Shown here one piece after another: positions 1-64,000 of a stretch of DNA of 64,000 nucleotides. The stretch is from an uncultured Anaerolineae bacterium (GTDB lineage: Bacteria > Chloroflexota > Anaerolineae > JACIWP01), in contig CALIBQ010000004.1 in NCBI GenBank assembly GCA_938049385.1, positions 1-64,000 on the forward strand. Direction: 5' to 3'. The notes beneath the pieces are model-generated. The model was given only the letters and a program-made list of their open reading frames with translations. It was not told the DNA's origin and did no database searches. Every line of letters starts with the position of its first letter. Within the stretch, counting starts at the first letter, position 1. The translations under genes were made by a program, and so were the position numbers.

Positions 1-664
1 GACCGGGAATTTAGCTATGGGGAGCTTCTGGAAACGCTTCAAGAGGCTGGGATGCATTTTGTGATCCGTTTGAATGCTTCTCGGCATCCGACTTTCACGG
101 GGGAGGAGGGGGAGGAGGGGACGCTGGCGATTGCGCCGGGGGGAGCGGAAGACCTATCGGGGGCTGTATTACAGGGGGAAGGTTCGGGTGAACGTGGCGG
201 GGGAGTGACGGAAGGGGCTGGAGGAGCCGTTATGGGTGATCACCGATTTGGAACCGGAGGAGGGGCTGGCGATCTATCGGCAGAGGATGAAGGTGGAAGA
301 ATGTTTTAAGGATCTCAAGGATTTGCTTTCGTTGGAGAAGATTATGAACAAAAAGCAGGAGAACATGGAGAAGATGGTGGCGATGGTTTTGATGGCGTAT
401 GCCCTTGGGCTTTTGGTGGGGGAGGAGTTACGGGATCTGGTATATGGTCCAGTTCCCAGGGACGGAGGGTTCGAAAGCTCCGAGGACCAGCTTCGGGGGA
501 AAAATCCGCGTCCTGAGGGGAAGCGATGGCATCTGTACTCTGGCTTATTTGTGTTGCTCAAGCAGAAGGTCCGGGTGGACAGTCGGATCCTCCGCCAGCT
601 CGTGAACCGGGTCCTGGAGTTCTTCCGAGGGTTAATCCTCGGGGATGTCCGAACTCATATCTGA
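1..664 (+). pseudogene. IS4-family transposase remnant, frameshifted, cut by window edge
   Basis: The 3' part of a DDE transposase. The IS4 signature Y-(2)-R-(3)-E-(6)-K is visible in full in the downstream reading frame (Y, R, E and K within the stretch starting IYRQRMKVEE, around 275-320). The upstream part begins DREFSYGELL in frame 1 and moves to frame 2 at a run of six G at 138-143, where five would keep the frame. A TGA at 206-208 then interrupts the downstream frame where Trp would fit. Two lesions make it a probable pseudogene, though a sequencing slip in the G run is possible. The 5' end lies outside the window and I could not see a clear terminal inverted repeat after 664. Confidence 0.8.
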
Positions 665-681
665 AGGTCAGCTTTCTACAA

Positions 682-710
682 TTGACGCCCCATCCAAATC
701 CTGTTATAAT
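682..710 (+). promoter_or_regulatory. Sigma-70 type promoter (TTGACG-N17-TATAAT)
   Basis: TTGACG at 682-687 and a perfect TATAAT at 705-710 are separated by 17 bp. Transcription would begin near 717 and run about 245 nt before the dockerin/cohesin gene at 962, so the mRNA would have a long 5' leader. Nothing coding is evident in 717-961. Confidence 0.7.
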
Positions 711-909
711 AGATCATGATGCTGATCTGCCGCGCAGTGCAGCGCGCCCAAGCAAATGCGCCCCAATTCGGTCCAGTATGGATCGTCCCTATCGTCCATG
801 AAGCGGCCAATCGTTTGAGCAACCCCCTGGTGCTGTGGGCCGAGATTCGATGGTGGATGCGTATGCCAGCATCCATCGCGCCCCTCTCTGCGAATAATGG
901 GCCTTTCTC

Positions 910-927
910 CCAGCCTCGGTAGGCTGG
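910..927 (+). promoter_or_regulatory. Hairpin in the 5' leader just before the ribosome-binding site
   Basis: CCAGCCT and AGGCTGG form a perfect 7-bp stem with a CGGT loop, 19 nt before the AAGGAGG that precedes the start at 962. It has no T-run, so it is not a typical terminator. It may protect the mRNA or influence translation, which is inference only. Confidence 0.4.
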
Positions 928-961
928 CCGCAACCGCTCTTTGCAGAAGGAGGTGGAATTG

Positions 962-2125
962 ATGGACCGAACTGCGACGGTAAGACTGCGGTCTATCCCG
1001 CGCGGGGTCTGCGCGGCGCTCTTCGTGCTCATAGGCCTGCTCCTTATTGCACTGCTGTCCCTCAACGCGCCGGCCTGGGCACGCCCGTATTCGGCAGACG
1101 GCATTTTCCCCATGGTGCACGGGACCGTTCATCTTCAGGGCAGGCCGGCCCCGCCGGCCCCCTCCTGGTCCGTACCCCTGGCGGTCATGCTGGAGTGCGG
1201 CGTCAGCACTCTGCCCGGCGTTTACAACTACAGCGTGACGACAGACCAGACCGGCCACTTCACCTTCACCCATGTGGTTTCATATACTTCCACATGTGAC
1301 TTCCGGGTGAAAAACCCGCACACCCTGCGCAATGTCAAGTACAGCGTCACCATCAACGCCGGCGATAATTATGTCAATCTCGGCACCCTGCGCGAGGGAG
1401 ACGCCAACAACGACAACCGCGTCTCCCTGGTGGACTTCTTTATCCTCGCCACCGCCTACGACACCGGCCCCGGCAACCCCAAGTTCGACCCGCGTGCTGA
1501 CTTCAACGAGAACGACTGGATCGAGATCGCTGACTTTTCCCTGCTGGCCACCAACTACGACCTCGCGGGTGATATCCCGGTCAGCATGCCGGCCGCCGCT
1601 TGGAATGCCAGCACAACCGCCACGGTCACGCTGAAACTGGTGCCGGCATACTGGGCCGCACCAGTCGGGGACGTCTTCATGGTGGACATCCGCCTGAATC
1701 CACGCGGGCAACCGTTCCAAGGCGTGGCCGCCTTTCTGACGTTCAACCCGGCGGAACTGCAGGTGGTGGACGCGCTGGGCAACCCAGCATCGGAGATCGA
1801 GGACAGCGGCAACCTGCCCGTTGTGATCCGCAATCAGGCGGATAACAGCACCGGGGAGATCAACTTCAGCGCCGGCATCCTGGAGGGCACCCCGCCGGCG
1901 GAGGAATTTTCGCTGGCGAGGATATACTTCAAGGCCGTGGGCGTCAATATCGCCGGCAGTCCTGTGGCATTCATAGTGCAGGACTATCCTCCCAAGACCG
2001 GAGTCACCTACGGCGGCTATTACCTGCCGCTGGAGGTCCAGGACATGACAGCCCGGCTGGGAGAAGTGCGCATCCTCTGGCCACTCTTCAAGCGCAGGGC
2101 ATCTACACTGCCAGAAATTCCTTGA
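962..2125 (+). CDS. Secreted protein with dockerin-like and cohesin-like modules
   Basis: A 387-residue exported protein. Residues 15-40 form a hydrophobic signal segment ending in an AWA site. Residues about 146-203 carry two calcium-loop repeats of dockerin type (GDANNDNRVSLVDF and DFNENDWIEIADF). Residues about 220-345 resemble a cohesin fold, with strand motifs such as FQGVAAFLTFNPAELQVV. I chose the ATG at 962 over the TTG at 941 because AAGGAGG lies eight bases upstream of it. Finding a dockerin and a cohesin in one chain outside a cellulosome is unusual but has been seen in Chloroflexota and archaea. The role is probably surface attachment or assembly of an extracellular complex; the ligand is unknown. 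Confidence 0.75.
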   Translation: MDRTATVRLRSIPRGVCAALFVLIGLLLIALLSLNAPAWARPYSADGIFPMVHGTVHLQGRPAPPAPSWSVPLAVMLECGVSTLPGVYNYSVTTDQTGHFTFTHVVSYTSTCDFRVKNPHTLRNVKYSVTINAGDNYVNLGTLREGDANNDNRVSLVDFFILATAYDTGPGNPKFDPRADFNENDWIEIADFSLLATNYDLAGDIPVSMPAAAWNASTTATVTLKLVPAYWAAPVGDVFMVDIRLNPRGQPFQGVAAFLTFNPAELQVVDALGNPASEIEDSGNLPVVIRNQADNSTGEINFSAGILEGTPPAEEFSLARIYFKAVGVNIAGSPVAFIVQDYPPKTGVTYGGYYLPLEVQDMTARLGEVRILWPLFKRRASTLPEIP

Positions 2126-2140
2126 TCAGGCCTAAACACA

Positions 2141-2168
2141 GTAGGGGGCACAGCGGTGTGCCCCCTAC
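2141..2168. terminator. Bidirectional terminator-like hairpin
   Basis: GTAGGGGGCACA pairs perfectly with TGTGCCCCCTAC around a GCGG loop (12-bp stem). It sits between the convergent genes ending at 2125 and 2218. The flanking T-tract is short, so termination strength is uncertain. Confidence 0.65.
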
Positions 2169-2217
2169 AATTTCCCCGCAATGAAACCTTACGATCCCAT
2201 CGGTCCTGTTACCCACG

Positions 2218-3621
2218 CTAATGGGATTTCCGCACCAGCGGGAACAACAACGACATCCCCGGCACCACAAAGCTCCAGAAGGTTACGCGCACCGGCAGGC
2301 CGCTCACCGATTGTCCGCCGGTCACTCCCAGCACATAGCCGGTCCGTGGAGTGAACGGCTCATGGTGGATGACCGCCTTGCGGTAGCCCATCACGCTGGT
2401 ACCTGCGGCGGTCCCTGGCTCCGACCATTCCACATGATACGGCACCGCCGGCACCAGCAGAAGCTCCACCGTCTCCGTGATCATGGGCGCATCAAACATC
2501 AGCTCGATGGGCGAAAGCGGGTCCATGATGCCGTCCTCGGGGATGGAAGAGCGAACTTCCACCCACTGGGCCGGCGGGGTCGGGGTTGGAGCGACTGGTG
2601 TGCTGGTCGGAGTGGGGGTCGGGGTCCTGGTAGGAGTAGACGTGGGCGTGGGTGTCGGCGCCGGCACGGTCGGCGTCGGGGTCACCTCGCCGGCCCACTG
2701 GTCGCCGATTTCCACATCCCATCGTGTGCCGTCCAGCATAGTCAGGCCCCAATAGTCCGGGCTGGTGGAGACCCAACCGGGCGGATTCTACTCCCGCAGG
2801 AAGTAGAAGCCGGCGCCATAGGTTTGGAAGCAGTGCGGCTCACTGACACCGTCTGTGATGTATGTGCCGATGACTTCATGCAGGGAGTTTGTGAGCGTGA
2901 GTACCGCGCCGGCGACCAACTCCTCCCCAACCTCGCGCAGTTCATTGCCGTTCCGATCGTTGAACACCAGCACGCAAATATTACCAGGAACGGCGGTGGG
3001 GGTTGGCGTAACAGTGGGGGTGGCCGTCGCAGGCGGCGGGGTGGTAACATTCACGCGCGCATTGGTCACCGTGAAAGGCACTGGCTCTCCGCCCTTATAC
3101 ACCTGTACCTGGGTGAAGTTCACCGGAGAGTTGCTGGCCAGTGCCAGCGCCTGGAAATACAGGGTGCACAGGACAAAGGTCCCGGTCACGCCCTGGGAGC
3201 CGAGCTGGCCGGCGTCATACCGCAGTACGCCGGTGGTCCTCCCGATGACCTTCTTAAGGACATAGGGCAGGGTGGTGCCGTTAGTGATGTTGGTGTTATC
3301 CAACACGGCGCCGTTGTAACTCACGATAATGGAAACGGAGTCAATGGGCTGCGCGCCAGTGGCCACCCAGACGGTGAGGGTAAAGGTCTGTCCGAGATAC
3401 ACGTTGGCTGTGGAAGGGGAGAGATAAATCTGCACTGCTCCTGCCGCCTGCGGTATTTCTCCGCTCTGTGCTGGCAGACCGGCCGGCGGCGACCCCCACG
3501 CCGGCGTCATTCCCAGCAAGCTCAGCATGGCCAGCACGCAGACCACCGAGATCACACGCTTGACCCGGGCGTGGATGCGGTTGTTACTTGCCAGGAAAAA
3601 CCGAACTGTGCCTGTTTGCAT
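2218..3621 (-). pseudogene. Secreted cohesin / SdrD-B-like surface protein interrupted by one amber codon
   Basis: The ATG at 3621 has AAAGGAGG just upstream and starts a signal peptide (VISVVCVLAMLSLLG). A cohesin-like domain, a Thr/Pro linker, then an SdrD-B-like Ig fold (FNDRNGNELREVGEEL) follow. The frame meets TAG at 2788-2790 and then continues open in the same frame, reading NPPGWVSTSPDYWG, a typical continuation of the SdrD-B repeat, followed by another Thr/Pro linker and a C-terminal domain ending LLFPLVRKSH. A single GAG-to-TAG change explains the break. The upstream half is 277 residues; the downstream part has an internal ATG at 2739. It may be a recent pseudogene, a truncated but functional secreted cohesin, or a sequencing error. 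Confidence 0.75.
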
Positions 3622-3815
3622 ACTAACTGCCTCCTTTCGCATACCGATCAAATTCGGACGCCAAATACCGGCGGATGCCGCGTGTGGATAAACCGGGCCA
3701 GTACGCAGACGCTGGGACGGATACGTTTGGAGGTCTGCTCTAGGCACCCTCGTCGGTGAACCTGGCAGAATATAGAGGTGGTGGAAGGTAACCGCCGGCG
3801 CGCTCCTCGCCGCTT

Positions 3816-5201
3816 TTATGCACGCCCCTCTTCTTTGCCCAGCGCGGCGTGTAAAGCCTGCCGCAGGGTGCGCGCCCCGATAACCTCCAACCCATTGGGA
3901 GGGGTAAACCCTGTGTGAAGCACCGATTGGGGCAGGATACAGCGTGTGAACCCGAGGCGGGCGGCCTCACTGAGACGGCGCAGGAGATGACTCACCCCGC
4001 GCAGTTCGCCGCTGAGGCCTACCTCACCAATGGTCACCAGGTCGGCCGGCACTGGCCGGTTATAATAACTCGACGCGATCGCCACCGCCACGCTCAAGTC
4101 CGCGGCCGGCTCATTGATCCTCAGCCCACCCACTACATTAACAAAAATATCCTGATCGTGCAACTTCACCCCAACGCGCTTGCTCAGTACCGCCGCCAGC
4201 AGTAGCAAGCGGTTGATATCTACGCCGTTGGCAGTGCGGCGCGGCAGTCCGAAGCTGGTGGGACTGCTGAGCGCCTGGATCTCCACGACGATGGGGCGGG
4301 TGCCCTCCATGGTCACGGCAATGGCCGAGCCGGCCGCGTTGGGGAGCCGTTCTGCTAAAAAGACCTCGGAGGGGTTGGTGACCTCCCGCAGGCCGCTCTC
4401 CGTCATCTCGAACACGCCCACCTCGTTGGTGGAACCGAAGCGGTTCTTCACACTGCGGAGCAGGCGATAGGTATGGAAGCGGTCCCCTTCCAGGTACAGC
4501 ACCGCATCCACGACATGTTCCAGGACGCGCGGGCCGGCAATGGCGCCGGCCTTGGTGACATGTCCCACGAGGAACATGGGGATATTGTGCGCCTTGGCGA
4601 CGCGCAGAAGGTCTGCCGCACACTCGCGCACCTGGGTGACACTGCCGGCGGCTGACTCGACCCGCTCCGTGTACACCGATTGAATGGAATCCACGATGGC
4701 CAACTGCGGTTGGACTTGCTCGATGTGCGCCAAAATCGGCTCCAGGTGCACCTCGGACATCAGCAGGATGTTCCCACTGGTGATGCCCAGCCGCTCAGCG
4801 CGCATCTTGATCTGGCGCAGGGATTCCTCCCCGGAGATATACAGCACGCGACCGCCGGCCTCCGCTACTCCGGCCGCCACCTGTAACAACAGGGTGGATT
4901 TGCCAATGCCCGGGTCACCCCCGATCAAATTCACCGACCCAGGCACCAGCCCGCCTCCCAGCACGCGGTCCAGTTCGGTCATGGGAAGTCGGATGCGGGC
5001 ATCATGCTCCGTATTGACCGCTGTTAAGGGCTGGGGCTCATTGACAGAAAGCAAAACCGGTCGTGAAGGCTCCTTTGGGGAGACCTCCACGACCGTTTCA
5101 ACCAGTGTGTTCCACTCGCCGCAGTCAGGACAGCGCCCCATCCACTTTGCCTGCACCGAGCCGCAGTTCTGGCATACGTAGCGGATGCGCTGTCGGGTCA
5201 T
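3816..5201 (-). CDS. radA: DNA repair protein RadA
   Basis: A 461-residue RadA/Sms branch-migration ATPase that acts in recombinational repair. A four-cysteine zinc finger is at the N-terminus (Cys10, 13, 24, 27). The Walker A motif GGDPGIGKS is near residues 94-102, the RadA-specific KNRFGS motif lies about 150 residues later, and the C-terminal third has the Lon-protease-like fold of the family. Length is normal. The ATG at 5201 is preferred over the TTG at 5207 because GAAGGA precedes it at good spacing. It lies 27 bp downstream of clpC on the same strand, the common clpC-radA arrangement, so the two are probably cotranscribed. Confidence 0.97.
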   Translation of the reverse strand: MTRQRIRYVCQNCGSVQAKWMGRCPDCGEWNTLVETVVEVSPKEPSRPVLLSVNEPQPLTAVNTEHDARIRLPMTELDRVLGGGLVPGSVNLIGGDPGIGKSTLLLQVAAGVAEAGGRVLYISGEESLRQIKMRAERLGITSGNILLMSEVHLEPILAHIEQVQPQLAIVDSIQSVYTERVESAAGSVTQVRECAADLLRVAKAHNIPMFLVGHVTKAGAIAGPRVLEHVVDAVLYLEGDRFHTYRLLRSVKNRFGSTNEVGVFEMTESGLREVTNPSEVFLAERLPNAAGSAIAVTMEGTRPIVVEIQALSSPTSFGLPRRTANGVDINRLLLLAAVLSKRVGVKLHDQDIFVNVVGGLRINEPAADLSVAVAIASSYYNRPVPADLVTIGEVGLSGELRGVSHLLRRLSEAARLGFTRCILPQSVLHTGFTPPNGLEVIGARTLRQALHAALGKEEGRA

Positions 5202-5228
5202 GGGCAAGGTCCTTCGCGCCGGCCGGCC

Positions 5229-7787
<2,559 letters not shown>

Positions 7788-8118
7788 GTATATCCCTCAT
7801 TTCTATCTTGCCATCCAGGGGTCCTGGGTAGCCAACATCCCCGCACCCAGGACAATGTTCACTGTCCCACAGACTGGCGGTCCCGCAGACCATCCACAGT
7901 CCCCTCTAAAATAAAAGGGGCAACCCGGAACCCGCCCTGGCCGCCCCTGACAATCACCGGCACCTCATCCATCCATTTCATTGGCCGTTTCGAGCAGGGG
8001 CCGGCTGGCCTAGTTCCCTCATCGAGCACGCACACGCATCCCAATTCGATTTCTCAATACCTGCTTCCCGCTTGGCCATGCGCCCACTCGATACAGCCCG
8101 AACGGCCCCATTGCTTGA
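7788..8118 (-). other. Intergenic region upstream of clpC with an inverted repeat
   Basis: 331 bp without a convincing gene, between the S1-protein stop and clpC. GTCCTGGGT (7821-7829) and ACCCAGGAC (7845-7853) form a perfect 9-bp inverted repeat separated by 15 bp, 34-66 bases before the clpC start. This spacing suits a repressor operator or an mRNA hairpin. No CIRCE sequence is seen and I could not assign a confident promoter. Confidence 0.4.
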
Positions 8119-9351
8119 TTAGGTATCTTCAGCCTGCTGGTGCTCCTCCTTCAGGCTGTATTCGAGTTCCTGGCGCCAGTCAAAGTCCTCCTCTAATTCC
8201 TCCCGAGCCTGCTTCAGGCTCAATCCGATGCGCCGCTGTTGCGGGTCAATCCGCACAATCTTCACTGGAACCACATCGCCCTCTTTGACCACTTCCCGAG
8301 GATGATTCACCCGCCCGTCGGATAATTCGGAAATGTGAATCAACCCCTCCAAACAATCCGCAATCCGTGCGAATGCGCCAAATGCCATCACCTTGGTAAT
8401 GGTGCCCTGGACGATCTGTCCCACACATAATGACGCTACAGCCTTCTCCCAGGGTTCCGTCTGGAGCTGTCGGATGCTCAGCCCGATGCGCTGTCGTTCG
8501 TAATCCACCTCCAGAACATACACCTCGACTTCCTGGCCCACCTGTACGACCTCGCTGGGGTGATTCACCCGCTCCCAGGAAAGCTCGGAAAGGTGAATCA
8601 GCCCATCGGCGCCGCCGAGATCCACAAACGCTCCGAAGTCGCAGATGCTGGTGACAACGCCGCGGCGGACTTCGCCGACCTGCAGTTGTTCGATAAGCCT
8701 CTGCTTGGCGGCCTGCCGGCTTCCTCGCAGTGCCGCCTTCTCCGATAATATCAGCCGATTGCGGTTGCGGTCCACCTCGATGACCTTGAGTTTCAGCGTT
8801 TTCCCCACCAGACACCGCCAGCGGTTCTCGTCATCCGTGCGGCGGTGCCCTTCGGGGCCGGCCGTCTCACCTGAGACAATCTGGGAGGCCGGCAGGAATC
8901 CCCGCAACCGACCGATATGTACAATCACTCCACCTCGATTACAATCCACCACCCGACCATCGAAGATGGTCTCGGAGCGCATCAGCTCCTCGGCTTTGCG
9001 CCAATCATGATAACTGCGGGCTCGCCGGATGGAGAGGATCACATTGCCATCCACGTCCTCTGGCTTCACCACGTAGACGGGGATGCGGTCCCCAACCCGC
9101 AGTTCCGCCAGCTCCTCCGGCGACATCCGCTCCAGCTCCCTGCTCGGCACCACGCCGTCTGCCTTACAGCCAATATCCACCAGAATTTCTGTGGGCGATA
9201 TGGCGACGATAGTGCCTTCGACGATATCGCCCCGTTCCACTTCGACCACCTCGTCGAAGTTCCTCAGCCATTCCTCGAGAGGGTTGCCGGCCGCCATGGC
9301 CCCGGCGCGCGCGTCGCTGTCGCAGGGCGCTGAAGTCCGTTCTGCTTGCAT
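8119..9351 (-). CDS. rpsA: Four-repeat S1 RNA-binding protein (ribosomal protein S1-like)
   Basis: 410 residues with four S1 oligonucleotide-binding folds at about 40-110, 125-205, 225-295 and 308-380. Typical strand motifs are VDIGCKADGVVP, GAFVDLGGADGLIHLSEL and GAFARIADCLEGLIHISEL. Four-repeat S1 homologues of this size occur in several non-proteobacterial phyla and bind mRNA for translation initiation. The ATG at 9351 is favoured because it lies 37 bp from a strong -10 box; longer readings would begin inside or upstream of the promoter. The ribosome-binding site GGAAGGAGG is about 15 bases away, which is long. The symbol is by domain architecture only. Confidence 0.85.
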   Translation of the reverse strand: MQAERTSAPCDSDARAGAMAAGNPLEEWLRNFDEVVEVERGDIVEGTIVAISPTEILVDIGCKADGVVPSRELERMSPEELAELRVGDRIPVYVVKPEDVDGNVILSIRRARSYHDWRKAEELMRSETIFDGRVVDCNRGGVIVHIGRLRGFLPASQIVSGETAGPEGHRRTDDENRWRCLVGKTLKLKVIEVDRNRNRLILSEKAALRGSRQAAKQRLIEQLQVGEVRRGVVTSICDFGAFVDLGGADGLIHLSELSWERVNHPSEVVQVGQEVEVYVLEVDYERQRIGLSIRQLQTEPWEKAVASLCVGQIVQGTITKVMAFGAFARIADCLEGLIHISELSDGRVNHPREVVKEGDVVPVKIVRIDPQQRRIGLSLKQAREELEEDFDWRQELEYSLKEEHQQAEDT

Positions 9352-9387
9352 AGCCCGCTCTTCGCTCCTCCTTCCGCCTTCACCTTT

Positions 9388-9416
9388 ATTATACCCTGAT
9401 TTTGCGCAAAACGCAA
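9388..9416 (-). promoter_or_regulatory. Promoter of the S1-protein gene with a palindromic spacer
   Basis: On the minus strand, TTGCGT (9411-9416) and TATAAT (9388-9393) are 17 bp apart. The spacer contains the perfect 12-bp palindrome TTTTGCGCAAAA (9400-9411), which overlaps the edge of the -35 box and could bind a dimeric regulator. Confidence 0.7.
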
Positions 9417-9424
9417 CCCTTACT

Positions 9425-10372
9425 TTACTCTCCCATCCCCATCTGCTGACGGAACCACAGCACTGTGCGCGCCAGCCCCTCGTGAAAGCCCACCTTCGGT
9501 TCATAGCCCAGGAGGGCACGGGCTTTGGAGATATCCGCGGCCGAGTGGCGGATATCGCCTGGGCGCGGCGGGGCAAAGATTGGCTCCACCTCGGCTCCGG
9601 TCAGCTCGCGCAGCGTGGAGAAAAGGTCCAGCACGGTGTTGGGCCGGCCGGTGGCGATATTGAATACCTGCCCCGGCGCATGCCTGGCGCGGCAGGCGCG
9701 CAGATTCGCATCCACCACGTTGCTGATGTAGCAGAAATCGCGCGACTGCTGGCCATCCCCGAAAATAGTGGGCGGCTGGCCGCGCAGGAGCGCCGTGATA
9801 AAGCGCGGGATGACAGCCGCGTACGGGGAATCGGGATTTTGGCGCGGGCCAAAGACGTTGAAGTACCGCAGGATAACGGTGGGCAGGCCGTACGTATGAT
9901 AAAAGGCCAAGCAGTACATCTCGCCGGCGGCCTTCGAGGCGCCGTACGGTGAGATAGGTGCCGGCAGCATCGTCTCGACCTTTGTCGCGCCCTCCTGTTC
10001 GCCGTACACCGATGACGAGGAGGCGAAGACGAAGCGCTTGACGCCGGCCTCGCGCGCCGCCACCAGCAGATGCAGGGTGCCGCGCACGTTCGCCGCGTCC
10101 GTGTCCAGCGGCCTTTCGATGGAAAGAGGCACGGAAGGCAAGGCCGCCTGATGCAGGACATAATCCACCCCCTGCACCGCCTCCCGCACCGTGGCCAAAT
10201 CGGTGATATCCCCTTTGATAAAGGTGATCTGGTCCAGCACATCCTGGATATTGGCCAGGTTCCCCGTGGAGAGGTTGTCGAGCACGCGTACCTGTTTGCC
10301 CTGCTGAACCAGGGCGTGGACGATATGGGAGCCGATGAAGCCGGCGCCGCCGGTAACGAGGTAGACTGCCAC
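9425..10372 (-). CDS. NAD-dependent epimerase/dehydratase (UDP-glucose 4-epimerase-like)
   Basis: A 315-residue extended short-chain dehydrogenase acting on nucleotide sugars. The NAD-binding motif VTGGAGFIG is at the very N-terminus, followed by the SSSSVYG serine segment and the YGASK catalytic Tyr/Lys, then a sugar-binding half with FNVFGPRQNP. I chose the GTG at 10372: the promoter at 10404-10432 would start transcription near 10397, downstream of the ATG codons at 10408 and 10402, and an AGTAGGG precedes the GTG at five bases. The exact substrate cannot be read; GalE-like and dTDP-glucose-dehydratase-like enzymes share these motifs. Confidence 0.88.
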   Translation of the reverse strand: MAVYLVTGGAGFIGSHIVHALVQQGKQVRVLDNLSTGNLANIQDVLDQITFIKGDITDLATVREAVQGVDYVLHQAALPSVPLSIERPLDTDAANVRGTLHLLVAAREAGVKRFVFASSSSVYGEQEGATKVETMLPAPISPYGASKAAGEMYCLAFYHTYGLPTVILRYFNVFGPRQNPDSPYAAVIPRFITALLRGQPPTIFGDGQQSRDFCYISNVVDANLRACRARHAPGQVFNIATGRPNTVLDLFSTLRELTGAEVEPIFAPPRPGDIRHSAADISKARALLGYEPKVGFHEGLARTVLWFRQQMGMGE

Positions 10373-10403
10373 GCGAACCCTACTGCGCAGAAATATCCTC
10401 ATG

Positions 10404-10432
10404 AACATACCATCACCCGCCGGCCGTGTCAA
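10404..10432 (-). promoter_or_regulatory. Promoter of the epimerase gene (TTGACA-N17-TATGTT)
   Basis: Minus-strand TTGACA (10427-10432) and TATGTT (10404-10409) are 17 bp apart. It gives a 5' leader of roughly 25 nt to the GTG at 10372 and argues against upstream ATG starts. Confidence 0.65.
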
Positions 10433-10480
10433 CCCGCCGCATACAAGAATGACGCGATCAGCTTCTCCACACCCCCTTAG

Positions 10481-10570
10481 GGCGTTGAAAAAGCCCGGCG
10501 TTGAAACGGCGGCTGTGTTTGCGAAGCCAGCCGGCGCCGGCCGACTTCGCAGATGCTTATCGCGGCTTAT
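10481..10570. repeat. Dispersed palindromic repeat, copy A (partial)
   Basis: Starts GGCGTTGAAAAAGCCC and continues with the GAAAC-GGCGGCTG and GCGAAGCC...GACTTCGC core shared with the intergenic copies at 31651, 40854, 57942 and 60551. The right end is eroded. It lies in a 680-bp intergenic region before the first BMP transporter. Confidence 0.6.
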
Positions 10571-10642
10571 GGAAATCCTGTTTCCGCAACAGTCTTAAGG
10601 TTGGATGGCACAGCGTTATGATTCGGAACCATCTTGCACTTC

Positions 10643-10723
10643 GCCTGGTGCTGAAGCACCAGGCTTACCATGCCAAGCCCCGTAGGGCTTTGCTTCCTAA
10701 GCCGGCGGCTTCCAGCCGCCGGC
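10643..10723. repeat. Cluster of three perfect palindromes
   Basis: Three hairpins follow one another: GCCTGGTGCT/AGCACCAGGC (10643-10664, 2-base loop), AAGCCC/GGGCTT (10675-10690), and GCCGGCGGCT/AGCCGCCGGC (10701-10723, 3-base loop). They are unrelated in sequence but regularly spaced, resembling REP-like clusters. No T-run follows, so I do not call terminators. A further C/G-rich unit at 10791-10840 resembles those at 27311 and 57849. Confidence 0.6.
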
Positions 10724-10894
10724 AAACTCCCGACAAGCGGTCACCAACCTCCTGGGCCAAGTCGAGAGCGGCCAAGAAGGCATCGAACCCTCAACCCCTG
10801 TCCCTTCCCCGTGTAAGGGAAATGGGTGCAGGTGGATAGGGTGTTTTTGAGCTATAGTCACCAACAGTACTGTTTCCACACTCCCCTCGCAAAC

Positions 10895-10923
10895 TTGACG
10901 AGTTGTCCTGCTTGGGTGATAAT
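10895..10923 (+). promoter_or_regulatory. Promoter of the first BMP transporter operon (TTGACG-N17-GATAAT)
   Basis: TTGACG (10895-10900) and GATAAT (10918-10923) are 17 bp apart. Transcription would start near 10930, 25 nt before a short upstream reading frame and about 130 nt before the lipoprotein start. Confidence 0.7.
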
Positions 10924-10954
10924 AGGGGCAGTCGTGTCACAGAAAGGAGGTGCA

Positions 10955-11074
10955 ATGGAGCACAATACAGGGAACCAACGACCGCAGACACGATATCCCC
11001 GATTGTCTCTGCTGGTACTCTGCACCTATTTTTCACACCCAACTTGGAGGAGGACAAAATGCGCAAAATCGTGA
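10955..11074 (+). CDS. Possible 39-residue leader peptide overlapping the lipoprotein start
   Basis: ATG at 10955 follows AAAGGAGG by four bases, a better initiation signal than many genes here. The frame reads MEHNTGNQRPQTRYPRLS and ends at TGA 11072-11074, beyond the lipoprotein ATG at 11059 in another frame. Such an overlap could couple translation. There is no run of one amino acid that would suggest classical attenuation, and I recognise no homologue. It may be fortuitous. Confidence 0.35.
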   Translation: MEHNTGNQRPQTRYPRLSLLVLCTYFSHPTWRRTKCAKS

Positions 11075-12135
11075 TGGTCCTTGTGGCACTGGTGGTCATT
11101 GCCAGCATGGTCATGGCATGTGCGCCGAAGGCCACCCCGGCTCCCACCGCCGCCCCCGAAAAGCCGAAGCTCAAAGTCGGTATGGTTACCGACGTCGGTG
11201 GCATTGATGACAAATCCTTCAACGCCACTTCCTGGCACGGCATGGAGCTGGCGCGCGATGAGCTGGGCGTAGAGGTCGCCTACCTCGAATCCCAACAGCA
11301 GACCGACTATGCCGTCAACATCACCCAGTTCATTGACCAAAAGTACGACATGATCATCACCGTCGGTTTTCTGCTGGGCGAGGATACCAAGACCTTCGCC
11401 GAGAAAAACCCCAACGTCAAGTTCGCCATCGTGGACTATTCCTATGACCCGCCCATTCCCAACGTGCTGGGCCTGACCTTCGCCACGGATGAGGACGCCT
11501 TCCTCGCCGGCTACCTGGCCGCCGGCATGACTCAGACCGGCAAGGTCGGCACCTTCGGCGGCATCAAGATCCCGCCCGTGACCATCTTCATGGTCGGCTT
11601 TGAGAACGGTGTCAAGTACTACAACCAGAAGCACGGCACCAATGTCCAGGTGCTGGGCTGGGAATCCGCCAAGGACGAAGGCCTCTTCGTGGGCAACTTT
11701 GAGTCCACCGATGACGGCCGGCGCGCCGGGGAAGACCTCATCGGCGAGGGCGCGGATATCATCATGCCCGTGGCCGGCCCCGTTGGCCTGGGCACTGCCG
11801 CCGCCGTGCGGGAGCACGCCGGCACCATGCTCATCGGCGTCGACACCGATTGGTGCATCAGTGCCGCAGAGTACTGCCCAGTTGTCCTCACCAGCGTCAT
11901 GAAGAACATGGACGTGGCTGTGCGCGATGCTATCAAGATGGCGTTGGATGGCACCTTCAAGGGCGGCACCTACGTTGGCACCCTGAAGAACGGCGGTGTA
12001 GGCATCGCTCCGTTCCATGAGTTCGACGGCAAAGTGCCGGATTCCCTCAAGAAGGAGCTGGATCAGCTCAAGCAGGATATCATCGCCGGCAAGATCAACA
12101 CTGGCTGGCAGGATTACCTGGCTACCCTGAAGTAG
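11059..12135 (+). CDS. BMP-family ABC transporter substrate-binding lipoprotein (first system)
   Basis: 358 residues. The lipobox ends MVMAC with Cys21, followed by a Pro/Ala/Thr linker, so it is a membrane-anchored extracytoplasmic receptor. The mature part has the BMP/PnrA motif VGMVTDVGGIDDKSFN, typical of receptors for purine nucleosides and related compounds (PnrA/TmpC, Med; RfuA of the same family binds riboflavin). Start fixed by TTGGAGGAGG upstream of the ATG at 11059. A 32-bp perfect palindrome separates it from the ATPase gene. The real ligand is not shown. Confidence 0.93.
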   Translation: MRKIVMVLVALVVIASMVMACAPKATPAPTAAPEKPKLKVGMVTDVGGIDDKSFNATSWHGMELARDELGVEVAYLESQQQTDYAVNITQFIDQKYDMIITVGFLLGEDTKTFAEKNPNVKFAIVDYSYDPPIPNVLGLTFATDEDAFLAGYLAAGMTQTGKVGTFGGIKIPPVTIFMVGFENGVKYYNQKHGTNVQVLGWESAKDEGLFVGNFESTDDGRRAGEDLIGEGADIIMPVAGPVGLGTAAAVREHAGTMLIGVDTDWCISAAEYCPVVLTSVMKNMDVAVRDAIKMALDGTFKGGTYVGTLKNGGVGIAPFHEFDGKVPDSLKKELDQLKQDIIAGKINTGWQDYLATLK

Positions 12136-12146
12136 CCGCCGAATGA

Positions 12147-12178
12147 CAAGGCGGTGCCGGCATGCCGGCACCGCCTTG
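12147..12178 (+). terminator. 32-bp perfect palindrome between receptor and ATPase genes
   Basis: A perfect palindrome centred at 12162/12163 (left arm CAAGGCGGTGCCGGCA). It begins 12 nt after the receptor stop. It lacks a long T-run, so it likely stabilises the receptor mRNA or attenuates read-through into the ATPase gene, giving more receptor than transporter. The second BMP system has an equivalent hairpin at the same place. Confidence 0.7.
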
Positions 12179-12245
12179 CTGTTATCAGCCATTCCGCCGG
12201 CGATCTCTTCACTGCCTTTCGAACGCCTGCCTGAGGAGAGAATGC

Positions 12246-13781
12246 ATGGCTCCGGTACTGGAACTGCGTGGCATTACCAAACGCTTTCCCGGCGTTCTGG
12301 CCAACGATCATATCAGCCTGACCGTCGAGGAAGGGGAAATCCATGCCCTGCTTGGCGAGAACGGCGCCGGCAAAACCACCCTGATGAACATCCTTTACGG
12401 TCTCTACCGGCCGGATGAGGGCGAAATCTACGTGCGCGGCCGGCGCGCCGAGATCCGCCAGCCCAACGACGCCATCAACCTCGGCATCGGGATGGTCCAT
12501 CAGCACTTCATGCTGGTGCCCGTCTTCACCGTGGCCGAGAACGTCATGCTGGGGGTAGAATCCATCCGCGCAGGCATCTTCCTCGACCGGGAAGACGCTG
12601 TCCGCCGCATCCGCCAGATTTCCGAACAGTACGGCCTCGGTGTCGACCCCCATGCCTATATCAAAACCCTGCCGGTCGGCATCCAGCAGCGCGTGGAAAT
12701 CATCAAGCTCCTCTACCGCCAGGCGGACATCCTTATCCTGGATGAACCCACCGCCGTGCTCACCCCACAGGAAGTGGAGGAGCTGTTCAAAATACTGCGC
12801 TCCCTGGCATCCCAGGGCAAGTCTATCATCTTCATCACCCATAAGCTGAAAGAGGTCATGGCCATTGCCGACCGCATTACCGTCCTGCGCAACGGTCGGG
12901 TGGTGGGCACCACCACGCCGGCCAAGACCTCGGAGGAACAACTGGCCGCCATGATGGTCGGCCGCGAAGTGCTCCTGCGGGTGGAGAAGCGGCCGGCCCA
13001 GCCCGGCGAACCGGTCCTGCGGGTGGAGAACCTGCAGGTATTCGACGACCGAGGCAATCTGGCAGTGCGCGGCGTGTCCTTCGAGGTGCGCGCCGGCGAG
13101 GTGCTGGGAGTCGCCGGCGTGCAGGGCAACGGCCAGACGGAGCTGGTACAGGCACTGACCGGCCTGCGGCCTGCGGCCGGCGGACGCATTTTCATCCTCG
13201 ATAAAGACATGACCACTGCCTCTCCTCGGGCCATCCTGGAACGCGGTGTCGCCCACGTGCCAGAGGACCGCCAGAAAGACGGATTGGTGCTCTCTTTCCC
13301 CGTCGCGGACAACCTGGTGCTGAACACCTACTACCTGCCGCCTTTTGCCCAGCGCGGGGTGATGGACAGGGAGGTTATCCTCGCCACCGCCGAACGCCGC
13401 GTCCGGGAATTTGACGTGCGCACCCCCAGCGTGCTCACCCCGGTCTCCAGCCTCTCGGGCGGCAATCAACAAAAGGTTATCGTGGCTCGCGAATTCTCCC
13501 GCCCCATCCGCCTGCTTATCGCTTCCCAGCCGACGCGCGGCTTGGACGTGGGCTCCATCGAATATATCCACCGCCGCATCGTCGAAAAGCGCGACGAAGG
13601 ATGTGCGGTACTGCTGGTCTCACCGGAATTAGACGAAGTGATGAACCTTTCCGACCGCATCGCGGTCATGTATGAAGGTCAGATCCAGGCCATCCTGCCG
13701 GCCGAAACCGCTACCAAGGAAGAAATCGGCCTGCTCATGGCGGGAGTGCGAAAGGAGGAGGTCCGTGCCACTGCCGGCTGA
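12246..13781 (+). CDS. ABC transporter ATP-binding protein, sugar/nucleoside type (first system)
   Basis: 511 residues with two nucleotide-binding domains, as in RbsA and NupA-like importers. Domain 1 has Walker [11 protein letters not shown]-loop region, the signature-like [11 protein letters not shown] and Walker [14 protein letters not shown]. Domain 2 has a degenerate P-loop (GVQGNGQTE) but a good [11 protein letters not shown] signature, normal for this family. The ATG at 12246 follows AGGAGAG. Its 3' end overlaps the next gene by 17 bp, implying translational coupling. Confidence 0.95.
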
Positions 13782-15963
13782 CATCCTGCGAATGGGCTTA
13801 ATCACCGACGGCGGACGCATTGACGACGGCGGCTTCAACCAACAAGCATATGAAGGGCTACTGCGGGCCGCCCAGGAGCACGGCATCGAAGTGGTGGTGC
13901 GCCAGCCGGCCTCCCCCACCGCGTACGAGACCGAACTGCGCCAGCTCCTGGATGAGGACTGCCGGCTCATCGTCACGGTCGGTTCGGTCACCGGGCCGGC
14001 CGTCGAGCGCATCGCCGTCCGCTACCCGCAAGCTCATTTCATTGTAGTGGATTATGAGCCGCTGGTCGAAAGCAAGAACATGACCGGTCTGGTCTTCGCC
14101 GAGGACCAGGCCGGCTTCCTCGCCGGCGCCTTGGCCGGCCTCATCACCTCTCGCGGCACAGTAGGTTTTATCGGCGGGAAAGACCTGCCGCCCATCCGCC
14201 GCTTCCACCACGGCTTCGCCAACGGCTTAGCCCTCACCAACCGCCAGGCGAAGCTCATCCCGGTCTATACCAATTCCTTCACCGATGCGGATGCCGGCGT
14301 CCGCGCCGCCCAGAAACTCATCGAGGAAGGTGTGGATATCATTTTTGCGGCCGCTGGCGCCTGCGGCAGTGCCGGCCTGCTGGCCGCCGCCTCGCAGGGC
14401 ATCTGGGTCATCGGCGCGGACCAGGACCAGTGGCTCACCACCTTTCAAAACGGCCGGCAGTCCGGGGCCGACCATGTCCTCACCAGCGCGGTCAAACGCG
14501 TCGATGAGGCGGTCTATCAGGCAGTCCAGAAAGCCCTGCACAGTGGACTGCGCGGCGGCGTTATGCGTTTCGACCTGGCCAATGCCGGCATAGGTTTGGC
14601 TCCTTTCCACGACGCCGATGTCGCAGTGCCCTCCGAGGTGCGCGGCAAAATCCTGGAAATCAGCGAGAGCCTCAAGAGCGGGCGCATCCGCACCGGCGTC
14701 GGGCCGCAGGGCGAGGAAATCCGCCGGGGCATCTTCGCTCGCCTGACCACCTGGAACTGGCAGGCGGCCCTTATCCCCTTCCTGGCCATTGTCTCCGCGC
14801 TCATCATCGGCGCAATTTTCATCATGGCCTTTGACCCGAAGGTCTGGGCGGCGTTCGGCAACGGATTCTCCGCCGGCATGCAGGCCGCCTGGCGCACCAT
14901 CTCCCGCGCCTATATCTCCCTGTTTGAGGGGGCATTCGGCAATCCCGGCCGCATCATTGAGGGCTTCCGCGTCCTCTTCCAGACGGGCGAGGCCGACGAA
15001 TTGCTGGCCGGCATCCGACCCTTGACGGAAAGTCTGCGGATTGCCACGCCGTATATCTTCGCCGGCCTGGCGGTAGCCTTGGGATTCCGCTGTGGCCTGT
15101 TCAACATCGGCGCCGAAGGCCAGTATTTCATCGGCGGCCTGGCGTCGGTCTTTGTCGGCTACAGCATCAAGGGCCTGCCCTGGTTCATTCATCTCCCGCT
15201 GGCGCTGGCCGCCGGCATGGCCGGCGGGGCGCTGTGGGCCTCTATCGCCGGCTTCCTCAAGGCCCGCACCGGCGCCCACGAAGTCATCAACACCATCATG
15301 CTCAACTACATCTCCTTCCGCCTGGCCGACTATCTGCTCCAGGTCGGCGGCCCGATGTCGCGCCGGGGCGACTTCCGGCCCATCAGCCCGGAGATTCAGC
15401 CCTCGGCCTATTTGCCGCAGTTCTTCCCACATGACCCGTCTATCCGCTTGAACACCGGCCTGCTTCTGGCACTGCTGGCGGTCTTCCTGGTGTATTTCCT
15501 GCTCTTCAAGACCACCATTGGCTTCGAAATTCGCGCTGTGGGAGCCAACCCGCGCGCCGCCCGCACCGCCGGCATCAGCGTTGCCCGCAACATCATGCTC
15601 GCCATGGCGCTCAGCGGCGGGCTGGCCGGCCTGGCCGGCGCCCATGATATCCTGGGCGTACTGCACTTTATGCCCAACGCCTTCTTCTCCGGCTACGGGT
15701 TCGACGCCATCGCCTTGGCGCTCCTAGGTAAGAGCCATCCGGTAGGCGTCCTGCTGGCCGCTCTGCTGTTCGGCTTCCTGAGAGCCGGCGCCCAGCGCAT
15801 GCAGGCTCCGCCGGCCCTCGTTCCCATTGACATTATCTCCATCGTGCAGGCGCTCATCATCATCTTCATCGCCGCACCCGAGATTATCCGTCTCGTGTAC
15901 CGCATCCGCGCCCCGAAGGAAGCCGGCGAGGCGGTCTTCACGCGCGGCTGGGGCCGTATATAA
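13765..15963 (+). CDS. Fusion of a BMP-type substrate-binding domain to an ABC permease
   Basis: 732 residues in one uninterrupted frame. Residues about 8-320 are a complete BMP-like binding domain (MGLITDGGRIDDGGFNQQ, paralogous to the lipoprotein at 11059). From about 335 on it is a BPD_transp_2-type permease with FNIGAEGQYFIGG and GANPRAARTAGI motifs and many membrane helices. I chose the GTG at 13765 because AAAGGAGGAGG lies directly upstream; the gene overlaps the ATPase gene by 17 bp. There is no signal peptide or lipobox before the binding domain, so it might be cytoplasmic, unless the N-terminus is exported with the first helix. Family permeases are normally about 350 residues and lack this domain. 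Confidence 0.9.
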   Translation: MPLPADILRMGLITDGGRIDDGGFNQQAYEGLLRAAQEHGIEVVVRQPASPTAYETELRQLLDEDCRLIVTVGSVTGPAVERIAVRYPQAHFIVVDYEPLVESKNMTGLVFAEDQAGFLAGALAGLITSRGTVGFIGGKDLPPIRRFHHGFANGLALTNRQAKLIPVYTNSFTDADAGVRAAQKLIEEGVDIIFAAAGACGSAGLLAAASQGIWVIGADQDQWLTTFQNGRQSGADHVLTSAVKRVDEAVYQAVQKALHSGLRGGVMRFDLANAGIGLAPFHDADVAVPSEVRGKILEISESLKSGRIRTGVGPQGEEIRRGIFARLTTWNWQAALIPFLAIVSALIIGAIFIMAFDPKVWAAFGNGFSAGMQAAWRTISRAYISLFEGAFGNPGRIIEGFRVLFQTGEADELLAGIRPLTESLRIATPYIFAGLAVALGFRCGLFNIGAEGQYFIGGLASVFVGYSIKGLPWFIHLPLALAAGMAGGALWASIAGFLKARTGAHEVINTIMLNYISFRLADYLLQVGGPMSRRGDFRPISPEIQPSAYLPQFFPHDPSIRLNTGLLLALLAVFLVYFLLFKTTIGFEIRAVGANPRAARTAGISVARNIMLAMALSGGLAGLAGAHDILGVLHFMPNAFFSGYGFDAIALALLGKSHPVGVLLAALLFGFLRAGAQRMQAPPALVPIDIISIVQALIIIFIAAPEIIRLVYRIRAPKEAGEAVFTRGWGRI

Positions 15964-15990
15964 AGGGACGGGTGCTAAAGGAGGAGCAAC

Positions 15991-17289
15991 GTGAGCACAC
16001 CCTGGCAAGCCGTTGGCGCCCGAGGAAGCGTGTCCATCCGCAGGGCCAGAACATATGGCTTCGTGTTTCTCGCCGCCGGCCTGTTCATCTTCCTGCTCTT
16101 CGCCCGGGGACTGCCGGCCGTCCAGACCACCACCTTTGTCCTGCACCCCGGCGGAGCATCGCAGGCCCTCCCCATCCCTGACCTAACCCTACCCAGCCAG
16201 ACCACCTTGTACATTTTGGCGCTCCTCTGCGTGTTCCTGGGCGGTTGGCAGTTGGCACGCGGCTTCCGGCGGGTGAACCTGGTGCTGGGCATCATCGCCG
16301 GCGCGTTCGTCATCGCCTTCCTCACCTGGGCGGCGAGCGGGAAATCCTTCAACCTCACGGGCTTGCTGAACAGCGCGCTCCTGCGCGCCGTGCCTATCGC
16401 GTTGGCCGGCCTATCGGGCGTGCTGTGCGAGCGCTGTGCCGTCATCAACATCGCCATCGAGGGCATGATGCTGACCGGCGCCTTCACCGCCGCGCTGATG
16501 GGCAGTGTGGCGGCCAACGTATGGAAGTGGCCGGCTCCTGCCTCCCTGACCTTCGGGCTGATCTCCGCGCTGATGGCCGGCGCACTGCTTGGCCTGCTCC
16601 TGGCGGTCTTGGCCGTGCGCTTCAAAGTGGACCAGATCATCGCCGGCACCGCCATCAACATCCTGGCCACCGGCATCACCAGCTTTCTCAGCGCCCGCAT
16701 CCTTTCCGAGTTTCAGTACCTCAACAACCCGGGCATCTTCCGGCCGGTTTCCCTGCCCCTGCTCTCCAAAATCCCCATCATCGGACCGGTCTTTTTCGAG
16801 CAGAACATCCTCGTTTATGTCTTGTTCATACTGCTGGCCGCCGTGCACATCATGCTCTTCTACACCCGCTGGGGACTGCGCACGCGTGCCGTTGGCGAGC
16901 ACCCGCGCGCCGCGGACACCCTGGGCGTGAACGTCTTCCGCACACGCTATATCAATGTAACGTTGGGGGGTATGGTCGCCGGCCTGGCCGGCGCCTTCCT
17001 CATCCTAGGCTCCGTGGGCCGCTTCGATGAGCTGATGACCGCCGGCAAAGGATTCATCGGCCTCGCCGCCATGATCTTCGGCAAATGGACCCCCTTCGGG
17101 GCCTTCGGTGCCGCCCTCATCTTCGGCTTTGCGGACGCCCTGCAGACCAAGCTGGCCATCCTGGCGGTGCCTATCCCCTCCCAGTTCCTGCTGATGGCGC
17201 CCTACCTGGTGACCATGATTGTGCTGGCCGGCGTCATCGGCGAGGCCATCCCGCCGGCGGCCGATGGTCAACCCTACGAGAAACAGTAG
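15991..17289 (+). CDS. ABC transporter permease, nucleoside/BMP type (first system)
   Basis: 432 residues, second permease of the first system. Conserved INIAIEGMMLTGAF and VGEHPRAADTLGV motifs mark the BPD_transp_2 family (NupQ/YufQ-like). An N-terminal extension of about 110 residues carries extra hydrophobic helices (FVFLAAGLFIFLLFA and YILALLCVFLGGW), making it longer than the second-system counterpart at 26257. GTG start with AAAGGAGGAG upstream. Its stop is 1 bp from the stop of the converging rlmI-like gene, and no terminator separates them. Confidence 0.93.
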   Translation: MSTPWQAVGARGSVSIRRARTYGFVFLAAGLFIFLLFARGLPAVQTTTFVLHPGGASQALPIPDLTLPSQTTLYILALLCVFLGGWQLARGFRRVNLVLGIIAGAFVIAFLTWAASGKSFNLTGLLNSALLRAVPIALAGLSGVLCERCAVINIAIEGMMLTGAFTAALMGSVAANVWKWPAPASLTFGLISALMAGALLGLLLAVLAVRFKVDQIIAGTAINILATGITSFLSARILSEFQYLNNPGIFRPVSLPLLSKIPIIGPVFFEQNILVYVLFILLAAVHIMLFYTRWGLRTRAVGEHPRAADTLGVNVFRTRYINVTLGGMVAGLAGAFLILGSVGRFDELMTAGKGFIGLAAMIFGKWTPFGAFGAALIFGFADALQTKLAILAVPIPSQFLLMAPYLVTMIVLAGVIGEAIPPAADGQPYEKQ

Positions 17290-17290
17290 C

Positions 17291-18490
17291 TCAGGTCAGC
17301 ACCCGACAGATCAATCCTTTGAGATAGGCCGACTCGGGGAAAGAAAGCAGAACAGGATGATCGGGGGACTGCGCCAGATATTCCAGGATCTGCACCGGCC
17401 GGCGCGCATCCGCGCTGGCGCCGAACACGATCTTCTGGAACAAATCGGCGCTGATGAGGCCCGAGCAGGAAAAAGTCGCCAGAATCCCACCCGGCCGGAG
17501 CAATTGCATGGCCAGAAGGTTAATGTCCTTGTACCCTCGTGTGGCTGCCATGACATTGGCCTGGGTCGTGGCAAATTTCGGCGGGTCCAGGATGATGAGG
17601 TCAAAGCGCCGGCCTTCCTGCCGGTAACGGCGCAGGACCTGGAACACGTCCCCTTCCACCTGCTCCGCCGGCACATCACCGAACCCGTTGCGTTCTAGAT
17701 GCTTGGCGCACCATTCCAGCGCCGAAGCCGAGGCATCAATATTGACGATTCTGCGCGCGCCGCCGGCGGCCGCATACACCCCAAACCCGCCGGTGTACGC
17801 GAAGCAGTTCAGCACCTCAGCCCCATCAGCATAATGCCGCACCCGCTCGCGATTGACGCGCTGGTCCAGGTAAAAGCCGGTCTTCTGCCCATGCTGTACA
17901 TCCACGAGGAAGCACCAGCCGTTCTCGCGCACTTCCAGCTCCGCCGGCGGCATCTCTCCCCGCAACAACCCCGTCCGGAGCGGCAGTCCCTCCTTTTCCC
18001 GCACCTCCACGTCACTGCGCTCATAAATACCCGCCGGCCGCATAATATCTTCCAGCGCGTCGAGGATGTCCTCCCGCCGGCGCTCCACCCCCAACGTCAG
18101 GAACTGCACCACCAGGAACGGGCCGTAGCAGTCCACCACTAGCCCCGGCAGTTGGTCCGACTCGGCATGGATGAGGCGGTAGGCGGTAGTATCTTCCCCG
18201 CCCAATCCCAGCGCGCGGCGGTGCTCCCGCGCCCGGCGAATGCGCCGGCGCCAGAACTCGCCATCAATGGGCTGTGCCACGTCCCAGGTGAGCAGACGCA
18301 CGCTAATCTGCGAGCGCGAGTTGAAATAGCCGCGCGCTAAGCGCTCCCCCTCCGCGCTACACACCACCACCTCATCGCCGTCCGCCGGCGCCCCCTCCAG
18401 GCGCGCCACCGCGCCGGAGAAAATCCACGGGTGGAAGCGGCGCACAGACTTGTCGCGTTCAGGCTTGAGAATTACTCGCTTCTCGGTCAT
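17291..18490 (-). CDS. rlmI: Class I SAM-dependent rRNA methyltransferase, RlmI-like
   Basis: 399 residues. An N-terminal PUA domain (VILKPERDKSVRRFHPWIFSGAV) precedes an EEHEE-type linker and a Rossmann methyltransferase with FAYTGGFGVYAA (SAM loop), DPPKFA (motif IV) and a FSCSG segment with the cysteine expected for m5C chemistry. RlmI makes m5C1962 in 23S rRNA; the exact target here is inferred. The ATG at 18490 has GAGGAG upstream and overlaps the end of tilS by 32 bp. Confidence 0.88.
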   Translation of the reverse strand: MTEKRVILKPERDKSVRRFHPWIFSGAVARLEGAPADGDEVVVCSAEGERLARGYFNSRSQISVRLLTWDVAQPIDGEFWRRRIRRAREHRRALGLGGEDTTAYRLIHAESDQLPGLVVDCYGPFLVVQFLTLGVERRREDILDALEDIMRPAGIYERSDVEVREKEGLPLRTGLLRGEMPPAELEVRENGWCFLVDVQHGQKTGFYLDQRVNRERVRHYADGAEVLNCFAYTGGFGVYAAAGGARRIVNIDASASALEWCAKHLERNGFGDVPAEQVEGDVFQVLRRYRQEGRRFDLIILDPPKFATTQANVMAATRGYKDINLLAMQLLRPGGILATFSCSGLISADLFQKIVFGASADARRPVQILEYLAQSPDHPVLLSFPESAYLKGLICRVLT

Positions 18491-19985
18491 ACGGCTCCTC
18501 AGAGGCAGGTATGAAACGCACGCGCGCCACCAGGATGCGCTGCGTGGAGGGTGTGAGGGCCACGCGTTCGTCCAGACGTAGGCCAGGCACCCAGAGCACG
18601 CCGGCCGAGTCCGCCACCAGCGGATAGGCGGCGCGCCAGCGCAGGGGTACTTTCTCATCAATGAACAGAGCGCGCACCTCCTTGGCCCGACCGCCCATAC
18701 CCATTGGACAGAGGCGGTCGCGCGGCCGGCGCCGGCGCACACAGAGGCTGGACCAATCCAGCTTATCCGCATCCATGTACGCCGTCCAGGCATCCGGAGG
18801 ACGCGCTTCGCCCTCGAACGGCAGTCCTTCCATAATCCCTGTCTCGACCAGCCATTCACTGCTGATGCGGACACGACCGAGGACAGGAAGCGGGAGATGC
18901 TCCGCGTCCATCTGGGGATAGAACCCTTCCGCCGGCCGCCAATCCTCGTCCGCCACCCAGAGATAGCGGTAGCCAACCGTCAGCATCAATCCCTGGGGGA
19001 GCGTGGCGCGGGCGCCGGTCTCCCCGCGGCGTGCCACTTCCAGGGCATTATGCACATGGATCCAGTTAATATTGCGCAGTCCCCAGCGCAAGCGGTGGAT
19101 CGCCTCGCGCAGAAGGCCGGCCTGCACGCTCGGGTGCAGAGCTGACCAGGCGCTCCGTTCCAGCGCGATGACCCCTGGCTCAGGAATGGAAGTGACCTTG
19201 TCCCAGACCTGCAGGGTATGGGTGTGCAGGAAATCATAATCCTGTGCAAGAATGCTAGCCGTGCGGAGCAGGACCTGTCGTATCTGCGGGTTGTAGGTCT
19301 CCAGGTATGGGATCAGCTCGTGCCGCAGGCGGTTGCGGAAAAGGGTCGTGTCCAGGTTGGAACGGTCGAAGCGCGGGGTCAGGCCGTACTGCCGGCAGTA
19401 CTCCTCTATCTCCGCGCGCCAGCACTCCAGCAGTGGGCGCACCACCCGCACCTCTCCACCAACAGATTCCGCACCCAGGCGCAGTTCGCGCAGGGGCACC
19501 GCCGGCCGCATGCCGCGCAGGCCGGCCAGGCCGGCGCCGCGCAGAAAATGCATCAGGATGCTCTCCACCTGATCGTCAGCGTGATGGGCCACCGCAACAG
19601 CACGCGCACTGTAGCGTACCGCAACTTCCCCAAGGAAGCGGTAGCGGGCGATGCGCGCCGCCTCTTCGAGCGACAGCCCCGGCTGGCGCGCCATGGCCGG
19701 CACATCTGCCTGGCCAACCTCACACTCCAGCCCCCATTCCTGCGCCAGCTCGGCGATGAAGCGCGCATCCTCGCCGGCCTCCGGGCGAATGCCATGGTTC
19801 AGGTGCGCCGCAATCAGCCGGATGCCCCAGCCCTCCTCGGTGTTCAGCCGGCACAGCATGTGCAGCATAGCCAGGGAATCAGGCCCGCCGGAGACGCCGG
19901 CGACCACCGTATCCCCTTTTCCGAACAAAGCACCTTCCACCACAGCGTGTCGGAACTTCCGCCACACCTCTTCGGCCGTTCCCAT
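18459..19985 (-). CDS. tilS: tRNA(Ile)-lysidine synthetase TilS
   Basis: 508 residues. The N-type ATP pyrophosphatase loop SGGPDS is at residues 32-37, followed by HLNHGIRP and VAVAHHADDQVES, all diagnostic of TilS, which converts C34 of tRNA-Ile(CAU) to lysidine. The long C-terminal part corresponds to the substrate-recognition domains of full-length TilS. Start at 19985 with GCAGGAGG upstream. It overlaps the methyltransferase gene downstream, so both are likely one operon. Confidence 0.95.
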   Translation of the reverse strand: MGTAEEVWRKFRHAVVEGALFGKGDTVVAGVSGGPDSLAMLHMLCRLNTEEGWGIRLIAAHLNHGIRPEAGEDARFIAELAQEWGLECEVGQADVPAMARQPGLSLEEAARIARYRFLGEVAVRYSARAVAVAHHADDQVESILMHFLRGAGLAGLRGMRPAVPLRELRLGAESVGGEVRVVRPLLECWRAEIEEYCRQYGLTPRFDRSNLDTTLFRNRLRHELIPYLETYNPQIRQVLLRTASILAQDYDFLHTHTLQVWDKVTSIPEPGVIALERSAWSALHPSVQAGLLREAIHRLRWGLRNINWIHVHNALEVARRGETGARATLPQGLMLTVGYRYLWVADEDWRPAEGFYPQMDAEHLPLPVLGRVRISSEWLVETGIMEGLPFEGEARPPDAWTAYMDADKLDWSSLCVRRRRPRDRLCPMGMGGRAKEVRALFIDEKVPLRWRAAYPLVADSAGVLWVPGLRLDERVALTPSTQRILVARVRFIPASEEPYDREASNSQA

Positions 19986-20092
19986 GACCGTTACCTCCTG
20001 CGCCTAATCATACCATAATCCGGCGTCAGCCGGCGAATTGAATGGGGAATGATGGGCCACAGGCCATAGACCATCGTCCGCCCCTTATTTCT

Positions 20093-20122
20093 TTGACCAA
20101 ATCGCCCATTCTATGTTATACT
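20093..20122 (+). promoter_or_regulatory. Promoter of the methyltransferase/transporter operon (TTGACC-N18-TATACT)
   Basis: TTGACC (20093-20098) and TATACT (20117-20122) are 18 bp apart within the 339-bp gap 19986-20324. Transcription from near 20129 leaves a leader of about 195 nt before 20325. I looked for a cobalamin riboswitch box there and did not recognise one. Confidence 0.65.
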
Positions 20123-20324
20123 AATTTTGGTCATTGTGAATGCATATGTTTCCGCATTCGCATGCCCGTAAGCCCCGCGCCGGCTGTCCCATCACAGAGT
20201 TGTGAGATGCACAACAATCAGCGACGATGTATGTCCCGCGGCCTGCCTTTTTGCGGAATAACATGCTCATCTGATACCACGCCTATGCATTATCTCCATA
20301 CATAAAGGAGGTTCTACAAGACGC

Positions 20325-21698
20325 ATGCCCGCACACTGGTTATCCGAAATCATGCGCCGTTCCCATGACGGGCCGTTCATGCGCGAACACGACTTCGACA
20401 TGGCCGTGGCCAAAACCGCCCGTCAGCTCACGAAGAAATACGGCATCCGCTTCAACCCGCAAACCCCTGTCCCCTGGGATGACGACCTGACTGACCGAGT
20501 CTATCAGGCCGGCCTCGAACTGTTCCTGGAAGTGGGCGTCTACAACATGGACACCTCTCGCGTCATCCGCTTCTCGCGCGATGAGGTCGAGGAAATCCTG
20601 CGCCATGAGCCTGGCCAGGTCGTCCTTGGCGAGGGGAAGGATGCCGTCGTCATGAAGGCCCGCAAGGTCGAGGACACAGAGCGCCCCATCGTGCACTCCG
20701 GCCCCACCGGGACGCCCTGCTCCGAGACGATGCATCCCCGCATTCTCATCAGTTGTGCGCAGGAGCCGCTGATCGACTGCCTCGGCGCCGGCTCCGTCGC
20801 CATGTACCACGGCCAGGAGATCAAGCCTGGCACCCCGTTAGAAATCATGGGCTCGCGGCGTGACGCCATCGCGGCGCGCATGGCCGTGACCGCCGCCGGC
20901 CGGCCAGGTATGCACATCAACGACGTCGCCGTCTCCTTGACCTGCGCCGGCAAAATGGCCGCCTGCAACCCGCAGTTCGGCTTGCGTCCCAGCGACGGCC
21001 TCCTGGTCTCCCAGATGACCGAGCTGAAGACCAACTTCGACCAGCTCTCGCGCGTCGCCTTCCTCCTGGACTACGGCATCCGCATCGTGGACTTGATGAC
21101 CCCGCTTATCGGGGGCATCGGCGGAGGGGCCGAGGGCACGGCTATCGTATCCATCGCCACCCACCTGCTGGGCGCCACCTGCTACTGCGCCGATTACCAC
21201 ATGATGAGCCACACCCACCTGAAATGGCTCAACAACACCGACCGCATGGGCCTCTGGATTATGGCCGAGGTCGGTCAGGCGCTGTCCCGCAACACCCGCA
21301 TTGTTACCCTGAACGACATCTACACCGTTTCCGGCCCCGGCACGGAAGAACTGCTCTACGAGGCCGCCGCCGGCGCTATCACTGGCACCGTCAGCGGCAT
21401 GAACATCCAGGGGTGCGGCTGTACCGGCGGCTCCCTCACCGACCACTATACCGGGCTGGAAGCCCGCTTCGCCGCCGAGGTCTCGCGCGCCGTCGTCGGC
21501 ATGTCCCGCCAGCAGGCCAACGAACTGGTCCTCAAAATCCTGCCCCTTTATGAGCACACCTTTGAGGCGCCGAGGCGCGGGCTCCCATTCCAGGAAGTGT
21601 ATGACCCGCTCACCGTCCAGCCGAAGCCGACCTGGATCGAGCCGTACCAGCGCGCCAAGGAAAAACTGGCCAGCTTGGGCATCCATTTCGTCACCTGA
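20325..21698 (+). CDS. MtmB-like corrinoid methyltransferase lacking pyrrolysine
   Basis: 457 residues, co-linear with monomethylamine methyltransferase MtmB (458 residues). Shared landmarks are QKYG/KKYGI near the N-terminus, GPTGTP, GRPGM, and the C-terminal TGLEARFAAEVSRA...PLYE stretch. In MtmB the in-frame amber codon for pyrrolysine (residue 202) follows GRPGMGV; here the equivalent site in GRPGMHINDV is Asn199, encoded by AAC at 20919-20921. The alignment is from memory of the MtmB family. Substrate specificity is therefore likely not monomethylamine, as with non-pyrrolysine MttB homologues that use glycine betaine and similar compounds. It should transfer a methyl group to the corrinoid protein encoded next. 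AAAGGAGG lies 13 bases before the ATG, a long spacing. Confidence 0.85.
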   Translation: MPAHWLSEIMRRSHDGPFMREHDFDMAVAKTARQLTKKYGIRFNPQTPVPWDDDLTDRVYQAGLELFLEVGVYNMDTSRVIRFSRDEVEEILRHEPGQVVLGEGKDAVVMKARKVEDTERPIVHSGPTGTPCSETMHPRILISCAQEPLIDCLGAGSVAMYHGQEIKPGTPLEIMGSRRDAIAARMAVTAAGRPGMHINDVAVSLTCAGKMAACNPQFGLRPSDGLLVSQMTELKTNFDQLSRVAFLLDYGIRIVDLMTPLIGGIGGGAEGTAIVSIATHLLGATCYCADYHMMSHTHLKWLNNTDRMGLWIMAEVGQALSRNTRIVTLNDIYTVSGPGTEELLYEAAAGAITGTVSGMNIQGCGCTGGSLTDHYTGLEARFAAEVSRAVVGMSRQQANELVLKILPLYEHTFEAPRRGLPFQEVYDPLTVQPKPTWIEPYQRAKEKLASLGIHFVT

Positions 21699-21753
21699 TG
21701 CCTGCCGGCCAGTAATCCCCCTATACCCGAGGAAAGGAGAATCACCTACCGCC

Positions 21754-22404
21754 ATGCTGGAGAAATATCGCGAACCGCTGAGCAATGCCATCGCCGAGGG
21801 CGAGGCTGAACAGGCTGTCGAGCTGACCCGACAAGCTCTCTCCGAAGGCGTTGACCCCTTGGACATCATTCAGGGCATCCTGGTGCCGGCCTTGACCCAG
21901 GTCGGCGAACGCTTCCAGGCATTCGAGATTTTCCTGCCGGAGCTGATGATGGCCGGCGACGCGGCGGCCGCCGCCACCACCATCTTGGAAGAAGCCATCG
22001 CCGCTAAAGGTGCCCAGCGTCAGCATTTGGGCACCATCGTGCTCGGGACCGTTGCCGGCGACATCCACGATATCGGCAAGAACATCGTCTCCACCCTGCT
22101 TCGCTCCCATGGGTTCAACGTGGTGGACCTGGGACGCGATGTGCCGGCCATTCGGTTCATTGAGGAAGCGGAAAAACATCACGCCGCCATCATCGCCATG
22201 TCGGCGCTGATGACCACCACGCGGCCGGCCCAGCGCGACACCATCAACCTCCTCAAAGAGCTGGGCAAGCGCGATGCTTTTAAGGTAATTGTAGGCGGCG
22301 GATGCGTTAATGCCGAATGGGCGCAGGCCATCGGCGCTGATGGCTATGCCGAGAACGCCGCCGAGGCAGTTGTGCTGTGCAAACGACTGCTTCAGGCGAA
22401 CTGA
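21754..22404 (+). CDS. Corrinoid (B12-binding) methyl carrier protein
   Basis: 216 residues of the MtmC/MttC/MtbC family. Residues 1-90 are the helical cap domain (EGVDPLDIIQGILVPALTQVG), and residues 91-216 the Rossmann B12-binding domain with the DxHxxG motif at Asp103-His105-Gly108; His105 would be the lower cobalt ligand. It accepts a methyl group from the adjacent MtmB-like enzyme and passes it to a second methyltransferase. Neither that acceptor enzyme nor a RamA-type reactivase is in the window. The ATG at 21754 follows AAAGGAG by about 14 bases. Confidence 0.95.
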   Translation: MLEKYREPLSNAIAEGEAEQAVELTRQALSEGVDPLDIIQGILVPALTQVGERFQAFEIFLPELMMAGDAAAAATTILEEAIAAKGAQRQHLGTIVLGTVAGDIHDIGKNIVSTLLRSHGFNVVDLGRDVPAIRFIEEAEKHHAAIIAMSALMTTTRPAQRDTINLLKELGKRDAFKVIVGGGCVNAEWAQAIGADGYAENAAEAVVLCKRLLQAN

Positions 22405-22488
22405 GCGGGGCTGTTCGCCGGCTTCTCCGCCGTTCGAGGTGTCAGCCTTCTGGTTCCCATATCATTTTCCAGAGAGGAGGTTTTTCGT

Positions 22489-23544
22489 ATGCTAGGAAGA
22501 AGGGCCCGATCCATCCTTGCCGTGCTAGTTGTGCTGGTGCTGGTAGCCGTGAGCCTCGGCGCCTGCGCGCCCGCCACCCCTGCGCCCACCCCCGTACCCC
22601 CCACCAGCACGCCGGCCCCTACCGCCGCACCTTCTGGCGCGGCACCGGTTCGCCTGGCCATCTTGATGACTGGCGAAATCACCGACCTGTCGTGGAACGC
22701 CCAGATGTACCGCGCCGCCATGGAAATCAAGGAAAAACTGGGCATTGACGTGGCCTACTCCGAGCAGATCGCGCCGGCAGACGGCGAGCGCGTCATGCGC
22801 GAGTATGCGGATGAGGGCTACAACCTCATCATCGCCCATTCCTTCTCCTACGGCGATGCGGTCTTCCGCGTGGCGCAGGATTATCCCAATGTCAATTTCG
22901 CCTGGGCCGGCGGCATGAACAAGACCGCCCAGAACGTGGCGGACTACGACCAGCCCTTCTACCAGGCCTCGTACCTGATCGGCATCCTCGCCGGCGGCGT
23001 CTCCAAGGGCACTATGAACTTCCTGGGCGGGTTCGATATCCCCGTCTGCCATTCCATGGCCGAGGCGTTCAAGGCCGGCGCCCGCAGTGTGAACCCTAAC
23101 TCCACCTTGCTCGCTTCCTATGTCGGCGACTGGGGCGATGTTGCCAAAGCCAAAGAGGCCGCCCTGGCGCAAATTGATGCCGGCGCGGACTTCGGCATCG
23201 GTTGCGGCGAAGGTCCGACCCTCGGCATGATTGAGGCCGCCAAAGAGCGCGGCGTTTATGCCACCGGTTATGTCGGCGACATGTCCGAGATCGCGCCGGA
23301 CACTGTCTTGACCAGCTTGGTGTGGAACCTGTATCCACTGCTGGAGACCATGGTCAAGGACGTCCAGGCCGGCGCGTTCCAGCCCGGCAAGTTCTACTCC
23401 CTGGGCGTGGCGCAGGGCGCCTTTGAGATGCCCATCAACCCCAAGCTCAAGGACAAGGTGCCGGCCAGCGTCCTGGAACAGGTCGAAAAGGCCAAGGCGG
23501 ACATCATCGCCGGCAAACTCGAGGTTCCGTACATCCCACAGTAA
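22489..23544 (+). CDS. BMP-family ABC transporter substrate-binding lipoprotein (second system)
   Basis: 351 residues with a lipobox ending VSLGAC (Cys26) and a long Thr/Pro/Ala linker. The mature domain is BMP-like but its first ligand loop reads LMTGEITDLSWNAQM, differing from the DKSFN type of the first system, so the ligand may differ. It is 84 bp downstream of the corrinoid gene on the same strand, which ties import to the methyltransferase pair. AGAGGAGG precedes the ATG. Confidence 0.93.
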   Translation: MLGRRARSILAVLVVLVLVAVSLGACAPATPAPTPVPPTSTPAPTAAPSGAAPVRLAILMTGEITDLSWNAQMYRAAMEIKEKLGIDVAYSEQIAPADGERVMREYADEGYNLIIAHSFSYGDAVFRVAQDYPNVNFAWAGGMNKTAQNVADYDQPFYQASYLIGILAGGVSKGTMNFLGGFDIPVCHSMAEAFKAGARSVNPNSTLLASYVGDWGDVAKAKEAALAQIDAGADFGIGCGEGPTLGMIEAAKERGVYATGYVGDMSEIAPDTVLTSLVWNLYPLLETMVKDVQAGAFQPGKFYSLGVAQGAFEMPINPKLKDKVPASVLEQVEKAKADIIAGKLEVPYIPQ

Positions 23545-23559
23545 CGGCATGTAGCTGTT

Positions 23560-23590
23560 GGGGGAGCCAGGAAGTGTTCCTGGCTCCCCC
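23560..23590 (+). terminator. 14-bp stem hairpin between receptor and ATPase genes
   Basis: GGGGGAGCCAGGAA pairs perfectly with TTCCTGGCTCCCCC around a GTG loop, 15 nt after the receptor stop. Like the palindrome at 12147-12178 it lacks a strong T-tract and probably sets receptor-to-transporter ratio. Confidence 0.7.
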
Positions 23591-23607
23591 CGCCTATTCC
23601 CCATAGA

Positions 23608-25199
<1,592 letters not shown>

Positions 25200-25203
<4 letters not shown>

Positions 25204-26270
25204 CCCAAAGAGCCGCGCTCTCCACGACGGGACAGCGTCCTTCTACCGCGATGTCCCTGCTCCTGAAGGGGTCCCCCATCCTGGCGGTGATCCTCGCCCT
25301 TCTGCTGGGGGCTTTGATCATCGCGGCCGTCGGCGTCAGCCCGCTGGCCGCCTATCAAGCCATGGTCAAAGGAGCCTTTGGAAGCCCGCGCGCGCTTACG
25401 CAGGCCTCCCTGCGCGCCGTGCCCCTCCTGCTCATCAGCCTGGGGCTGGTTCTGGCCTTCCGCAGTCGCATCTGGAACATCGGGGCAGAGGGGCAGTTGT
25501 ACATGGGGGCCTGGGCCGCCGCACTGTTCGCGCTGAGCTTCCCGGACCTGCCGCCGGCCCTCATGTTGATGGGTCTCCTGCTGGTAGGCTTCGCCGGCGG
25601 CGCGCTGTGGGGGCTGGTGCCGGCGCTCCTGCGGGCCTACCTGGGTGCCAATGAAATCGTCACCAGCCTCCTGCTGAATTACGTGGCCATCTTCTGGGTG
25701 AGCTATCAGGTGCGCCTGCCGATGAAAGACCCCACATCCTTCCTGCCGCAGAGCGCCGTCCTGCCGGCGTCGGCCTCCCTGCCGGTACTGCCGGGCACGC
25801 GCCTGCACATGGGGGTCATCTTGGGGCTTATCCTGGTGCCGGCCATCGCCTTCATCCTCTGGAAGACCCCGCTGGGCTACCGCCTGCGGGTCGTCGGCTC
25901 CAACCCGAACGCGGCCCGCTTCGCCGGCATCAATGTCCCCTTGCATATCATCATCGTTATGGTCATCAGCGGCGGGTTGGCCGGCATCGCCGGCATGATC
26001 GAGGTCGCCGGCGTGCACCACCGCCTGATCCAGGATATCTCGCCAGGGTTTGGCTTCACCGCCATCGTCGTGGCCCTGCTGGGACAGCTTCATCCCGCCG
26101 GCGCCCTCCTGGCGGCGTACTTCTTCGCATCCCTGGTCATCGGGGCCGATTCCATGCAGCGCATCGTGGGCCTGCCCGTGGCCCTGACCGAGGTCATCCA
26201 GGCGTTGGTCGTGCTCTTCGTGCTGGCCAGCGAGGCGTTCAGGAGGCGTGTCCGCCGTGTCGTGGGATAG
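25200..26270 (+). CDS. ABC transporter permease 1, nucleoside/BMP type (second system)
   Basis: 356 residues with about eight to ten hydrophobic helices and family motifs WNIGAEGQLYMGAW, LGANEIVTSLLLNY and VGSNPNAARFAGI. It is the stand-alone equivalent of the permease half of the fusion at 13765, and here no binding domain is attached. ATGA overlap with the ATPase gene and a 14-bp overlap with the next permease indicate tight coupling. Confidence 0.94.
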
Positions 26271-27201
26271 CCTGCTCCAGACCGCGTTCATCATCTCCTT
26301 GATCACCTCCGGCATCCGGCTGGCAGTGCCTGTCCTGCTGGCGGTGCTTGGCGAGATCATCACGGAGCGCGCCGGTGTGCAGAACCTAGGGCTCGAGGGC
26401 ATCATGGCCCTCGGCGCCTTCGCCGGCTTCGCCGCCGCTTTCACCACCGGCAGCGGCATCATCGGACTGCTGGCCGGCGTGCTGGCCGGCATGCTCCTGG
26501 GCCTGCTGATGGGCTACTTCGCCGTCACCCTCAAGGTGAACCAGGTCATCGCCGGCATCTCCCTGGTGCTCCTCGGCCAGGGCTCCGCCAATTTCTTCTA
26601 CCGCCAGATCTTCGGTGTCTCTCAGCGCCCACCGCGCATTGCCGGCCTGCCCGAGGTCCCCATCCCCTTCCTGGCGGACATACCGTATCTCGGCGGCATC
26701 CTTTTCCGACATAATATCGCCGTCTATTTCACTGTCCTGCTGGTAGTCATCGTCTGGGTACTGCTGTTCGGGACCACCTGGGGGCTGAAGGTGCGGGCGG
26801 TCGGGGAACACCCTTCGGCGGCGGACACCTCCGGCGTGGATGTCGCCGGCATCCGCTACGCCTGCACCATCCTCGGCGCGGCCTTCGCCGGCCTGGGCGG
26901 GGCGGTGCTCAGCGTGGCGCAGATGAAGCTTTTCACCGAGAACATGGTCGCCGGCCGCGGCTGGATCGCCATTGCGCTGGTCATTTTCTCCCGCTGGCAC
27001 CCCGGCCTGGCGCTGGCCGGCGCTGTCCTGTTCGGGCTGGCGGATGCCCTGCAGTTCCGCTTCCAGGCCCTGGGCTTCGAGGCGGTCCCCTACGAGTTCC
27101 TGCTCATGCTCCCCTATATCCTGACCATCGTCGTCCTGCTGGCCGGCGGCCGGCGGGGCGCCGCGCCGGCGGCCCTCGGCATCCCGTACGAGAAGGAGTA
27201 A
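26257..27201 (+). CDS. ABC transporter permease 2, nucleoside/BMP type (second system)
   Basis: 314 residues with NLGLEGIMALGAF and VGEHPSAADTSGV motifs, the usual partner of the preceding permease. The GTG at 26257 is preferred over the GTG at 26248 because AGGAGG (26241-26246) would be only one base from the latter and ten from the former. It is the last gene of the operon. Confidence 0.93.
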   Translation: MSWDSLLQTAFIISLITSGIRLAVPVLLAVLGEIITERAGVQNLGLEGIMALGAFAGFAAAFTTGSGIIGLLAGVLAGMLLGLLMGYFAVTLKVNQVIAGISLVLLGQGSANFFYRQIFGVSQRPPRIAGLPEVPIPFLADIPYLGGILFRHNIAVYFTVLLVVIVWVLLFGTTWGLKVRAVGEHPSAADTSGVDVAGIRYACTILGAAFAGLGGAVLSVAQMKLFTENMVAGRGWIAIALVIFSRWHPGLALAGAVLFGLADALQFRFQALGFEAVPYEFLLMLPYILTIVVLLAGGRRGAAPAALGIPYEKE

Positions 27202-27270
27202 CCGGGTACGACGGAACCTAGGTGCTCCGTGCCATCTACGACGTCGGCCGCTGGTGGCCGTAACAAGAAG

Positions 27271-27403
27271 CCCCTCCCCCGCAGCGCAGGAAAGGGGCCG
27301 TGGGTAAGGACCATATCCCCTCGCTCACCGCGTGGGAGAGGGGCCAGGAGTGAGGGCCATTCCCTTCGCCCACCGCGTAGGAGAGGGGCCAGGGGTGAGG
27401 GCA
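27271..27403. repeat. Two to three imperfect tandem REP-like units
   Basis: Units at 27311-27356 and 27357-27403 share the pattern CCC-TCGC-CACCGCGT-GGAGAGGGGCCAGG-GTGAGGGC, with a weaker unit at 27271-27310. Each can fold on its C-rich and G-rich arms. Related units occur at 57849-57925, 58281-58325 and 10791-10840. They fill the gap between converging operons. Confidence 0.6.
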
Positions 27404-27404
27404 C

Positions 27405-27923
27405 CTACATGCACACCGCTTCCGTCCGCTCCAACGGCTTCCAGCGAGATTCCCGCAGGCGCTTGGAGAAGATCAGCAGGTCATCCCCATCCTGATAAAA
27501 ATCATGCACCACCGCCTCGACCTGATAGCCGCAGTGGGCGTACAGCGCACAGGCGGATGCATACAGCGGGGAACTCGAGGTCTCGATCAGGACCTTACGG
27601 CCCCCTCGTGCGGCGATCTCCTCCTCCGCCTCTTGCAAGAGCGCCCGTCCAATGCCCCGATGCTGTGCCTCCGGGGCTACCGCGATCCAGTAGATATCGT
27701 ATATCCCTTCCGTCAGGGAATGGGGGCCGAAACAAACATAGCCCCACACCGCACCGCCCTCGCGATACACGCGAAAAGAATAGCCGCTCCGCTCCTCACC
27801 TGCGCTCAGGTACTGGGACCACAGCTCCTGGGCGCACCGTACCTCGCCGGCGGTAAAGACGCCGGCCTGCTGGGTGATGCGGAGTATACTTGACCCGTCT
27901 GCTTCTGTCGCTGACTCGATCAT
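27405..27923 (-). CDS. GNAT-family N-acetyltransferase
   Basis: 172 residues with the acetyl-CoA motif VAPEAQHRGIGRALLQEAE and the C-terminal LYAHCGYQVEAVV segment of GNAT enzymes. The ATG at 27923 has AGGGAAGG eight bases upstream. It is the last gene of the aminomutase/ATP-grasp operon and its first 128 bp overlap the end of the preceding open frame. Given a lysine 2,3-aminomutase in the operon, it could be the beta-lysine acetyltransferase (AblB role), which is inference. Confidence 0.85.
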   Translation of the reverse strand: MIESATEADGSSILRITQQAGVFTAGEVRCAQELWSQYLSAGEERSGYSFRVYREGGAVWGYVCFGPHSLTEGIYDIYWIAVAPEAQHRGIGRALLQEAEEEIAARGGRKVLIETSSSPLYASACALYAHCGYQVEAVVHDFYQDGDDLLIFSKRLRESRWKPLERTEAVCM

Positions 27924-28953
27924 ACGTGTGCCTTCCCTGCCAGGCGATCTCCAGGATGTGCTCCACCATATCGGCATAGGACAAGCCGGCCTGCGCCGCC
28001 GCCCGGAAAAAGCCGGCGTCCGGCGCGATGTCCGGGTTGCAGTTCACCTCAATCACATAGGGCATGCCCTCTTCCGACACCCGCATATCCACCCGGGCAT
28101 ACCCCTCACAGCCAATGATCTCCCACACCGCCACCGCGACAGAGGAGATGGCACTGCGCAGGGTGTCATCGTGCAGGGTGTTGTACACCGCCGGCGTATG
28201 CTGATACTCGAACGACCCCTCCTCCCACTTGGCCGCGTACGAGACGATGCGCTGATACGGGTCTGGGAAAGCGCTGAAGTCAATCTCGGCCAGCGGGAGC
28301 AGTTCGGGCGGTTCGCCCCACAGGGCCGCGTTGAATTCCCGGCCGGCGATGAACTCCTCCACCAGCGATGCCTGGCGGTACGTCTGCCGCATGTATGCCA
28401 CCCGCCGGCGCACCTCGGCCAAGGAATGGGCCACCGCCGGATACTCCACCCCAACGCTCCCATCTTCCGCCATCGGCTTGACGATGACCGGATACCCCAA
28501 GCCCAGGTCCGCCTCGTCGCGCAGTTCGTCCTCATGCTGGACGATGCGCCAGGGAGGGGTCGGGATGCCGTGCTGGGCCAGGAGCGATTTGGTGCGGCCC
28601 TTGTGCGTGGTCAGGGCCAGGGCATCGCCGCGGGCGCCGGTGAAGCAGTAGCCCATAGCTTCCAGTGCCCAGGCAACGCGCGCTTCCTCAAAGAGCCGGC
28701 CTTCCCCGCCGTCCACCAGGTTGAAGACCACCCACTCCGTCGGAGGGTACTGGCGCGCCAGGTCCTCCACCTCGCCGGCCAGGGACACGAGGGCAGCCCG
28801 ATAGCCTTTCGACTGCAGGGCCTCTGCCACCGCATGGGCGCATGAGGCCATGCTCCGTTCCGCGAGCAGGTCGCGCGGTTCGCCCTTCACCAAGCGGCGG
28901 CTGTCGTGGAACAGCACCACCACGCCAGCCAATTCCTGCGGCAGTACAGCCAT
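27796..28953 (-). CDS. D-Ala-D-Ala-ligase-like ATP-grasp enzyme (second of pair)
   Basis: 385 residues. The ATP-grasp core shows PVIVKPMAEDGSVGV, SLVEEFIAGREFNAALWG, and the metal-binding end ARVDMRVSEEGMPYVIEVNCNPDI. It belongs with D-alanine-D-alanine ligases but has its own N-terminal domain, so the two substrates are unknown. The last 40 or so residues (from about GRHTYDRV) are Arg-rich and do not look like a ligase end; a one-base frame change would instead stop at a TGA overlapping the GNAT ATG. This may be a frameshift or simply an over-long tail. GGAGGGGGAG precedes the ATG. Confidence 0.85.
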   Translation of the reverse strand: MAVLPQELAGVVVLFHDSRRLVKGEPRDLLAERSMASCAHAVAEALQSKGYRAALVSLAGEVEDLARQYPPTEWVVFNLVDGGEGRLFEEARVAWALEAMGYCFTGARGDALALTTHKGRTKSLLAQHGIPTPPWRIVQHEDELRDEADLGLGYPVIVKPMAEDGSVGVEYPAVAHSLAEVRRRVAYMRQTYRQASLVEEFIAGREFNAALWGEPPELLPLAEIDFSAFPDPYQRIVSYAAKWEEGSFEYQHTPAVYNTLHDDTLRSAISSVAVAVWEIIGCEGYARVDMRVSEEGMPYVIEVNCNPDIAPDAGFFRAAAQAGLSYADMVEHILEIAWQGRHTYDRVSDRSRRVKYTPHHPAGRRLYRRRGTVRPGAVVPVPERR

Positions 28954-28983
28954 CTCCCCCTCCTATTCCTTTGTCAGGAGCAC

Positions 28984-30096
28984 TCAACCAGGCTTGCCCT
29001 GGGCGACGGAGGCCTCGCTGGGCGGCCGGCCGGCGGACGGATGTCCCACCGCCGAGGCCATGCCGTAGCGCTCCAGCGCCAGGTTCAGAATCTCGTTGAT
29101 GAGCGTGGTGTACTCCACTCCGCCGGCGCGCGCCGCGATCACGATATCGCTGTAGATCGGGTTCAGGCCCGGCAGGGTGTTGATCTCCATCAGCATGGGC
29201 CGGCCGGCGGCATCCAGCCGGAAATCCACCCGCGCCACGTCCAGCCCGCCCAGCACCTCAAAGGCCTGGACGGCCAACTTCTGCAGTTCAGCCGCCAGCG
29301 CGGGGTCTATCGGTGCTGGGCAAAGGTAATTCAGGTCCAGCGCCTTATCGGTCTTCAGGTAACTGCTGTAAGGGGTGCCGGCCTCTGATACCGGGCTGAC
29401 GTCAATCTCCAGCACCGGGAAGACATGGAAGCCTTCGGCGTCGTAGAAGCCGGGGCGCCGGCGCTCGCCGCCGCGCAGTCGGTTGCCCACCAGCCCGACG
29501 GTGAACTCGCGGCCCGGCAGATAGGCCTCCACCAGCGCCGGCTGGCGGTAGCGCGCGATCAGCCAGCGCACCCGCTCGTAGAGCGCCGGCATGTCCCGCA
29601 CCACCGATCCCTCGTCAATGCCCATGCCGGAGCCTTCCTGCACCGGCTTGACGAACAGGGGGAACTCCAGTTCCGGCGACAGCGGCTCGTCCCCACGCGA
29701 AAAGACCTGGAAGGGAGCGGTGGGCAGGCCGGCGTCCCGCCAGACCCGCTTTGCCGCCGCCTTATTTAGGGAAAGCGCATGCGCCAGCACCTTGGAGCCG
29801 GTGTAGGGGATGGCCAGCATTTCCAGGATGGCCGGCACGTGCGATTCGCGCGCATCCCCCCGCAGGCCTTCGGCGATATTGAAGCAGATATCGGGCCGCG
29901 CCGCGCGCAGGGCATCCCACAGGGTCTCATCCGCTTCCAGCAGGGTAACCCGATGCCCGCCGGCCTCCAGCGCCTCCTTGATACCGTTGACCGTGACCTC
30001 GGTATCATACTCCGCCAGGGCATCCGGCGGCGCATCAGGTCCCACCTGCACATGATGTTTCAAATTGAAGATCAACCCGACATGCAGTTGCGGCAT
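28984..30096 (-). CDS. D-Ala-D-Ala-ligase-like ATP-grasp enzyme (first of pair)
   Basis: 370 residues, paralogous to the enzyme at 27796. Motifs include CFNIAEGLRGDARESHVPAI (substrate/serine loop region), FPLFVKPVQEGSGMGI, LVEAYLPGREFTVGL and ARVDFRLDAAGRPMLMEINT. These bind ATP-Mg and an acyl phosphate. A second ligase 30 bp downstream and an aminomutase 27 bp upstream suggest a dedicated peptide-bond-forming pathway rather than cell-wall D-Ala-D-Ala synthesis, for which one ligase is enough. Confidence 0.88.
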   Translation of the reverse strand: MPQLHVGLIFNLKHHVQVGPDAPPDALAEYDTEVTVNGIKEALEAGGHRVTLLEADETLWDALRAARPDICFNIAEGLRGDARESHVPAILEMLAIPYTGSKVLAHALSLNKAAAKRVWRDAGLPTAPFQVFSRGDEPLSPELEFPLFVKPVQEGSGMGIDEGSVVRDMPALYERVRWLIARYRQPALVEAYLPGREFTVGLVGNRLRGGERRRPGFYDAEGFHVFPVLEIDVSPVSEAGTPYSSYLKTDKALDLNYLCPAPIDPALAAELQKLAVQAFEVLGGLDVARVDFRLDAAGRPMLMEINTLPGLNPIYSDIVIAARAGGVEYTTLINEILNLALERYGMASAVGHPSAGRPPSEASVAQGKPG

Positions 30097-30123
30097 ATGA
30101 TAGCGTTATCCCTGTTCCTACAC

Positions 30124-31482
30124 TTAGCGTGCAGGAATCTCCATAGAATGAACCGGCTCCGCGACATAAGCCTCGCGTTGATGGGCCTCCTGCCAGCCGG
30201 CCGGCTCGATGCTCCGGGCCTCGCCGGCCAGCAAGCCGCGCACGCCGGCCTGTGTCCCTTCCCCCCGGCGAGCCTTGCAGTAGGGACAGGTATGCGGATC
30301 ATGGGAGACGTAATGGCTCGGCTGTTCGTAAGAACAGATAAAGCCCTCGTAATTGCGCACTACCACCCGCCGCTCCGACATGCTCAACAGATAGTTGGGC
30401 AGGATAGGTACTTTGCCACCGCCGCCCGGCGCGTCGATCACAAAGGTCGGGATGGCATAGCCAGAGGTATGACCCCGCAGGGACTCCATAATCTCGATGC
30501 CCTTCTGCACCGGTGTGCGGAAGTGGTCCGTCCCCCGCACCATGTCGCACTGATAGAGGTAGTAGGGCCGCACCCGGTTCCGCACCAGTCGGTGCACCAA
30601 GGCGGTGATAACGTTCGGACAGTCGTTGATGCCGGCCAGCAGGACGGTCTGGCTTCCCAGGGGGATGCCGGCGTCCGCCAGCTTCGCCAGCGCCCGCTCC
30701 ACTTCTGGCGACACCTCTTTCGGATGATTGAAGTGGATGTTCATCCACAGCGGGTGATAGGCGCGCAGCATCTGCACCAGGTCATCGGTAACGCGCTGGG
30801 GCAGGAACACCGGCACCCGTGTCCCAATGCGGATGATTTCCACATGGGGTATGGCCCGCAGACGTGAAAGCAGATACTGCAGGACCTTGGGGGCCAGCAG
30901 AAGCGGGTCACCGCCGGAAAGCAGGACATCACGCACCTGCGGATGTGCGGCGATGTATGCCAACTGCTGTTCATAGACCCGGAAGCCCATCTGGGCATGG
31001 GCATCGCCCACCAGCCGGCTACGGGTGCAGAACCGGCAGTAGCTGGCGCACTGCGCCGTTACCAGCATCAGCACGCGGTCCGGGTAGCGGTGCACCAGGC
31101 CCGGCACGGGGGAATGCGCGTCCTCAGCCAGGGAATCCTCATACTCCCATTCCGCCGGCGTCAGCTCCGCCGTCGTCGGGATCACCTGCCGGCGAATGGG
31201 ACAGTTGGGATCGTCCGGGTCCATCAGGCTGGCGAAGTAGGGGGTTACCGCGACGCGAAAATGCCCGGGTGCCGCCAGAGCTTCTCTCTCTTCATCGGTC
31301 AGGCGAACGACCCGAGCAAAATCCTCAGTGGTGCGCAGGCGGTGGCTTAACTGCCAGCGCCAATCGTTCCACAGCTCAGGAGCGATGTGACTCCATGCGC
31401 CAGGAGGCTCCTCAGCACTACCGGGAGGCTCTTCGACGCTACCAGGAGGCTCTTCCAGTTCGCGAGTGTCAATCAATTCCAT
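30124..31482 (-). CDS. kamA: L-lysine 2,3-aminomutase (KamA), radical SAM
   Basis: 452 residues. The radical-SAM cysteines are Cys145, Cys149 and Cys152 (CASYCRFC). The PLP lysine is Lys357 in DAPGGGGKVPI. Asp313 (YQCDM) and Asp350 match in spacing the two aspartates (293 and 330, by memory of the Clostridium enzyme) that hold the lysine side-chain amine, so L-lysine to L-beta-lysine is the likely reaction. A C-terminal CPYC fits the zinc site. The N-terminus carries three copies of an EEPPGS-type heptad (residues 10-29). The only in-frame start, ATG 31482, lies 16 bases from AAAGGAGG, which is unusually far. Confidence 0.94.
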   Translation of the reverse strand: MELIDTRELEEPPGSVEEPPGSAEEPPGAWSHIAPELWNDWRWQLSHRLRTTEDFARVVRLTDEEREALAAPGHFRVAVTPYFASLMDPDDPNCPIRRQVIPTTAELTPAEWEYEDSLAEDAHSPVPGLVHRYPDRVLMLVTAQCASYCRFCTRSRLVGDAHAQMGFRVYEQQLAYIAAHPQVRDVLLSGGDPLLLAPKVLQYLLSRLRAIPHVEIIRIGTRVPVFLPQRVTDDLVQMLRAYHPLWMNIHFNHPKEVSPEVERALAKLADAGIPLGSQTVLLAGINDCPNVITALVHRLVRNRVRPYYLYQCDMVRGTDHFRTPVQKGIEIMESLRGHTSGYAIPTFVIDAPGGGGKVPILPNYLLSMSERRVVVRNYEGFICSYEQPSHYVSHDPHTCPYCKARRGEGTQAGVRGLLAGEARSIEPAGWQEAHQREAYVAEPVHSMEIPAR

Positions 31483-31564
31483 AGGGGTTCGTTCTCATCC
31501 TCCTTTTCGAGAATTGAACGCCATGCCGGCGGTTCTCGTAATAACAACACCCTTCAGCGCAAAG

Positions 31565-31593
31565 GTTATACACGAAAGCCCCGGAATAATCAA
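31565..31593 (-). promoter_or_regulatory. Promoter of the kamA operon (TTGATT-N17-TATAAC)
   Basis: Minus-strand TTGATT (31588-31593) and TATAAC (31565-31570) with a 17-bp spacer, about 85 bp before the kamA start. Confidence 0.6.
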
Positions 31594-31650
31594 AATCCCG
31601 GTCCGCAAATTACCATTTTTGCCGACATTGCCGGCACGCATGCCGGCATC

Positions 31651-31790
31651 GCGGCCTGGCGGCTGAAACCGCGGCAGTAACTGCGAAGCCTGTCTGTGCA
31701 AGCTTCGCGAAGTCGGCGCAGACCCGCGGTTTCAACTGCCAGGCGATGAGCCAATACCCACAAATCGAATGACAATCTGGACTTTTCCGC
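31651..31790. repeat. Dispersed palindromic repeat, copy B
   Basis: Core GCGGCCTGGCGGCTGAAACC...TGCGAAGCCTG...CTTCGCGAAGTCGGC...GGTTTCAACTGCCAGGCG, then the extension GAGCCAATACCC also found in copy C. It ends near GGACTTTTCC, a decayed form of the terminus seen in copies C and D. It lies between the divergent kamA and carA promoters in a 490-bp gap. Confidence 0.7.
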
Positions 31791-31809
31791 ACTCCCATCC
31801 CCCTCCGAT

Positions 31810-31837
31810 TTGACACCCATGCCCTTTTCCATATAAT
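31810..31837 (+). promoter_or_regulatory. Near-consensus promoter of carAB (TTGACA-N16-TATAAT)
   Basis: Perfect TTGACA (31810-31815) and TATAAT (31832-31837) 16 bp apart. Transcription from near 31844 leaves a 130-nt leader before carA. I saw no terminator or obvious pyrimidine attenuator in it. Confidence 0.8.
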
Positions 31838-31972
31838 TGTCCGTACAAATTGCCAGGTACCCCGGCAGTGTCGCCACCTGCATGATCCAGCCTGATCAAT
31901 CCAATTCGTTTTCAGCCGGCCGCCGGCCTACGACGGCAACGGGCTGAACGCGCGCCTGGAGGGAGACACTTC

Positions 31973-33106
31973 ATGAACCAAGCTACCCTGGTACTGGAAG
32001 ACGGGACGGTCCTGCGCGGCCGCGCCTTCGGCGCCATCGGCGAAACCGCCGGCGAAATTGTCTTCAGCACTGGCATGACCGGCTATCAGGAGGTGCTGAC
32101 CGACCCGTCCTATCGCGGCCAGATCGTTGTCATGACCGCGCCGCAGATCGGCAATGTCGGTATCAACCTAGAGGACGACGAGTCCAGCCGGCCCTGGTTG
32201 GCCGGCTTCATTGTACGTGATCCCAGCCCCATCGTCAGCAATTGGCGCGCCGCCATGTCGCTGGATGAATACCTCAGCCGGCACGGCATCGTGGCAATGG
32301 CCGACTGCCCCACCCGCGCGCTGGTGCGGCATATCCGCACCCAGGGCGCCATGCGTGCCGTATTGTCCTCCGTTGACGACAATGCCGACCGCCTGCTGGA
32401 AAAGGCCCGATCCATCCCAACGATGAGCGGCCAGGAGCTGGTGAGCCAGGTCACCTGTCGGGAACCGTACACGTGGGACGAGCCGGCTGACCCTGTCTGG
32501 TACCCCAACGGCATCCCCGGCGCGGACGAAACACCGCCTCTGCATGTCGTAGCCTACGACTTCGGCCTGAAGCACAACATCCTGCGGCTGATGCGGCGCT
32601 GTGGGATGCGCATCACGGCGGTGCCGGCAGACACGCCGGCGGAGCAGGTGCTCGCACTCTCCCCCGCCGGCGTCTTCCTCTCCAACGGCCCCGGCGACCC
32701 GGCCGCCGTCACCTATGCCATCGCATCCGTGCGCCGCCTGCTGGGGCACGTGCCCATTTTCGGCATCTGCCTGGGGCATCAGATACTGGCGCTGGCACTG
32801 GGCGGGCGCACCTATAAACTGAAATTCGGCCATCGCGGCATCAATCAGCCCGTCAAGAACCTGCTGACCGGCCGAGTGGAGATCACCACCCATAATCACG
32901 GCTTCGCCGTGGATGCGGACAGCCTTCCGCAAGGCGCGGAAGTTACCCATGTCAACCTCAATGACGGATGTGTGGAAGGCCTGCGGCATGTCGAATATGG
33001 GGCCTTCAGCGTGCAGTTCCATCCCGAGGCCGGCCCTGGTCCCCACGATGCCGTGCACCTCTTCCAGCAGTTCCGCCAGCTTATGCTGGAGCGCCGGCCC
33101 TCCTGA
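31973..33106 (+). CDS. carA: Carbamoyl-phosphate synthase small (glutaminase) subunit
   Basis: 377 residues. The N-terminal CPSase domain ([20 protein letters not shown]) is followed by a class I glutamine amidotransferase with the nucleophile in FGICLGHQ and a C-terminal His-Pro-Glu ([11 protein letters not shown]). It supplies ammonia from glutamine to CarB for pyrimidine and arginine synthesis. CTGGAGGG precedes the ATG. carB follows after 12 bp. Confidence 0.98.
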
Positions 33107-33118
33107 GGAGACACAGCC

Positions 33119-36334
<3,216 letters not shown>

Positions 36335-36352
36335 CCCTCCCTCCCCAACACA

Positions 36353-36387
36353 AAACGGGGCATCGTCCATAAGGCGATGCCCCGTTT
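36353..36387. terminator. Bidirectional terminator between carB and the cytochrome operon
   Basis: AAACGGGGCATCG pairs perfectly with CGATGCCCCGTTT (13 bp) around a 9-base loop, between the converging stops at 36334 and 36407. The A and T tracts at both feet support function in both directions. Confidence 0.85.
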
Positions 36388-36406
36388 CACTTTCATGAGC
36401 GCCGGC

Positions 36407-37852
36407 TCAGAACCCAGGGATTTCCTTGACGATCACTCCCCCGTTGGCCTTCACCTCATACGGGAGCAGGTCTTTCTCCGTCAGGAACACGTCCGGGTTG
36501 CCGTGGCAGTTGGTGCACGACTGGTTCTGCGGCGTCACCCGCTGGATGTTGTGCGGCGTGGCGTATTTCCACGTCGGCAAAGCATCATAGTTCCTCAGCA
36601 GGTCCTGTCCGTAGTACTCGTAGTCATCCGGCGCGATGGGCACATGCCGCAGGACGACGTACTTCCACGGTCGCTCCGGACTGCGCAGGGGATTCAGGCC
36701 GATCTTGAAATTCATCTCGGTCTTGGCGATCTTGTAATATGGGATGCCGTCCTGCTGGGCCACGTGGCAAGAATAGCAGTTCTTGTACGTGGTCGCATGA
36801 CAGACCGAGCAGGCCAGCAGTTCCAGATGCTTTTCGGTATGTTGGGTGATGCCGTCGCCCGGCTTCACATCCGAGTGGCACTCCCGGCAGTCCGGCGTGG
36901 GGGGCCCGTCGTAGCGGTGCTTTTTCTCGCCCAATGCACCGTGCATCTGGTCCCGCGAATGACAGCGGAAGCAGGGCATGCCGGCCTTCTGCCAGTGCAC
37001 ATCCGCCGGCACCCCCTCGTTCTCGCCCTTATACTCATCGTTGATGCGGCTTCCGTGACAGCCAGTACAGGTCAGGTTCATAGGAGGTATCTTCTTAAAA
37101 TCATGCCCCTGGAGTAAGCCGCCGTCCAGGTTGGTCGGCATGCTGACGTGGCACTGGCCGCATGAGGTATGGCACTTGTTGCAGTGGTTAGCCATCATCT
37201 GGTCAATCTGCGGATATTTGTCAGGTGTACTGCGCGTGTACAGCGCGGTGCGGTAGCCGGCCAGCGTGCTGTGCAGGCTCGTGGCATCCGTGGTCACAAT
37301 CTCGCGATGACAAGGCGCACAGGCCTTCTGCGAGTCTGGCTCGCGCACTACCCCTTCATGCGCTTCCATAGAAGCCACGCCGGATTTGCCGCCGTGGCAG
37401 GTGATGCACCCGAAGCGGTCATGCAGGCTGGCAGAGAACTGCTCGCTGTTGATGAAAACCTTTTGCCATGCCTCAACCTGAGGCACTTCGCCTCCCCAAC
37501 CCTCGCCTTCCGACAGATTTGGCCCCTTCTCCGATTCCTTCGCCAGCTCCCGGAGCCTGGCTTCATCGGTGTGGCAGGCGCGGCAGTTGGAGTCGTCCGC
37601 CTTGACACCGCCATCACCAGCGGTCGCCGGCGCCGGCAGTGGGAATGACAGCGGCACCGGAGTAGGCCGGGGAGGCGTCGTGGGCGTCGGCTCGACGGTC
37701 GGCGGCGCATACTGGGTCGGGGTCGGGAACACCGGCGCGATCGGCGTCGGGGCCGGCCCACACCCGGCCGCCGCTACCATCACCAGCAGGCCGATAAGCA
37801 TTACGACCGCTGGCCCAACCCATCGGGCATATTTGCGCAGGGAATCACTCAT
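36407..37852 (-). CDS. Undecaheme c-type cytochrome lipoprotein
   Basis: 481 residues. A lipobox ends VAAAGC (Cys31), then a Thr/Pro linker. I count eleven CxxCH motifs (CRACH, CITCH, CAPCH, CNKCH, CGQCH, CTGCH, CFRCH, CRECH, CSVCH, CYSCH, CTNCH). There is no CxxCK, so it is not an NrfA-type nitrite reductase. The ATG at 37852 follows AGGAGAG. It is the last gene of a four-gene electron-transfer operon and would sit outside the membrane, anchored by lipid. Confidence 0.93.
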   Translation of the reverse strand: MSDSLRKYARWVGPAVVMLIGLLVMVAAAGCGPAPTPIAPVFPTPTQYAPPTVEPTPTTPPRPTPVPLSFPLPAPATAGDGGVKADDSNCRACHTDEARLRELAKESEKGPNLSEGEGWGGEVPQVEAWQKVFINSEQFSASLHDRFGCITCHGGKSGVASMEAHEGVVREPDSQKACAPCHREIVTTDATSLHSTLAGYRTALYTRSTPDKYPQIDQMMANHCNKCHTSCGQCHVSMPTNLDGGLLQGHDFKKIPPMNLTCTGCHGSRINDEYKGENEGVPADVHWQKAGMPCFRCHSRDQMHGALGEKKHRYDGPPTPDCRECHSDVKPGDGITQHTEKHLELLACSVCHATTYKNCYSCHVAQQDGIPYYKIAKTEMNFKIGLNPLRSPERPWKYVVLRHVPIAPDDYEYYGQDLLRNYDALPTWKYATPHNIQRVTPQNQSCTNCHGNPDVFLTEKDLLPYEVKANGGVIVKEIPGF

Positions 37853-37927
37853 GGCATCTCTCCTGCAAAGAGATGGGCAGGAACGTCCCGATGTGGCGAT
37901 GAGCGCGCTCACCGGGACACGACAGCT

Positions 37928-39061
37928 TCATCCGCCGGCCGGCTTGGTGCCGCTCTCCCAGGCCTGGTCCGCCTGGTGGCACTGGACACAGTCGCCGGCG
38001 TAGGCATCCTTGTTATGCGAAGCGGGCTTCGCATGACAGGAATCGCAGTTAGATGCAATCTTGACCCGCAGACCCTCGATATGACAGCCGACGCAGTCCA
38101 CCTGGGTATGCTTGCCTTTGTACTGGTCCCAGACCTGGACGTGTTCCGGCCAACTGCCGCCGGCAAAGCTCCATGTGCTCGCAGGGTCATGACAAGAGGC
38201 GCAGTCGTCGCCGCCAAATTCATGCGCCCGCTGGTGGCAGGCGGCGCATTTCGTGGACAGCCCGCTGAAGTTCGGGAAGCGATGACAGGAGAAGCAGGGC
38301 ACCTCAGCATGCTTCCCGACCAGCGGCATCGGGTGCACCGCTACCTTCACCTGTGACCACTCGCGCGTGGACGTATGGCACAGGTCGCAGTTCAGGTTCT
38401 CCACGTCATGCGGATCAACGTGGCAGGCACTGCATTCCGACAGCTTCACATCCAGGTTGCGCTGTTCATGGCAGTCCAAACAGACGCTCATGTTGCAGAC
38501 CACATTGCCGGAGACCGGATCGAAACCGTGACCTACCTGCCCGTGGCAGTCACTGCAGTAGACGTCCAGCGCCTCGCCATGCTCGATTTTGTCCACAACG
38601 ATGCGGTGCGGGGTGCGGAGCCGGTCGCCGGGGATTTCCGCCGGCAGGTTGTAGTGACAGACGACGCAGTCCGCCGGCCGCTCCGCTGTGATGTCGGCGA
38701 TAAGTCCTTTGTGCGAGGCATCCTTATCCGAGACGGTGCCATCGCCGGCATGACAGGTCACACAGCCCAGCTTGCCGTGCGGCTTGAAGATGGATTCTAC
38801 CTCGACGAGAAACTCTTCCACCTTAGTCGGATCTGCCGCGCTGGCCTTCAGCGCTTCCAGGGAAAAATGGCATTCCCGACAGGTCTGGGATTTCGCCGGC
38901 AGGGCATAGGCGATGGCGTGCAGAGTCGGGGTGGGCGTAGGCGCTTTGCCGGCCAGAGCCAGGCCCACGGGCTGGAGCAGGAGTCCCAGGCCAATGGCGA
39001 CGCCAGCCAGCGCCAGCGCGATGACGATCAGTACCCAACGCGGCAAATTTTGTGGAAGCAT
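37928..39061 (-). CDS. 13-heme c-type cytochrome, N-terminally membrane-anchored
   Basis: 377 residues with one N-terminal helix (WVLIVIALALAGVAIGLGLLL) and a Pro/Thr linker, then thirteen CxxCH motifs, from CRECH near residue 60 to CVQCH near the end. The density, one heme per 25 residues, suits an electron wire. The ATG at 39061 is preferred to the GTG at 39067 because AGGGAGG is six bases before it. It is 12 bp from the NrfD gene and 75 bp upstream of the 11-heme gene. Confidence 0.93.
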   Translation of the reverse strand: MLPQNLPRWVLIVIALALAGVAIGLGLLLQPVGLALAGKAPTPTPTLHAIAYALPAKSQTCRECHFSLEALKASAADPTKVEEFLVEVESIFKPHGKLGCVTCHAGDGTVSDKDASHKGLIADITAERPADCVVCHYNLPAEIPGDRLRTPHRIVVDKIEHGEALDVYCSDCHGQVGHGFDPVSGNVVCNMSVCLDCHEQRNLDVKLSECSACHVDPHDVENLNCDLCHTSTREWSQVKVAVHPMPLVGKHAEVPCFSCHRFPNFSGLSTKCAACHQRAHEFGGDDCASCHDPASTWSFAGGSWPEHVQVWDQYKGKHTQVDCVGCHIEGLRVKIASNCDSCHAKPASHNKDAYAGDCVQCHQADQAWESGTKPAGG

Positions 39062-39073
39062 GCTCACCCTCCC

Positions 39074-40009
39074 TTACAGCGCCACGGGAATGCCGGCGAA
39101 CACGATGAGGTAACGCAGGAACAAGCCGGCGATGACAATGCCCGCGCCCGACAAGATGCCCGAGACAAGACCGTGCCGGCGGGCGCCGATGGCGTAGGCA
39201 TGGATGACAAACGGGTAAAACAGCCCGGGCACTACCACAAAAGCCCAGAAAATGATGGCACCAGGCCCCATGAAGATCAAGCGTGCTGATTCTGCCGCCG
39301 CGCCTCCCCTCAGCCAGGCCACCGCCAGCACCAAGCCGATAAGCACCGCCTCGAGGCCAATCAGCACGATGTGGATGACGGGAAGCGCATGGAAGCGCCG
39401 AGCGATATCGGGTACAGCAATGGTAGCCCCCAGGTCAATGGTCAGGCCCATGCCAGTAGAGCCGGCGGACACCAGAAACAACAGCGGCAGTAGCGGCGTA
39501 TGCCAGAGGGGCACCGCCCGCACCACCGAGAGCAGGATGCCAGTGTAGATGGCCACGCCGACGGCAAGTACCGAGCCCACGCTCGCCAGCACCCGCCGGA
39601 TGGAGCGGTACGGAAGCGCGGCCGGCAGAAACTTCAGGAAACGCCGCAACCAGGCCAGGATGCCGGGGTAATTGTCCATGAGTTCCATGAGGCCGTACAG
39701 CAGGCTTACCGGGATAAAGAGCGTCAACAACCAGATACCCCAGGTCATTACAGAGGTGAAGTGGGTGAACATGTAGATAATGCGCCAGGGCTCCATTTTG
39801 CCGGCGCCCAGGTCAAAAATGAGCAGAAGGGAGCCGATGATGACCAATGGGCCGCTGACGCCGGCGCCGATGAGCGTCGTCGGGCAAAAGGCGTGCTTAT
39901 ACCGCTCGCCGGTCAGCTCCACCACTGCCGCAGTGAGCAGTGAGCCAGCGCCCATCCCGCCGAGGAACAGATAGATGGCGACCAGCCATCCCCAATGCTC
40001 TTGTCCCAT
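39074..40009 (-). CDS. NrfD/PsrC-family quinone-interacting membrane subunit
   Basis: 311 residues with eight to nine hydrophobic helices and the family start GWLVAIYLFLGGMGAGSLL. NrfD-like proteins exchange electrons with menaquinone and partner with a four-cluster ferredoxin-like subunit, as encoded immediately upstream (17 bp). In this operon it most likely links the quinone pool to the two multiheme cytochromes. Direction of electron flow cannot be read from sequence. Confidence 0.92.
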   Translation of the reverse strand: MGQEHWGWLVAIYLFLGGMGAGSLLTAAVVELTGERYKHAFCPTTLIGAGVSGPLVIIGSLLLIFDLGAGKMEPWRIIYMFTHFTSVMTWGIWLLTLFIPVSLLYGLMELMDNYPGILAWLRRFLKFLPAALPYRSIRRVLASVGSVLAVGVAIYTGILLSVVRAVPLWHTPLLPLLFLVSAGSTGMGLTIDLGATIAVPDIARRFHALPVIHIVLIGLEAVLIGLVLAVAWLRGGAAAESARLIFMGPGAIIFWAFVVVPGLFYPFVIHAYAIGARRHGLVSGILSGAGIVIAGLFLRYLIVFAGIPVAL

Positions 40010-40026
40010 GCTTGCTCCTCCTGGCC

Positions 40027-40701
40027 TTATTCATCGGGGAAGATGTAGAACAGGATGCCAGGCTCCGTGCTGAATTCTGGATGCAGGGGCTTGGCTCGCC
40101 CAGAAGCGATGAGCTTGCTCACTTCACTGTCCGGGTCATCCAGCCGGCCGAAAAGGCGAGCGCCCGGCGCACAGGCCTGCACACAGGCCGGCTCTCCTCC
40201 CCCCAGCACCCAGTCCAGGCACAACCAGCACTTTTCCGCGATGCCCTTTTCCTCATCGTAGCGCCGCGCATCATACGGGCAGGCTAACATGCAGTAACGG
40301 CATCCGACGCAGGTCTTATGATTGACCAACACCGTCCCGCTCTCATGATGGTAGGTTGCACCGGTGGGACAGACGGTGGCGCAGGGCGGTTTCACACAGT
40401 GCTGACACTGTACCGGCAGGAAGTAAGGGCTTCCGTCAAGCTTTTGCTTGCGGTAAACACGGATGTACGACATGTCCCCCGGCAGTTCGTTGCGCTGATG
40501 ACAAGCCAGCTCACAGGCGCGACAGCCAGTACATTTGTTTAGGTCAATGATGAGAGCATACTTGCCGCGTGTCTCGGCCAGCGCCTGCTCCAGAGTGAGC
40601 AGTTTACCGCCGGCAGCGATAAGGATAGTGCCGGCCATGCCGGTCTTGAGGAACTGCTTGCGGGACAGGCTTTGCTTGGGTCTTTCGTTCGTATCGTTCA
40701 T
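40027..40701 (-). CDS. NrfC/PsrB-like ferredoxin subunit with four [4Fe-4S] sites and Tat-like signal
   Basis: 224 residues. Four cysteine clusters are visible: CTGCRACELAC, CQHCVKPPCATVC, CVGCRYCMLAC and CWLCLDW...CVQAC. The N-terminus reads SRKQFLKTGMAG, a twin-arginine motif with Arg-Lys in place of Arg-Arg, followed by a short hydrophobic run, so export by Tat is likely but not certain. The ATG at 40701 is favoured over a start five codons upstream because GGAG lies before it. Confidence 0.92.
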   Translation of the reverse strand: MNDTNERPKQSLSRKQFLKTGMAGTILIAAGGKLLTLEQALAETRGKYALIIDLNKCTGCRACELACHQRNELPGDMSYIRVYRKQKLDGSPYFLPVQCQHCVKPPCATVCPTGATYHHESGTVLVNHKTCVGCRYCMLACPYDARRYDEEKGIAEKCWLCLDWVLGGGEPACVQACAPGARLFGRLDDPDSEVSKLIASGRAKPLHPEFSTEPGILFYIFPDE

Positions 40702-40815
40702 ACAGGACAGCTCCATTCCATTGCTCTGCGAACGCTAGGAACCCATTCCAACCGAGGAGACAATTTGACAAAATACTCAGAACTGAACATATTATTGCTT
40801 AGCATCCTATGATAA

Positions 40816-40843
40816 ATTATAACAGCTTTTTGGGCTTTGACAA
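40816..40843 (-). promoter_or_regulatory. Promoter of the multiheme operon (TTGTCA-N16-TATAAT)
   Basis: Minus-strand TTGTCA (40838-40843) and TATAAT (40816-40821), 16 bp apart. A GGGCTT/AAGCCC hairpin (40832-40847) overlaps the -35 box. On the plus strand, TTGACA (40765-40770) and TATTAT (40790-40795) with a 19-bp spacer could drive the padR fusion gene, but more weakly. Confidence 0.6.
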
Positions 40844-40853
40844 GCCCGTAAGG

Positions 40854-41026
40854 GGTGTTGAAAAAGTCCAAACATGCAATCTGAGGAAGAGCGGCCTGGC
40901 GGCTGAAGCCGCGGCAACAACTGCGAAGCCTGCGTAGGCAGGCTTCGCGAAGTCGGCGCAAGCTGACTTCGCAGGCGTAGCCGCAGTTTCAACTGCCAGG
41001 CGACGAGCCAATACCCGCTTTCCCCA
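40854..41026. repeat. Dispersed palindromic repeat, copy C
   Basis: Begins GGTGTTGAAAAAGTCC, then GCGGCCTGGCGGCTGAAGCC, the nested GCGAAGCCTGC...GCAGGCTTCGC palindrome, CAGTTTCAACTGCCAGGCG and the GAGCCAATACCC extension shared with copy B. It is inverted relative to copy D and ends 38 bp before the padR fusion gene. Confidence 0.75.
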
Positions 41027-41063
41027 CACCCTCCGCAAGCAGCTTTGCGGGGAAGGAGCGAGC

Positions 41064-42569
41064 ATGGGAACGCTGGCAGTAACCCCTCTGGACCTGCTGG
41101 TGCTGGGGCTTCTCCAGGAACGCCCTATGCACGGCTACGAACTGTACCAACGCATTAAGACCGAGCGGATTGACCGCTGGTTCAATATCAGCATGCCCGG
41201 CGTGTACTATGCCCTCGGGAAACTGCGCGACCGGGGATATGTCTCCGAAATCCGACAGCGGCGCGGTTCAGTGGACAAGGCGATATATCTGCTGACCGAC
41301 GCCGGCCAACAGGCGTTCTTCGAGGCGCTCGAGGCCCATGTCGCCGGCCATATCCCCATCCATTTTGATTACGACCTGAGCATATATCTCCTCAACCGCC
41401 TGCCCATCGATCGCGCCCTGGCATTGATGGAACAGCGCATGGAGGCCCTGCGCCAGTGGCAGATGCAGGTGCGCGAATCCATGGAACAGGAGCAGGACCT
41501 GAACCCGCGCCTGCGCGCCATCTTTGACCACACCCTGCGCTTCACCACCATGGAGCGCATGTGGATGGGAGAACTCATCGAATCCATCCAGGGGAACGCC
41601 GGCGCTCTCGAAGAACCGGGCAAACGAAGGTTGATGGTCATGAGCGGCGACCTGCGGCAGTACCACCTTCCCGACCTTCTGCGCCTGATCGCTTCCGGTA
41701 AGCACTCCGGCACGCTCACCATCACCGACGGCGTGCTGGGCAGGGCCATCAACTTCGTGCGCGGCCAGCCCAACTGCATCGCCGGCTATCGGCTGGACCA
41801 GGAGGAATCAGTACCGCGTTCTGAGGAAGATTCCTTCCGCGCCATATACGACCTCTTCCGCTGGCAGGCCGGCGAGTTCATCTTTGACCAGTCCCAGCCC
41901 CGGCATCAGTGGTGCGTCCCCGTCCACCTCATCACCTCTCAGCTCATCCTGGAAGGCTGCCGCTGGGTGGATAACTGGGAGACCATCCGCCGGCTCGTGT
42001 CGTCATCGGAAGCTGTCTTCGAAGTCAGCATGGGAGCGGAAGAGCTGGAAAAGCTTGGGGTAACGGAGGCAGAGAAGGCGTTCCTCAACGAGGTGAACGG
42101 CGGTCGCGATATCACAGACATCGCCGGCCGGCTCCAGCTCACGCTCTTTGAAGCCTCGCGCATCGCCTATACCCTGCTGGCCGTCGGCGCCATCCGCTAT
42201 GGAGACCTGGAGCGGATTCGCCTACGCAGGACTTTCCGCGAGATCGCAGAGCTGAACTGTCGCGGCACGCTGGTACTGCGCAAGCACCCTTCTGACACCA
42301 GTTGCGAACAGGCGGTCAACCGCGCTTGTGCCGACATCCCCATCCGCATCGAGAACGGCCATATTGTGGACCAAACGCCGCCCGATATGGAAATGGACCT
42401 GCTTGTCAATATATACCGGACTTTCCTGATCCGCCAAATCGAGGTCATCCGGCAGTACTTTGGGCTGGATGCGGCTCGTGAACTCGCCGCGCGCACACTG
42501 CGCCAGCTTGTGCCCGAACTGCAGGCAGTGGCGGAGCGCTACGGCTTTGTCCGCATACTGCACCCCTGA
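41064..42569 (+). CDS. PadR-type regulator fused to a DUF4388 (PATAN-like) domain
   Basis: 501 residues. Residues 1-185 are a PadR winged helix and dimerisation region (LLVLGLLQERPMHGYELYQRI, PGVYYALGKLRDRGYVSE). From about 190 it has the DUF4388 pattern (MSGDLRQYHLPDLLRLIASGKHSGTLTI...) seen in response-regulator-associated and gliding-motility proteins, then a further helical part that may contain a second winged helix. PadR proteins usually end near residue 180-200, so this is a long fusion. AAGGAG precedes the ATG. The divergent multiheme operon is a plausible target. Confidence 0.85.
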   Translation: MGTLAVTPLDLLVLGLLQERPMHGYELYQRIKTERIDRWFNISMPGVYYALGKLRDRGYVSEIRQRRGSVDKAIYLLTDAGQQAFFEALEAHVAGHIPIHFDYDLSIYLLNRLPIDRALALMEQRMEALRQWQMQVRESMEQEQDLNPRLRAIFDHTLRFTTMERMWMGELIESIQGNAGALEEPGKRRLMVMSGDLRQYHLPDLLRLIASGKHSGTLTITDGVLGRAINFVRGQPNCIAGYRLDQEESVPRSEEDSFRAIYDLFRWQAGEFIFDQSQPRHQWCVPVHLITSQLILEGCRWVDNWETIRRLVSSSEAVFEVSMGAEELEKLGVTEAEKAFLNEVNGGRDITDIAGRLQLTLFEASRIAYTLLAVGAIRYGDLERIRLRRTFREIAELNCRGTLVLRKHPSDTSCEQAVNRACADIPIRIENGHIVDQTPPDMEMDLLVNIYRTFLIRQIEVIRQYFGLDAARELAARTLRQLVPELQAVAERYGFVRILHP

Positions 42570-42578
42570 ACGGCCTGC

Positions 42579-45062
42579 TCAGGGGAGCGGATAGCGCAGT
42601 TCGCCGGCGCTCGTCATGTAAATCCAGTAGCCCCGGCCCGGCTCCAGCGTCCGCAGAGTGTTGAGGCTGGGCGGCAAGTCCGGGTAATAGGAACGGGCCC
42701 CCAGCACCGGGTCAAAGCTCATCACCACCCGGTACTTGCCAGCGATGGAGGCCAACGCCGTTTCCACTGGCATCGGCTCCTGGGGCAAAAAGCTCACGAG
42801 GTTATAGCCGCGGCACAGCGACAGGGGCAGGTCCGCCGGCACTTCCAGCCCGCTCAACTCCCATGCACCGTCCCCATCCATGCGCACCCAGTAGCCGTTT
42901 GCGAAGTCAAACGTGCGCAGGGTGTTCATGCCTTCCGGCAGATCGGGATAATAGGACAGCGCGCCCTGCCCACAGCGCATGGTCTGCACCGCTTTATATG
43001 CTCCACTCATGCTGGCCAGCAGGCTGCGCAGGTTGGCATCCGCCGGCAGGACGCTGAACGAGATAAGGTTCCAGCCGTCGCGCAGGTTCACCCGCCGGCT
43101 CGCGTGCCGCGTCTGGCGCAGGTGAATCTGCGTGATATCTCCATACGCGGTCCAGACCGGCTCGCCCGGCCCCATCGCCCACGCCGGCTGGCCGTTCACC
43201 ACGAAGCGGATGCGGGAACCAGGAAGTGCGCCGTCATGCTGAGGAGTGGAAGGGTCATCGGCGTACACCGGCATAGGCCCGTACTGGCCGACGGTCGTCA
43301 CGTAATACGTGCCACAGCGATAATTCTGATCGTCATAGGCGTCGATGATGGAGCCGACAGGTGCCAGCCGGCCATCTATCAGCGTGACCTCCCCGTAAAA
43401 GTTCACCCACTGATTGGTGGGGATGAGCGGGCCAGGCGTGTTGGTCGGCGTCGGCGTCCAGGTGGGGAACGGTGTGCGCGTCGGGGTCGGCGTATATATC
43501 CACGTGGGTGTGGGGGTTCGAGTGGGCGTGGGCGTGTTCGTCGGCAAGCGCGTCCAGGTCGCGGTGGCGGTAGCGGTGCTGGTCGGGGTCGGAGTAGCGG
43601 TCGCGGTGGCGGTCGGCGTCTGGCTGGGCGTAGCAGTGGCGGTGGGCGTCCCGGTCTGGGTGGGGGTAAATGTCGCGGTGGGCGAGGAAGTGAATGTGGC
43701 CGTAGGGGTCGGCGTGTCCGCCGGCGTCTCCAGGCTCTGGAAATCCAGCAGGAAGATATCCCAGCTCGCGTTGGTATCCCCACCCACCAAGTTGCTGGCC
43801 AGCGAGCGGAAGACGATCCAGCGGCCGTCGGAGGAGAAATCCGGCACGTCGCTGTAGGAGTTGCCGGCCACCCCGCTGACGTTCAGCGAGACCAGCCGCG
43901 TCTGCCCCGTGGAGCGCTGATGGACAAAGATGTCGCGGTAGGCGTTCGTGTCGTTGATGTCCAGGTTATTCGCATCGGAGGAGAAGAGTATCTTGTCCCC
44001 GTCCCCGGAGATGGCATAGCAGTAACTGCCGGCATTGGCCTCTGCGCCCGTACCCGACACCGAGACGCGCCAGGTCTGCCCGGTCACCCGGTCGTGGACG
44101 AATACATCGCTTTGGTTGTTGGTGTCGCCGGCCACCAGGTTGCTGGCCTCCGAGCTGAAGGCCACATAACGCCCGTCAGCCGAAATGGCCGGCGAACTGC
44201 TGGCACCGTTCCCCTCGGTGCCATCTGAGGCCACAGAGACCCGCTCTGTGGTGCCCAGCCAGCGGTCCCGCACGAACACGTCGCTGACCGCATTCGTGTC
44301 TCCCGGCACCAGGTTCGCCGCCGAGGAGACGAAGGCCACATAGCGGCCGTCGGCGGAGACAGCAGAACCGCGCGAGAAACCGTTGCCCTCCGCGCCGGCG
44401 CTCGACACGGAAACCCGCTCGATGGCGGAGGTCTGCAGGTCGTAGACGAACACATCCCCCACGGCGTTGGTGTCATTCTCCACCAGGTTGGTCGCCCAAG
44501 AGGTGAAAGCCACGAAGCGGCCGCTGGCGGATACGGCCGGCGCCGTGCTTTCCCCGTTCCCCTCGGCGCCGGCCCCCGAGACCGACACGCGGCGTGTCTG
44601 GCCGGTGCTCATGTCCCACACGAACACGTCCCAGGTGCCGTTGGTATCGCCCTCCACCAAGTTGGACGCCAGGGAATCGAAAGCGATGATGCGGCCGTCG
44701 GCGGAAATGTCCGGGTTGTGGCTGGCCTGGTTGGCCGGCCCTCCACCTGTGGCCACCGAGATCAAGATAGTCGTGCCGGCCAGACGGTCTCGGAGGAAGA
44801 TGTCCGCGGCGCTGTTGGTATCGCCGGCGACCAGGTTCGACGCCAGCGAGCTGAAGGCCGCATAACGTCCGTCATCGCTGACGGCATTGTCCATGCTGTC
44901 GTCGTTGCCCTCGGTGCCGTCGCTGGCCACGGAAACGCGCTCGATGACCGCCGCGGCGGACACGGATGACGCGAGCATCCCTGGGCGAGCACCCAGCGCG
45001 GCCAGCAGGAAAACGAGGCCCAGTGCCGTCAGCAGGCCGGCGACCCTCCATGCTCTGGACAT
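42579..45062 (-). CDS. Secreted seven-bladed PD40/TolB-like propeller protein with duplicated C-terminal domain
   Basis: 827 residues. A signal peptide (residues about 7-25) precedes seven repeats of about 57 residues, each with RVSV...[14 protein letters not shown] and NLVxGDTNxxxDVFVxD motifs, enough for one closed beta-propeller. A long Thr/Pro linker follows, then an Ig-like region and two copies of a domain containing WNLISF or YNLVSF and SYYPDLP...LNTLRTF/LE...GYWV/I. The function is unknown; it is an extracellular surface or matrix protein. ATG 45062 has AAGGAGG seven bases upstream. It converges with the padR fusion gene with a 9-bp gap and no terminator. Confidence 0.85.
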
Positions 45063-45113
45063 CTTCCTCCCTCCTTCAGCCATATACAGCGGTGCGCAAA
45101 TCCCTTAAATCGT

Positions 45114-46292
45114 TCAGCGCAGGCCGGCGGCGCGATGCCCCTGCGCGATCTGCTCCGCCATACGGTCCAGCGCCTCCAGGTCCTCCTTGCGCGGCAGGCC
45201 GCGCACATACACGGGCTCGATGAACTGCGCCGAGAGGTTGGTCACCAGCGATTGAATCGTGTTGACCGCTTTGGTCCCCCACAGATAGGAGCCAAAGATG
45301 GAGAAATATTTGGCTTTCGGCCGCAGTGCATTGATCAGCACCGCGCCGAAGACCCCGTAGGGATGCGGGCTGGTCTCCACGGTGGGCACACCCAGGATGA
45401 TACTGCCGGCATCCACCATGGCGATGGCCAGCTTGCCGATATCCATGCTCGCTAGATCGAAGAGCTGGGCATTGACCCCTTTGGCGACCAGGCTGTCCGC
45501 CAGCCTGTGCGCCATGATCTCGGTGCTCCCGTGCATGGTAACATAGGGGATGAGCGCGATGTTCTTCGGCTCGCCCAGCACCCATTCGCGGTAGGCATCC
45601 AGGATGAACGCCGGCCGGTTGTACGCCGGCCCATGGCTGGGCGCGATGACCGAGATGTCATAGCCGGCCAGGCGCTCCAGATGCTTGCGGATATGGCGCG
45701 CGAAGGGCATCATGATCTCGGCGTAATAGCGCTTGGCCGCCTCATATGCCTGCCACTCATCCGGCACATACAGCGAGGAGGTAGCCAGGTGGGAGCCGAA
45801 AAAGTCGCAGGAGAAGAGGATTTTTTCCTCCCGCAGGTAGGTCGCCATGGTCTCCGGCCAGTGCACCCAAGGCATATGCAGGAACTCCAGCGTTACATCT
45901 CCCAAAGAGAGGGTTTCGCCATCTTCCACTGTCTGTATGGCACCCTCCGGGAGATGGAGCAGGTTGACCAGCATCGGCTTGGCCTTGGGAGTCGCGAGGA
46001 TGCGCGCCCCCGGATAGCGCTCCAACAGCTTGGGCAGAGTGCCGGAATGGTCCTGCTCCGCATGGTTGGAGATGATATAATCCACCGCCGGCATGCCGGC
46101 CAGCGCTTCCAGGAATCCCTGCTCCAGCGCAGGCTCCACCGCATCAATGAGCACCCGCTTCTCCGAACCCTTGATGTAGTAGGCGTTGTAGCTAGTGCCG
46201 TCCGGTAACGGGATCAGCGCGTCGAACAAGCGGCGGTTCCAGTGCACCGCCGGCAACTGCCACACCCGCTCTGTCATCTTATGAACAAACAT
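45114..46292 (-). CDS. Flavodiiron protein (FprA-like oxygen/NO reductase)
   Basis: 392 residues. The metallo-beta-lactamase part holds the diiron motif His77-x-Glu79-x-Asp81-His82 (NHAEQDHSG), a DFFGSH segment and SHGPAYNRP. The C-terminal flavodoxin domain (residues about 245-392) begins IPYVTMHGST and includes FGSYLWGTKAVN. It reduces O2 to water or NO to N2O in anaerobes, which fits an anaerobic lifestyle. AAGGAGG precedes the ATG at 46292. Confidence 0.94.
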   Translation of the reverse strand: MFVHKMTERVWQLPAVHWNRRLFDALIPLPDGTSYNAYYIKGSEKRVLIDAVEPALEQGFLEALAGMPAVDYIISNHAEQDHSGTLPKLLERYPGARILATPKAKPMLVNLLHLPEGAIQTVEDGETLSLGDVTLEFLHMPWVHWPETMATYLREEKILFSCDFFGSHLATSSLYVPDEWQAYEAAKRYYAEIMMPFARHIRKHLERLAGYDISVIAPSHGPAYNRPAFILDAYREWVLGEPKNIALIPYVTMHGSTEIMAHRLADSLVAKGVNAQLFDLASMDIGKLAIAMVDAGSIILGVPTVETSPHPYGVFGAVLINALRPKAKYFSIFGSYLWGTKAVNTIQSLVTNLSAQFIEPVYVRGLPRKEDLEALDRMAEQIAQGHRAAGLR

Positions 46293-46348
46293 AGGCGTAT
46301 CCTCCTTGTGATCGTCGCTCGCGCCTGCCCTCACTGGGCATCCATCTC

Positions 46349-46377
46349 ATTGTAACATGTGCCGCCTCACATTTCAA
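46349..46377 (-). promoter_or_regulatory. Promoter of the flavodiiron gene (TTGAAA-N17-TACAAT)
   Basis: Minus-strand TTGAAA (46372-46377) and TACAAT (46349-46354) with a 17-bp spacer; the -35 box overlaps the stop of the upstream protease gene. It may also serve the propeller gene 50 bp downstream. Confidence 0.65.
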
Positions 46378-47468
46378 GGATTATTCCTTACATTTTCGGT
46401 AGTCTCCTCGCGCCAGATGGGGTCCAGGAGGAGAATCAGCGCCGCCGCAAGCCATACGCACAGCACGCCGTACAGGCCAGCGCCAAAGGAAAAAATCGGG
46501 TGATTGGGCTTATAGACCACCGCGAGAAAGAAGGATGCCGCCTGATTGTTCAGCGCATGCAGGAAGGCCGCCAACCATACGCTCCCCGACTTCAACACCG
46601 CATAGCCCAGGATGACCGCCAGCCCGACGCAGTAGGCGGTCATCAGGAAGATGCCGGCTACCGGATAGCTCGGGTAATTATGCCCCATAGCGATCACCGG
46701 CGCATGCCACAGCCCCCAGATGACGCCGATGACCAGCATACCGCGCAGTTTGCCCAACCGGATAAGCTCCGACTGGAGATATCCTCGCCAGCCGTACTCC
46801 TCTCCGAAGGCGAACAAAAGCCCGAGGAACGGTCCCAGCACCACCGACTGCAGGGCAATGACGAACCACAGGAGGGGTGCCGGCAGTCCCATATCCCCGC
46901 CCAGCAGTGCCGTGAGGTCCACAGCCTCTCCCAGGCGAAAGGCCATGTTCAGCAGGGTTTGCAGGCCGTAAAAAGCGGCAAAGCCGGCCCAGAAGACCAG
47001 CCAGTACCGCGGCCGGCCGCCGGCCAGCCCCAGGCGCGCAAACGCTTCTTTCCCCATCACCAGGCGCATGACCAGCACTGCCAGCAGGGCCGCCAGGCCC
47101 ACTGCCTGGCTGACTATCGCGTTGATATTCAGCACGATGAAATCGTAACTGAACAAGGCGACCAGCGTGGTCGCGGTATGCACCAGGGTATAGAGGATAA
47201 AAAGGTAGAACACCCAGCAGGCCGGCTCGCCGCGCCGTCGGGCCTGGTACAGCACATGGTCCTGGAATAGAAAGAGGGAACAGAGGATGGCGGAGAACGC
47301 CGGCAGGAGCATCTGGAGCTGTAACATCATGATCGCCGGCTGGCTGGCCCCATATCCCACCGTCCGCCACAGCAGGAGGTTCAATCCCCATGTCAGCGCA
47401 AAGGTCATGCCCAGGAATATCCCGACCTGGCGCCAGCGCACCCCGCCCCGATCCTGCAGTAGTTCCAT
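46374..47468 (-). CDS. CPBP-family intramembrane metalloprotease
   Basis: 364 residues with about eight membrane helices and the three CPBP/CAAX-protease motifs: EEYGWRG, GLWHAPV and HALNN. These hold the catalytic Glu and His residues in the membrane. Substrates are unknown. GGAGGAG precedes the ATG at 47468. It lies 98 bp downstream of an FHA-domain gene on the same strand. Confidence 0.9.
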   Translation of the reverse strand: MELLQDRGGVRWRQVGIFLGMTFALTWGLNLLLWRTVGYGASQPAIMMLQLQMLLPAFSAILCSLFLFQDHVLYQARRRGEPACWVFYLFILYTLVHTATTLVALFSYDFIVLNINAIVSQAVGLAALLAVLVMRLVMGKEAFARLGLAGGRPRYWLVFWAGFAAFYGLQTLLNMAFRLGEAVDLTALLGGDMGLPAPLLWFVIALQSVVLGPFLGLLFAFGEEYGWRGYLQSELIRLGKLRGMLVIGVIWGLWHAPVIAMGHNYPSYPVAGIFLMTAYCVGLAVILGYAVLKSGSVWLAAFLHALNNQAASFFLAVVYKPNHPIFSFGAGLYGVLCVWLAAALILLLDPIWREETTENVRNNP

Positions 47469-47566
47469 ATCTCCTCCCGCACAGGTTGGAACGCGATAAA
47501 CCCTGAACCTCCAGCCTGCCCCAGAGGTTCAGGGCCCCAACGCCAGCATTGTGCTCAATCCATCTT

Positions 47567-47974
47567 TCAGCGCCAGAGCTGGAGCGCCAGCAGTACGCCG
47601 GCGAGATGAAGGATGGCTGTGCCGGCAAGCGCCGCGGTGCCAAATGCCCGATGGAGGGGACTGCTCCCGCCGGCGAACTCCTCGCCGGCCATCAGCACCT
47701 CGATCTCGCTCTCCCCCAGGGCAATGATATCCCCGTGCCGCAAGACCGTTGGCCCACTGACGCGCCGGCCGTTGACGCAGGTGCCGTTGGTGCTCCCCAC
47801 ATCCACCAAGATCCAATGCCAGCCCTGGCGCAGAATCTCACAGTGCCGGCGGGACACGCGCCAATCGCCCAACAGGGGGATGTCGTTGGCGCGTGAGCGT
47901 CCGATGGAAAAGCGGACGCGCTCACAATCTATGATACTGCCGGCTCCCGGTCCTCTGCGAATGCACAGCCGCAT
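47567..47974 (-). CDS. FHA-domain protein with a C-terminal membrane helix
   Basis: 135 residues. Residues 1-95 form an FHA phosphothreonine-binding domain with the conserved GRSRANDIPL, SRRHCEI and STNGTCVNG motifs. A single C-terminal helix (TAALAGTAILHLAGVLLALQL) anchors it. It is divergent from the cpaB-tad locus and may take part in its regulation, which is speculation. Confidence 0.88.
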   Translation of the reverse strand: MRLCIRRGPGAGSIIDCERVRFSIGRSRANDIPLLGDWRVSRRHCEILRQGWHWILVDVGSTNGTCVNGRRVSGPTVLRHGDIIALGESEIEVLMAGEEFAGGSSPLHRAFGTAALAGTAILHLAGVLLALQLWR

Positions 47975-48052
47975 CTTCTCCGCCCCTACATCCCGGTTCG
48001 TTATCCCATCCAGTCCCGCTTACAACCCATGTTGTACCGCCCATCCACCCCG

Positions 48053-48081
48053 ATTGTAACATCCGCATTACACCATGTCAA
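48053..48081 (-). promoter_or_regulatory. Promoter of the FHA/CPBP genes (TTGACA-N17-TACAAT)
   Basis: Minus-strand TTGACA (48076-48081) and TACAAT (48053-48058), 17 bp apart, about 80 bp before the FHA start. Confidence 0.7.
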
Positions 48082-48154
48082 TAGACACAATAGTACTATT
48101 CGAAGCAAGCCGAAGATTTTTAATGTAATCTTTCTTGCCGTCCTATTTCACCCC

Positions 48155-48318
48155 TTGACGGCGCCTGGAAAACCATGATATAGTCTCCATAGGAGAACTT
48201 GACAATAAACTCCCACCACAAAGGGGGATTCCTGCACGCGCTGCCGAGATATAGGAAATAAGGACTACCTGAAACGGCATATTTTCACTTGCCATTCTGT
48301 CCTATATCGTGTTACAAT
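48155..48318 (+). promoter_or_regulatory. Two candidate promoters of the tad locus
   Basis: TTGACG (48155-48160) with TATAGT (48179-48184), and TTGCCA (48289-48294) with TACAAT (48313-48318), each with an 18-bp spacer. They lie 130-290 bp upstream of cpaB in the AT-rich 473-bp gap 47975-48447, suggesting dual control. No coding region is evident in the gap. Confidence 0.6.
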
Positions 48319-48447
48319 AATACGGGATAGGTGGGATAGATAAGGAAATCCCTGATAACACAGCATAACACTGCGCATCGCTATGCAGAATGCGGTCCAA
48401 CTGTCCCACATCGCGCTGTGCTTGTACTGCGCCCGGAGGAGGCACGC

Positions 48448-49401
48448 ATGAAACGGGGAAGGTTCTTGATCCTGATAGGCATCATCCTCGGCCTAGTGAC
48501 AACTGTCGCTGTCTTTCTGATCCTGCGCAGTCCGGAGAAGGAAGCCGCCGGCCCCACCGAAGTGCCCAAACAAAAGGTGCTTATCGCTGTCCAGAACATC
48601 GGCCAGGCCCAGCCGATTGACCCGGCCGCGGTCGAACTTCGCGAGATGGAGCAGAGCCAGGTGCCTCCTGACGCGGTCATGAGCACCGCCGATATCGTGG
48701 GCAAGCTGGCCGCCGTGGATATCGTCCAGGGGCAGATCATCCGGCGCGATATGCTCACCGACAAAAGATCCATCGTGGAAAAAGGCATCAATGCCTCGTT
48801 CCTCATCCCGCCTGGCAAGGTGGCAGTGGCCTTCCCCATTGATGAGCTGAGCAGTGTGGCCTATGCGCTGGAGCCTGGCGATACGGTGGACATGCTCATC
48901 ACCTTCAATATGGTGAGCGTGGACCCCGAGACGCAGATCAAACTCCCGCTTCCCAAGACCACGGAGGAAGGCCAGGTGAGCGAACCAATGGGAGAGCAAA
49001 CCCCCCGCATGGTCACCCAGCTCACCCTGCAGGATATCACTGTGTTGAAGGTAGGGCCATGGGGACAGGCGGCGGTGACGCCGGCCGCCACCCCCGAAGC
49101 CCAGCAACAGCAGGGCGCCTCCCAACAACAGCAGGCCGGCGAGCAGGTACAGCCGGCCGCCCCCACCATCATCACCCTGCTGGTCAGCCAGCAGGACGCG
49201 CTGGTGCTGAAATTCGCCCGCGAGGCCGGCGCCTCCATTGACTTCGCCCTGCGCAGTAAGAACGACCATGAAATCGTGGAAACGGAGCCAGTAACCCTGG
49301 ATTATATGATCCGCCGCTTCAATATCCGCCCGCCGGAACACCTGCCCTTCGCCGTCGAACCGCTGGGGTTGGGCGTGGGCAGCGCGCCGGCGCGCAGATA
49401 G
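48448..49401 (+). CDS. cpaB: Flp pilus assembly protein CpaB/RcpC
   Basis: 317 residues with an N-terminal helix (FLILIGIILGLVTTVAVFLIL), a SAF domain (VLIAVQNIGQAQPIDPAAVELREM) and an RcpC domain (VAVAFPIDELSSVAYALEPGDTVDMLITF). A Gln-rich stretch lies near residues 215-235. CpaB sits in the cell envelope of Tad systems. ATG 48448 follows GGAGGAGG. First gene of the tad operon. Confidence 0.9.
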   Translation: MKRGRFLILIGIILGLVTTVAVFLILRSPEKEAAGPTEVPKQKVLIAVQNIGQAQPIDPAAVELREMEQSQVPPDAVMSTADIVGKLAAVDIVQGQIIRRDMLTDKRSIVEKGINASFLIPPGKVAVAFPIDELSSVAYALEPGDTVDMLITFNMVSVDPETQIKLPLPKTTEEGQVSEPMGEQTPRMVTQLTLQDITVLKVGPWGQAAVTPAATPEAQQQQGASQQQQAGEQVQPAAPTIITLLVSQQDALVLKFAREAGASIDFALRSKNDHEIVETEPVTLDYMIRRFNIRPPEHLPFAVEPLGLGVGSAPARR

Positions 49402-49480
49402 GCGCGGTTGTATCTCCTCTGGGAGGCATGCACAGACAGAACCATTCACTACCACGTGGATATGGGATGGGTGAAGGAAC

Positions 49481-50776
49481 ATGACAGATGGCGAAGCCAG
49501 ACGCATACGCGTCCTGATCGTGGATGATATCCCGGAGACGCGCGAGAACCTGAAAAAACTGCTCTATTTCGAATCCGATATTGAGGTCATCGGCGCGGCC
49601 GCCAGCGGCGAAGAGGCGGTCTCCATGGCGCGTGAACTGACCCCCGACATTGTCCTCATGGACATCAATATGCCCGGCCTGGACGGCATCACCGCCAGCG
49701 AGATGATCACCCAGGAAATGCCGCAGGCCCAGATCATCATGATGTCGGTACAGGGGGAGGCGGATTACCTGCGCCGTTCGATGCTCGCCGGCGCCCGAGA
49801 ATTCCTCATCAAACCCTTTTCCACCGAAGAACTGGTATCCTCCATCCGCCGGGTGTACGAGCTGGGGGCCGCCAAGCGCCAACTGCTCTCCCAGGCGGTG
49901 GCCGCTCCCACCGGGCCGCTGGGTATCCCCGCCGGCCCCATGCCGGCGCCCCAAAACCTGGGCAAGGTCATCGCTGTGTACGCGCCCAAGGGCGGCGTGG
50001 GATGCAGTACCATCGCCGTCAACCTGGCGGTGGCCTTTAAGTCCCTCCTCCCCGACAGCAAGGTGCTCCTCATGGACGCCAACATCCAGTTCGGCGGCGT
50101 AGACGTGCTGATGAACCTGCAGTCCCAGCGCACCATTGTGGACGTCGCCCAGAAGGTCACCGACCTGGACGCCGATTTCATCAACAGCGTGGTCACCAGC
50201 CACACCTCCGGCGTCAAGGTCCTCTTGGCCCCGCCGCGGCCCGAAATGGGAGACTTGGTCAGCGTCTCTCATATGGAAAAAATCCTGGCGGAGGTGAAGA
50301 AATACTTTGATGTCATCGTGGTAGACACCCGCAATGTCCTCCATGACATGGAGCTGACCATCCTGGATGGCTCTGACCGCATCCTGCTCATCACTACGCC
50401 GGATATCCCGGCCATCAAGAACGTCAAGCTCTTCTTCGATGTCATCAGTGCCCTGGAATATCCCGAGGACAAGGTCCTGCTGGTGGTCAATCAGGCGGAC
50501 CAGCGCAGTGCCATCCGCCCGGAGGATATCGAGCAAAGCCTGCGGCATCCCATCGCCGGCGCGATTCCCGACGACGAACGCCTGGCTTCCATCGCTGTCA
50601 ACCAGGGGGTGCCGTTCGTCATGACCCACCGCAACAGCCCGCTGGCGCACGCGGTGCTTGAGCTGGCCCAACGCCTGGTGAACGAGCTTCAGCCGGCCGC
50701 CGCCCCCGCGCCGGCGCCGGCCGCCCCACCCCTCGGCAGTACCGGCCTGCTGGGCAAATTCTTCAAGCCATCCTGA
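49481..50776 (+). CDS. cpaE: CpaE/TadZ-like localisation ATPase with an intact receiver domain
   Basis: 431 residues. Residues 9-125 form a receiver domain with the full active set Asp15, Asp16, Asp61, Ser89 and Lys111. From about residue 160 a MinD/ParA-like ATPase follows with the deviant Walker A KGGVGCST (170-177). Many CpaE/TadZ proteins carry a degenerate receiver; here phosphorylation appears possible, so a histidine kinase may control pilus assembly. A Pro/Ala-rich tail ends in LLGKFFKPS. Confidence 0.93.
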   Translation: MTDGEARRIRVLIVDDIPETRENLKKLLYFESDIEVIGAAASGEEAVSMARELTPDIVLMDINMPGLDGITASEMITQEMPQAQIIMMSVQGEADYLRRSMLAGAREFLIKPFSTEELVSSIRRVYELGAAKRQLLSQAVAAPTGPLGIPAGPMPAPQNLGKVIAVYAPKGGVGCSTIAVNLAVAFKSLLPDSKVLLMDANIQFGGVDVLMNLQSQRTIVDVAQKVTDLDADFINSVVTSHTSGVKVLLAPPRPEMGDLVSVSHMEKILAEVKKYFDVIVVDTRNVLHDMELTILDGSDRILLITTPDIPAIKNVKLFFDVISALEYPEDKVLLVVNQADQRSAIRPEDIEQSLRHPIAGAIPDDERLASIAVNQGVPFVMTHRNSPLAHAVLELAQRLVNELQPAAAPAPAPAAPPLGSTGLLGKFFKPS

Positions 50777-50794
50777 TGATGACAGAGGGAGCAT

Positions 50795-52177
50795 ATGTCC
50801 CTTCTCAAACGCATCGAACAGCAGTCGCAACAGCAGAAAGCGGAAAGCACCACCTCCAAGCTGGAAGAACTGCGCGTTAAGCGCCAGCCGGTGCCCACCG
50901 CACCGGAAGCCCGGCTGTCCGACATCAAATCGCGCATCCAGGAGCGGCTGGTGGCGGAGCTGGACCCGCGCGCTGATATCTTCTCCAACACTGAGGAAGT
51001 GAAGCAGACTATCGAGGAGCTGTTCCAGTCCATCCTGGAACAGGAGAACATCGTCCTGAGCCGTACGGAGCGCACGCGGCTCTTCGACCAGATCGTGGAC
51101 GAAATCCTCGGCTACGGCCCGCTGGAGCCGCTCCTGGAAGACCCGACCATCACCGAAATCATGGTCAATGGACCCAAGCGGGTATACATCGAACGCAACG
51201 GCAAGATTCAGCGCACCAACATCGAGTTCGAGGACGAGGACCATCTGCGGCGCATCATTGACCGCATCGTGTCGCCCTTGGGCCGGCGCGTGGACGAAAG
51301 CTCCCCCATGGTCAACGCCCGCCTGCCCGACGGCTCACGCGTCAACGCCGTCATCCCACCCATTTCACTCGTCGGGCCGGCGCTGACCATCCGTAAGTTC
51401 GCCAAGACCCCCCTCCAGGTGGAGGACCTCATCCGCTTCGGCTCCATCACGCCTGAGGCGGTGGAATTCCTGCGCGCCTGCATCCTGGCGCGTCTCAACA
51501 TCATCATCTCCGGCGGCACCGGCTCCGGCAAAACCACCCTGCTGAATGTGCTCTCCGGCTTCATCCCCAATGATGAGCGCATCATCACCATTGAGGACGC
51601 CGCCGAGCTTCAACTGCGCCAGGAACATGTCGTCACGCTGGAGGCGCGTCCGCCCAACATCGAGGGCAAGGGACAAATCACCATTCGCGACTTGGTCATC
51701 AACAGCCTGCGCATGCGCCCCGACCGCATCATCGTGGGCGAGGTGCGCGGCGGCGAGGCGCTGGACATGCTCCAGGCCATGAACACGGGTCATGACGGCA
51801 GTCTGACGACCTGCCACTCCAACAGCCCGCGCGACACGCTGGCCCGCATCGAGACCATGTGTCTGATGGCCGGCATGGAGCTTCCCCTGCGCGCCATCCG
51901 CCAGCAAATCGCCTCCGCCATTGACCTCATCGTCCATCAGGAGCGCATGCGCGATGGCACACGCAAGGTCGTCAGCATCACCGAGGTGCAGGGCATGGAG
52001 GGTGACGTCATCGTCCTCTCCGACATCTTCACCTTCGAACAAACGGGCATCGAGGATGGTAAAATCATCGGCCGGCTGAAGCCCACCGGCATCCGGCCGA
52101 AATTCATGGATCGTATTGAGGCCGCTGGCATCAAACTGCCGCCGGATATCTTCGGCGTCTCAGTGCGCTTCCGCTAG
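50795..52177 (+). CDS. cpaF: Type II/IV secretion ATPase CpaF/TadA
   Basis: 460 residues, standard length. Walker A GGTGSGKT is at 240-247, followed by the Asp box [11 protein letters not shown], Walker B region [17 protein letters not shown] and His box [15 protein letters not shown]. It powers Flp pilus or Tad secretion. AGAGGGAG precedes the ATG, 18 bp after cpaE. Confidence 0.97.
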
Positions 52178-52209
52178 GCAGGCGGGCCAGCCGGCGCGGA
52201 GCAGGAACG

Positions 52210-53175
52210 ATGGACATGACGCTTTTGATTCCCATACTGGCAGGGCTGTCGGTAACCCTGATTGTGCTGGGCTTCGCCCTCGGCCGGCGCAGTGGGCCTT
52301 CCCTCGAGGAACGGCTCGACCGCTACGCCGTGCGCGAGGTCGAGCTGATGGAACAGCGCAAGAAGGGCAAGCTCACCGAGGAGGACAGCAGTATCGCCGG
52401 CCGGCTCAACCGCGTCATCGTCAAAAAAGAGTCGGCCGACAAGATCGCCGCGGAGCTGGCGCGCGCCGACCTGAAGCTGAAGGTCTCCGAATACATCCTC
52501 CTCAATATCGCCAGCATCATCTTCTTTGCCCTGCTGGGCCAGCTTATCTTCCGCTCCCCGCTTCTGGCGCTGGCATCGGGGGTGTTCGGGTATTTCGCAC
52601 CGCGGCTTTATGTAAAGCGCCGGCAATCCCAACGCCTGAACGCCTTCAACGACCAGCTTGGCGATGCCATTAACCTGCTGGCGAACTCTCTGCGCTCGGG
52701 CTACAGCTTGCTCCAGTCACTGGAGACCGTTTCCAAGGAAATGTCGCCGCCCCTCGCCACCGAATTCGCCCGCGTTGTCCAGGAAGTGGGGTTGGGCCTT
52801 TCGGTCGAACAGGCGCTGGCCAACATGCTCCGCCGTGTCCGCAGTGATGACCTCGACATGATGGTTACCGCCATCAATGTTCAGCACGAGGTCGGAGGAA
52901 ACCTGGCGGAAATTCTGGAAACTATCAGCTTCACCATTCGCGAGCGGGTGCGCATCAAGGGCGAAATACGCGTGTTGACGGCCCAGCAGATGCTGACCGC
53001 CTACATCATCAGCTTTCTGCCGGTGGGTCTGGGGTTGATCCTGTACGCCATCAACCACGAGTACATCGGCCTGCTCTTCAGTGAGCCGTGCGGGTGGATT
53101 ATGGTGGTGGTCGGCGTTATCATTATCTCTGCCGGCTACCTCGTCATCCGCAAAATCGTGGCCATTGAAGTGTAG
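52210..53175 (+). CDS. tadB: Tad platform protein TadB
   Basis: 321 residues with N-terminal helix, two central helices (ILLNIASIIFFALLG...LALASGVFGYFAPRLYV), a T2SSF/GspF helical domain (LGDAINLLANSLRSGYSLLQSLE) and two C-terminal helices. Inner-membrane platform partner of TadC. GAGCAGGA upstream of the ATG. Confidence 0.93.
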   Translation: MDMTLLIPILAGLSVTLIVLGFALGRRSGPSLEERLDRYAVREVELMEQRKKGKLTEEDSSIAGRLNRVIVKKESADKIAAELARADLKLKVSEYILLNIASIIFFALLGQLIFRSPLLALASGVFGYFAPRLYVKRRQSQRLNAFNDQLGDAINLLANSLRSGYSLLQSLETVSKEMSPPLATEFARVVQEVGLGLSVEQALANMLRRVRSDDLDMMVTAINVQHEVGGNLAEILETISFTIRERVRIKGEIRVLTAQQMLTAYIISFLPVGLGLILYAINHEYIGLLFSEPCGWIMVVVGVIIISAGYLVIRKIVAIEV

Positions 53176-53193
53176 GTCAGAGGAGGATATGTC

Positions 53194-54126
53194 ATGGCAG
53201 GGCTGTTGCCGCTCATCATCGCCATGGCCATCGGATTGAGCATTGTGCTCATCTTCATCGGCATCGCTATGCCGCGGCCGGCGGACCAGATTCAGGAGCG
53301 CTTGGTGGAGTACGGCGGCCGGCCGCTCACCCTGGAGGAAATCGAGCTTTCCCAGCCCTTCTCGGAGCGCATCATTAAGCCGCTGATACGCGGCATGGCC
53401 AACCTCGTACTGCGCCTGGCGCCATCGCGCAACGTGGAAGTGCTTCAGCGCAAGCTGGAGATGGCCGGCCGGCCCAACAACTGGTCGCCGGCGGAATTCA
53501 TGGGCGTGCGCGCCCTGGCCGGCGTCCTGCTCGGCGTCATGGGCTTCATGCTGATGACGTTAGCCAAGGCGGATATCGGGCCCAAGATGATGATCGGCCT
53601 GGCCATGGCCGGCCTCGGCTATTACCTCCCCACCGCCTGGCTGGGAAGCAGGATCAAACAGCGCCAGCAGAGCATCATCAAGGCCCTGCCCGATGCCTTG
53701 GACCTGCTGACCATCAGCGTGGAGGCCGGCCTCGGTTTCGACGCCGCGCTGGCCAAGGTTACCGAGAAGTGGGACAATGAGCTGACCCGCGAGTTCATGC
53801 GCGTCATCGCCGAAATGCGCGTCGGCAAAAAGCGCCGCGATGCCCTGCGAGATATGGCGGCACGCGTTGACGTGCCGGACGTCACCACCTTCGTGGCGGC
53901 TATCGTGCAGGCGGAGCAGTTGGGCGTCAGCATTGCCAAGGTCCTGCGCATCCAGTCGGAACAGATGCGCATCAAGCGCCGCCAGCGCGCCGAGGAGCTG
54001 GCCCGCAAAGCGCCGCTCAAGATGATGTTCCCGCTGGTATTCCTCATCTTTCCGGCCATCTGGATCGTGCTGATGGGGCCGGCCATTCTCATCGTCAAGA
54101 ACTCCGGCGTCATCGGCAACCTGTGA
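53194..54126 (+). CDS. tadC: Tad platform protein TadC
   Basis: 310 residues with the same layout as TadB: N-terminal helix, paired central helices, GspF-type domain (LPDALDLLTISVEAGLGFDAALAKV) and C-terminal helices ending FPAIWIVLMGPAILIV. It ends the recognisable tad set; no prepilin, prepilin peptidase, TadE/F pseudopilin or secretin gene is present here, so the pilin must be elsewhere. Confidence 0.93.
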   Translation: MAGLLPLIIAMAIGLSIVLIFIGIAMPRPADQIQERLVEYGGRPLTLEEIELSQPFSERIIKPLIRGMANLVLRLAPSRNVEVLQRKLEMAGRPNNWSPAEFMGVRALAGVLLGVMGFMLMTLAKADIGPKMMIGLAMAGLGYYLPTAWLGSRIKQRQQSIIKALPDALDLLTISVEAGLGFDAALAKVTEKWDNELTREFMRVIAEMRVGKKRRDALRDMAARVDVPDVTTFVAAIVQAEQLGVSIAKVLRIQSEQMRIKRRQRAEELARKAPLKMMFPLVFLIFPAIWIVLMGPAILIVKNSGVIGNL

Positions 54127-54145
54127 CGCCGGCGGAGCGGTTTCC

Positions 54146-54919
54146 TTGGACGAAATGGATCAGCCCAACAGGCCTGCCCACCATCTCTTCTCCAGCGTGC
54201 GGCAGGCCCTGCTGGACTGGCTCTTCCCCATCCACTGCGTGGGCTGTCGTGCCCCTGGCGCCGCCATCTGCCCGGCCTGCGCGGCGACCATCCGCTACCC
54301 TACCCAGGGGTTCTGCTCCTCCTGCGGCCGGCCGGCGGCCCTATCCCGTCCTGGAGAAATCTGCCGCCGCTGTCTCGCTGGTTTGCCGGCGCTGGATGCG
54401 AATTATGCCGCCGCCTTCGCCGCCGGCGTCCTGCGCCAGGCCATCCATCAGTTCAAATACGCCGGCCAATCCCATCTGGCCGGCCCGCTGACCGACATCC
54501 TGCTGGCCTGGTGGCGCGCATTCGCCTTCCCCGTCGACCTGGTCATCCCCGTCCCGCTCCATCCCCTTCGGGAGCGCGAGCGCGGCTACAATCAGGCGCT
54601 TTTGCTGTCGCGCCGCTTCAGCGCCGGCGCCGGCCTGCCCCACAGCGCACACGCGCTTCAGCGTCACCGTCCCACCCGTCCGCAGGTCGGGCTGAACGCC
54701 CACCAGCGGCGCGAGAATGTCGCCGGCGCCTTCTCCTGCGTCGCACCTGACCTTGTGGCCGGCAAACGCATCCTGCTGATAGACGACGTGACTACCACCG
54801 GCGCGACCCTTTGCGCCGCGGCCGATGCACTGCGGCAGGCCGGCGCGCATGCCGTCACCGCCCTCACCATCGCCCGCCCAATGCCTGGGTTGACAAACTC
54901 CGAGTTTCATGGTATATAG
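54146..54919 (+). CDS. comF: ComF-family phosphoribosyltransferase-like protein
   Basis: 257 residues. Cysteine pairs (CVGC, CPAC, CSSCGRP, CRRC) form the N-terminal zinc region and ILLIDDVTTTGAT is the PRPP-binding loop of a type I phosphoribosyltransferase. ComF proteins assist DNA uptake in competent bacteria. The start may be TTG 54146 (GGAG about ten bases upstream) or ATG 54155. The argG promoter lies inside its 3' end. Confidence 0.88.
   Translation: MDEMDQPNRPAHHLFSSVRQALLDWLFPIHCVGCRAPGAAICPACAATIRYPTQGFCSSCGRPAALSRPGEICRRCLAGLPALDANYAAAFAAGVLRQAIHQFKYAGQSHLAGPLTDILLAWWRAFAFPVDLVIPVPLHPLRERERGYNQALLLSRRFSAGAGLPHSAHALQRHRPTRPQVGLNAHQRRENVAGAFSCVAPDLVAGKRILLIDDVTTTGATLCAAADALRQAGAHAVTALTIARPMPGLTNSEFHGI
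54890..54918 (+). promoter_or_regulatory. Promoter of the argG leader (TTGACA-N17-TATATA)
   Basis: Perfect TTGACA (54890-54895) and TATATA (54913-54918), 17 bp apart, embedded in the last codons of the comF-like gene. Transcription begins near 54925. Confidence 0.75.
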
Positions 54920-54924
54920 CATGT

Positions 54925-55108
54925 TGGACGGGGACGTCTGGCCTCAGAGTCGAGCAATCATTCCTCTGGAGTTTGGTATGCAGTTGTGTTTTACCCGCGC
55001 GCGACGAAACCGATTTCGCCGGCCAGACCACCCGTCTGGGTAAATCGCGCGCGAGCATATCGTACGGCGCAGTGCCCCTCACCCAGCACGGGTGAGGGGT
55101 TTTATTTT
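54925..55108 (+). ncRNA. Structured leader RNA ending in an intrinsic terminator, upstream of argG
   Basis: About 185 nt between the promoter and a terminator. TTTACCC (54990-54996) can pair with GGGTAAA (55038-55044), and the adjoining GCGCGCGA (54997-55004) with TCGCGCGC (55045-55052). These pairings cross, so they form a pseudoknot or alternative states. CGAAA/TTTCG (55005-55018) is a hairpin between them. GTCTGGCC (54936-54943) can pair with GGCCAGAC (55021-55028), competing with the CCAGAC/GTCTGG hairpin (55023-55039). Such mutually exclusive pairing before a terminator is typical of riboswitches and attenuators. No T-box motif is seen. It could also be a free small RNA. Confidence 0.6.
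55075..55108 (+). terminator. Intrinsic terminator before argG
   Basis: CCCCTCACCC (55075-55084) pairs with GGGTGAGGGG (55090-55099) around AGCAC, followed directly by TTTTATTTT. It is 45 bp before argG and downstream of the leader promoter, so some read-through is needed to express argG. Confidence 0.88.
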
Positions 55109-55152
55109 ACCCACCGTTCAGAATCCGGTAGGAAGGAGGCTCAGCATTACGT

Positions 55153-56415
<1,263 letters not shown>

Positions 56416-56435
56416 CGCTTTCAGGAGATACCACC

Positions 56436-57830
56436 ATGAGCAAAATGTGGGGAGGACGATTCCGCGGCGCGCTGGACCCGCTGATGGCACGCCTGAACCG
56501 CTCCGTGGACTTCGACCGCCGGCTGTGGCACGCCGACATCCGCGGCAGTCAAGCCTATGCCCAGGCTCTGGCAAAGGCCGGCATCATTACCCCGGATGAG
56601 GCGCGCCTGCTGGAGGAAGGGCTTGAGAAGGTGCGGCAGGAGTTCGACGCCGGCCAGTTCCAGTTCCTGGACTCCGACGAGGATATCCATACCGCCGTGG
56701 AGCGCCGGCTCAAGGAACTCATCGGCGACACCGCCGGCAAACTGCACACCGGCCGGAGCCGCAATGACCAGGTCGCCACCGATATGCGCCTCTTCGTGCT
56801 GGATGCCGCGGTGGAGCTCGATTCTGCGCTGGCCGGCCTGCAGGCCGCGCTCGTCGAACGGGCAGAGGAAGCCCTCGATATCATCATGCCGGGTTACACC
56901 CATCTCCAGCGCGCCCAGCCGGTCACCCTCGCCCACTGGCTCCTGGCCTACTTCTGGATGTTCGAACGCGACCATGAGCGCTTAATGGACCTGCGCCGGC
57001 GCACCGCCGTCCTGCCCTTAGGGAGCGGTGCGCTGGCCGGCCATCCCTTCGGCATTGACCGCCAGTACCTGGCCGAACTGCTGGGATTCGACGCCGTCGC
57101 CCCCAACAGCATGGACGCCGTGGCGGACAGAGATTTCGCCGCCGAACTGCTCTTCTGGGGGGCAATGACGCAGGTACATATGAGCCGGCTGGCCGAGGAC
57201 CTCATCATCTGGTGCACGGCAGAATTCGGCTTCGTGCGCCTGAGCGACGCCTATTCCACCGGCTCCAGCCTCATGCCGCAGAAGCGCAATCCCGATTCGC
57301 TGGAGCTGATACGCGGCAAGAGCGGGCGCGTCCTTGGTAACCTCACGGCGCTCCTGACCGTGCTCAAGGGACTGCCGATGACCTACAACAAGGACATGCA
57401 GGAGGACAAGGAACCGCTTTTTGATACGATTGACACGGTGCGCGACTGCCTTCGGCTGGCCGCCGGCGTGGTGCGCACCATGACCTTTGACGCGGACGCC
57501 ATGCGGCGCGCCTGCGGTGAGGAACTGCTGGCGACCGACCTGGCTGACTACCTGGTGCGCAAAGGGGTGCCCTTCCGCACCGCCCATGAGCTGGTCGGGC
57601 GGGCGGTGCAGAGGGCGGAGGAGCTGGGAGTTACCCTGCGCCGGCTTCCCCTCCACGAGTACCGGGCGATCTCGCCGGCCTTCGAGGCCGACCTGTACGA
57701 CGCGCTCTCGCTGGAAGCCAGCGTCGCGGCGCGGAATACGGAGGGTGGCACGGCGTCGGAAGCGGTGCGCCGGCAGTTGGAGGAAGCGCGCCGCCGGCTG
57801 GCCGGCCGCGCCGGCCCAACGACATGGTGA
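56436..57830 (+). CDS. argH: Argininosuccinate lyase
   Basis: 464 residues. The fumarase/lyase-superfamily signature GSSLMPQKRNPD with the catalytic serine loop is present, as are HTGRSRNDQVATD and GYTHLQRAQPV. It splits argininosuccinate into arginine and fumarate. TTCAGGAG precedes the ATG. Cotranscribed with argG. Confidence 0.98.
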   Translation: MSKMWGGRFRGALDPLMARLNRSVDFDRRLWHADIRGSQAYAQALAKAGIITPDEARLLEEGLEKVRQEFDAGQFQFLDSDEDIHTAVERRLKELIGDTAGKLHTGRSRNDQVATDMRLFVLDAAVELDSALAGLQAALVERAEEALDIIMPGYTHLQRAQPVTLAHWLLAYFWMFERDHERLMDLRRRTAVLPLGSGALAGHPFGIDRQYLAELLGFDAVAPNSMDAVADRDFAAELLFWGAMTQVHMSRLAEDLIIWCTAEFGFVRLSDAYSTGSSLMPQKRNPDSLELIRGKSGRVLGNLTALLTVLKGLPMTYNKDMQEDKEPLFDTIDTVRDCLRLAAGVVRTMTFDADAMRRACGEELLATDLADYLVRKGVPFRTAHELVGRAVQRAEELGVTLRRLPLHEYRAISPAFEADLYDALSLEASVAARNTEGGTASEAVRRQLEEARRRLAGRAGPTTW

Positions 57831-57848
57831 CGGTCACTTGGACCCAGT

Positions 57849-57925
57849 CCCCCTCCCTGCTTGCGGGGAGGGGCTAGGGGTGAGGCTTCCCCTCCCTGCC
57901 TGCGGGGAGGGGGTAGGGGTGGGGC
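57849..57925. repeat. Tandem pair of REP-like GC-rich units
   Basis: Two units in direct repeat, each CCCCTCCCTGC-TGCGGGGAGGGG-TAGGGGTG-GGC, about 38 bp apart. Each arm pair can fold (CCTCCC/GGGAGG). A similar unit lies at 58281-58325. They belong to the same loose class as 27311-27403. Confidence 0.65.
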
Positions 57926-57941
57926 ATCCCTCCGCCGGAGA

Positions 57942-58100
57942 GCGTTGAAAAAGCCTGGCAGTTGAAACTGCGGTTATGCCTGCGAAGTCGGCCGGCACCG
58001 ACTTCGCGAAGCCTGCGCAGGCAGGCTTCGCAGTTGCTGCCGTGGCTTCAGCCGCCAGGCCGCTCTTCCACAGATTGTATGTTTGGACTCTTTCAACACC
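57942..58100. mobile_element. MITE-like element, copy D (159 bp)
   Basis: Ends GCGTTGAAAAAG and CTCTTTCAACACC are imperfect inverted repeats. Inside are GGCAGTTGAAACTGCGG, GCGAAGTCGGCCGGC and the nested GCGAAGCCTGC/GCAGGCTTCGC, ending GGCTTCAGCCGCCAGGC. It has no coding capacity. It stops 13 bp before the -35 box of the tRNA promoter. Confidence 0.7.
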
Positions 58101-58113
58101 ACCCGCCGAAAAT

Positions 58114-58142
58114 TTGACGATCGGGATAATTTTGGTTACAAT
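58114..58142 (+). promoter_or_regulatory. Promoter of tRNA-Glu (TTGACG-N17-TACAAT)
   Basis: TTGACG (58114-58119) and TACAAT (58137-58142), spacer 17 bp, 20 bp before the mature tRNA 5' end. Confidence 0.8.
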
Positions 58143-58161
58143 ACTGACTGCAATGATGCAT

Positions 58162-58234
58162 GCCCCCATCGTCTAGTGGCCTAGGACACAGCCCTTTCAA
58201 GGCTGCGACAGGGATTCGAATTCCCTTGGGGGCA
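58162..58234 (+). tRNA. tRNA-Glu (anticodon UUC)
   Basis: 73 nt. Acceptor GCCCCCA pairs with TGGGGGC, with discriminator A at 58234. D arm GTC...GAC, anticodon stem CAGCC/GGCTG with loop CTTTCAA (anticodon TTC), T arm AGGGA-TTCGAAT-TCCCT. CCA is not encoded. Confidence 0.97.
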
Positions 58235-58241
58235 CAGAAAC

Positions 58242-58275
58242 GGGCGTGGCATGTCTGCCACGCCCTTGTTTCTTT
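58242..58275 (+). terminator. Intrinsic terminator of the tRNA-Glu transcript
   Basis: GGGCGTGGCA and TGCCACGCCC form a perfect 10-bp stem with a TGTC loop, followed by TTGTTTCTTTTT. Confidence 0.92.
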
Positions 58276-58328
58276 TTATTCCACCCTTTCCCTGCATGCG
58301 GGGAAGGGGCCGGAGGATGGGGTTTCTC

Positions 58329-59534
58329 CTAAATCACCAGCTTCTCGGCGCTCGGCCGGCCGGCCCCCTCCGCAAAGCGCGTGTAGCGGAACGGGCACTC
58401 CTCCACCTTCATGCGCCCCAGCATCATATCCACCACCATGCGGCTCCCCTCCGGCGATCCCATCACGCCGTGGCCGCTGTAGCCCAGGTTGAAGTGCAGG
58501 CCGGCGATCTCCGGGTGCGGCCCCAAAATGGGCTTGGAATCGGGCGTGATGGTGTACTGGCCGGCGCTGATGTACACATTATCCCGCGTCAGCCGCGCGA
58601 TTACCTGCTCCCAGAACGGTGCCAACTGCTTCACCTGATTCAGCACGATGGCGGCGAACTCCCAATCCACCGGCACCGAGTCCATCGGCGGCGTCGGGTC
58701 CTCGTCAATGGCCCAGCCTAGCGCCGCTCCCCCCACCTCCGGCCGCCAATAGGCGCCGCTGTTGATGTCAATGGTCATGGGTGCGTCCTGCGGGATAAGG
58801 TCGTCGTGGCCGATGACCGCCTTCTGCCGGCGCACGATGAGCAGGGGCAGTTCCACGCCGGCCATGCGCGCCACCACCCCGGAGAAGGGGCCGGCGGCAA
58901 TCACTACATTACGCGTCGAGATCAGCCCGCGGCTTGTCTGCACACCCTTGATCCCCTGCCCGTCCATCACAAAGCCCGTCGCTTCCGTCCGCAGGAGAAA
59001 TATCGCCGAACTGCCTTTCGCAAAGCCGTAGGTCAGTTCATGCGCGGAGAGCCAGCCGTCGCGCGCCCGATACGTGGCGGCAGTGACATCCTCGGAGACC
59101 CAGGGATAGTGCTTGCGCACCTCCCTCTCGTCCCACAGCTCCACGTCATCCAGGCCGGCCTGGCGGTAGCGCTCTACCAGCCGGCGCAGGGTCACCAGCC
59201 CATCGGGCCGATTGGTCAGGAAGAGATAGCCCTGCTGATGCAGGCTGATATCATACCCTGGGATGCCGATGTGCTCGGCAAAGTGCTCGAAGACCTCAAT
59301 GCTGGCCTTCATCATGGCCACATTCTCTGGCTCCGTGAACTGGGCACGGAAACACTCCTCGGAGGCAGTAGTGGTGAGCGTTGCCAGCCCGTCGCGCTTC
59401 TCGACCACCAAGGTCTTGAGGCCGGCGCGCGAGGCATAGAACGCCGTCGCCGCCCCCAGAATCCCACCGCCGATGATCACCACATCCGCCGTGCGCGGCA
59501 CATCCTCTTCACTCGGAATGATAATGCGGCCCAT
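58329..59534 (-). CDS. FAD-dependent oxidoreductase, DAO/sarcosine-oxidase-beta-like
   Basis: 401 residues. The dinucleotide-binding motif VVIIGGGILGAATAFYASRAGLKTLVVEK region lies at about 18-46; TPDSKPILGPHPEIAGLHFNLGYSGHG near the C-terminus is typical of the DAO family. Homologues oxidise N-methyl or amino groups of amino acids such as sarcosine, proline or hydroxyproline. The substrate cannot be assigned. GGGGAGGG precedes the ATG. Confidence 0.85.
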   Translation of the reverse strand: MGRIIIPSEEDVPRTADVVIIGGGILGAATAFYASRAGLKTLVVEKRDGLATLTTTASEECFRAQFTEPENVAMMKASIEVFEHFAEHIGIPGYDISLHQQGYLFLTNRPDGLVTLRRLVERYRQAGLDDVELWDEREVRKHYPWVSEDVTAATYRARDGWLSAHELTYGFAKGSSAIFLLRTEATGFVMDGQGIKGVQTSRGLISTRNVVIAAGPFSGVVARMAGVELPLLIVRRQKAVIGHDDLIPQDAPMTIDINSGAYWRPEVGGAALGWAIDEDPTPPMDSVPVDWEFAAIVLNQVKQLAPFWEQVIARLTRDNVYISAGQYTITPDSKPILGPHPEIAGLHFNLGYSGHGVMGSPEGSRMVVDMMLGRMKVEECPFRYTRFAEGAGRPSAEKLVI

Positions 59535-59576
59535 CGTACCCTCCCCTGGATTGCGCTTCCTCGCGAAATGAGCGGA

Positions 59577-60275
59577 TCATTCCGCTACCAACAGCCTTCC
59601 GCACTGCGAACAGTAGACCAGCTCATCGGTATCGCGTGCCCGCTGGACCTCCGCCACTGGCAGGCGAATGCCGCAGGCCTGACAGATGCCGTTCTGAAGT
59701 CGGGCCAATGGATTGGCCTTTCGCTTGCACAGCTCATCGTACAACTGGAGATACTCCGGCTCCAGCATGGAAGCCCAATCCTCCCGCCGGCGCTCCAGCT
59801 TCCCCAGCCGGCGCCCCAACTGGTCCAGCTCCTGCGCCATCGCCTCCTGTGACGCCTTCCACTCATGCTCCACAGACTGCAGGTGCTCCTGCGCCCGTTG
59901 ATAGTCCTTGCGCGCCTCTTCCAGCGCTTCCATCACTTCCAGCAGGGACTCCTGGAGCCGGCTGGATCGCCGCGACAGATAGGTCACTTCCTCCTGCAGG
60001 CCCTGCAGTTCCTTAGGATGGCGCCCCTGCCCTTCGTACAGGGCCTTCTCAGAGGCGGCCAGCTTCTCCGAGACCTGCGCCAGCTCATCATCTAACTCGG
60101 ACTGCTGTTGCTGGGCGCGCTTCAGCCGGCGTTCAGCCTCCGCAAGCTGTTCGCGTGCTTCCATCACCTGCCGGCTGACCCCCAGCTTGGACTGCAGTTC
60201 CGCCATAGCCTGCCGCAGGCTCTGAAGCTCCTGGTCCATCTCGAACAAGCGCCATAACAACTGAGCAGGCTTCAT
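59577..60275 (-). CDS. Coiled-coil protein with C4 zinc ribbon (DUF164/CdsZ-like)
   Basis: 232 residues. Residues 10-180 form a long coiled coil rich in Glu, Gln and Arg. The C-terminus has two Cys pairs, CQACGIRLP and CSQCGRLL, forming a zinc ribbon. This family is widespread and poorly characterised; CdsZ has been linked to secretion and RNA-related roles. GGAGGAG precedes the ATG. A strong promoter plus terminator lies upstream, so expression may depend on read-through. Confidence 0.88.
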   Translation of the reverse strand: MKPAQLLWRLFEMDQELQSLRQAMAELQSKLGVSRQVMEAREQLAEAERRLKRAQQQQSELDDELAQVSEKLAASEKALYEGQGRHPKELQGLQEEVTYLSRRSSRLQESLLEVMEALEEARKDYQRAQEHLQSVEHEWKASQEAMAQELDQLGRRLGKLERRREDWASMLEPEYLQLYDELCKRKANPLARLQNGICQACGIRLPVAEVQRARDTDELVYCSQCGRLLVAE

Positions 60276-60334
60276 CTGGCTCCTCCAACGCAGTGGCTTC
60301 CCGGCCTAGGCCGCAGGCATTCGGCCGGCACCGG

Positions 60335-60497
60335 GCAAAAAGAAAGCGTCCGACGCACAAGATTGCGTCGGACGCCAACACGCGAAAGCGGGGACGGGCA
60401 CGCAGTACAGCGCCCCTCCATGAACACATTACCATCCAGTGTCCATTCGTCGGGAAAGACCCCTGCCATCCGCCCAAACCCCTGCGGGATTCACGGT
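60335..60497 (-). ncRNA. Candidate structured small RNA, about 160 nt
   Basis: Transcription from the promoter at 60504-60532 would start near 60497 and end at a perfect terminator: GCGTCCGACGCA pairs with TGCGTCGGACGC (60346-60375), followed by TTTCTTTTT. No reading frame of note lies inside. Long-range pairing is possible: GGGG-TTT-GGGC near the 5' end with GCCC-GT-CCCC near the 3' end, CGTGAA with TTCGCG outside that, and an apical ATGGACAC/GTGTTCAT stem. The rod-like shape recalls 6S RNA, but I cannot confirm this. Alternatively it is an attenuated leader for the zinc-ribbon gene 60 bp downstream. Confidence 0.6.
60346..60375 (-). terminator. Intrinsic terminator of the candidate small RNA
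   Basis: A 12-bp perfect stem with a 6-base loop, followed on the minus strand by a T-rich tract (60336-60345). Confidence 0.88.
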
Positions 60498-60503
60498 AAA
60501 CAT

Positions 60504-60532
60504 ATTATAGCACGGGCACTGAGGCGTTTCAA
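60504..60532 (-). promoter_or_regulatory. Promoter of the candidate small RNA (TTGAAA-N17-TATAAT)
   Basis: Minus-strand TTGAAA (60527-60532) and a perfect TATAAT (60504-60509) with a 17-bp spacer. Confidence 0.8.
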
Positions 60533-60550
60533 GTTTCCCACATCCCCATT

Positions 60551-60704
60551 CAGGGCTTTTCAATGCTATAGCATTCTGGGCGACTGGAAGTCGCGGCTAC
60601 AGTTGCAAAGCCCACCTGCGTGGGCTATACCAGTCGGCGTCGGCCGACTTCGCAGTCGTTGGTGCAGTTTCAACTACCGCTTGGTAGAACATTGAAAAGC
60701 CTTA
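60551..60704. mobile_element. MITE-like element, copy E, with 9-bp flanking duplication
   Basis: GGCTTTTCAATG (60554-60565) and CATTGAAAAGCC (60690-60701) are a perfect 12-bp terminal inverted repeat. ATCCCCATT occurs directly on both sides (60542-60550 and 60705-60713), as expected for a target-site duplication. The interior shares the GACTGGAAGTCGCGGCTAC and GACTTCGCAG elements of the family. No coding capacity. The right duplication overlaps the -35 box of the lon-like gene by two bases. Confidence 0.75.
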
Positions 60705-60711
60705 ATCCCCA

Positions 60712-60740
60712 TTGACGCGCCGGCTCGTCCATGCTATACT
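60712..60740 (+). promoter_or_regulatory. Promoter of the lon-like gene (TTGACG-N17-TATACT)
   Basis: TTGACG (60712-60717) and TATACT (60735-60740), 17 bp apart, giving a leader of about 35 nt to the ATG at 60783. Confidence 0.75.
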
Positions 60741-60782
60741 TGCATCAAACATCCTACCGCATATCATGAAAAGGAGATCGCC

Positions 60783-63209
60783 ATGATTGCGGAACTGCCG
60801 GCCGATGCCCTCCGACACACATGTGACCCCAGCACCCTGCACTGCGAGACCAGCGCTGATATCCCCCCGCTCAGCACCATCGTAGGCCAGGCTCGCGCCG
60901 TCAGGGCACTGCAGTTTGGCCTGGGCATCCAGTCCCTGGGCTTCAATATCTACATCGCCGGCCTGCCCGGTACCGGCCGCACCACCGCCGCCCGGCGCTT
61001 CCTCGAAGACATCGCCAAAGATCAGCCCACGCCGGACGATTGGTGTTATGTCAATAATTTCCAGGACCCGTATCGTCCGAATGCCCTGCGCCTGCCCGCC
61101 GGCCGCGCCCGCCAGCTCCAGACGGATATGCAGGACCTCATCGCCGATGCGCGCAAAGCCATCCGCGCCGCCTTTGAAAGCGATGAGTACGCCGCCAAGC
61201 GCGACGAAACCATGCGCCAGTTCCAGGAACAGCGCAACGCCCTCTTCACAGCCATCCAGGAAAAGGCCGCCCGCATGGGCTTCTACATCCAGGCCACCCC
61301 TATGGGCTTCCTGACCATCCCCATTCGCGACGGCAAACCGCTGACCGAAGAGCTGTTTATGGTACTGCCGCCGGAAGAGCAGGAGCAAATTCGCCAGGCG
61401 CAAGCCCAGCTCCAGGAAGAGCTGAAAGGGGTCATCCGCCAGGCCCGCAATCTGGAGAAGCTGGCCAATGAGGCCCTCCAGAGACTGGACCGAGAGGTGA
61501 CCACCTTTGCGCTGACCCCGCTCATCGAGGAAATCCGCGAGAAGTACGAGGACTGCCCGGAAGTGGTGCAGTACATCCTCGACGTGCAGAGCGACATTCT
61601 GGAGAACCTGGCGCTGTTTCGCGGCGAGGCACAGCCGGCGGCGGGGGCGGGGCCGGCCAGCTCGCCGGCGGACCCCTTCCGCAAGTATCAGGTCAACGTC
61701 CTGGTGGACAATTCCTCCCTCAAGGGAGCGCCAGTCATCATCGAGCTGAACCCGACCTACAACAACCTATTCGGCCGCATCGAGAAAGAGGCGCAGTTCG
61801 GCGCCCTCTTCACCGATTTCACATTGATTCGAGAAGGCTCCCTGCACCGTGCCAACGGCGGCTACCTGGTCCTGCCGGTGGAAGAGGTGCTCCGCAACCT
61901 CTTCTCCTGGGAAAGCCTGAAGCGCGCCCTGCGCAACGCCCAGATCGTCATCGAGGAACCGGGCGAACGCCTGGGATTCATCACCACCAAGACTTTGCGC
62001 CCGGAGCCCATCCCGCTCAACATTAAGGTCATCCTCATCGGTCAGCCCTACCTGTACTATCTGCTCTACAACCTGGATGAGGACTTCAAAGAGCTGTTCA
62101 AGGTCAAGGCGGACTTCGACTACCGCATGGACCGCAATCCGGAGACGATGCACGAATACGTCTCATTCGTCTGCACATTATGCCAGGAGGAAAACCTCCG
62201 GCATCTCGACCGCACGGCCCTGGCCAAAATCATCGAACACGGCTCCCGCCTGGCCGAGGATCAGGAAAAGCTCTCCACCCTGTTCGGCGACCTGTCCGAT
62301 GTCATTCGCGAGGCGCACCATTACGCCGTGCGCGACCACTCCCCATTGGTGACCGCCGCGCATGTCACCCAGGCCATCAACGAGCGGTACTATCGCTCCA
62401 ACTTGGTGGAACAGCGCGTGCAGGAGGCCATCGCCCGCGGCATCATCCGGATTGACGTGGCCGGCGCCGAGGTGGGCCAGGTCAACGGCCTCTCCATCAT
62501 TGACCTGGGAGACATCACCTTCGGCCGGCCCAACCGCATCACCGCCAGCGTCGGCCTCGGCACCGAGGGGCTGATCGACATCGAACGCGAGGCCAAGCTG
62601 GGCGGCCCCATCCATACGAAGGGTGTGCTTATCCTCGCCGGCTATCTCTCCCGGCAGTACGCCCAGGACAAACCCCTCAGCCTCTCCGCCCGGCTGGTCT
62701 TCGAGCAGAGCTATTCCGGCGTGGAAGGGGACAGCGCCTCCAGCACCGAACTCTATGCCCTGCTCTCCGCCCTCTCCGGGCTTCCCATCCAGCAGGGCAT
62801 CGCGGTCACCGGCTCCGTGAACCAGAAGGGCGAGGTGCAGGCCATCGGCGGGGTGAATGAAAAAATCGAGGGCTTCTTTGCCGTGTGCAAGGCGTTGGGC
62901 CTGAACGGCCGGCAGGGGGTCATCATCCCCGCCAGCAATGTCAAGAACCTCATGCTGAAGGACGAAGTGGTGGAAGCGGTGAGGCAGGGCCAGTTCCATA
63001 TTTGGGCGGTGCAAACGGTGGACGAGGGGATTGAGATACTGACCGGCGTCCCCGCCGGCAGGCGCCTGCCCGACGGTACCTTCGAGCCTGGCACCGTGCA
63101 CTACCTGGTGGACCAGCGCCTGCGCCAGTTCTCCGAGAAGATGCGCGAGTTCGGCAAAGAGGCCGCCGGCGGAGAGGAAGAGGAGGAACCACCCCCCGCC
63201 CAGCCATAA
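60783..63209 (+). CDS. Lon-like protease with AAA_32 domain and atypical P-loop
   Basis: 808 residues of the LonB/LonC-related group (AAA_32 plus Lon proteolytic domain). The P-loop reads GLPGTGRTT (60-68) with Arg in place of the Walker lysine, as in related Lon-like proteins with weak or no ATPase activity. A helical insertion covers about 100-280. The catalytic dyad is Ser651 (GDSAS) and Lys694 (GGVNEKIEG), 43 residues apart as in canonical Lon. An acidic, Pro-rich tail ends the protein. AAAGGAG precedes the ATG. Confidence 0.92.
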   Translation: MIAELPADALRHTCDPSTLHCETSADIPPLSTIVGQARAVRALQFGLGIQSLGFNIYIAGLPGTGRTTAARRFLEDIAKDQPTPDDWCYVNNFQDPYRPNALRLPAGRARQLQTDMQDLIADARKAIRAAFESDEYAAKRDETMRQFQEQRNALFTAIQEKAARMGFYIQATPMGFLTIPIRDGKPLTEELFMVLPPEEQEQIRQAQAQLQEELKGVIRQARNLEKLANEALQRLDREVTTFALTPLIEEIREKYEDCPEVVQYILDVQSDILENLALFRGEAQPAAGAGPASSPADPFRKYQVNVLVDNSSLKGAPVIIELNPTYNNLFGRIEKEAQFGALFTDFTLIREGSLHRANGGYLVLPVEEVLRNLFSWESLKRALRNAQIVIEEPGERLGFITTKTLRPEPIPLNIKVILIGQPYLYYLLYNLDEDFKELFKVKADFDYRMDRNPETMHEYVSFVCTLCQEENLRHLDRTALAKIIEHGSRLAEDQEKLSTLFGDLSDVIREAHHYAVRDHSPLVTAAHVTQAINERYYRSNLVEQRVQEAIARGIIRIDVAGAEVGQVNGLSIIDLGDITFGRPNRITASVGLGTEGLIDIEREAKLGGPIHTKGVLILAGYLSRQYAQDKPLSLSARLVFEQSYSGVEGDSASSTELYALLSALSGLPIQQGIAVTGSVNQKGEVQAIGGVNEKIEGFFAVCKALGLNGRQGVIIPASNVKNLMLKDEVVEAVRQGQFHIWAVQTVDEGIEILTGVPAGRRLPDGTFEPGTVHYLVDQRLRQFSEKMREFGKEAAGGEEEEEPPPAQP

Positions 63210-63221
63210 CCGAGGGACCCG

Positions 63222-64000
63222 TCAGGGGATGAGCGTCAGCCGGCCGTCACGCCGGGCGCCGGCCGTTGGTGTGATGCCCCCCACTTCCTGAATATAGGCA
63301 GTCAGCTCGCGCCGCATGAATAGGTCGGCCGGCACAGGCGACAGGCGCTCCAGCGGGAAGCAGGCCAGCGCATACCGCTCCGCCATCGTTCGCTCCCACG
63401 GCGCGGCCAGATGCCGGAAAAACCCGGGGAATACGATGGTCAGCTCTCCTTCCGCGTCTTTGTGCAGTGGCTCTCCCTGGAATACCACATCACAGGCACG
63501 GTGTACCAGCCGGCCATCCCCCAGACGGATAGTGTACCGCAGTCCGCCGCTGAAATGCGCGAAGCCGCGCTCGACACGCGGTTCACCCGGTCGGTCCGCC
63601 CGCCGCGCGTTGTCCTGCAGAAACTCCAGGAAATCGGTCCAGGAAAGAGTGCCCACGTGTAGCGGGTCCTCATACGGCTGTACGCGGAGCCAATCGCCGT
63701 AGCGCAGGACATCCTCTTCGGGAAGCCCGCCGCAGAGACTTGACGCGTCTATCATGCCCAGGTCCACGTGGATGCCGGCCTGCCGGCACCGTGTAACCAG
63801 CGCATCCGCGATAAAGTTGGCCAGCGCGTTCTCGCCGGCGGCGAAGTCACTGCGCACCGCCTCATCTCGATAATCCGGCTCGTTCGCCAGCACTCCCAAC
63901 TCCCGCTCCAAAATCTCCCGAGCGCGCGCCGCCAGCGGCGCGACAAGCCGCTGTTCCAGCTCCGTATATATCGGCAAATGGGGGACGCTCCAAAGCCGGG
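63222..64000 (-). CDS. 5'-nucleotidase family protein, C-terminal domain (partial, runs off right edge)
   Basis: The visible 259 codons match the 5'-nucleotidase C-terminal domain: GENALANFIADAL, then a substrate-site segment SLCGGLPEEDVLRYGDWLRVQPYEDPL. The reading frame stays open to the window edge (codons before residue MPIYTELEQ read LWSVPHL), so an N-terminal metallophosphatase domain probably lies beyond. The TTG at 63977 could be mistaken for a start. It would hydrolyse nucleotides or related phosphoesters. It converges with the lon-like gene with a 12-bp gap. Confidence 0.8.
   Translation of the reverse strand, partial: RLWSVPHLPIYTELEQRLVAPLAARAREILERELGVLANEPDYRDEAVRSDFAAGENALANFIADALVTRCRQAGIHVDLGMIDASSLCGGLPEEDVLRYGDWLRVQPYEDPLHVGTLSWTDFLEFLQDNARRADRPGEPRVERGFAHFSGGLRYTIRLGDGRLVHRACDVVFQGEPLHKDAEGELTIVFPGFFRHLAAPWERTMAERYALACFPLERLSPVPADLFMRRELTAYIQEVGGITPTAGARRDGRLTLIP

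Follow-up and report, generated by a model that had tools for sequence, protein, structure and literature searches.

The window analyzed here, a stretch of 64,000 nucleotides from an uncultured Anaerolineae bacterium of the phylum Chloroflexota, harbors a gene for a protein of the MtmB family that carries asparagine in the place of the pyrrolysine of the monomethylamine methyltransferase. This raises the question of which compound such an enzyme could demethylate. The absence of pyrrolysine in an MtmB homologue is not new in itself, and the view of the original prediction that such proteins are little described is outdated, as two reports describe them (PMC13044021, 2026; PMC9768040, 2022). 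The first presents a tree of 1,061 MtmB proteins in which most non-pyrrolysine members are left without an assigned function, and identifies MtqB of Methanococcoides methylutens, which demethylates tetramethylammonium and choline, as the first non-pyrrolysine MtmB with a demonstrated function. In the second, a non-pyrrolysine MtmB was the most strongly induced protein of the dichloromethane-grown strain DCMF. What is new is the conserved transporter context of the asparagine-type mtmB, which was overlooked earlier and points to a probable substrate class.

An MtmB homologue with asparagine at the pyrrolysine position

The gene belongs to a unit at 20325–27201 with the following features:

20325–21698, plus strand: asparagine-type mtmB homologue without pyrrolysine, 457 amino acids (PF05369, 368 bits against a cut-off of 25; MtmB1 in the PDB, E 2e-78; AlphaFold2 model)
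20919–20921, plus strand: AAC codon of Asn199, in the column of Pyl202 of MtmB1 (alignments and direct reading of the codon)
21754–22404, plus strand: cognate methyltransferase corrinoid protein, 216 amino acids (TIGR02370, 222 bits against a cut-off of 215; PF02310 and PF02607)
22489–23544, plus strand: lipoprotein binding protein of the BMP/PnrA family (PF02608, 179 bits; PDB sequence search, fold search and pocket residues)
23608–25203, plus strand: ABC ATPase of the BMP transporter, with two ATPase halves (homologous and in the same position in loci L021, L022 and L023)
25200–26270, plus strand: permease 1 of the BMP transporter (PF02653; conserved order)
26248–27201, plus strand: permease 2 of the BMP transporter (PF02653; conserved order)

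Direct reading of the codons showed that the mtmB homologue ends with a TGA stop and contains no in-frame TAG; the ribosome-binding site AAGGAGG is present on its 5' side. The match to the PF05369 (MtmB) profile covered positions 5–449 of 450. The only sequence relatives in the PDB were entries of MtmB1 of Methanosarcina barkeri (E about 2e-78), residues 19–458 of which paired with residues 16–455 of the window protein in the phmmer alignment, in agreement with the predicted co-linearity of the two (457 versus 458 residues). The identity to MtmB1 was about 34%, and that to many other non-pyrrolysine homologues 31–39%. As the window protein is no closer to MtmB1 than to these, it represents a distinct subfamily rather than an MtmB that has merely lost its amber codon. 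An AlphaFold2 model built from the window protein and 22 homologues (mean pLDDT 92.7) superposed on the structures of MtmB1 (1nth, 1l2q) with a TM score of 0.96 and an rmsd of 1.4 over 452 columns, and thus supports the TIM-barrel fold of MtmB.

In the alignment with 1l2q, residue X (pyrrolysine 202) paired with Asn199 of the window protein (GRPGMGVX against GRPGMHIN), and in the predicted structure this residue lies on the barrel strand 197–200. The placement of asparagine at the pyrrolysine position and the assignment to PF05369 were therefore both upheld. The motif GRPGMHIND, including the asparagine, was invariant throughout the close clade of seven proteins, made up of the window protein and six orthologues of 62–98% identity, from three families. 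In the 43 rows of the Chloroflexota alignment, MtmB1 included, the pyrrolysine column was occupied by N, G, L, I, V, Y, M, T, A or a gap, and a residue other than pyrrolysine is the rule among the MtmB homologues of this phylum. The PF05369 phylogeny, drawn within the phylum, placed the window protein in the seven-member asparagine clade; MtmB1 formed a long branch, the position of which was too uncertain to tell how often pyrrolysine was gained or lost.

The residues Glu229, Glu259 and Gln333, which are assigned to pyrrolysine chemistry in MtmB, align with Leu, Leu and Asp in the window protein. A search of the window's genome for pylS returned a single match of 19.4 bits, far below the cut-off of 178, which one control genome exceeded. 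The window protein thus lacks the amber codon and the Glu229/Glu259/Gln333 set, and its genome lacks PylS. The original prediction that the chemistry must differ from that of MtmB holds, because without the pyrroline imine the known activation of monomethylamine is impossible, and the counterparts of the three assisting residues are replaced as well. A pyrrolysine-free monomethylamine methyltransferase, suggested by the sequence and fold of MtmB, is accordingly very improbable; the unit contains no amine transporter, and MtqB itself is reported to be only slightly active with monomethylamine (PMC13044021). Monomethylamine was rejected as the substrate on the basis of the active-site losses, the absent pylS and the gene context.

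A corrinoid protein and a BMP-type transporter in one unit

Downstream of the asparagine-type mtmB, and in the same direction, follow the genes for the corrinoid protein, the BMP binding protein, the ABC ATPase and two permeases. The corrinoid gene begins after 55 bases, and its product contains DIHDIG at residue 103, which corresponds to the DxHxxG B12 motif. The mtmB, corrinoid and lipoprotein genes each have a clear ribosome-binding site. The ATPase has its equivalent elsewhere in the window in the gene at 12162–13781, which matches PF00005. The unit has the makeup of a two-component corrinoid methyltransferase, with an adjacent cognate corrinoid protein bearing the B12 motif, and with an activator and a methyl acceptor in the genome: two RACo_C_ter proteins (contigs C27 and C38), Pterin_bind proteins on contigs C1, C28, C38 and C52, and a CODH/ACS-like cluster on contig C27, read by eye. 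No match to a purine or cobalamin riboswitch was found between 9000 and 28000 of the window at E up to 1, none above the gathering threshold was found in eight related loci, and a search of plasmids returned no homologues.

Beyond the unit, the minus strand at 27405–31482 encodes a GNAT acetyltransferase together with a pair of ATP-grasp ligases and a radical enzyme resembling lysine-2,3-aminomutase (all but the GNAT protein read by eye), perhaps a pathway for a small peptide or a beta-amino acid.

Conservation of the unit

The comparison covered genomes of the window's own phylum, and the names of neighboring genes beyond Pfam and NCBIfam calls were read by eye. The order mtmB(N), corrinoid gene, BMP gene, ATPase gene and two permease genes was found in the window's genome and in G002, and within the genus these genes recur in L023. 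The same genes are present in G016 (L022) and G188 (L058) of family f15. In G032 (L021) of family f31, they surround an inserted pair of a corrinoid gene and a glycine-type mtmB, and in G202 (L059, L119) of the same family, the unit genes and such a pair are distributed over two contigs. The unit usually has a further mtmB, of the glycine type; in G016, G032 and G202 it is accompanied by an additional corrinoid protein. The L021 unit also carries a pterin-binding methyltransferase, and the L022 unit an AcsV/RACo-type activator.

Orthologues of the binding protein (E ≤ 1e-70) were found in 11 of the 298 genomes of the class. Nine of these 11 also have an MtmB homologue, and among the remaining 287 genomes 16 do (Fisher p 2e-9, a value that counts related genomes separately and therefore overstates the significance). 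In six genomes the gene immediately before the orthologue is mtmB or its corrinoid partner; in G001 and G294 both genes lie at contig ends and are probably linked. All resolvable orthologues adjoin mtmB except in three genomes (G169, G199 and G277), where the neighbor is a Rieske oxygenase. The pair is confined to few families, and the binding protein stands three times beside other genes, as would be expected if the adjacency of mtmB and transporter were accidental. Such a coincidence is hardly credible, since the order is conserved across three families and recurs in another class with a different mtmB subtype, and since the two genes occur together far above background.

The binding protein and its pocket

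In the sequence search of solved structures, the binding protein came closest to AtzT, a Clostridium Lbp and Brucella 3s99. The fold search ranked AtzT and Lbp with guanosine first, followed by the nucleoside-binding BmpD and PnrA, and wherever this search gave a solved BMP relative for which the ligand is named, that ligand is a purine, a nucleoside or riboflavin. In AtzT, guanine is held between Tyr45 and Trp194 with an affinity of about 110 nM and is also contacted by Ser97, Phe98, Glu165, Asn218 and Asn220 (PMC6834077). The window protein has the PF02608 fold and the two aromatic residues of the ring sandwich in common with AtzT, 3s99, PnrA and Lbp; the Tyr45/Trp194 pair is Trp/Trp in the mtmB-linked proteins, and Ser97–Phe98 is retained. 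Relative to AtzT, Glu165 is replaced by Val, Asn169 mostly by Met, Asn218 by Cys and Asn220 by Glu, and the guanine contact set Glu165/Asn218/Asn220 thus reads Val, Cys, Glu. This altered pattern is nearly invariant among the orthologues, mtmB-linked and Rieske-linked alike. The alignment suggests a dedicated pocket that is still made for a flat ring.

An aromatic pair with a glutamate could suit quaternary ammonium equally well, and quaternary amines are therefore a real alternative: the enzyme could be an MtqB-like demethylase of choline, tetramethylammonium or another betaine, with a BMP transporter shifted to such compounds. In its favor are the two Trp and the acidic Glu of the pocket and the activity of MtqB toward choline and tetramethylammonium, the sole demonstrated function reported for a non-pyrrolysine MtmB (PMC13044021). 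The ligands of the BMP fold relatives, with AtzT and the guanosine-binding Lbp at the top, argue against it, as do the Rieske oxygenases and purine-linked genes considered below, and we regard it as unlikely.

The window contains a second BMP-type ABC transporter (10903–17289), the sandwich of which is Phe/Phe as in nucleoside binders, unlike that of the mtmB-linked protein:

10903–12135: substrate-binding protein of the second BMP-type transporter
12162–13781: ATPase of the second BMP-type transporter
13672–15963: ORF of 763 amino acids, a BMP binding domain joined to a permease domain
15991–17289: permease of the second BMP-type transporter

A Rieske oxygenase in the place of mtmB

In G169, G199 and G277, the orthologue of the binding protein (54–57% identity) adjoins an oxygenase with Rieske and VanA_C domains; in L116 this orthologue is encoded at 4712–5959. 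The conserved SxtT/NdmA-type genes are located as follows:

L115, 1523–2545: Rieske oxygenase gene
L116, 6032–7000: Rieske oxygenase gene
L117, 12502–13470: Rieske oxygenase gene

Their products have 322–340 residues and were 75–81% identical in two comparisons. The best solved relatives were SxtDIOX and SxtT (E 2e-82 to 2e-80), followed by NdmA (3e-45, 2e-41) and NdmB (about 2e-37); the rest were near 1e-21 or weaker. Carnitine monooxygenase and another demethylase chain (4qup) scored far lower, with E about 1e-8 to 1e-7, which does not favor a quaternary amine. As an NdmA/SxtT-type enzyme stands beside the same transporter component, an oxygen-dependent enzyme occupies the place that the corrinoid enzyme occupies elsewhere, and this looks like the replacement of the demethylating enzyme acting on one ligand.

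NdmA and NdmB are oxygen-dependent and release formaldehyde. These methylxanthine N-demethylases probably share the reaction and the substrate class of the window unit, which would differ in needing no oxygen and in keeping the methyl group on a corrinoid.

Purine-linked genes near related mtmB genes

In G314 (L091), which belongs to another class, an orthologue of the binding protein (417 bits), the ATPase and permeases lie between two glycine-type mtmB genes, which are sister to those of G032, G016 and G294 with support of 100/100. Downstream lie two enzymes of the xanthine-dehydrogenase type, the first represented by its FAD, Fe-S and Mo subunits, and between the two an ECF-like transporter (by eye) and an amidohydrolase. 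The mtmB of G277 is preceded by a GntR regulator and a corrinoid protein and followed by an adenine deaminase, which exceeds the curated TIGR01178 cut-off, and by several xanthine-dehydrogenase-type subunits. Its clade is the sister of the asparagine clade, with support of only 94/89, and the G277 protein has the same Leu/Asp/Leu active-site set. Such neighbors are not those expected of a quaternary-amine demethylase.

Several points weaken the purine reading. The neighbors of the unit in the window's own genome include no gene of purine catabolism. The xanthine-dehydrogenase-like proteins may use other substrates, as they fall under the curated cut-offs; this applies to all five MoCoBD_1 proteins of the window's genome. 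Moreover, the nearest Rieske relatives, SxtT and SxtDIOX, are hydroxylases and not demethylases.

Two further leads were set aside. The IMP dehydrogenase of L021 is an ordinary housekeeping enzyme (above the TIGR01302 cut-off) and was given little weight as evidence for purines, and trigonelline, considered as a substrate because nadA/nadC-like genes, read by eye, precede mtmB in G202 (L059), was dropped as this arrangement was not repeated elsewhere.

Other MtmB homologues

The second MtmB paralogue of the window's genome (contig C1; L019, 434–15517) has Tyr at the pyrrolysine site. Its unit encodes a corrinoid protein, an MttB homologue, a pterin methyltransferase, an FGGY kinase, a DeoC-type aldolase, an FAD oxidase, a CCG protein, an amidohydrolase, an alcohol dehydrogenase and a MalK-type ABC transporter, and is largely kept in G001 and G003. 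In G040 (L025, 1223–6221), a class V aminotransferase and a HAD hydrolase (PhnW/PhnX-like) precede two tandem MtmB homologues; this resemblance to 2-aminoethylphosphonate degradation suggests an N-methylated aminoethylphosphonate as substrate. Homologues with a gap at the pyrrolysine site accompany a corrinoid protein, an ornithine-cyclodeaminase-type protein and an MttB homologue in L028 (4154–8809) and L096 (9229–13890).

Further homologues, in G314, are found near creatininase-family genes, in L090 (357–11885) together with genes for hydantoinase A and an arylmalonate-decarboxylase-type protein, and in L092 (2345–19089) together with a dihydroorotate-dehydrogenase-type gene and amidohydrolases. 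N-demethylation of creatinine-like compounds is possible for these homologues. For the window unit, it is improbable that the substrate is a different planar compound, an N-methyl guanidine or lactam of the kind of creatinine or a methylhydantoin. The creatininase and hydantoinase genes beside these homologues speak for it, and so does the fact that SxtT-type Rieske enzymes act on guanidinium tricycles. The L090 and L092 homologues nevertheless belong to other clades and have no BMP transporter, and neither a creatininase nor a hydantoinase gene was seen in the units of the asparagine clade.

A proposed route for the methyl group

Taken with slightly better than even confidence, the unit imports a methylated purine-like heterocycle and carries out its oxygen-independent, corrinoid-dependent N-demethylation, feeding the Wood-Ljungdahl pathway. 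We infer from the transporter and its gene context that the methyl group comes from the imported compound and that this compound is a methylated purine or a close analogue. The BMP-type ABC transporter would bring in an N-methylated, planar, purine-like heterocycle, which the asparagine-type MtmB would hold in its TIM-barrel cavity. As read from the alignment, Asn199 in the place of Pyl202 and Asp331 in the place of Gln333 may hold the ring, and Co(I) of the neighboring corrinoid protein would displace the methyl group directly. We propose that pyrrolysine is dispensable here because a ring nitrogen, charged or protonated, would be a good enough leaving group. The methyl group would then pass to tetrahydrofolate through a pterin-binding methyltransferase, or to CODH/ACS of the Wood-Ljungdahl pathway, yielding acetyl-CoA; a RACo/AcsV-type protein would re-reduce the cobalt, and the demethylated base would enter purine catabolism or salvage.

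MtmB1 resembles the window protein in its full-length PF05369 match, its barrel and its cognate corrinoid protein; the window protein differs in Asn for Pyl202, E229L, E259L and Q333D, in its 34% identity, in the absence of pylS and in the purine-type transporter next to it. MtqB/MtqC of M. methylutens Q3c likewise combine a non-pyrrolysine MtmB with its own corrinoid protein but, compared by their description, are archaeal and feed coenzyme M, and the consulted parts of the report mention no purine-type transporter (PMC13044021); a conserved Met and Cys are named there for the MtqB clade, without positions that can be aligned. The non-pyrrolysine MttB proteins, such as the glycine betaine enzyme MtgB, share the logic of pyrrolysine loss with substrates that have a ready leaving-group nitrogen, the methyl group going to a corrinoid; they form a separate family (MttB, COG5598) acting on aliphatic betaines. 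The leaving-group argument would, by analogy, parallel those for betaines (MtgB) and choline (MtqB).

More specifically, and held somewhat short of even confidence, the asparagine-type and glycine-type MtmB proteins with their PnrA-like transporter may be the anaerobic counterpart of the Rieske enzymes NdmA and NdmB, with methylxanthines or methylated nucleobases as the source of methyl groups for the Wood-Ljungdahl pathway. Full-text searches of the literature, in part limited to titles and abstracts, returned no report of corrinoid-linked demethylation of purines or caffeine.

The conserved transporter and the apparent exchange of mtmB for a Rieske oxygenase yield a concrete and cheaply testable substrate prediction for one bacterial branch of the MtmB family. 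If it is true, corrinoid methyl transfer reaches N-methyl heterocycles, beyond simple and quaternary amines, and methylated purines from nucleic-acid turnover or plant alkaloids would be a methyl source for anaerobic Chloroflexota.

Follow-up and report, generated by a model that had tools for sequence, protein, structure and literature searches.

Closest described systems

In Wolinella, PsrABC and the periplasmic rhodanese Sud bring together an NrfD anchor, an FeS subunit and a secreted rhodanese supplying sulfane sulfur; the catalytic subunit is a molybdoenzyme there, and a multiheme cytochrome would take its place in the locus described here. In Hmc/Nhc, Qrc, Nrf, DsrMKJOP and MccACD, as in this locus, a subunit of NrfD type goes together with FeS subunits, cytochromes or both (PMC8076601), but their descriptions contain neither a rhodanese nor selenocysteine (Sec), unlike the cytochrome family, called D, that is presented below.

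A 2026 review counted 119 prokaryotic selenoprotein families, with two cytochrome entries only: ExtKL and one octaheme annotation (PMC13188914). ExtKL of Geobacter is a proposed 5-heme Sec cytochrome encoded near the rhodanese ExtH; loss of extI lowers selenite and tellurite reduction, and ExtKL was proposed by the same authors for selenite reduction (PMC5877670). Like the D family, this system has a multiheme cytochrome with a predicted Sec, and its gene lies close to those of a rhodanese and of a quinone-linked module. It differs in its heme number (5, against 11-13 here), in having a b-type/Rieske module where an FeS-NrfD module is found here, and in its outer-membrane porin ExtI. A rhodanese in the same cluster is present with D relatives and absent from the window. 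Seven D proteins searched with the ExtKL model NF040886 gave no match at E up to 10, and filing D under ExtKL was rejected on these too low model scores; by analogy, the D system appears ExtKL/ExtH-like in outline, a likeness that falls short of showing membership.

The second entry concerns the tetrathionate reductase family octaheme cytochrome (TIGR04315), a multiheme family with one GenBank-annotated Sec member (PMC13188914). It has 8 hemes against 11 in D, and D gave no match to TIGR04315 at E up to 10. Profile searches of solved structures with D returned only weak, heme-motif-driven matches (1sp3, E 1.8e-5; 4qo5), and the part of D aligned with 1sp3 falls outside the Sec loop.

Gene content of the window and comparison with named complexes

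The window is the whole stretch of DNA that was analysed, 64,000 nucleotides from an uncultured Anaerolineae bacterium. All four genes of the original prediction, encoding an FeS protein (A), an NrfD protein (B), a 13-heme cytochrome (C) and an 11-heme cytochrome (D), were found in one tight operon with short intergenic gaps (Table 1), and its 24 predicted hemes correspond to exactly 13 CXXCH motifs in C and exactly 11 in D. The ATG at 37852 is the more likely start of D, rather than the GTG at 37912, on account of an AGGAGA ribosome site and a lipoprotein signal (AAAG|C). The operon holds no molybdopterin, hydrogenase or NrfA gene, as had also been stated, and nothing reached the cut-off in a profile search of the window's genome for the NrfA family (PF02335). 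C (37928-39067) and D (36407-37912) share about 25% identity across their common heme domains, which suggests an old duplication, with C devoid of the Sec loop. A putative flavodiiron-type protein gene, identified from sequence alone, lies near the operon (window 45114-46334).

Table 1. Features of the operon and its surroundings (positions in the window)
Feature	Position	Strand	Basis or remark
A: Tat-type exported 4Fe-4S dicluster protein	40027..40701	-	Pfam 4Fe-4S dicluster; 40716 if upstream ATG used
B: NrfD-type integral membrane quinone-interacting subunit	39074..40009	-	Pfam NrfD, 130 bits
C: 13-heme c-type cytochrome, N-terminal hydrophobic anchor	37928..39067	-	Pfam cytochrome c7/c3; alternative ATG at 39061
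D: 11-heme cytochrome lipoprotein, Sec-less	36407..37852	-	Pfam cytochrome c7/c3; alternative GTG start 37912
Deletion junction; G400 (L059) has a two-domain rhodanese gene here, in about 1.23 kb of DNA	37889..37896	-	Flank alignment
TGG (Trp139, numbered from the GTG start) at the family's TGA (Sec) column	37496..37498	-	Alignment of relatives
Relic SECIS hairpin gtgcctc-AGGTT-gaggcat, same as in TGA-bearing sister species	37468..37486	-	Sequence comparison
PadR regulator fused to DUF4388, divergent from the operon	41064..42569	+	Kept beside A-B-C in four other lineages: L081, L084, L086 (partial) and L087

The description of the set as a quinone-linked multiheme module without an exact Hmc, Qrc or Nrf counterpart agrees with the NCBIfam models of named complexes, the matched subunit models all scoring under their curated cut-offs and DsrO alone coming near. 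DsrO is the nearest model for A (172 bits for a cut-off of 200), and DsrMKJOP was rejected on this score and on the lack of dsrM, K and J neighbours in the operon. The Nrf complex (NrfC 152/378 bits, NrfD 86/348 bits, PF02335 under cut-off in the genome), the Hmc complex (HmcA 27.5/400 bits, HmcB 105/420 bits) and Qrc (QrcC 101/400 bits, molybdopterin-fold subunit gene missing from the operon) were rejected in the same manner, and no Tmc model was among the NCBIfam matches of the general search. A search for the same gene order in other Chloroflexota, proposed along with the original prediction, showed A-B-C to be conserved there.

The D family and its in-frame TGA

Scanning species-representative genomes gave 465 D relatives, mostly from Chloroflexota with some from Acidimicrobiia. 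The column discussed below was read in the best 80 of these 465, of which 79 were readable and one was truncated: TGA occupies it in 78 of the 79 readable copies and TTG in the other (L081), while Cys was found in none of them. In a separate draw of 400 Chloroflexota genomes searched with D, one TGA lies inside the aligned frame of 12 out of 13 non-self matches. Its position is constant, in a loop that reads G-x-G-[TGA]-GG-x-x-(P/A)-P-L-E and in which the window has TGG (Trp139), and the coding sequence of D homologues is conserved on both sides of the UGA. Two species of the same genus as the window's, with D proteins 89-91% identical to the window's, hold TGA at this column, followed on the 3' side by DNA near-identical to the window's. 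No report of the D family, or of a Chloroflexota multiheme cytochrome with selenocysteine, was found in the literature (open-access papers); the family is apparently undescribed.

Hairpins following the TGA were evaluated with the bSECIS criteria: a loop of 3-9, a stem of at least 4, a G within the first two loop bases, 16-37 nt and a free energy of -7.5 kcal/mol or lower (PMC13188914). Hairpins of this kind were found at 87 of 92 TGA sites, compared with 6.6% of control codons taken from those genes (2,822 of 43,026). In 92% of cells the stem is paired, a share that falls to 35-57% when the hairpin is slid, and one pair shows a compensatory change from C-G to G-C in 28 of 81 sequences. The codons CCT, CCG, TTG, GAG and GCA are biased exactly over the hairpin, where some are locked relative to their use elsewhere (CCT 98% vs 12%, TTG 99% vs 15%, GAG 100% vs 48%).

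SelB was present in all TGA-bearing genomes of the first draw and tRNA-Sec in nearly all TGA-bearing genomes, with confirmation by ARAGORN where checked. Gaps were seen in a few incomplete MAGs: SelB was not found in G402 (the genome of L081), the search in G405 gave an EF-Tu-like match only, and tRNA-Sec stayed under the cut-off in G401 and G121. Given the conserved in-frame TGA, the SECIS hairpin and the SelB/tRNA-Sec pair, D is a predicted multiheme selenoprotein and we are highly confident that the family should be read as a selenoprotein family.

The window has Trp at this column, one base away from TGA, which would suit a reading of the TGA as Trp, as a plain stop or as the mark of a pseudogene. 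This reading is extremely improbable: dozens of genomes share this TGA, flanked by conserved sequence on either side, several D relatives use TGA as the true stop at the end of the gene, and the hairpin carries compensatory changes in genomes with SelB and tRNA-Sec. Both the Trp and the pseudogene version were rejected on SECIS, codon bias and Sec machinery.

The window's genome also has both SelB and tRNA-Sec. A frame that resembles formate dehydrogenase alpha and contains a single in-frame TGA was noted in it (G000:C23:4110-4868, L189) and is predicted to be a second selenoprotein gene. As these three elements are retained, the Sec machinery is probably still used in this genome, and its loss was rejected as the cause of the TGG.

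Association of D with secreted rhodaneses

In the sister species G400 (L059), the operon has the order A-B-C-rhodanese-D, with TGA in D. The rhodanese gene (L059:3103-4185) encodes two domains with a loop Cys each, a signal peptide and an LPTTG-type C-terminus. In other clades the rhodanese, with up to four domains, is fused to D or located 5' or 3' of it. The linkage was counted on the 61 TGA loci flanked by 1.2 kb or more on either side: a secreted rhodanese gene adjoins D in 60 of them, compared with 0 of 61 segments taken 3.5-6 kb away. The one exception is a divergent D, the second copy of G011 (L046:6127-7464), which keeps the TGA with no adjoining rhodanese and has a Cys three residues ahead of Sec (CxxU), a possible internal partner for it.

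Joint loss of Sec and rhodanese

Judged against the sister species, in which a rhodanese gene separates C from D and the TGG of D is TGA, the gene set of the window is a deletion derivative of a fuller operon. Relative to G400, the window lacks about 1.23 kb between C and D, and the flanks align at 78-83% on each side. A genome-wide search found no homologue of this rhodanese in the window's genome (completeness 98%). An assembly artefact behind the absent rhodanese was rejected, the flanks being as diverged as the rest of the locus and the genome having no homologue. L081, the sole other non-TGA copy among the 79, has A-B-C-D without an adjacent rhodanese, and its hairpin is broken.

In the tree, the TGA-bearing sisters are grouped together, the window and L081 lying outside this group, so that two losses of Sec require the fewest changes. 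The association between non-TGA codons and rhodanese absence gives a Fisher p = 0.0015, phylogeny not being accounted for. The joint loss in the window hints that Sec and the rhodanese work as one unit; this coupling rests on few events, as only two Sec losses are seen.

In the window's own D, the UGA Sec codon is replaced by TGG and the SECIS is intact, so either Sec was lost recently or the TGG, which could be a sequencing error, is one. The deletion of the rhodanese speaks for a real change from TGA to TGG. The N/S value of D is 0.32 on the window branch, compared with 0.24 and 0.32 in the sisters: on these values D is still under purifying selection despite being Sec-less, so part of its job would have no need for Sec. 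The window and its sister species form a natural experiment, in which Sec and its partner were lost within one genus and the remaining operon is still selected.

Proposed function of the complete locus

D with its rhodanese is found beside an FeS-NrfD pair (L115, L101) or an FeS-cytochrome b561 pair (L127) in other clades, as is usual for quinone-linked enzymes whose one further subunit does the catalysis. With these anchors, the predicted Sec and the rhodanese, D of the relatives would occupy the place of a catalytic subunit. The FeS-NrfD/b561 pairing, the Sec loop and a sulfur carrier together point to chalcogen redox chemistry at D. We put at about even the chances that the complete locus encodes a chalcogen (sulfane-sulfur) oxidoreductase that is linked to menaquinone, coupled to the rhodanese and has its catalytic subunit in D, the copy of the window being a Sec-less derivative. 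This estimate covers the whole chain; gene order, TGA, SECIS, Sec machinery, rhodanese linkage and co-loss are read from the DNA, and Sec incorporation, sulfur chemistry and direction are what we infer.

The complete form, as in G400, would comprise the FeS protein, NrfD, the 13-heme cytochrome, the secreted two-domain rhodanese and a Sec-containing 11-heme lipoprotein, in a membrane-bound complex acting outside the cytoplasmic membrane and linked to menaquinone. On the loop Cys of the rhodanese, a persulfide would carry the sulfane sulfur (or selenium). That atom would be exchanged by the selenolate of D, which lies between hemes 1 and 2 in a flexible loop rich in Gly, and electrons would pass between the quinone pool and the hemes of D and C through A and B. 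The AlphaFold model of D has a pLDDT of 74 (moderate) with values below 50 in the Sec loop, a flexible part of the model; a fold search of the PDB with this model gave no meaningful match, unsurprisingly for a multiheme model built heme-free.

Electron direction and the identity of the chalcogen (S or Se) were guessed by analogy. Reduction of sulfane sulfur or polysulfide, in the manner of Sud/Psr, would be slightly preferred to oxidation. The same parts suit both directions, and rhodaneses both give and accept sulfane sulfur, so the complex might also run oxidatively, D oxidising sulfide or other reduced sulfur at Sec, with sulfane sulfur delivered to the rhodanese and electrons to menaquinone via C, A and B. 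We hold this to be rather unlikely, the nearest precedent, ExtKL/ExtH, being tied to reduction (PMC5877670).

That precedent, in which extKL adjoins extH (PMC5877670), and the weak matches of some D relatives to ExtM/ExtS models would also suit a Chloroflexota counterpart of Geobacter Ext, in which the Sec cytochrome and the rhodanese process selenium and not sulfur, for selenite/tellurite reduction or selenium handling. Such a role is unlikely: the ExtKL model finds no match in D, the ExtM scores are far under the cut-off, and a dedicated 24-heme quinone module seems beyond what the handling of trace selenium would call for.

The original prediction had read the locus as a module for electron traffic between menaquinone and an external partner, possibly in extracellular electron transfer or syntrophy; on this reading it is a conduit to an extracellular partner with no catalysis of its own. 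The 24 hemes and quinone module lacking a molybdo or NrfA subunit, and the purifying selection on D after the loss of Sec, agree with it, but a passive wire would not be expected to have a conserved Sec or a rhodanese of its own. We consider the conduit reading quite improbable, and it is weakened for the family by the presence of both in the relatives; the copy of the window, deprived of both, could be a simple electron conduit or use another partner.

Returning to the catalytic reading, we propose tentatively, and with less assurance than for the single locus, that undecaheme selenocytochromes of an undescribed family, spread widely through Chloroflexota and Acidimicrobiia, supply the catalytic subunit of a respiratory chalcogen oxidoreductase that is linked to quinone and fed by a rhodanese. 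A selenolate close to a heme would do the chemistry there, Sec and rhodanese would be kept or lost as a unit, and the whole would have been hidden by gene calling at UGA. Ordinary gene calling splits D genes at this codon, so that a respiratory system common among uncultured Chloroflexota may have escaped notice. D would be the third family of Sec cytochromes, with more hemes and a near-strict rhodanese partner, and it opens a testable question, the role of Sec in a multiheme cytochrome. All the evidence is sequence inference, drawn mostly from MAGs. One contig with a D-rhodanese locus (L115) is labelled Candidatus Thorarchaeota; its locus groups with Chloroflexota in the tree, and the contig is probably misbinned.
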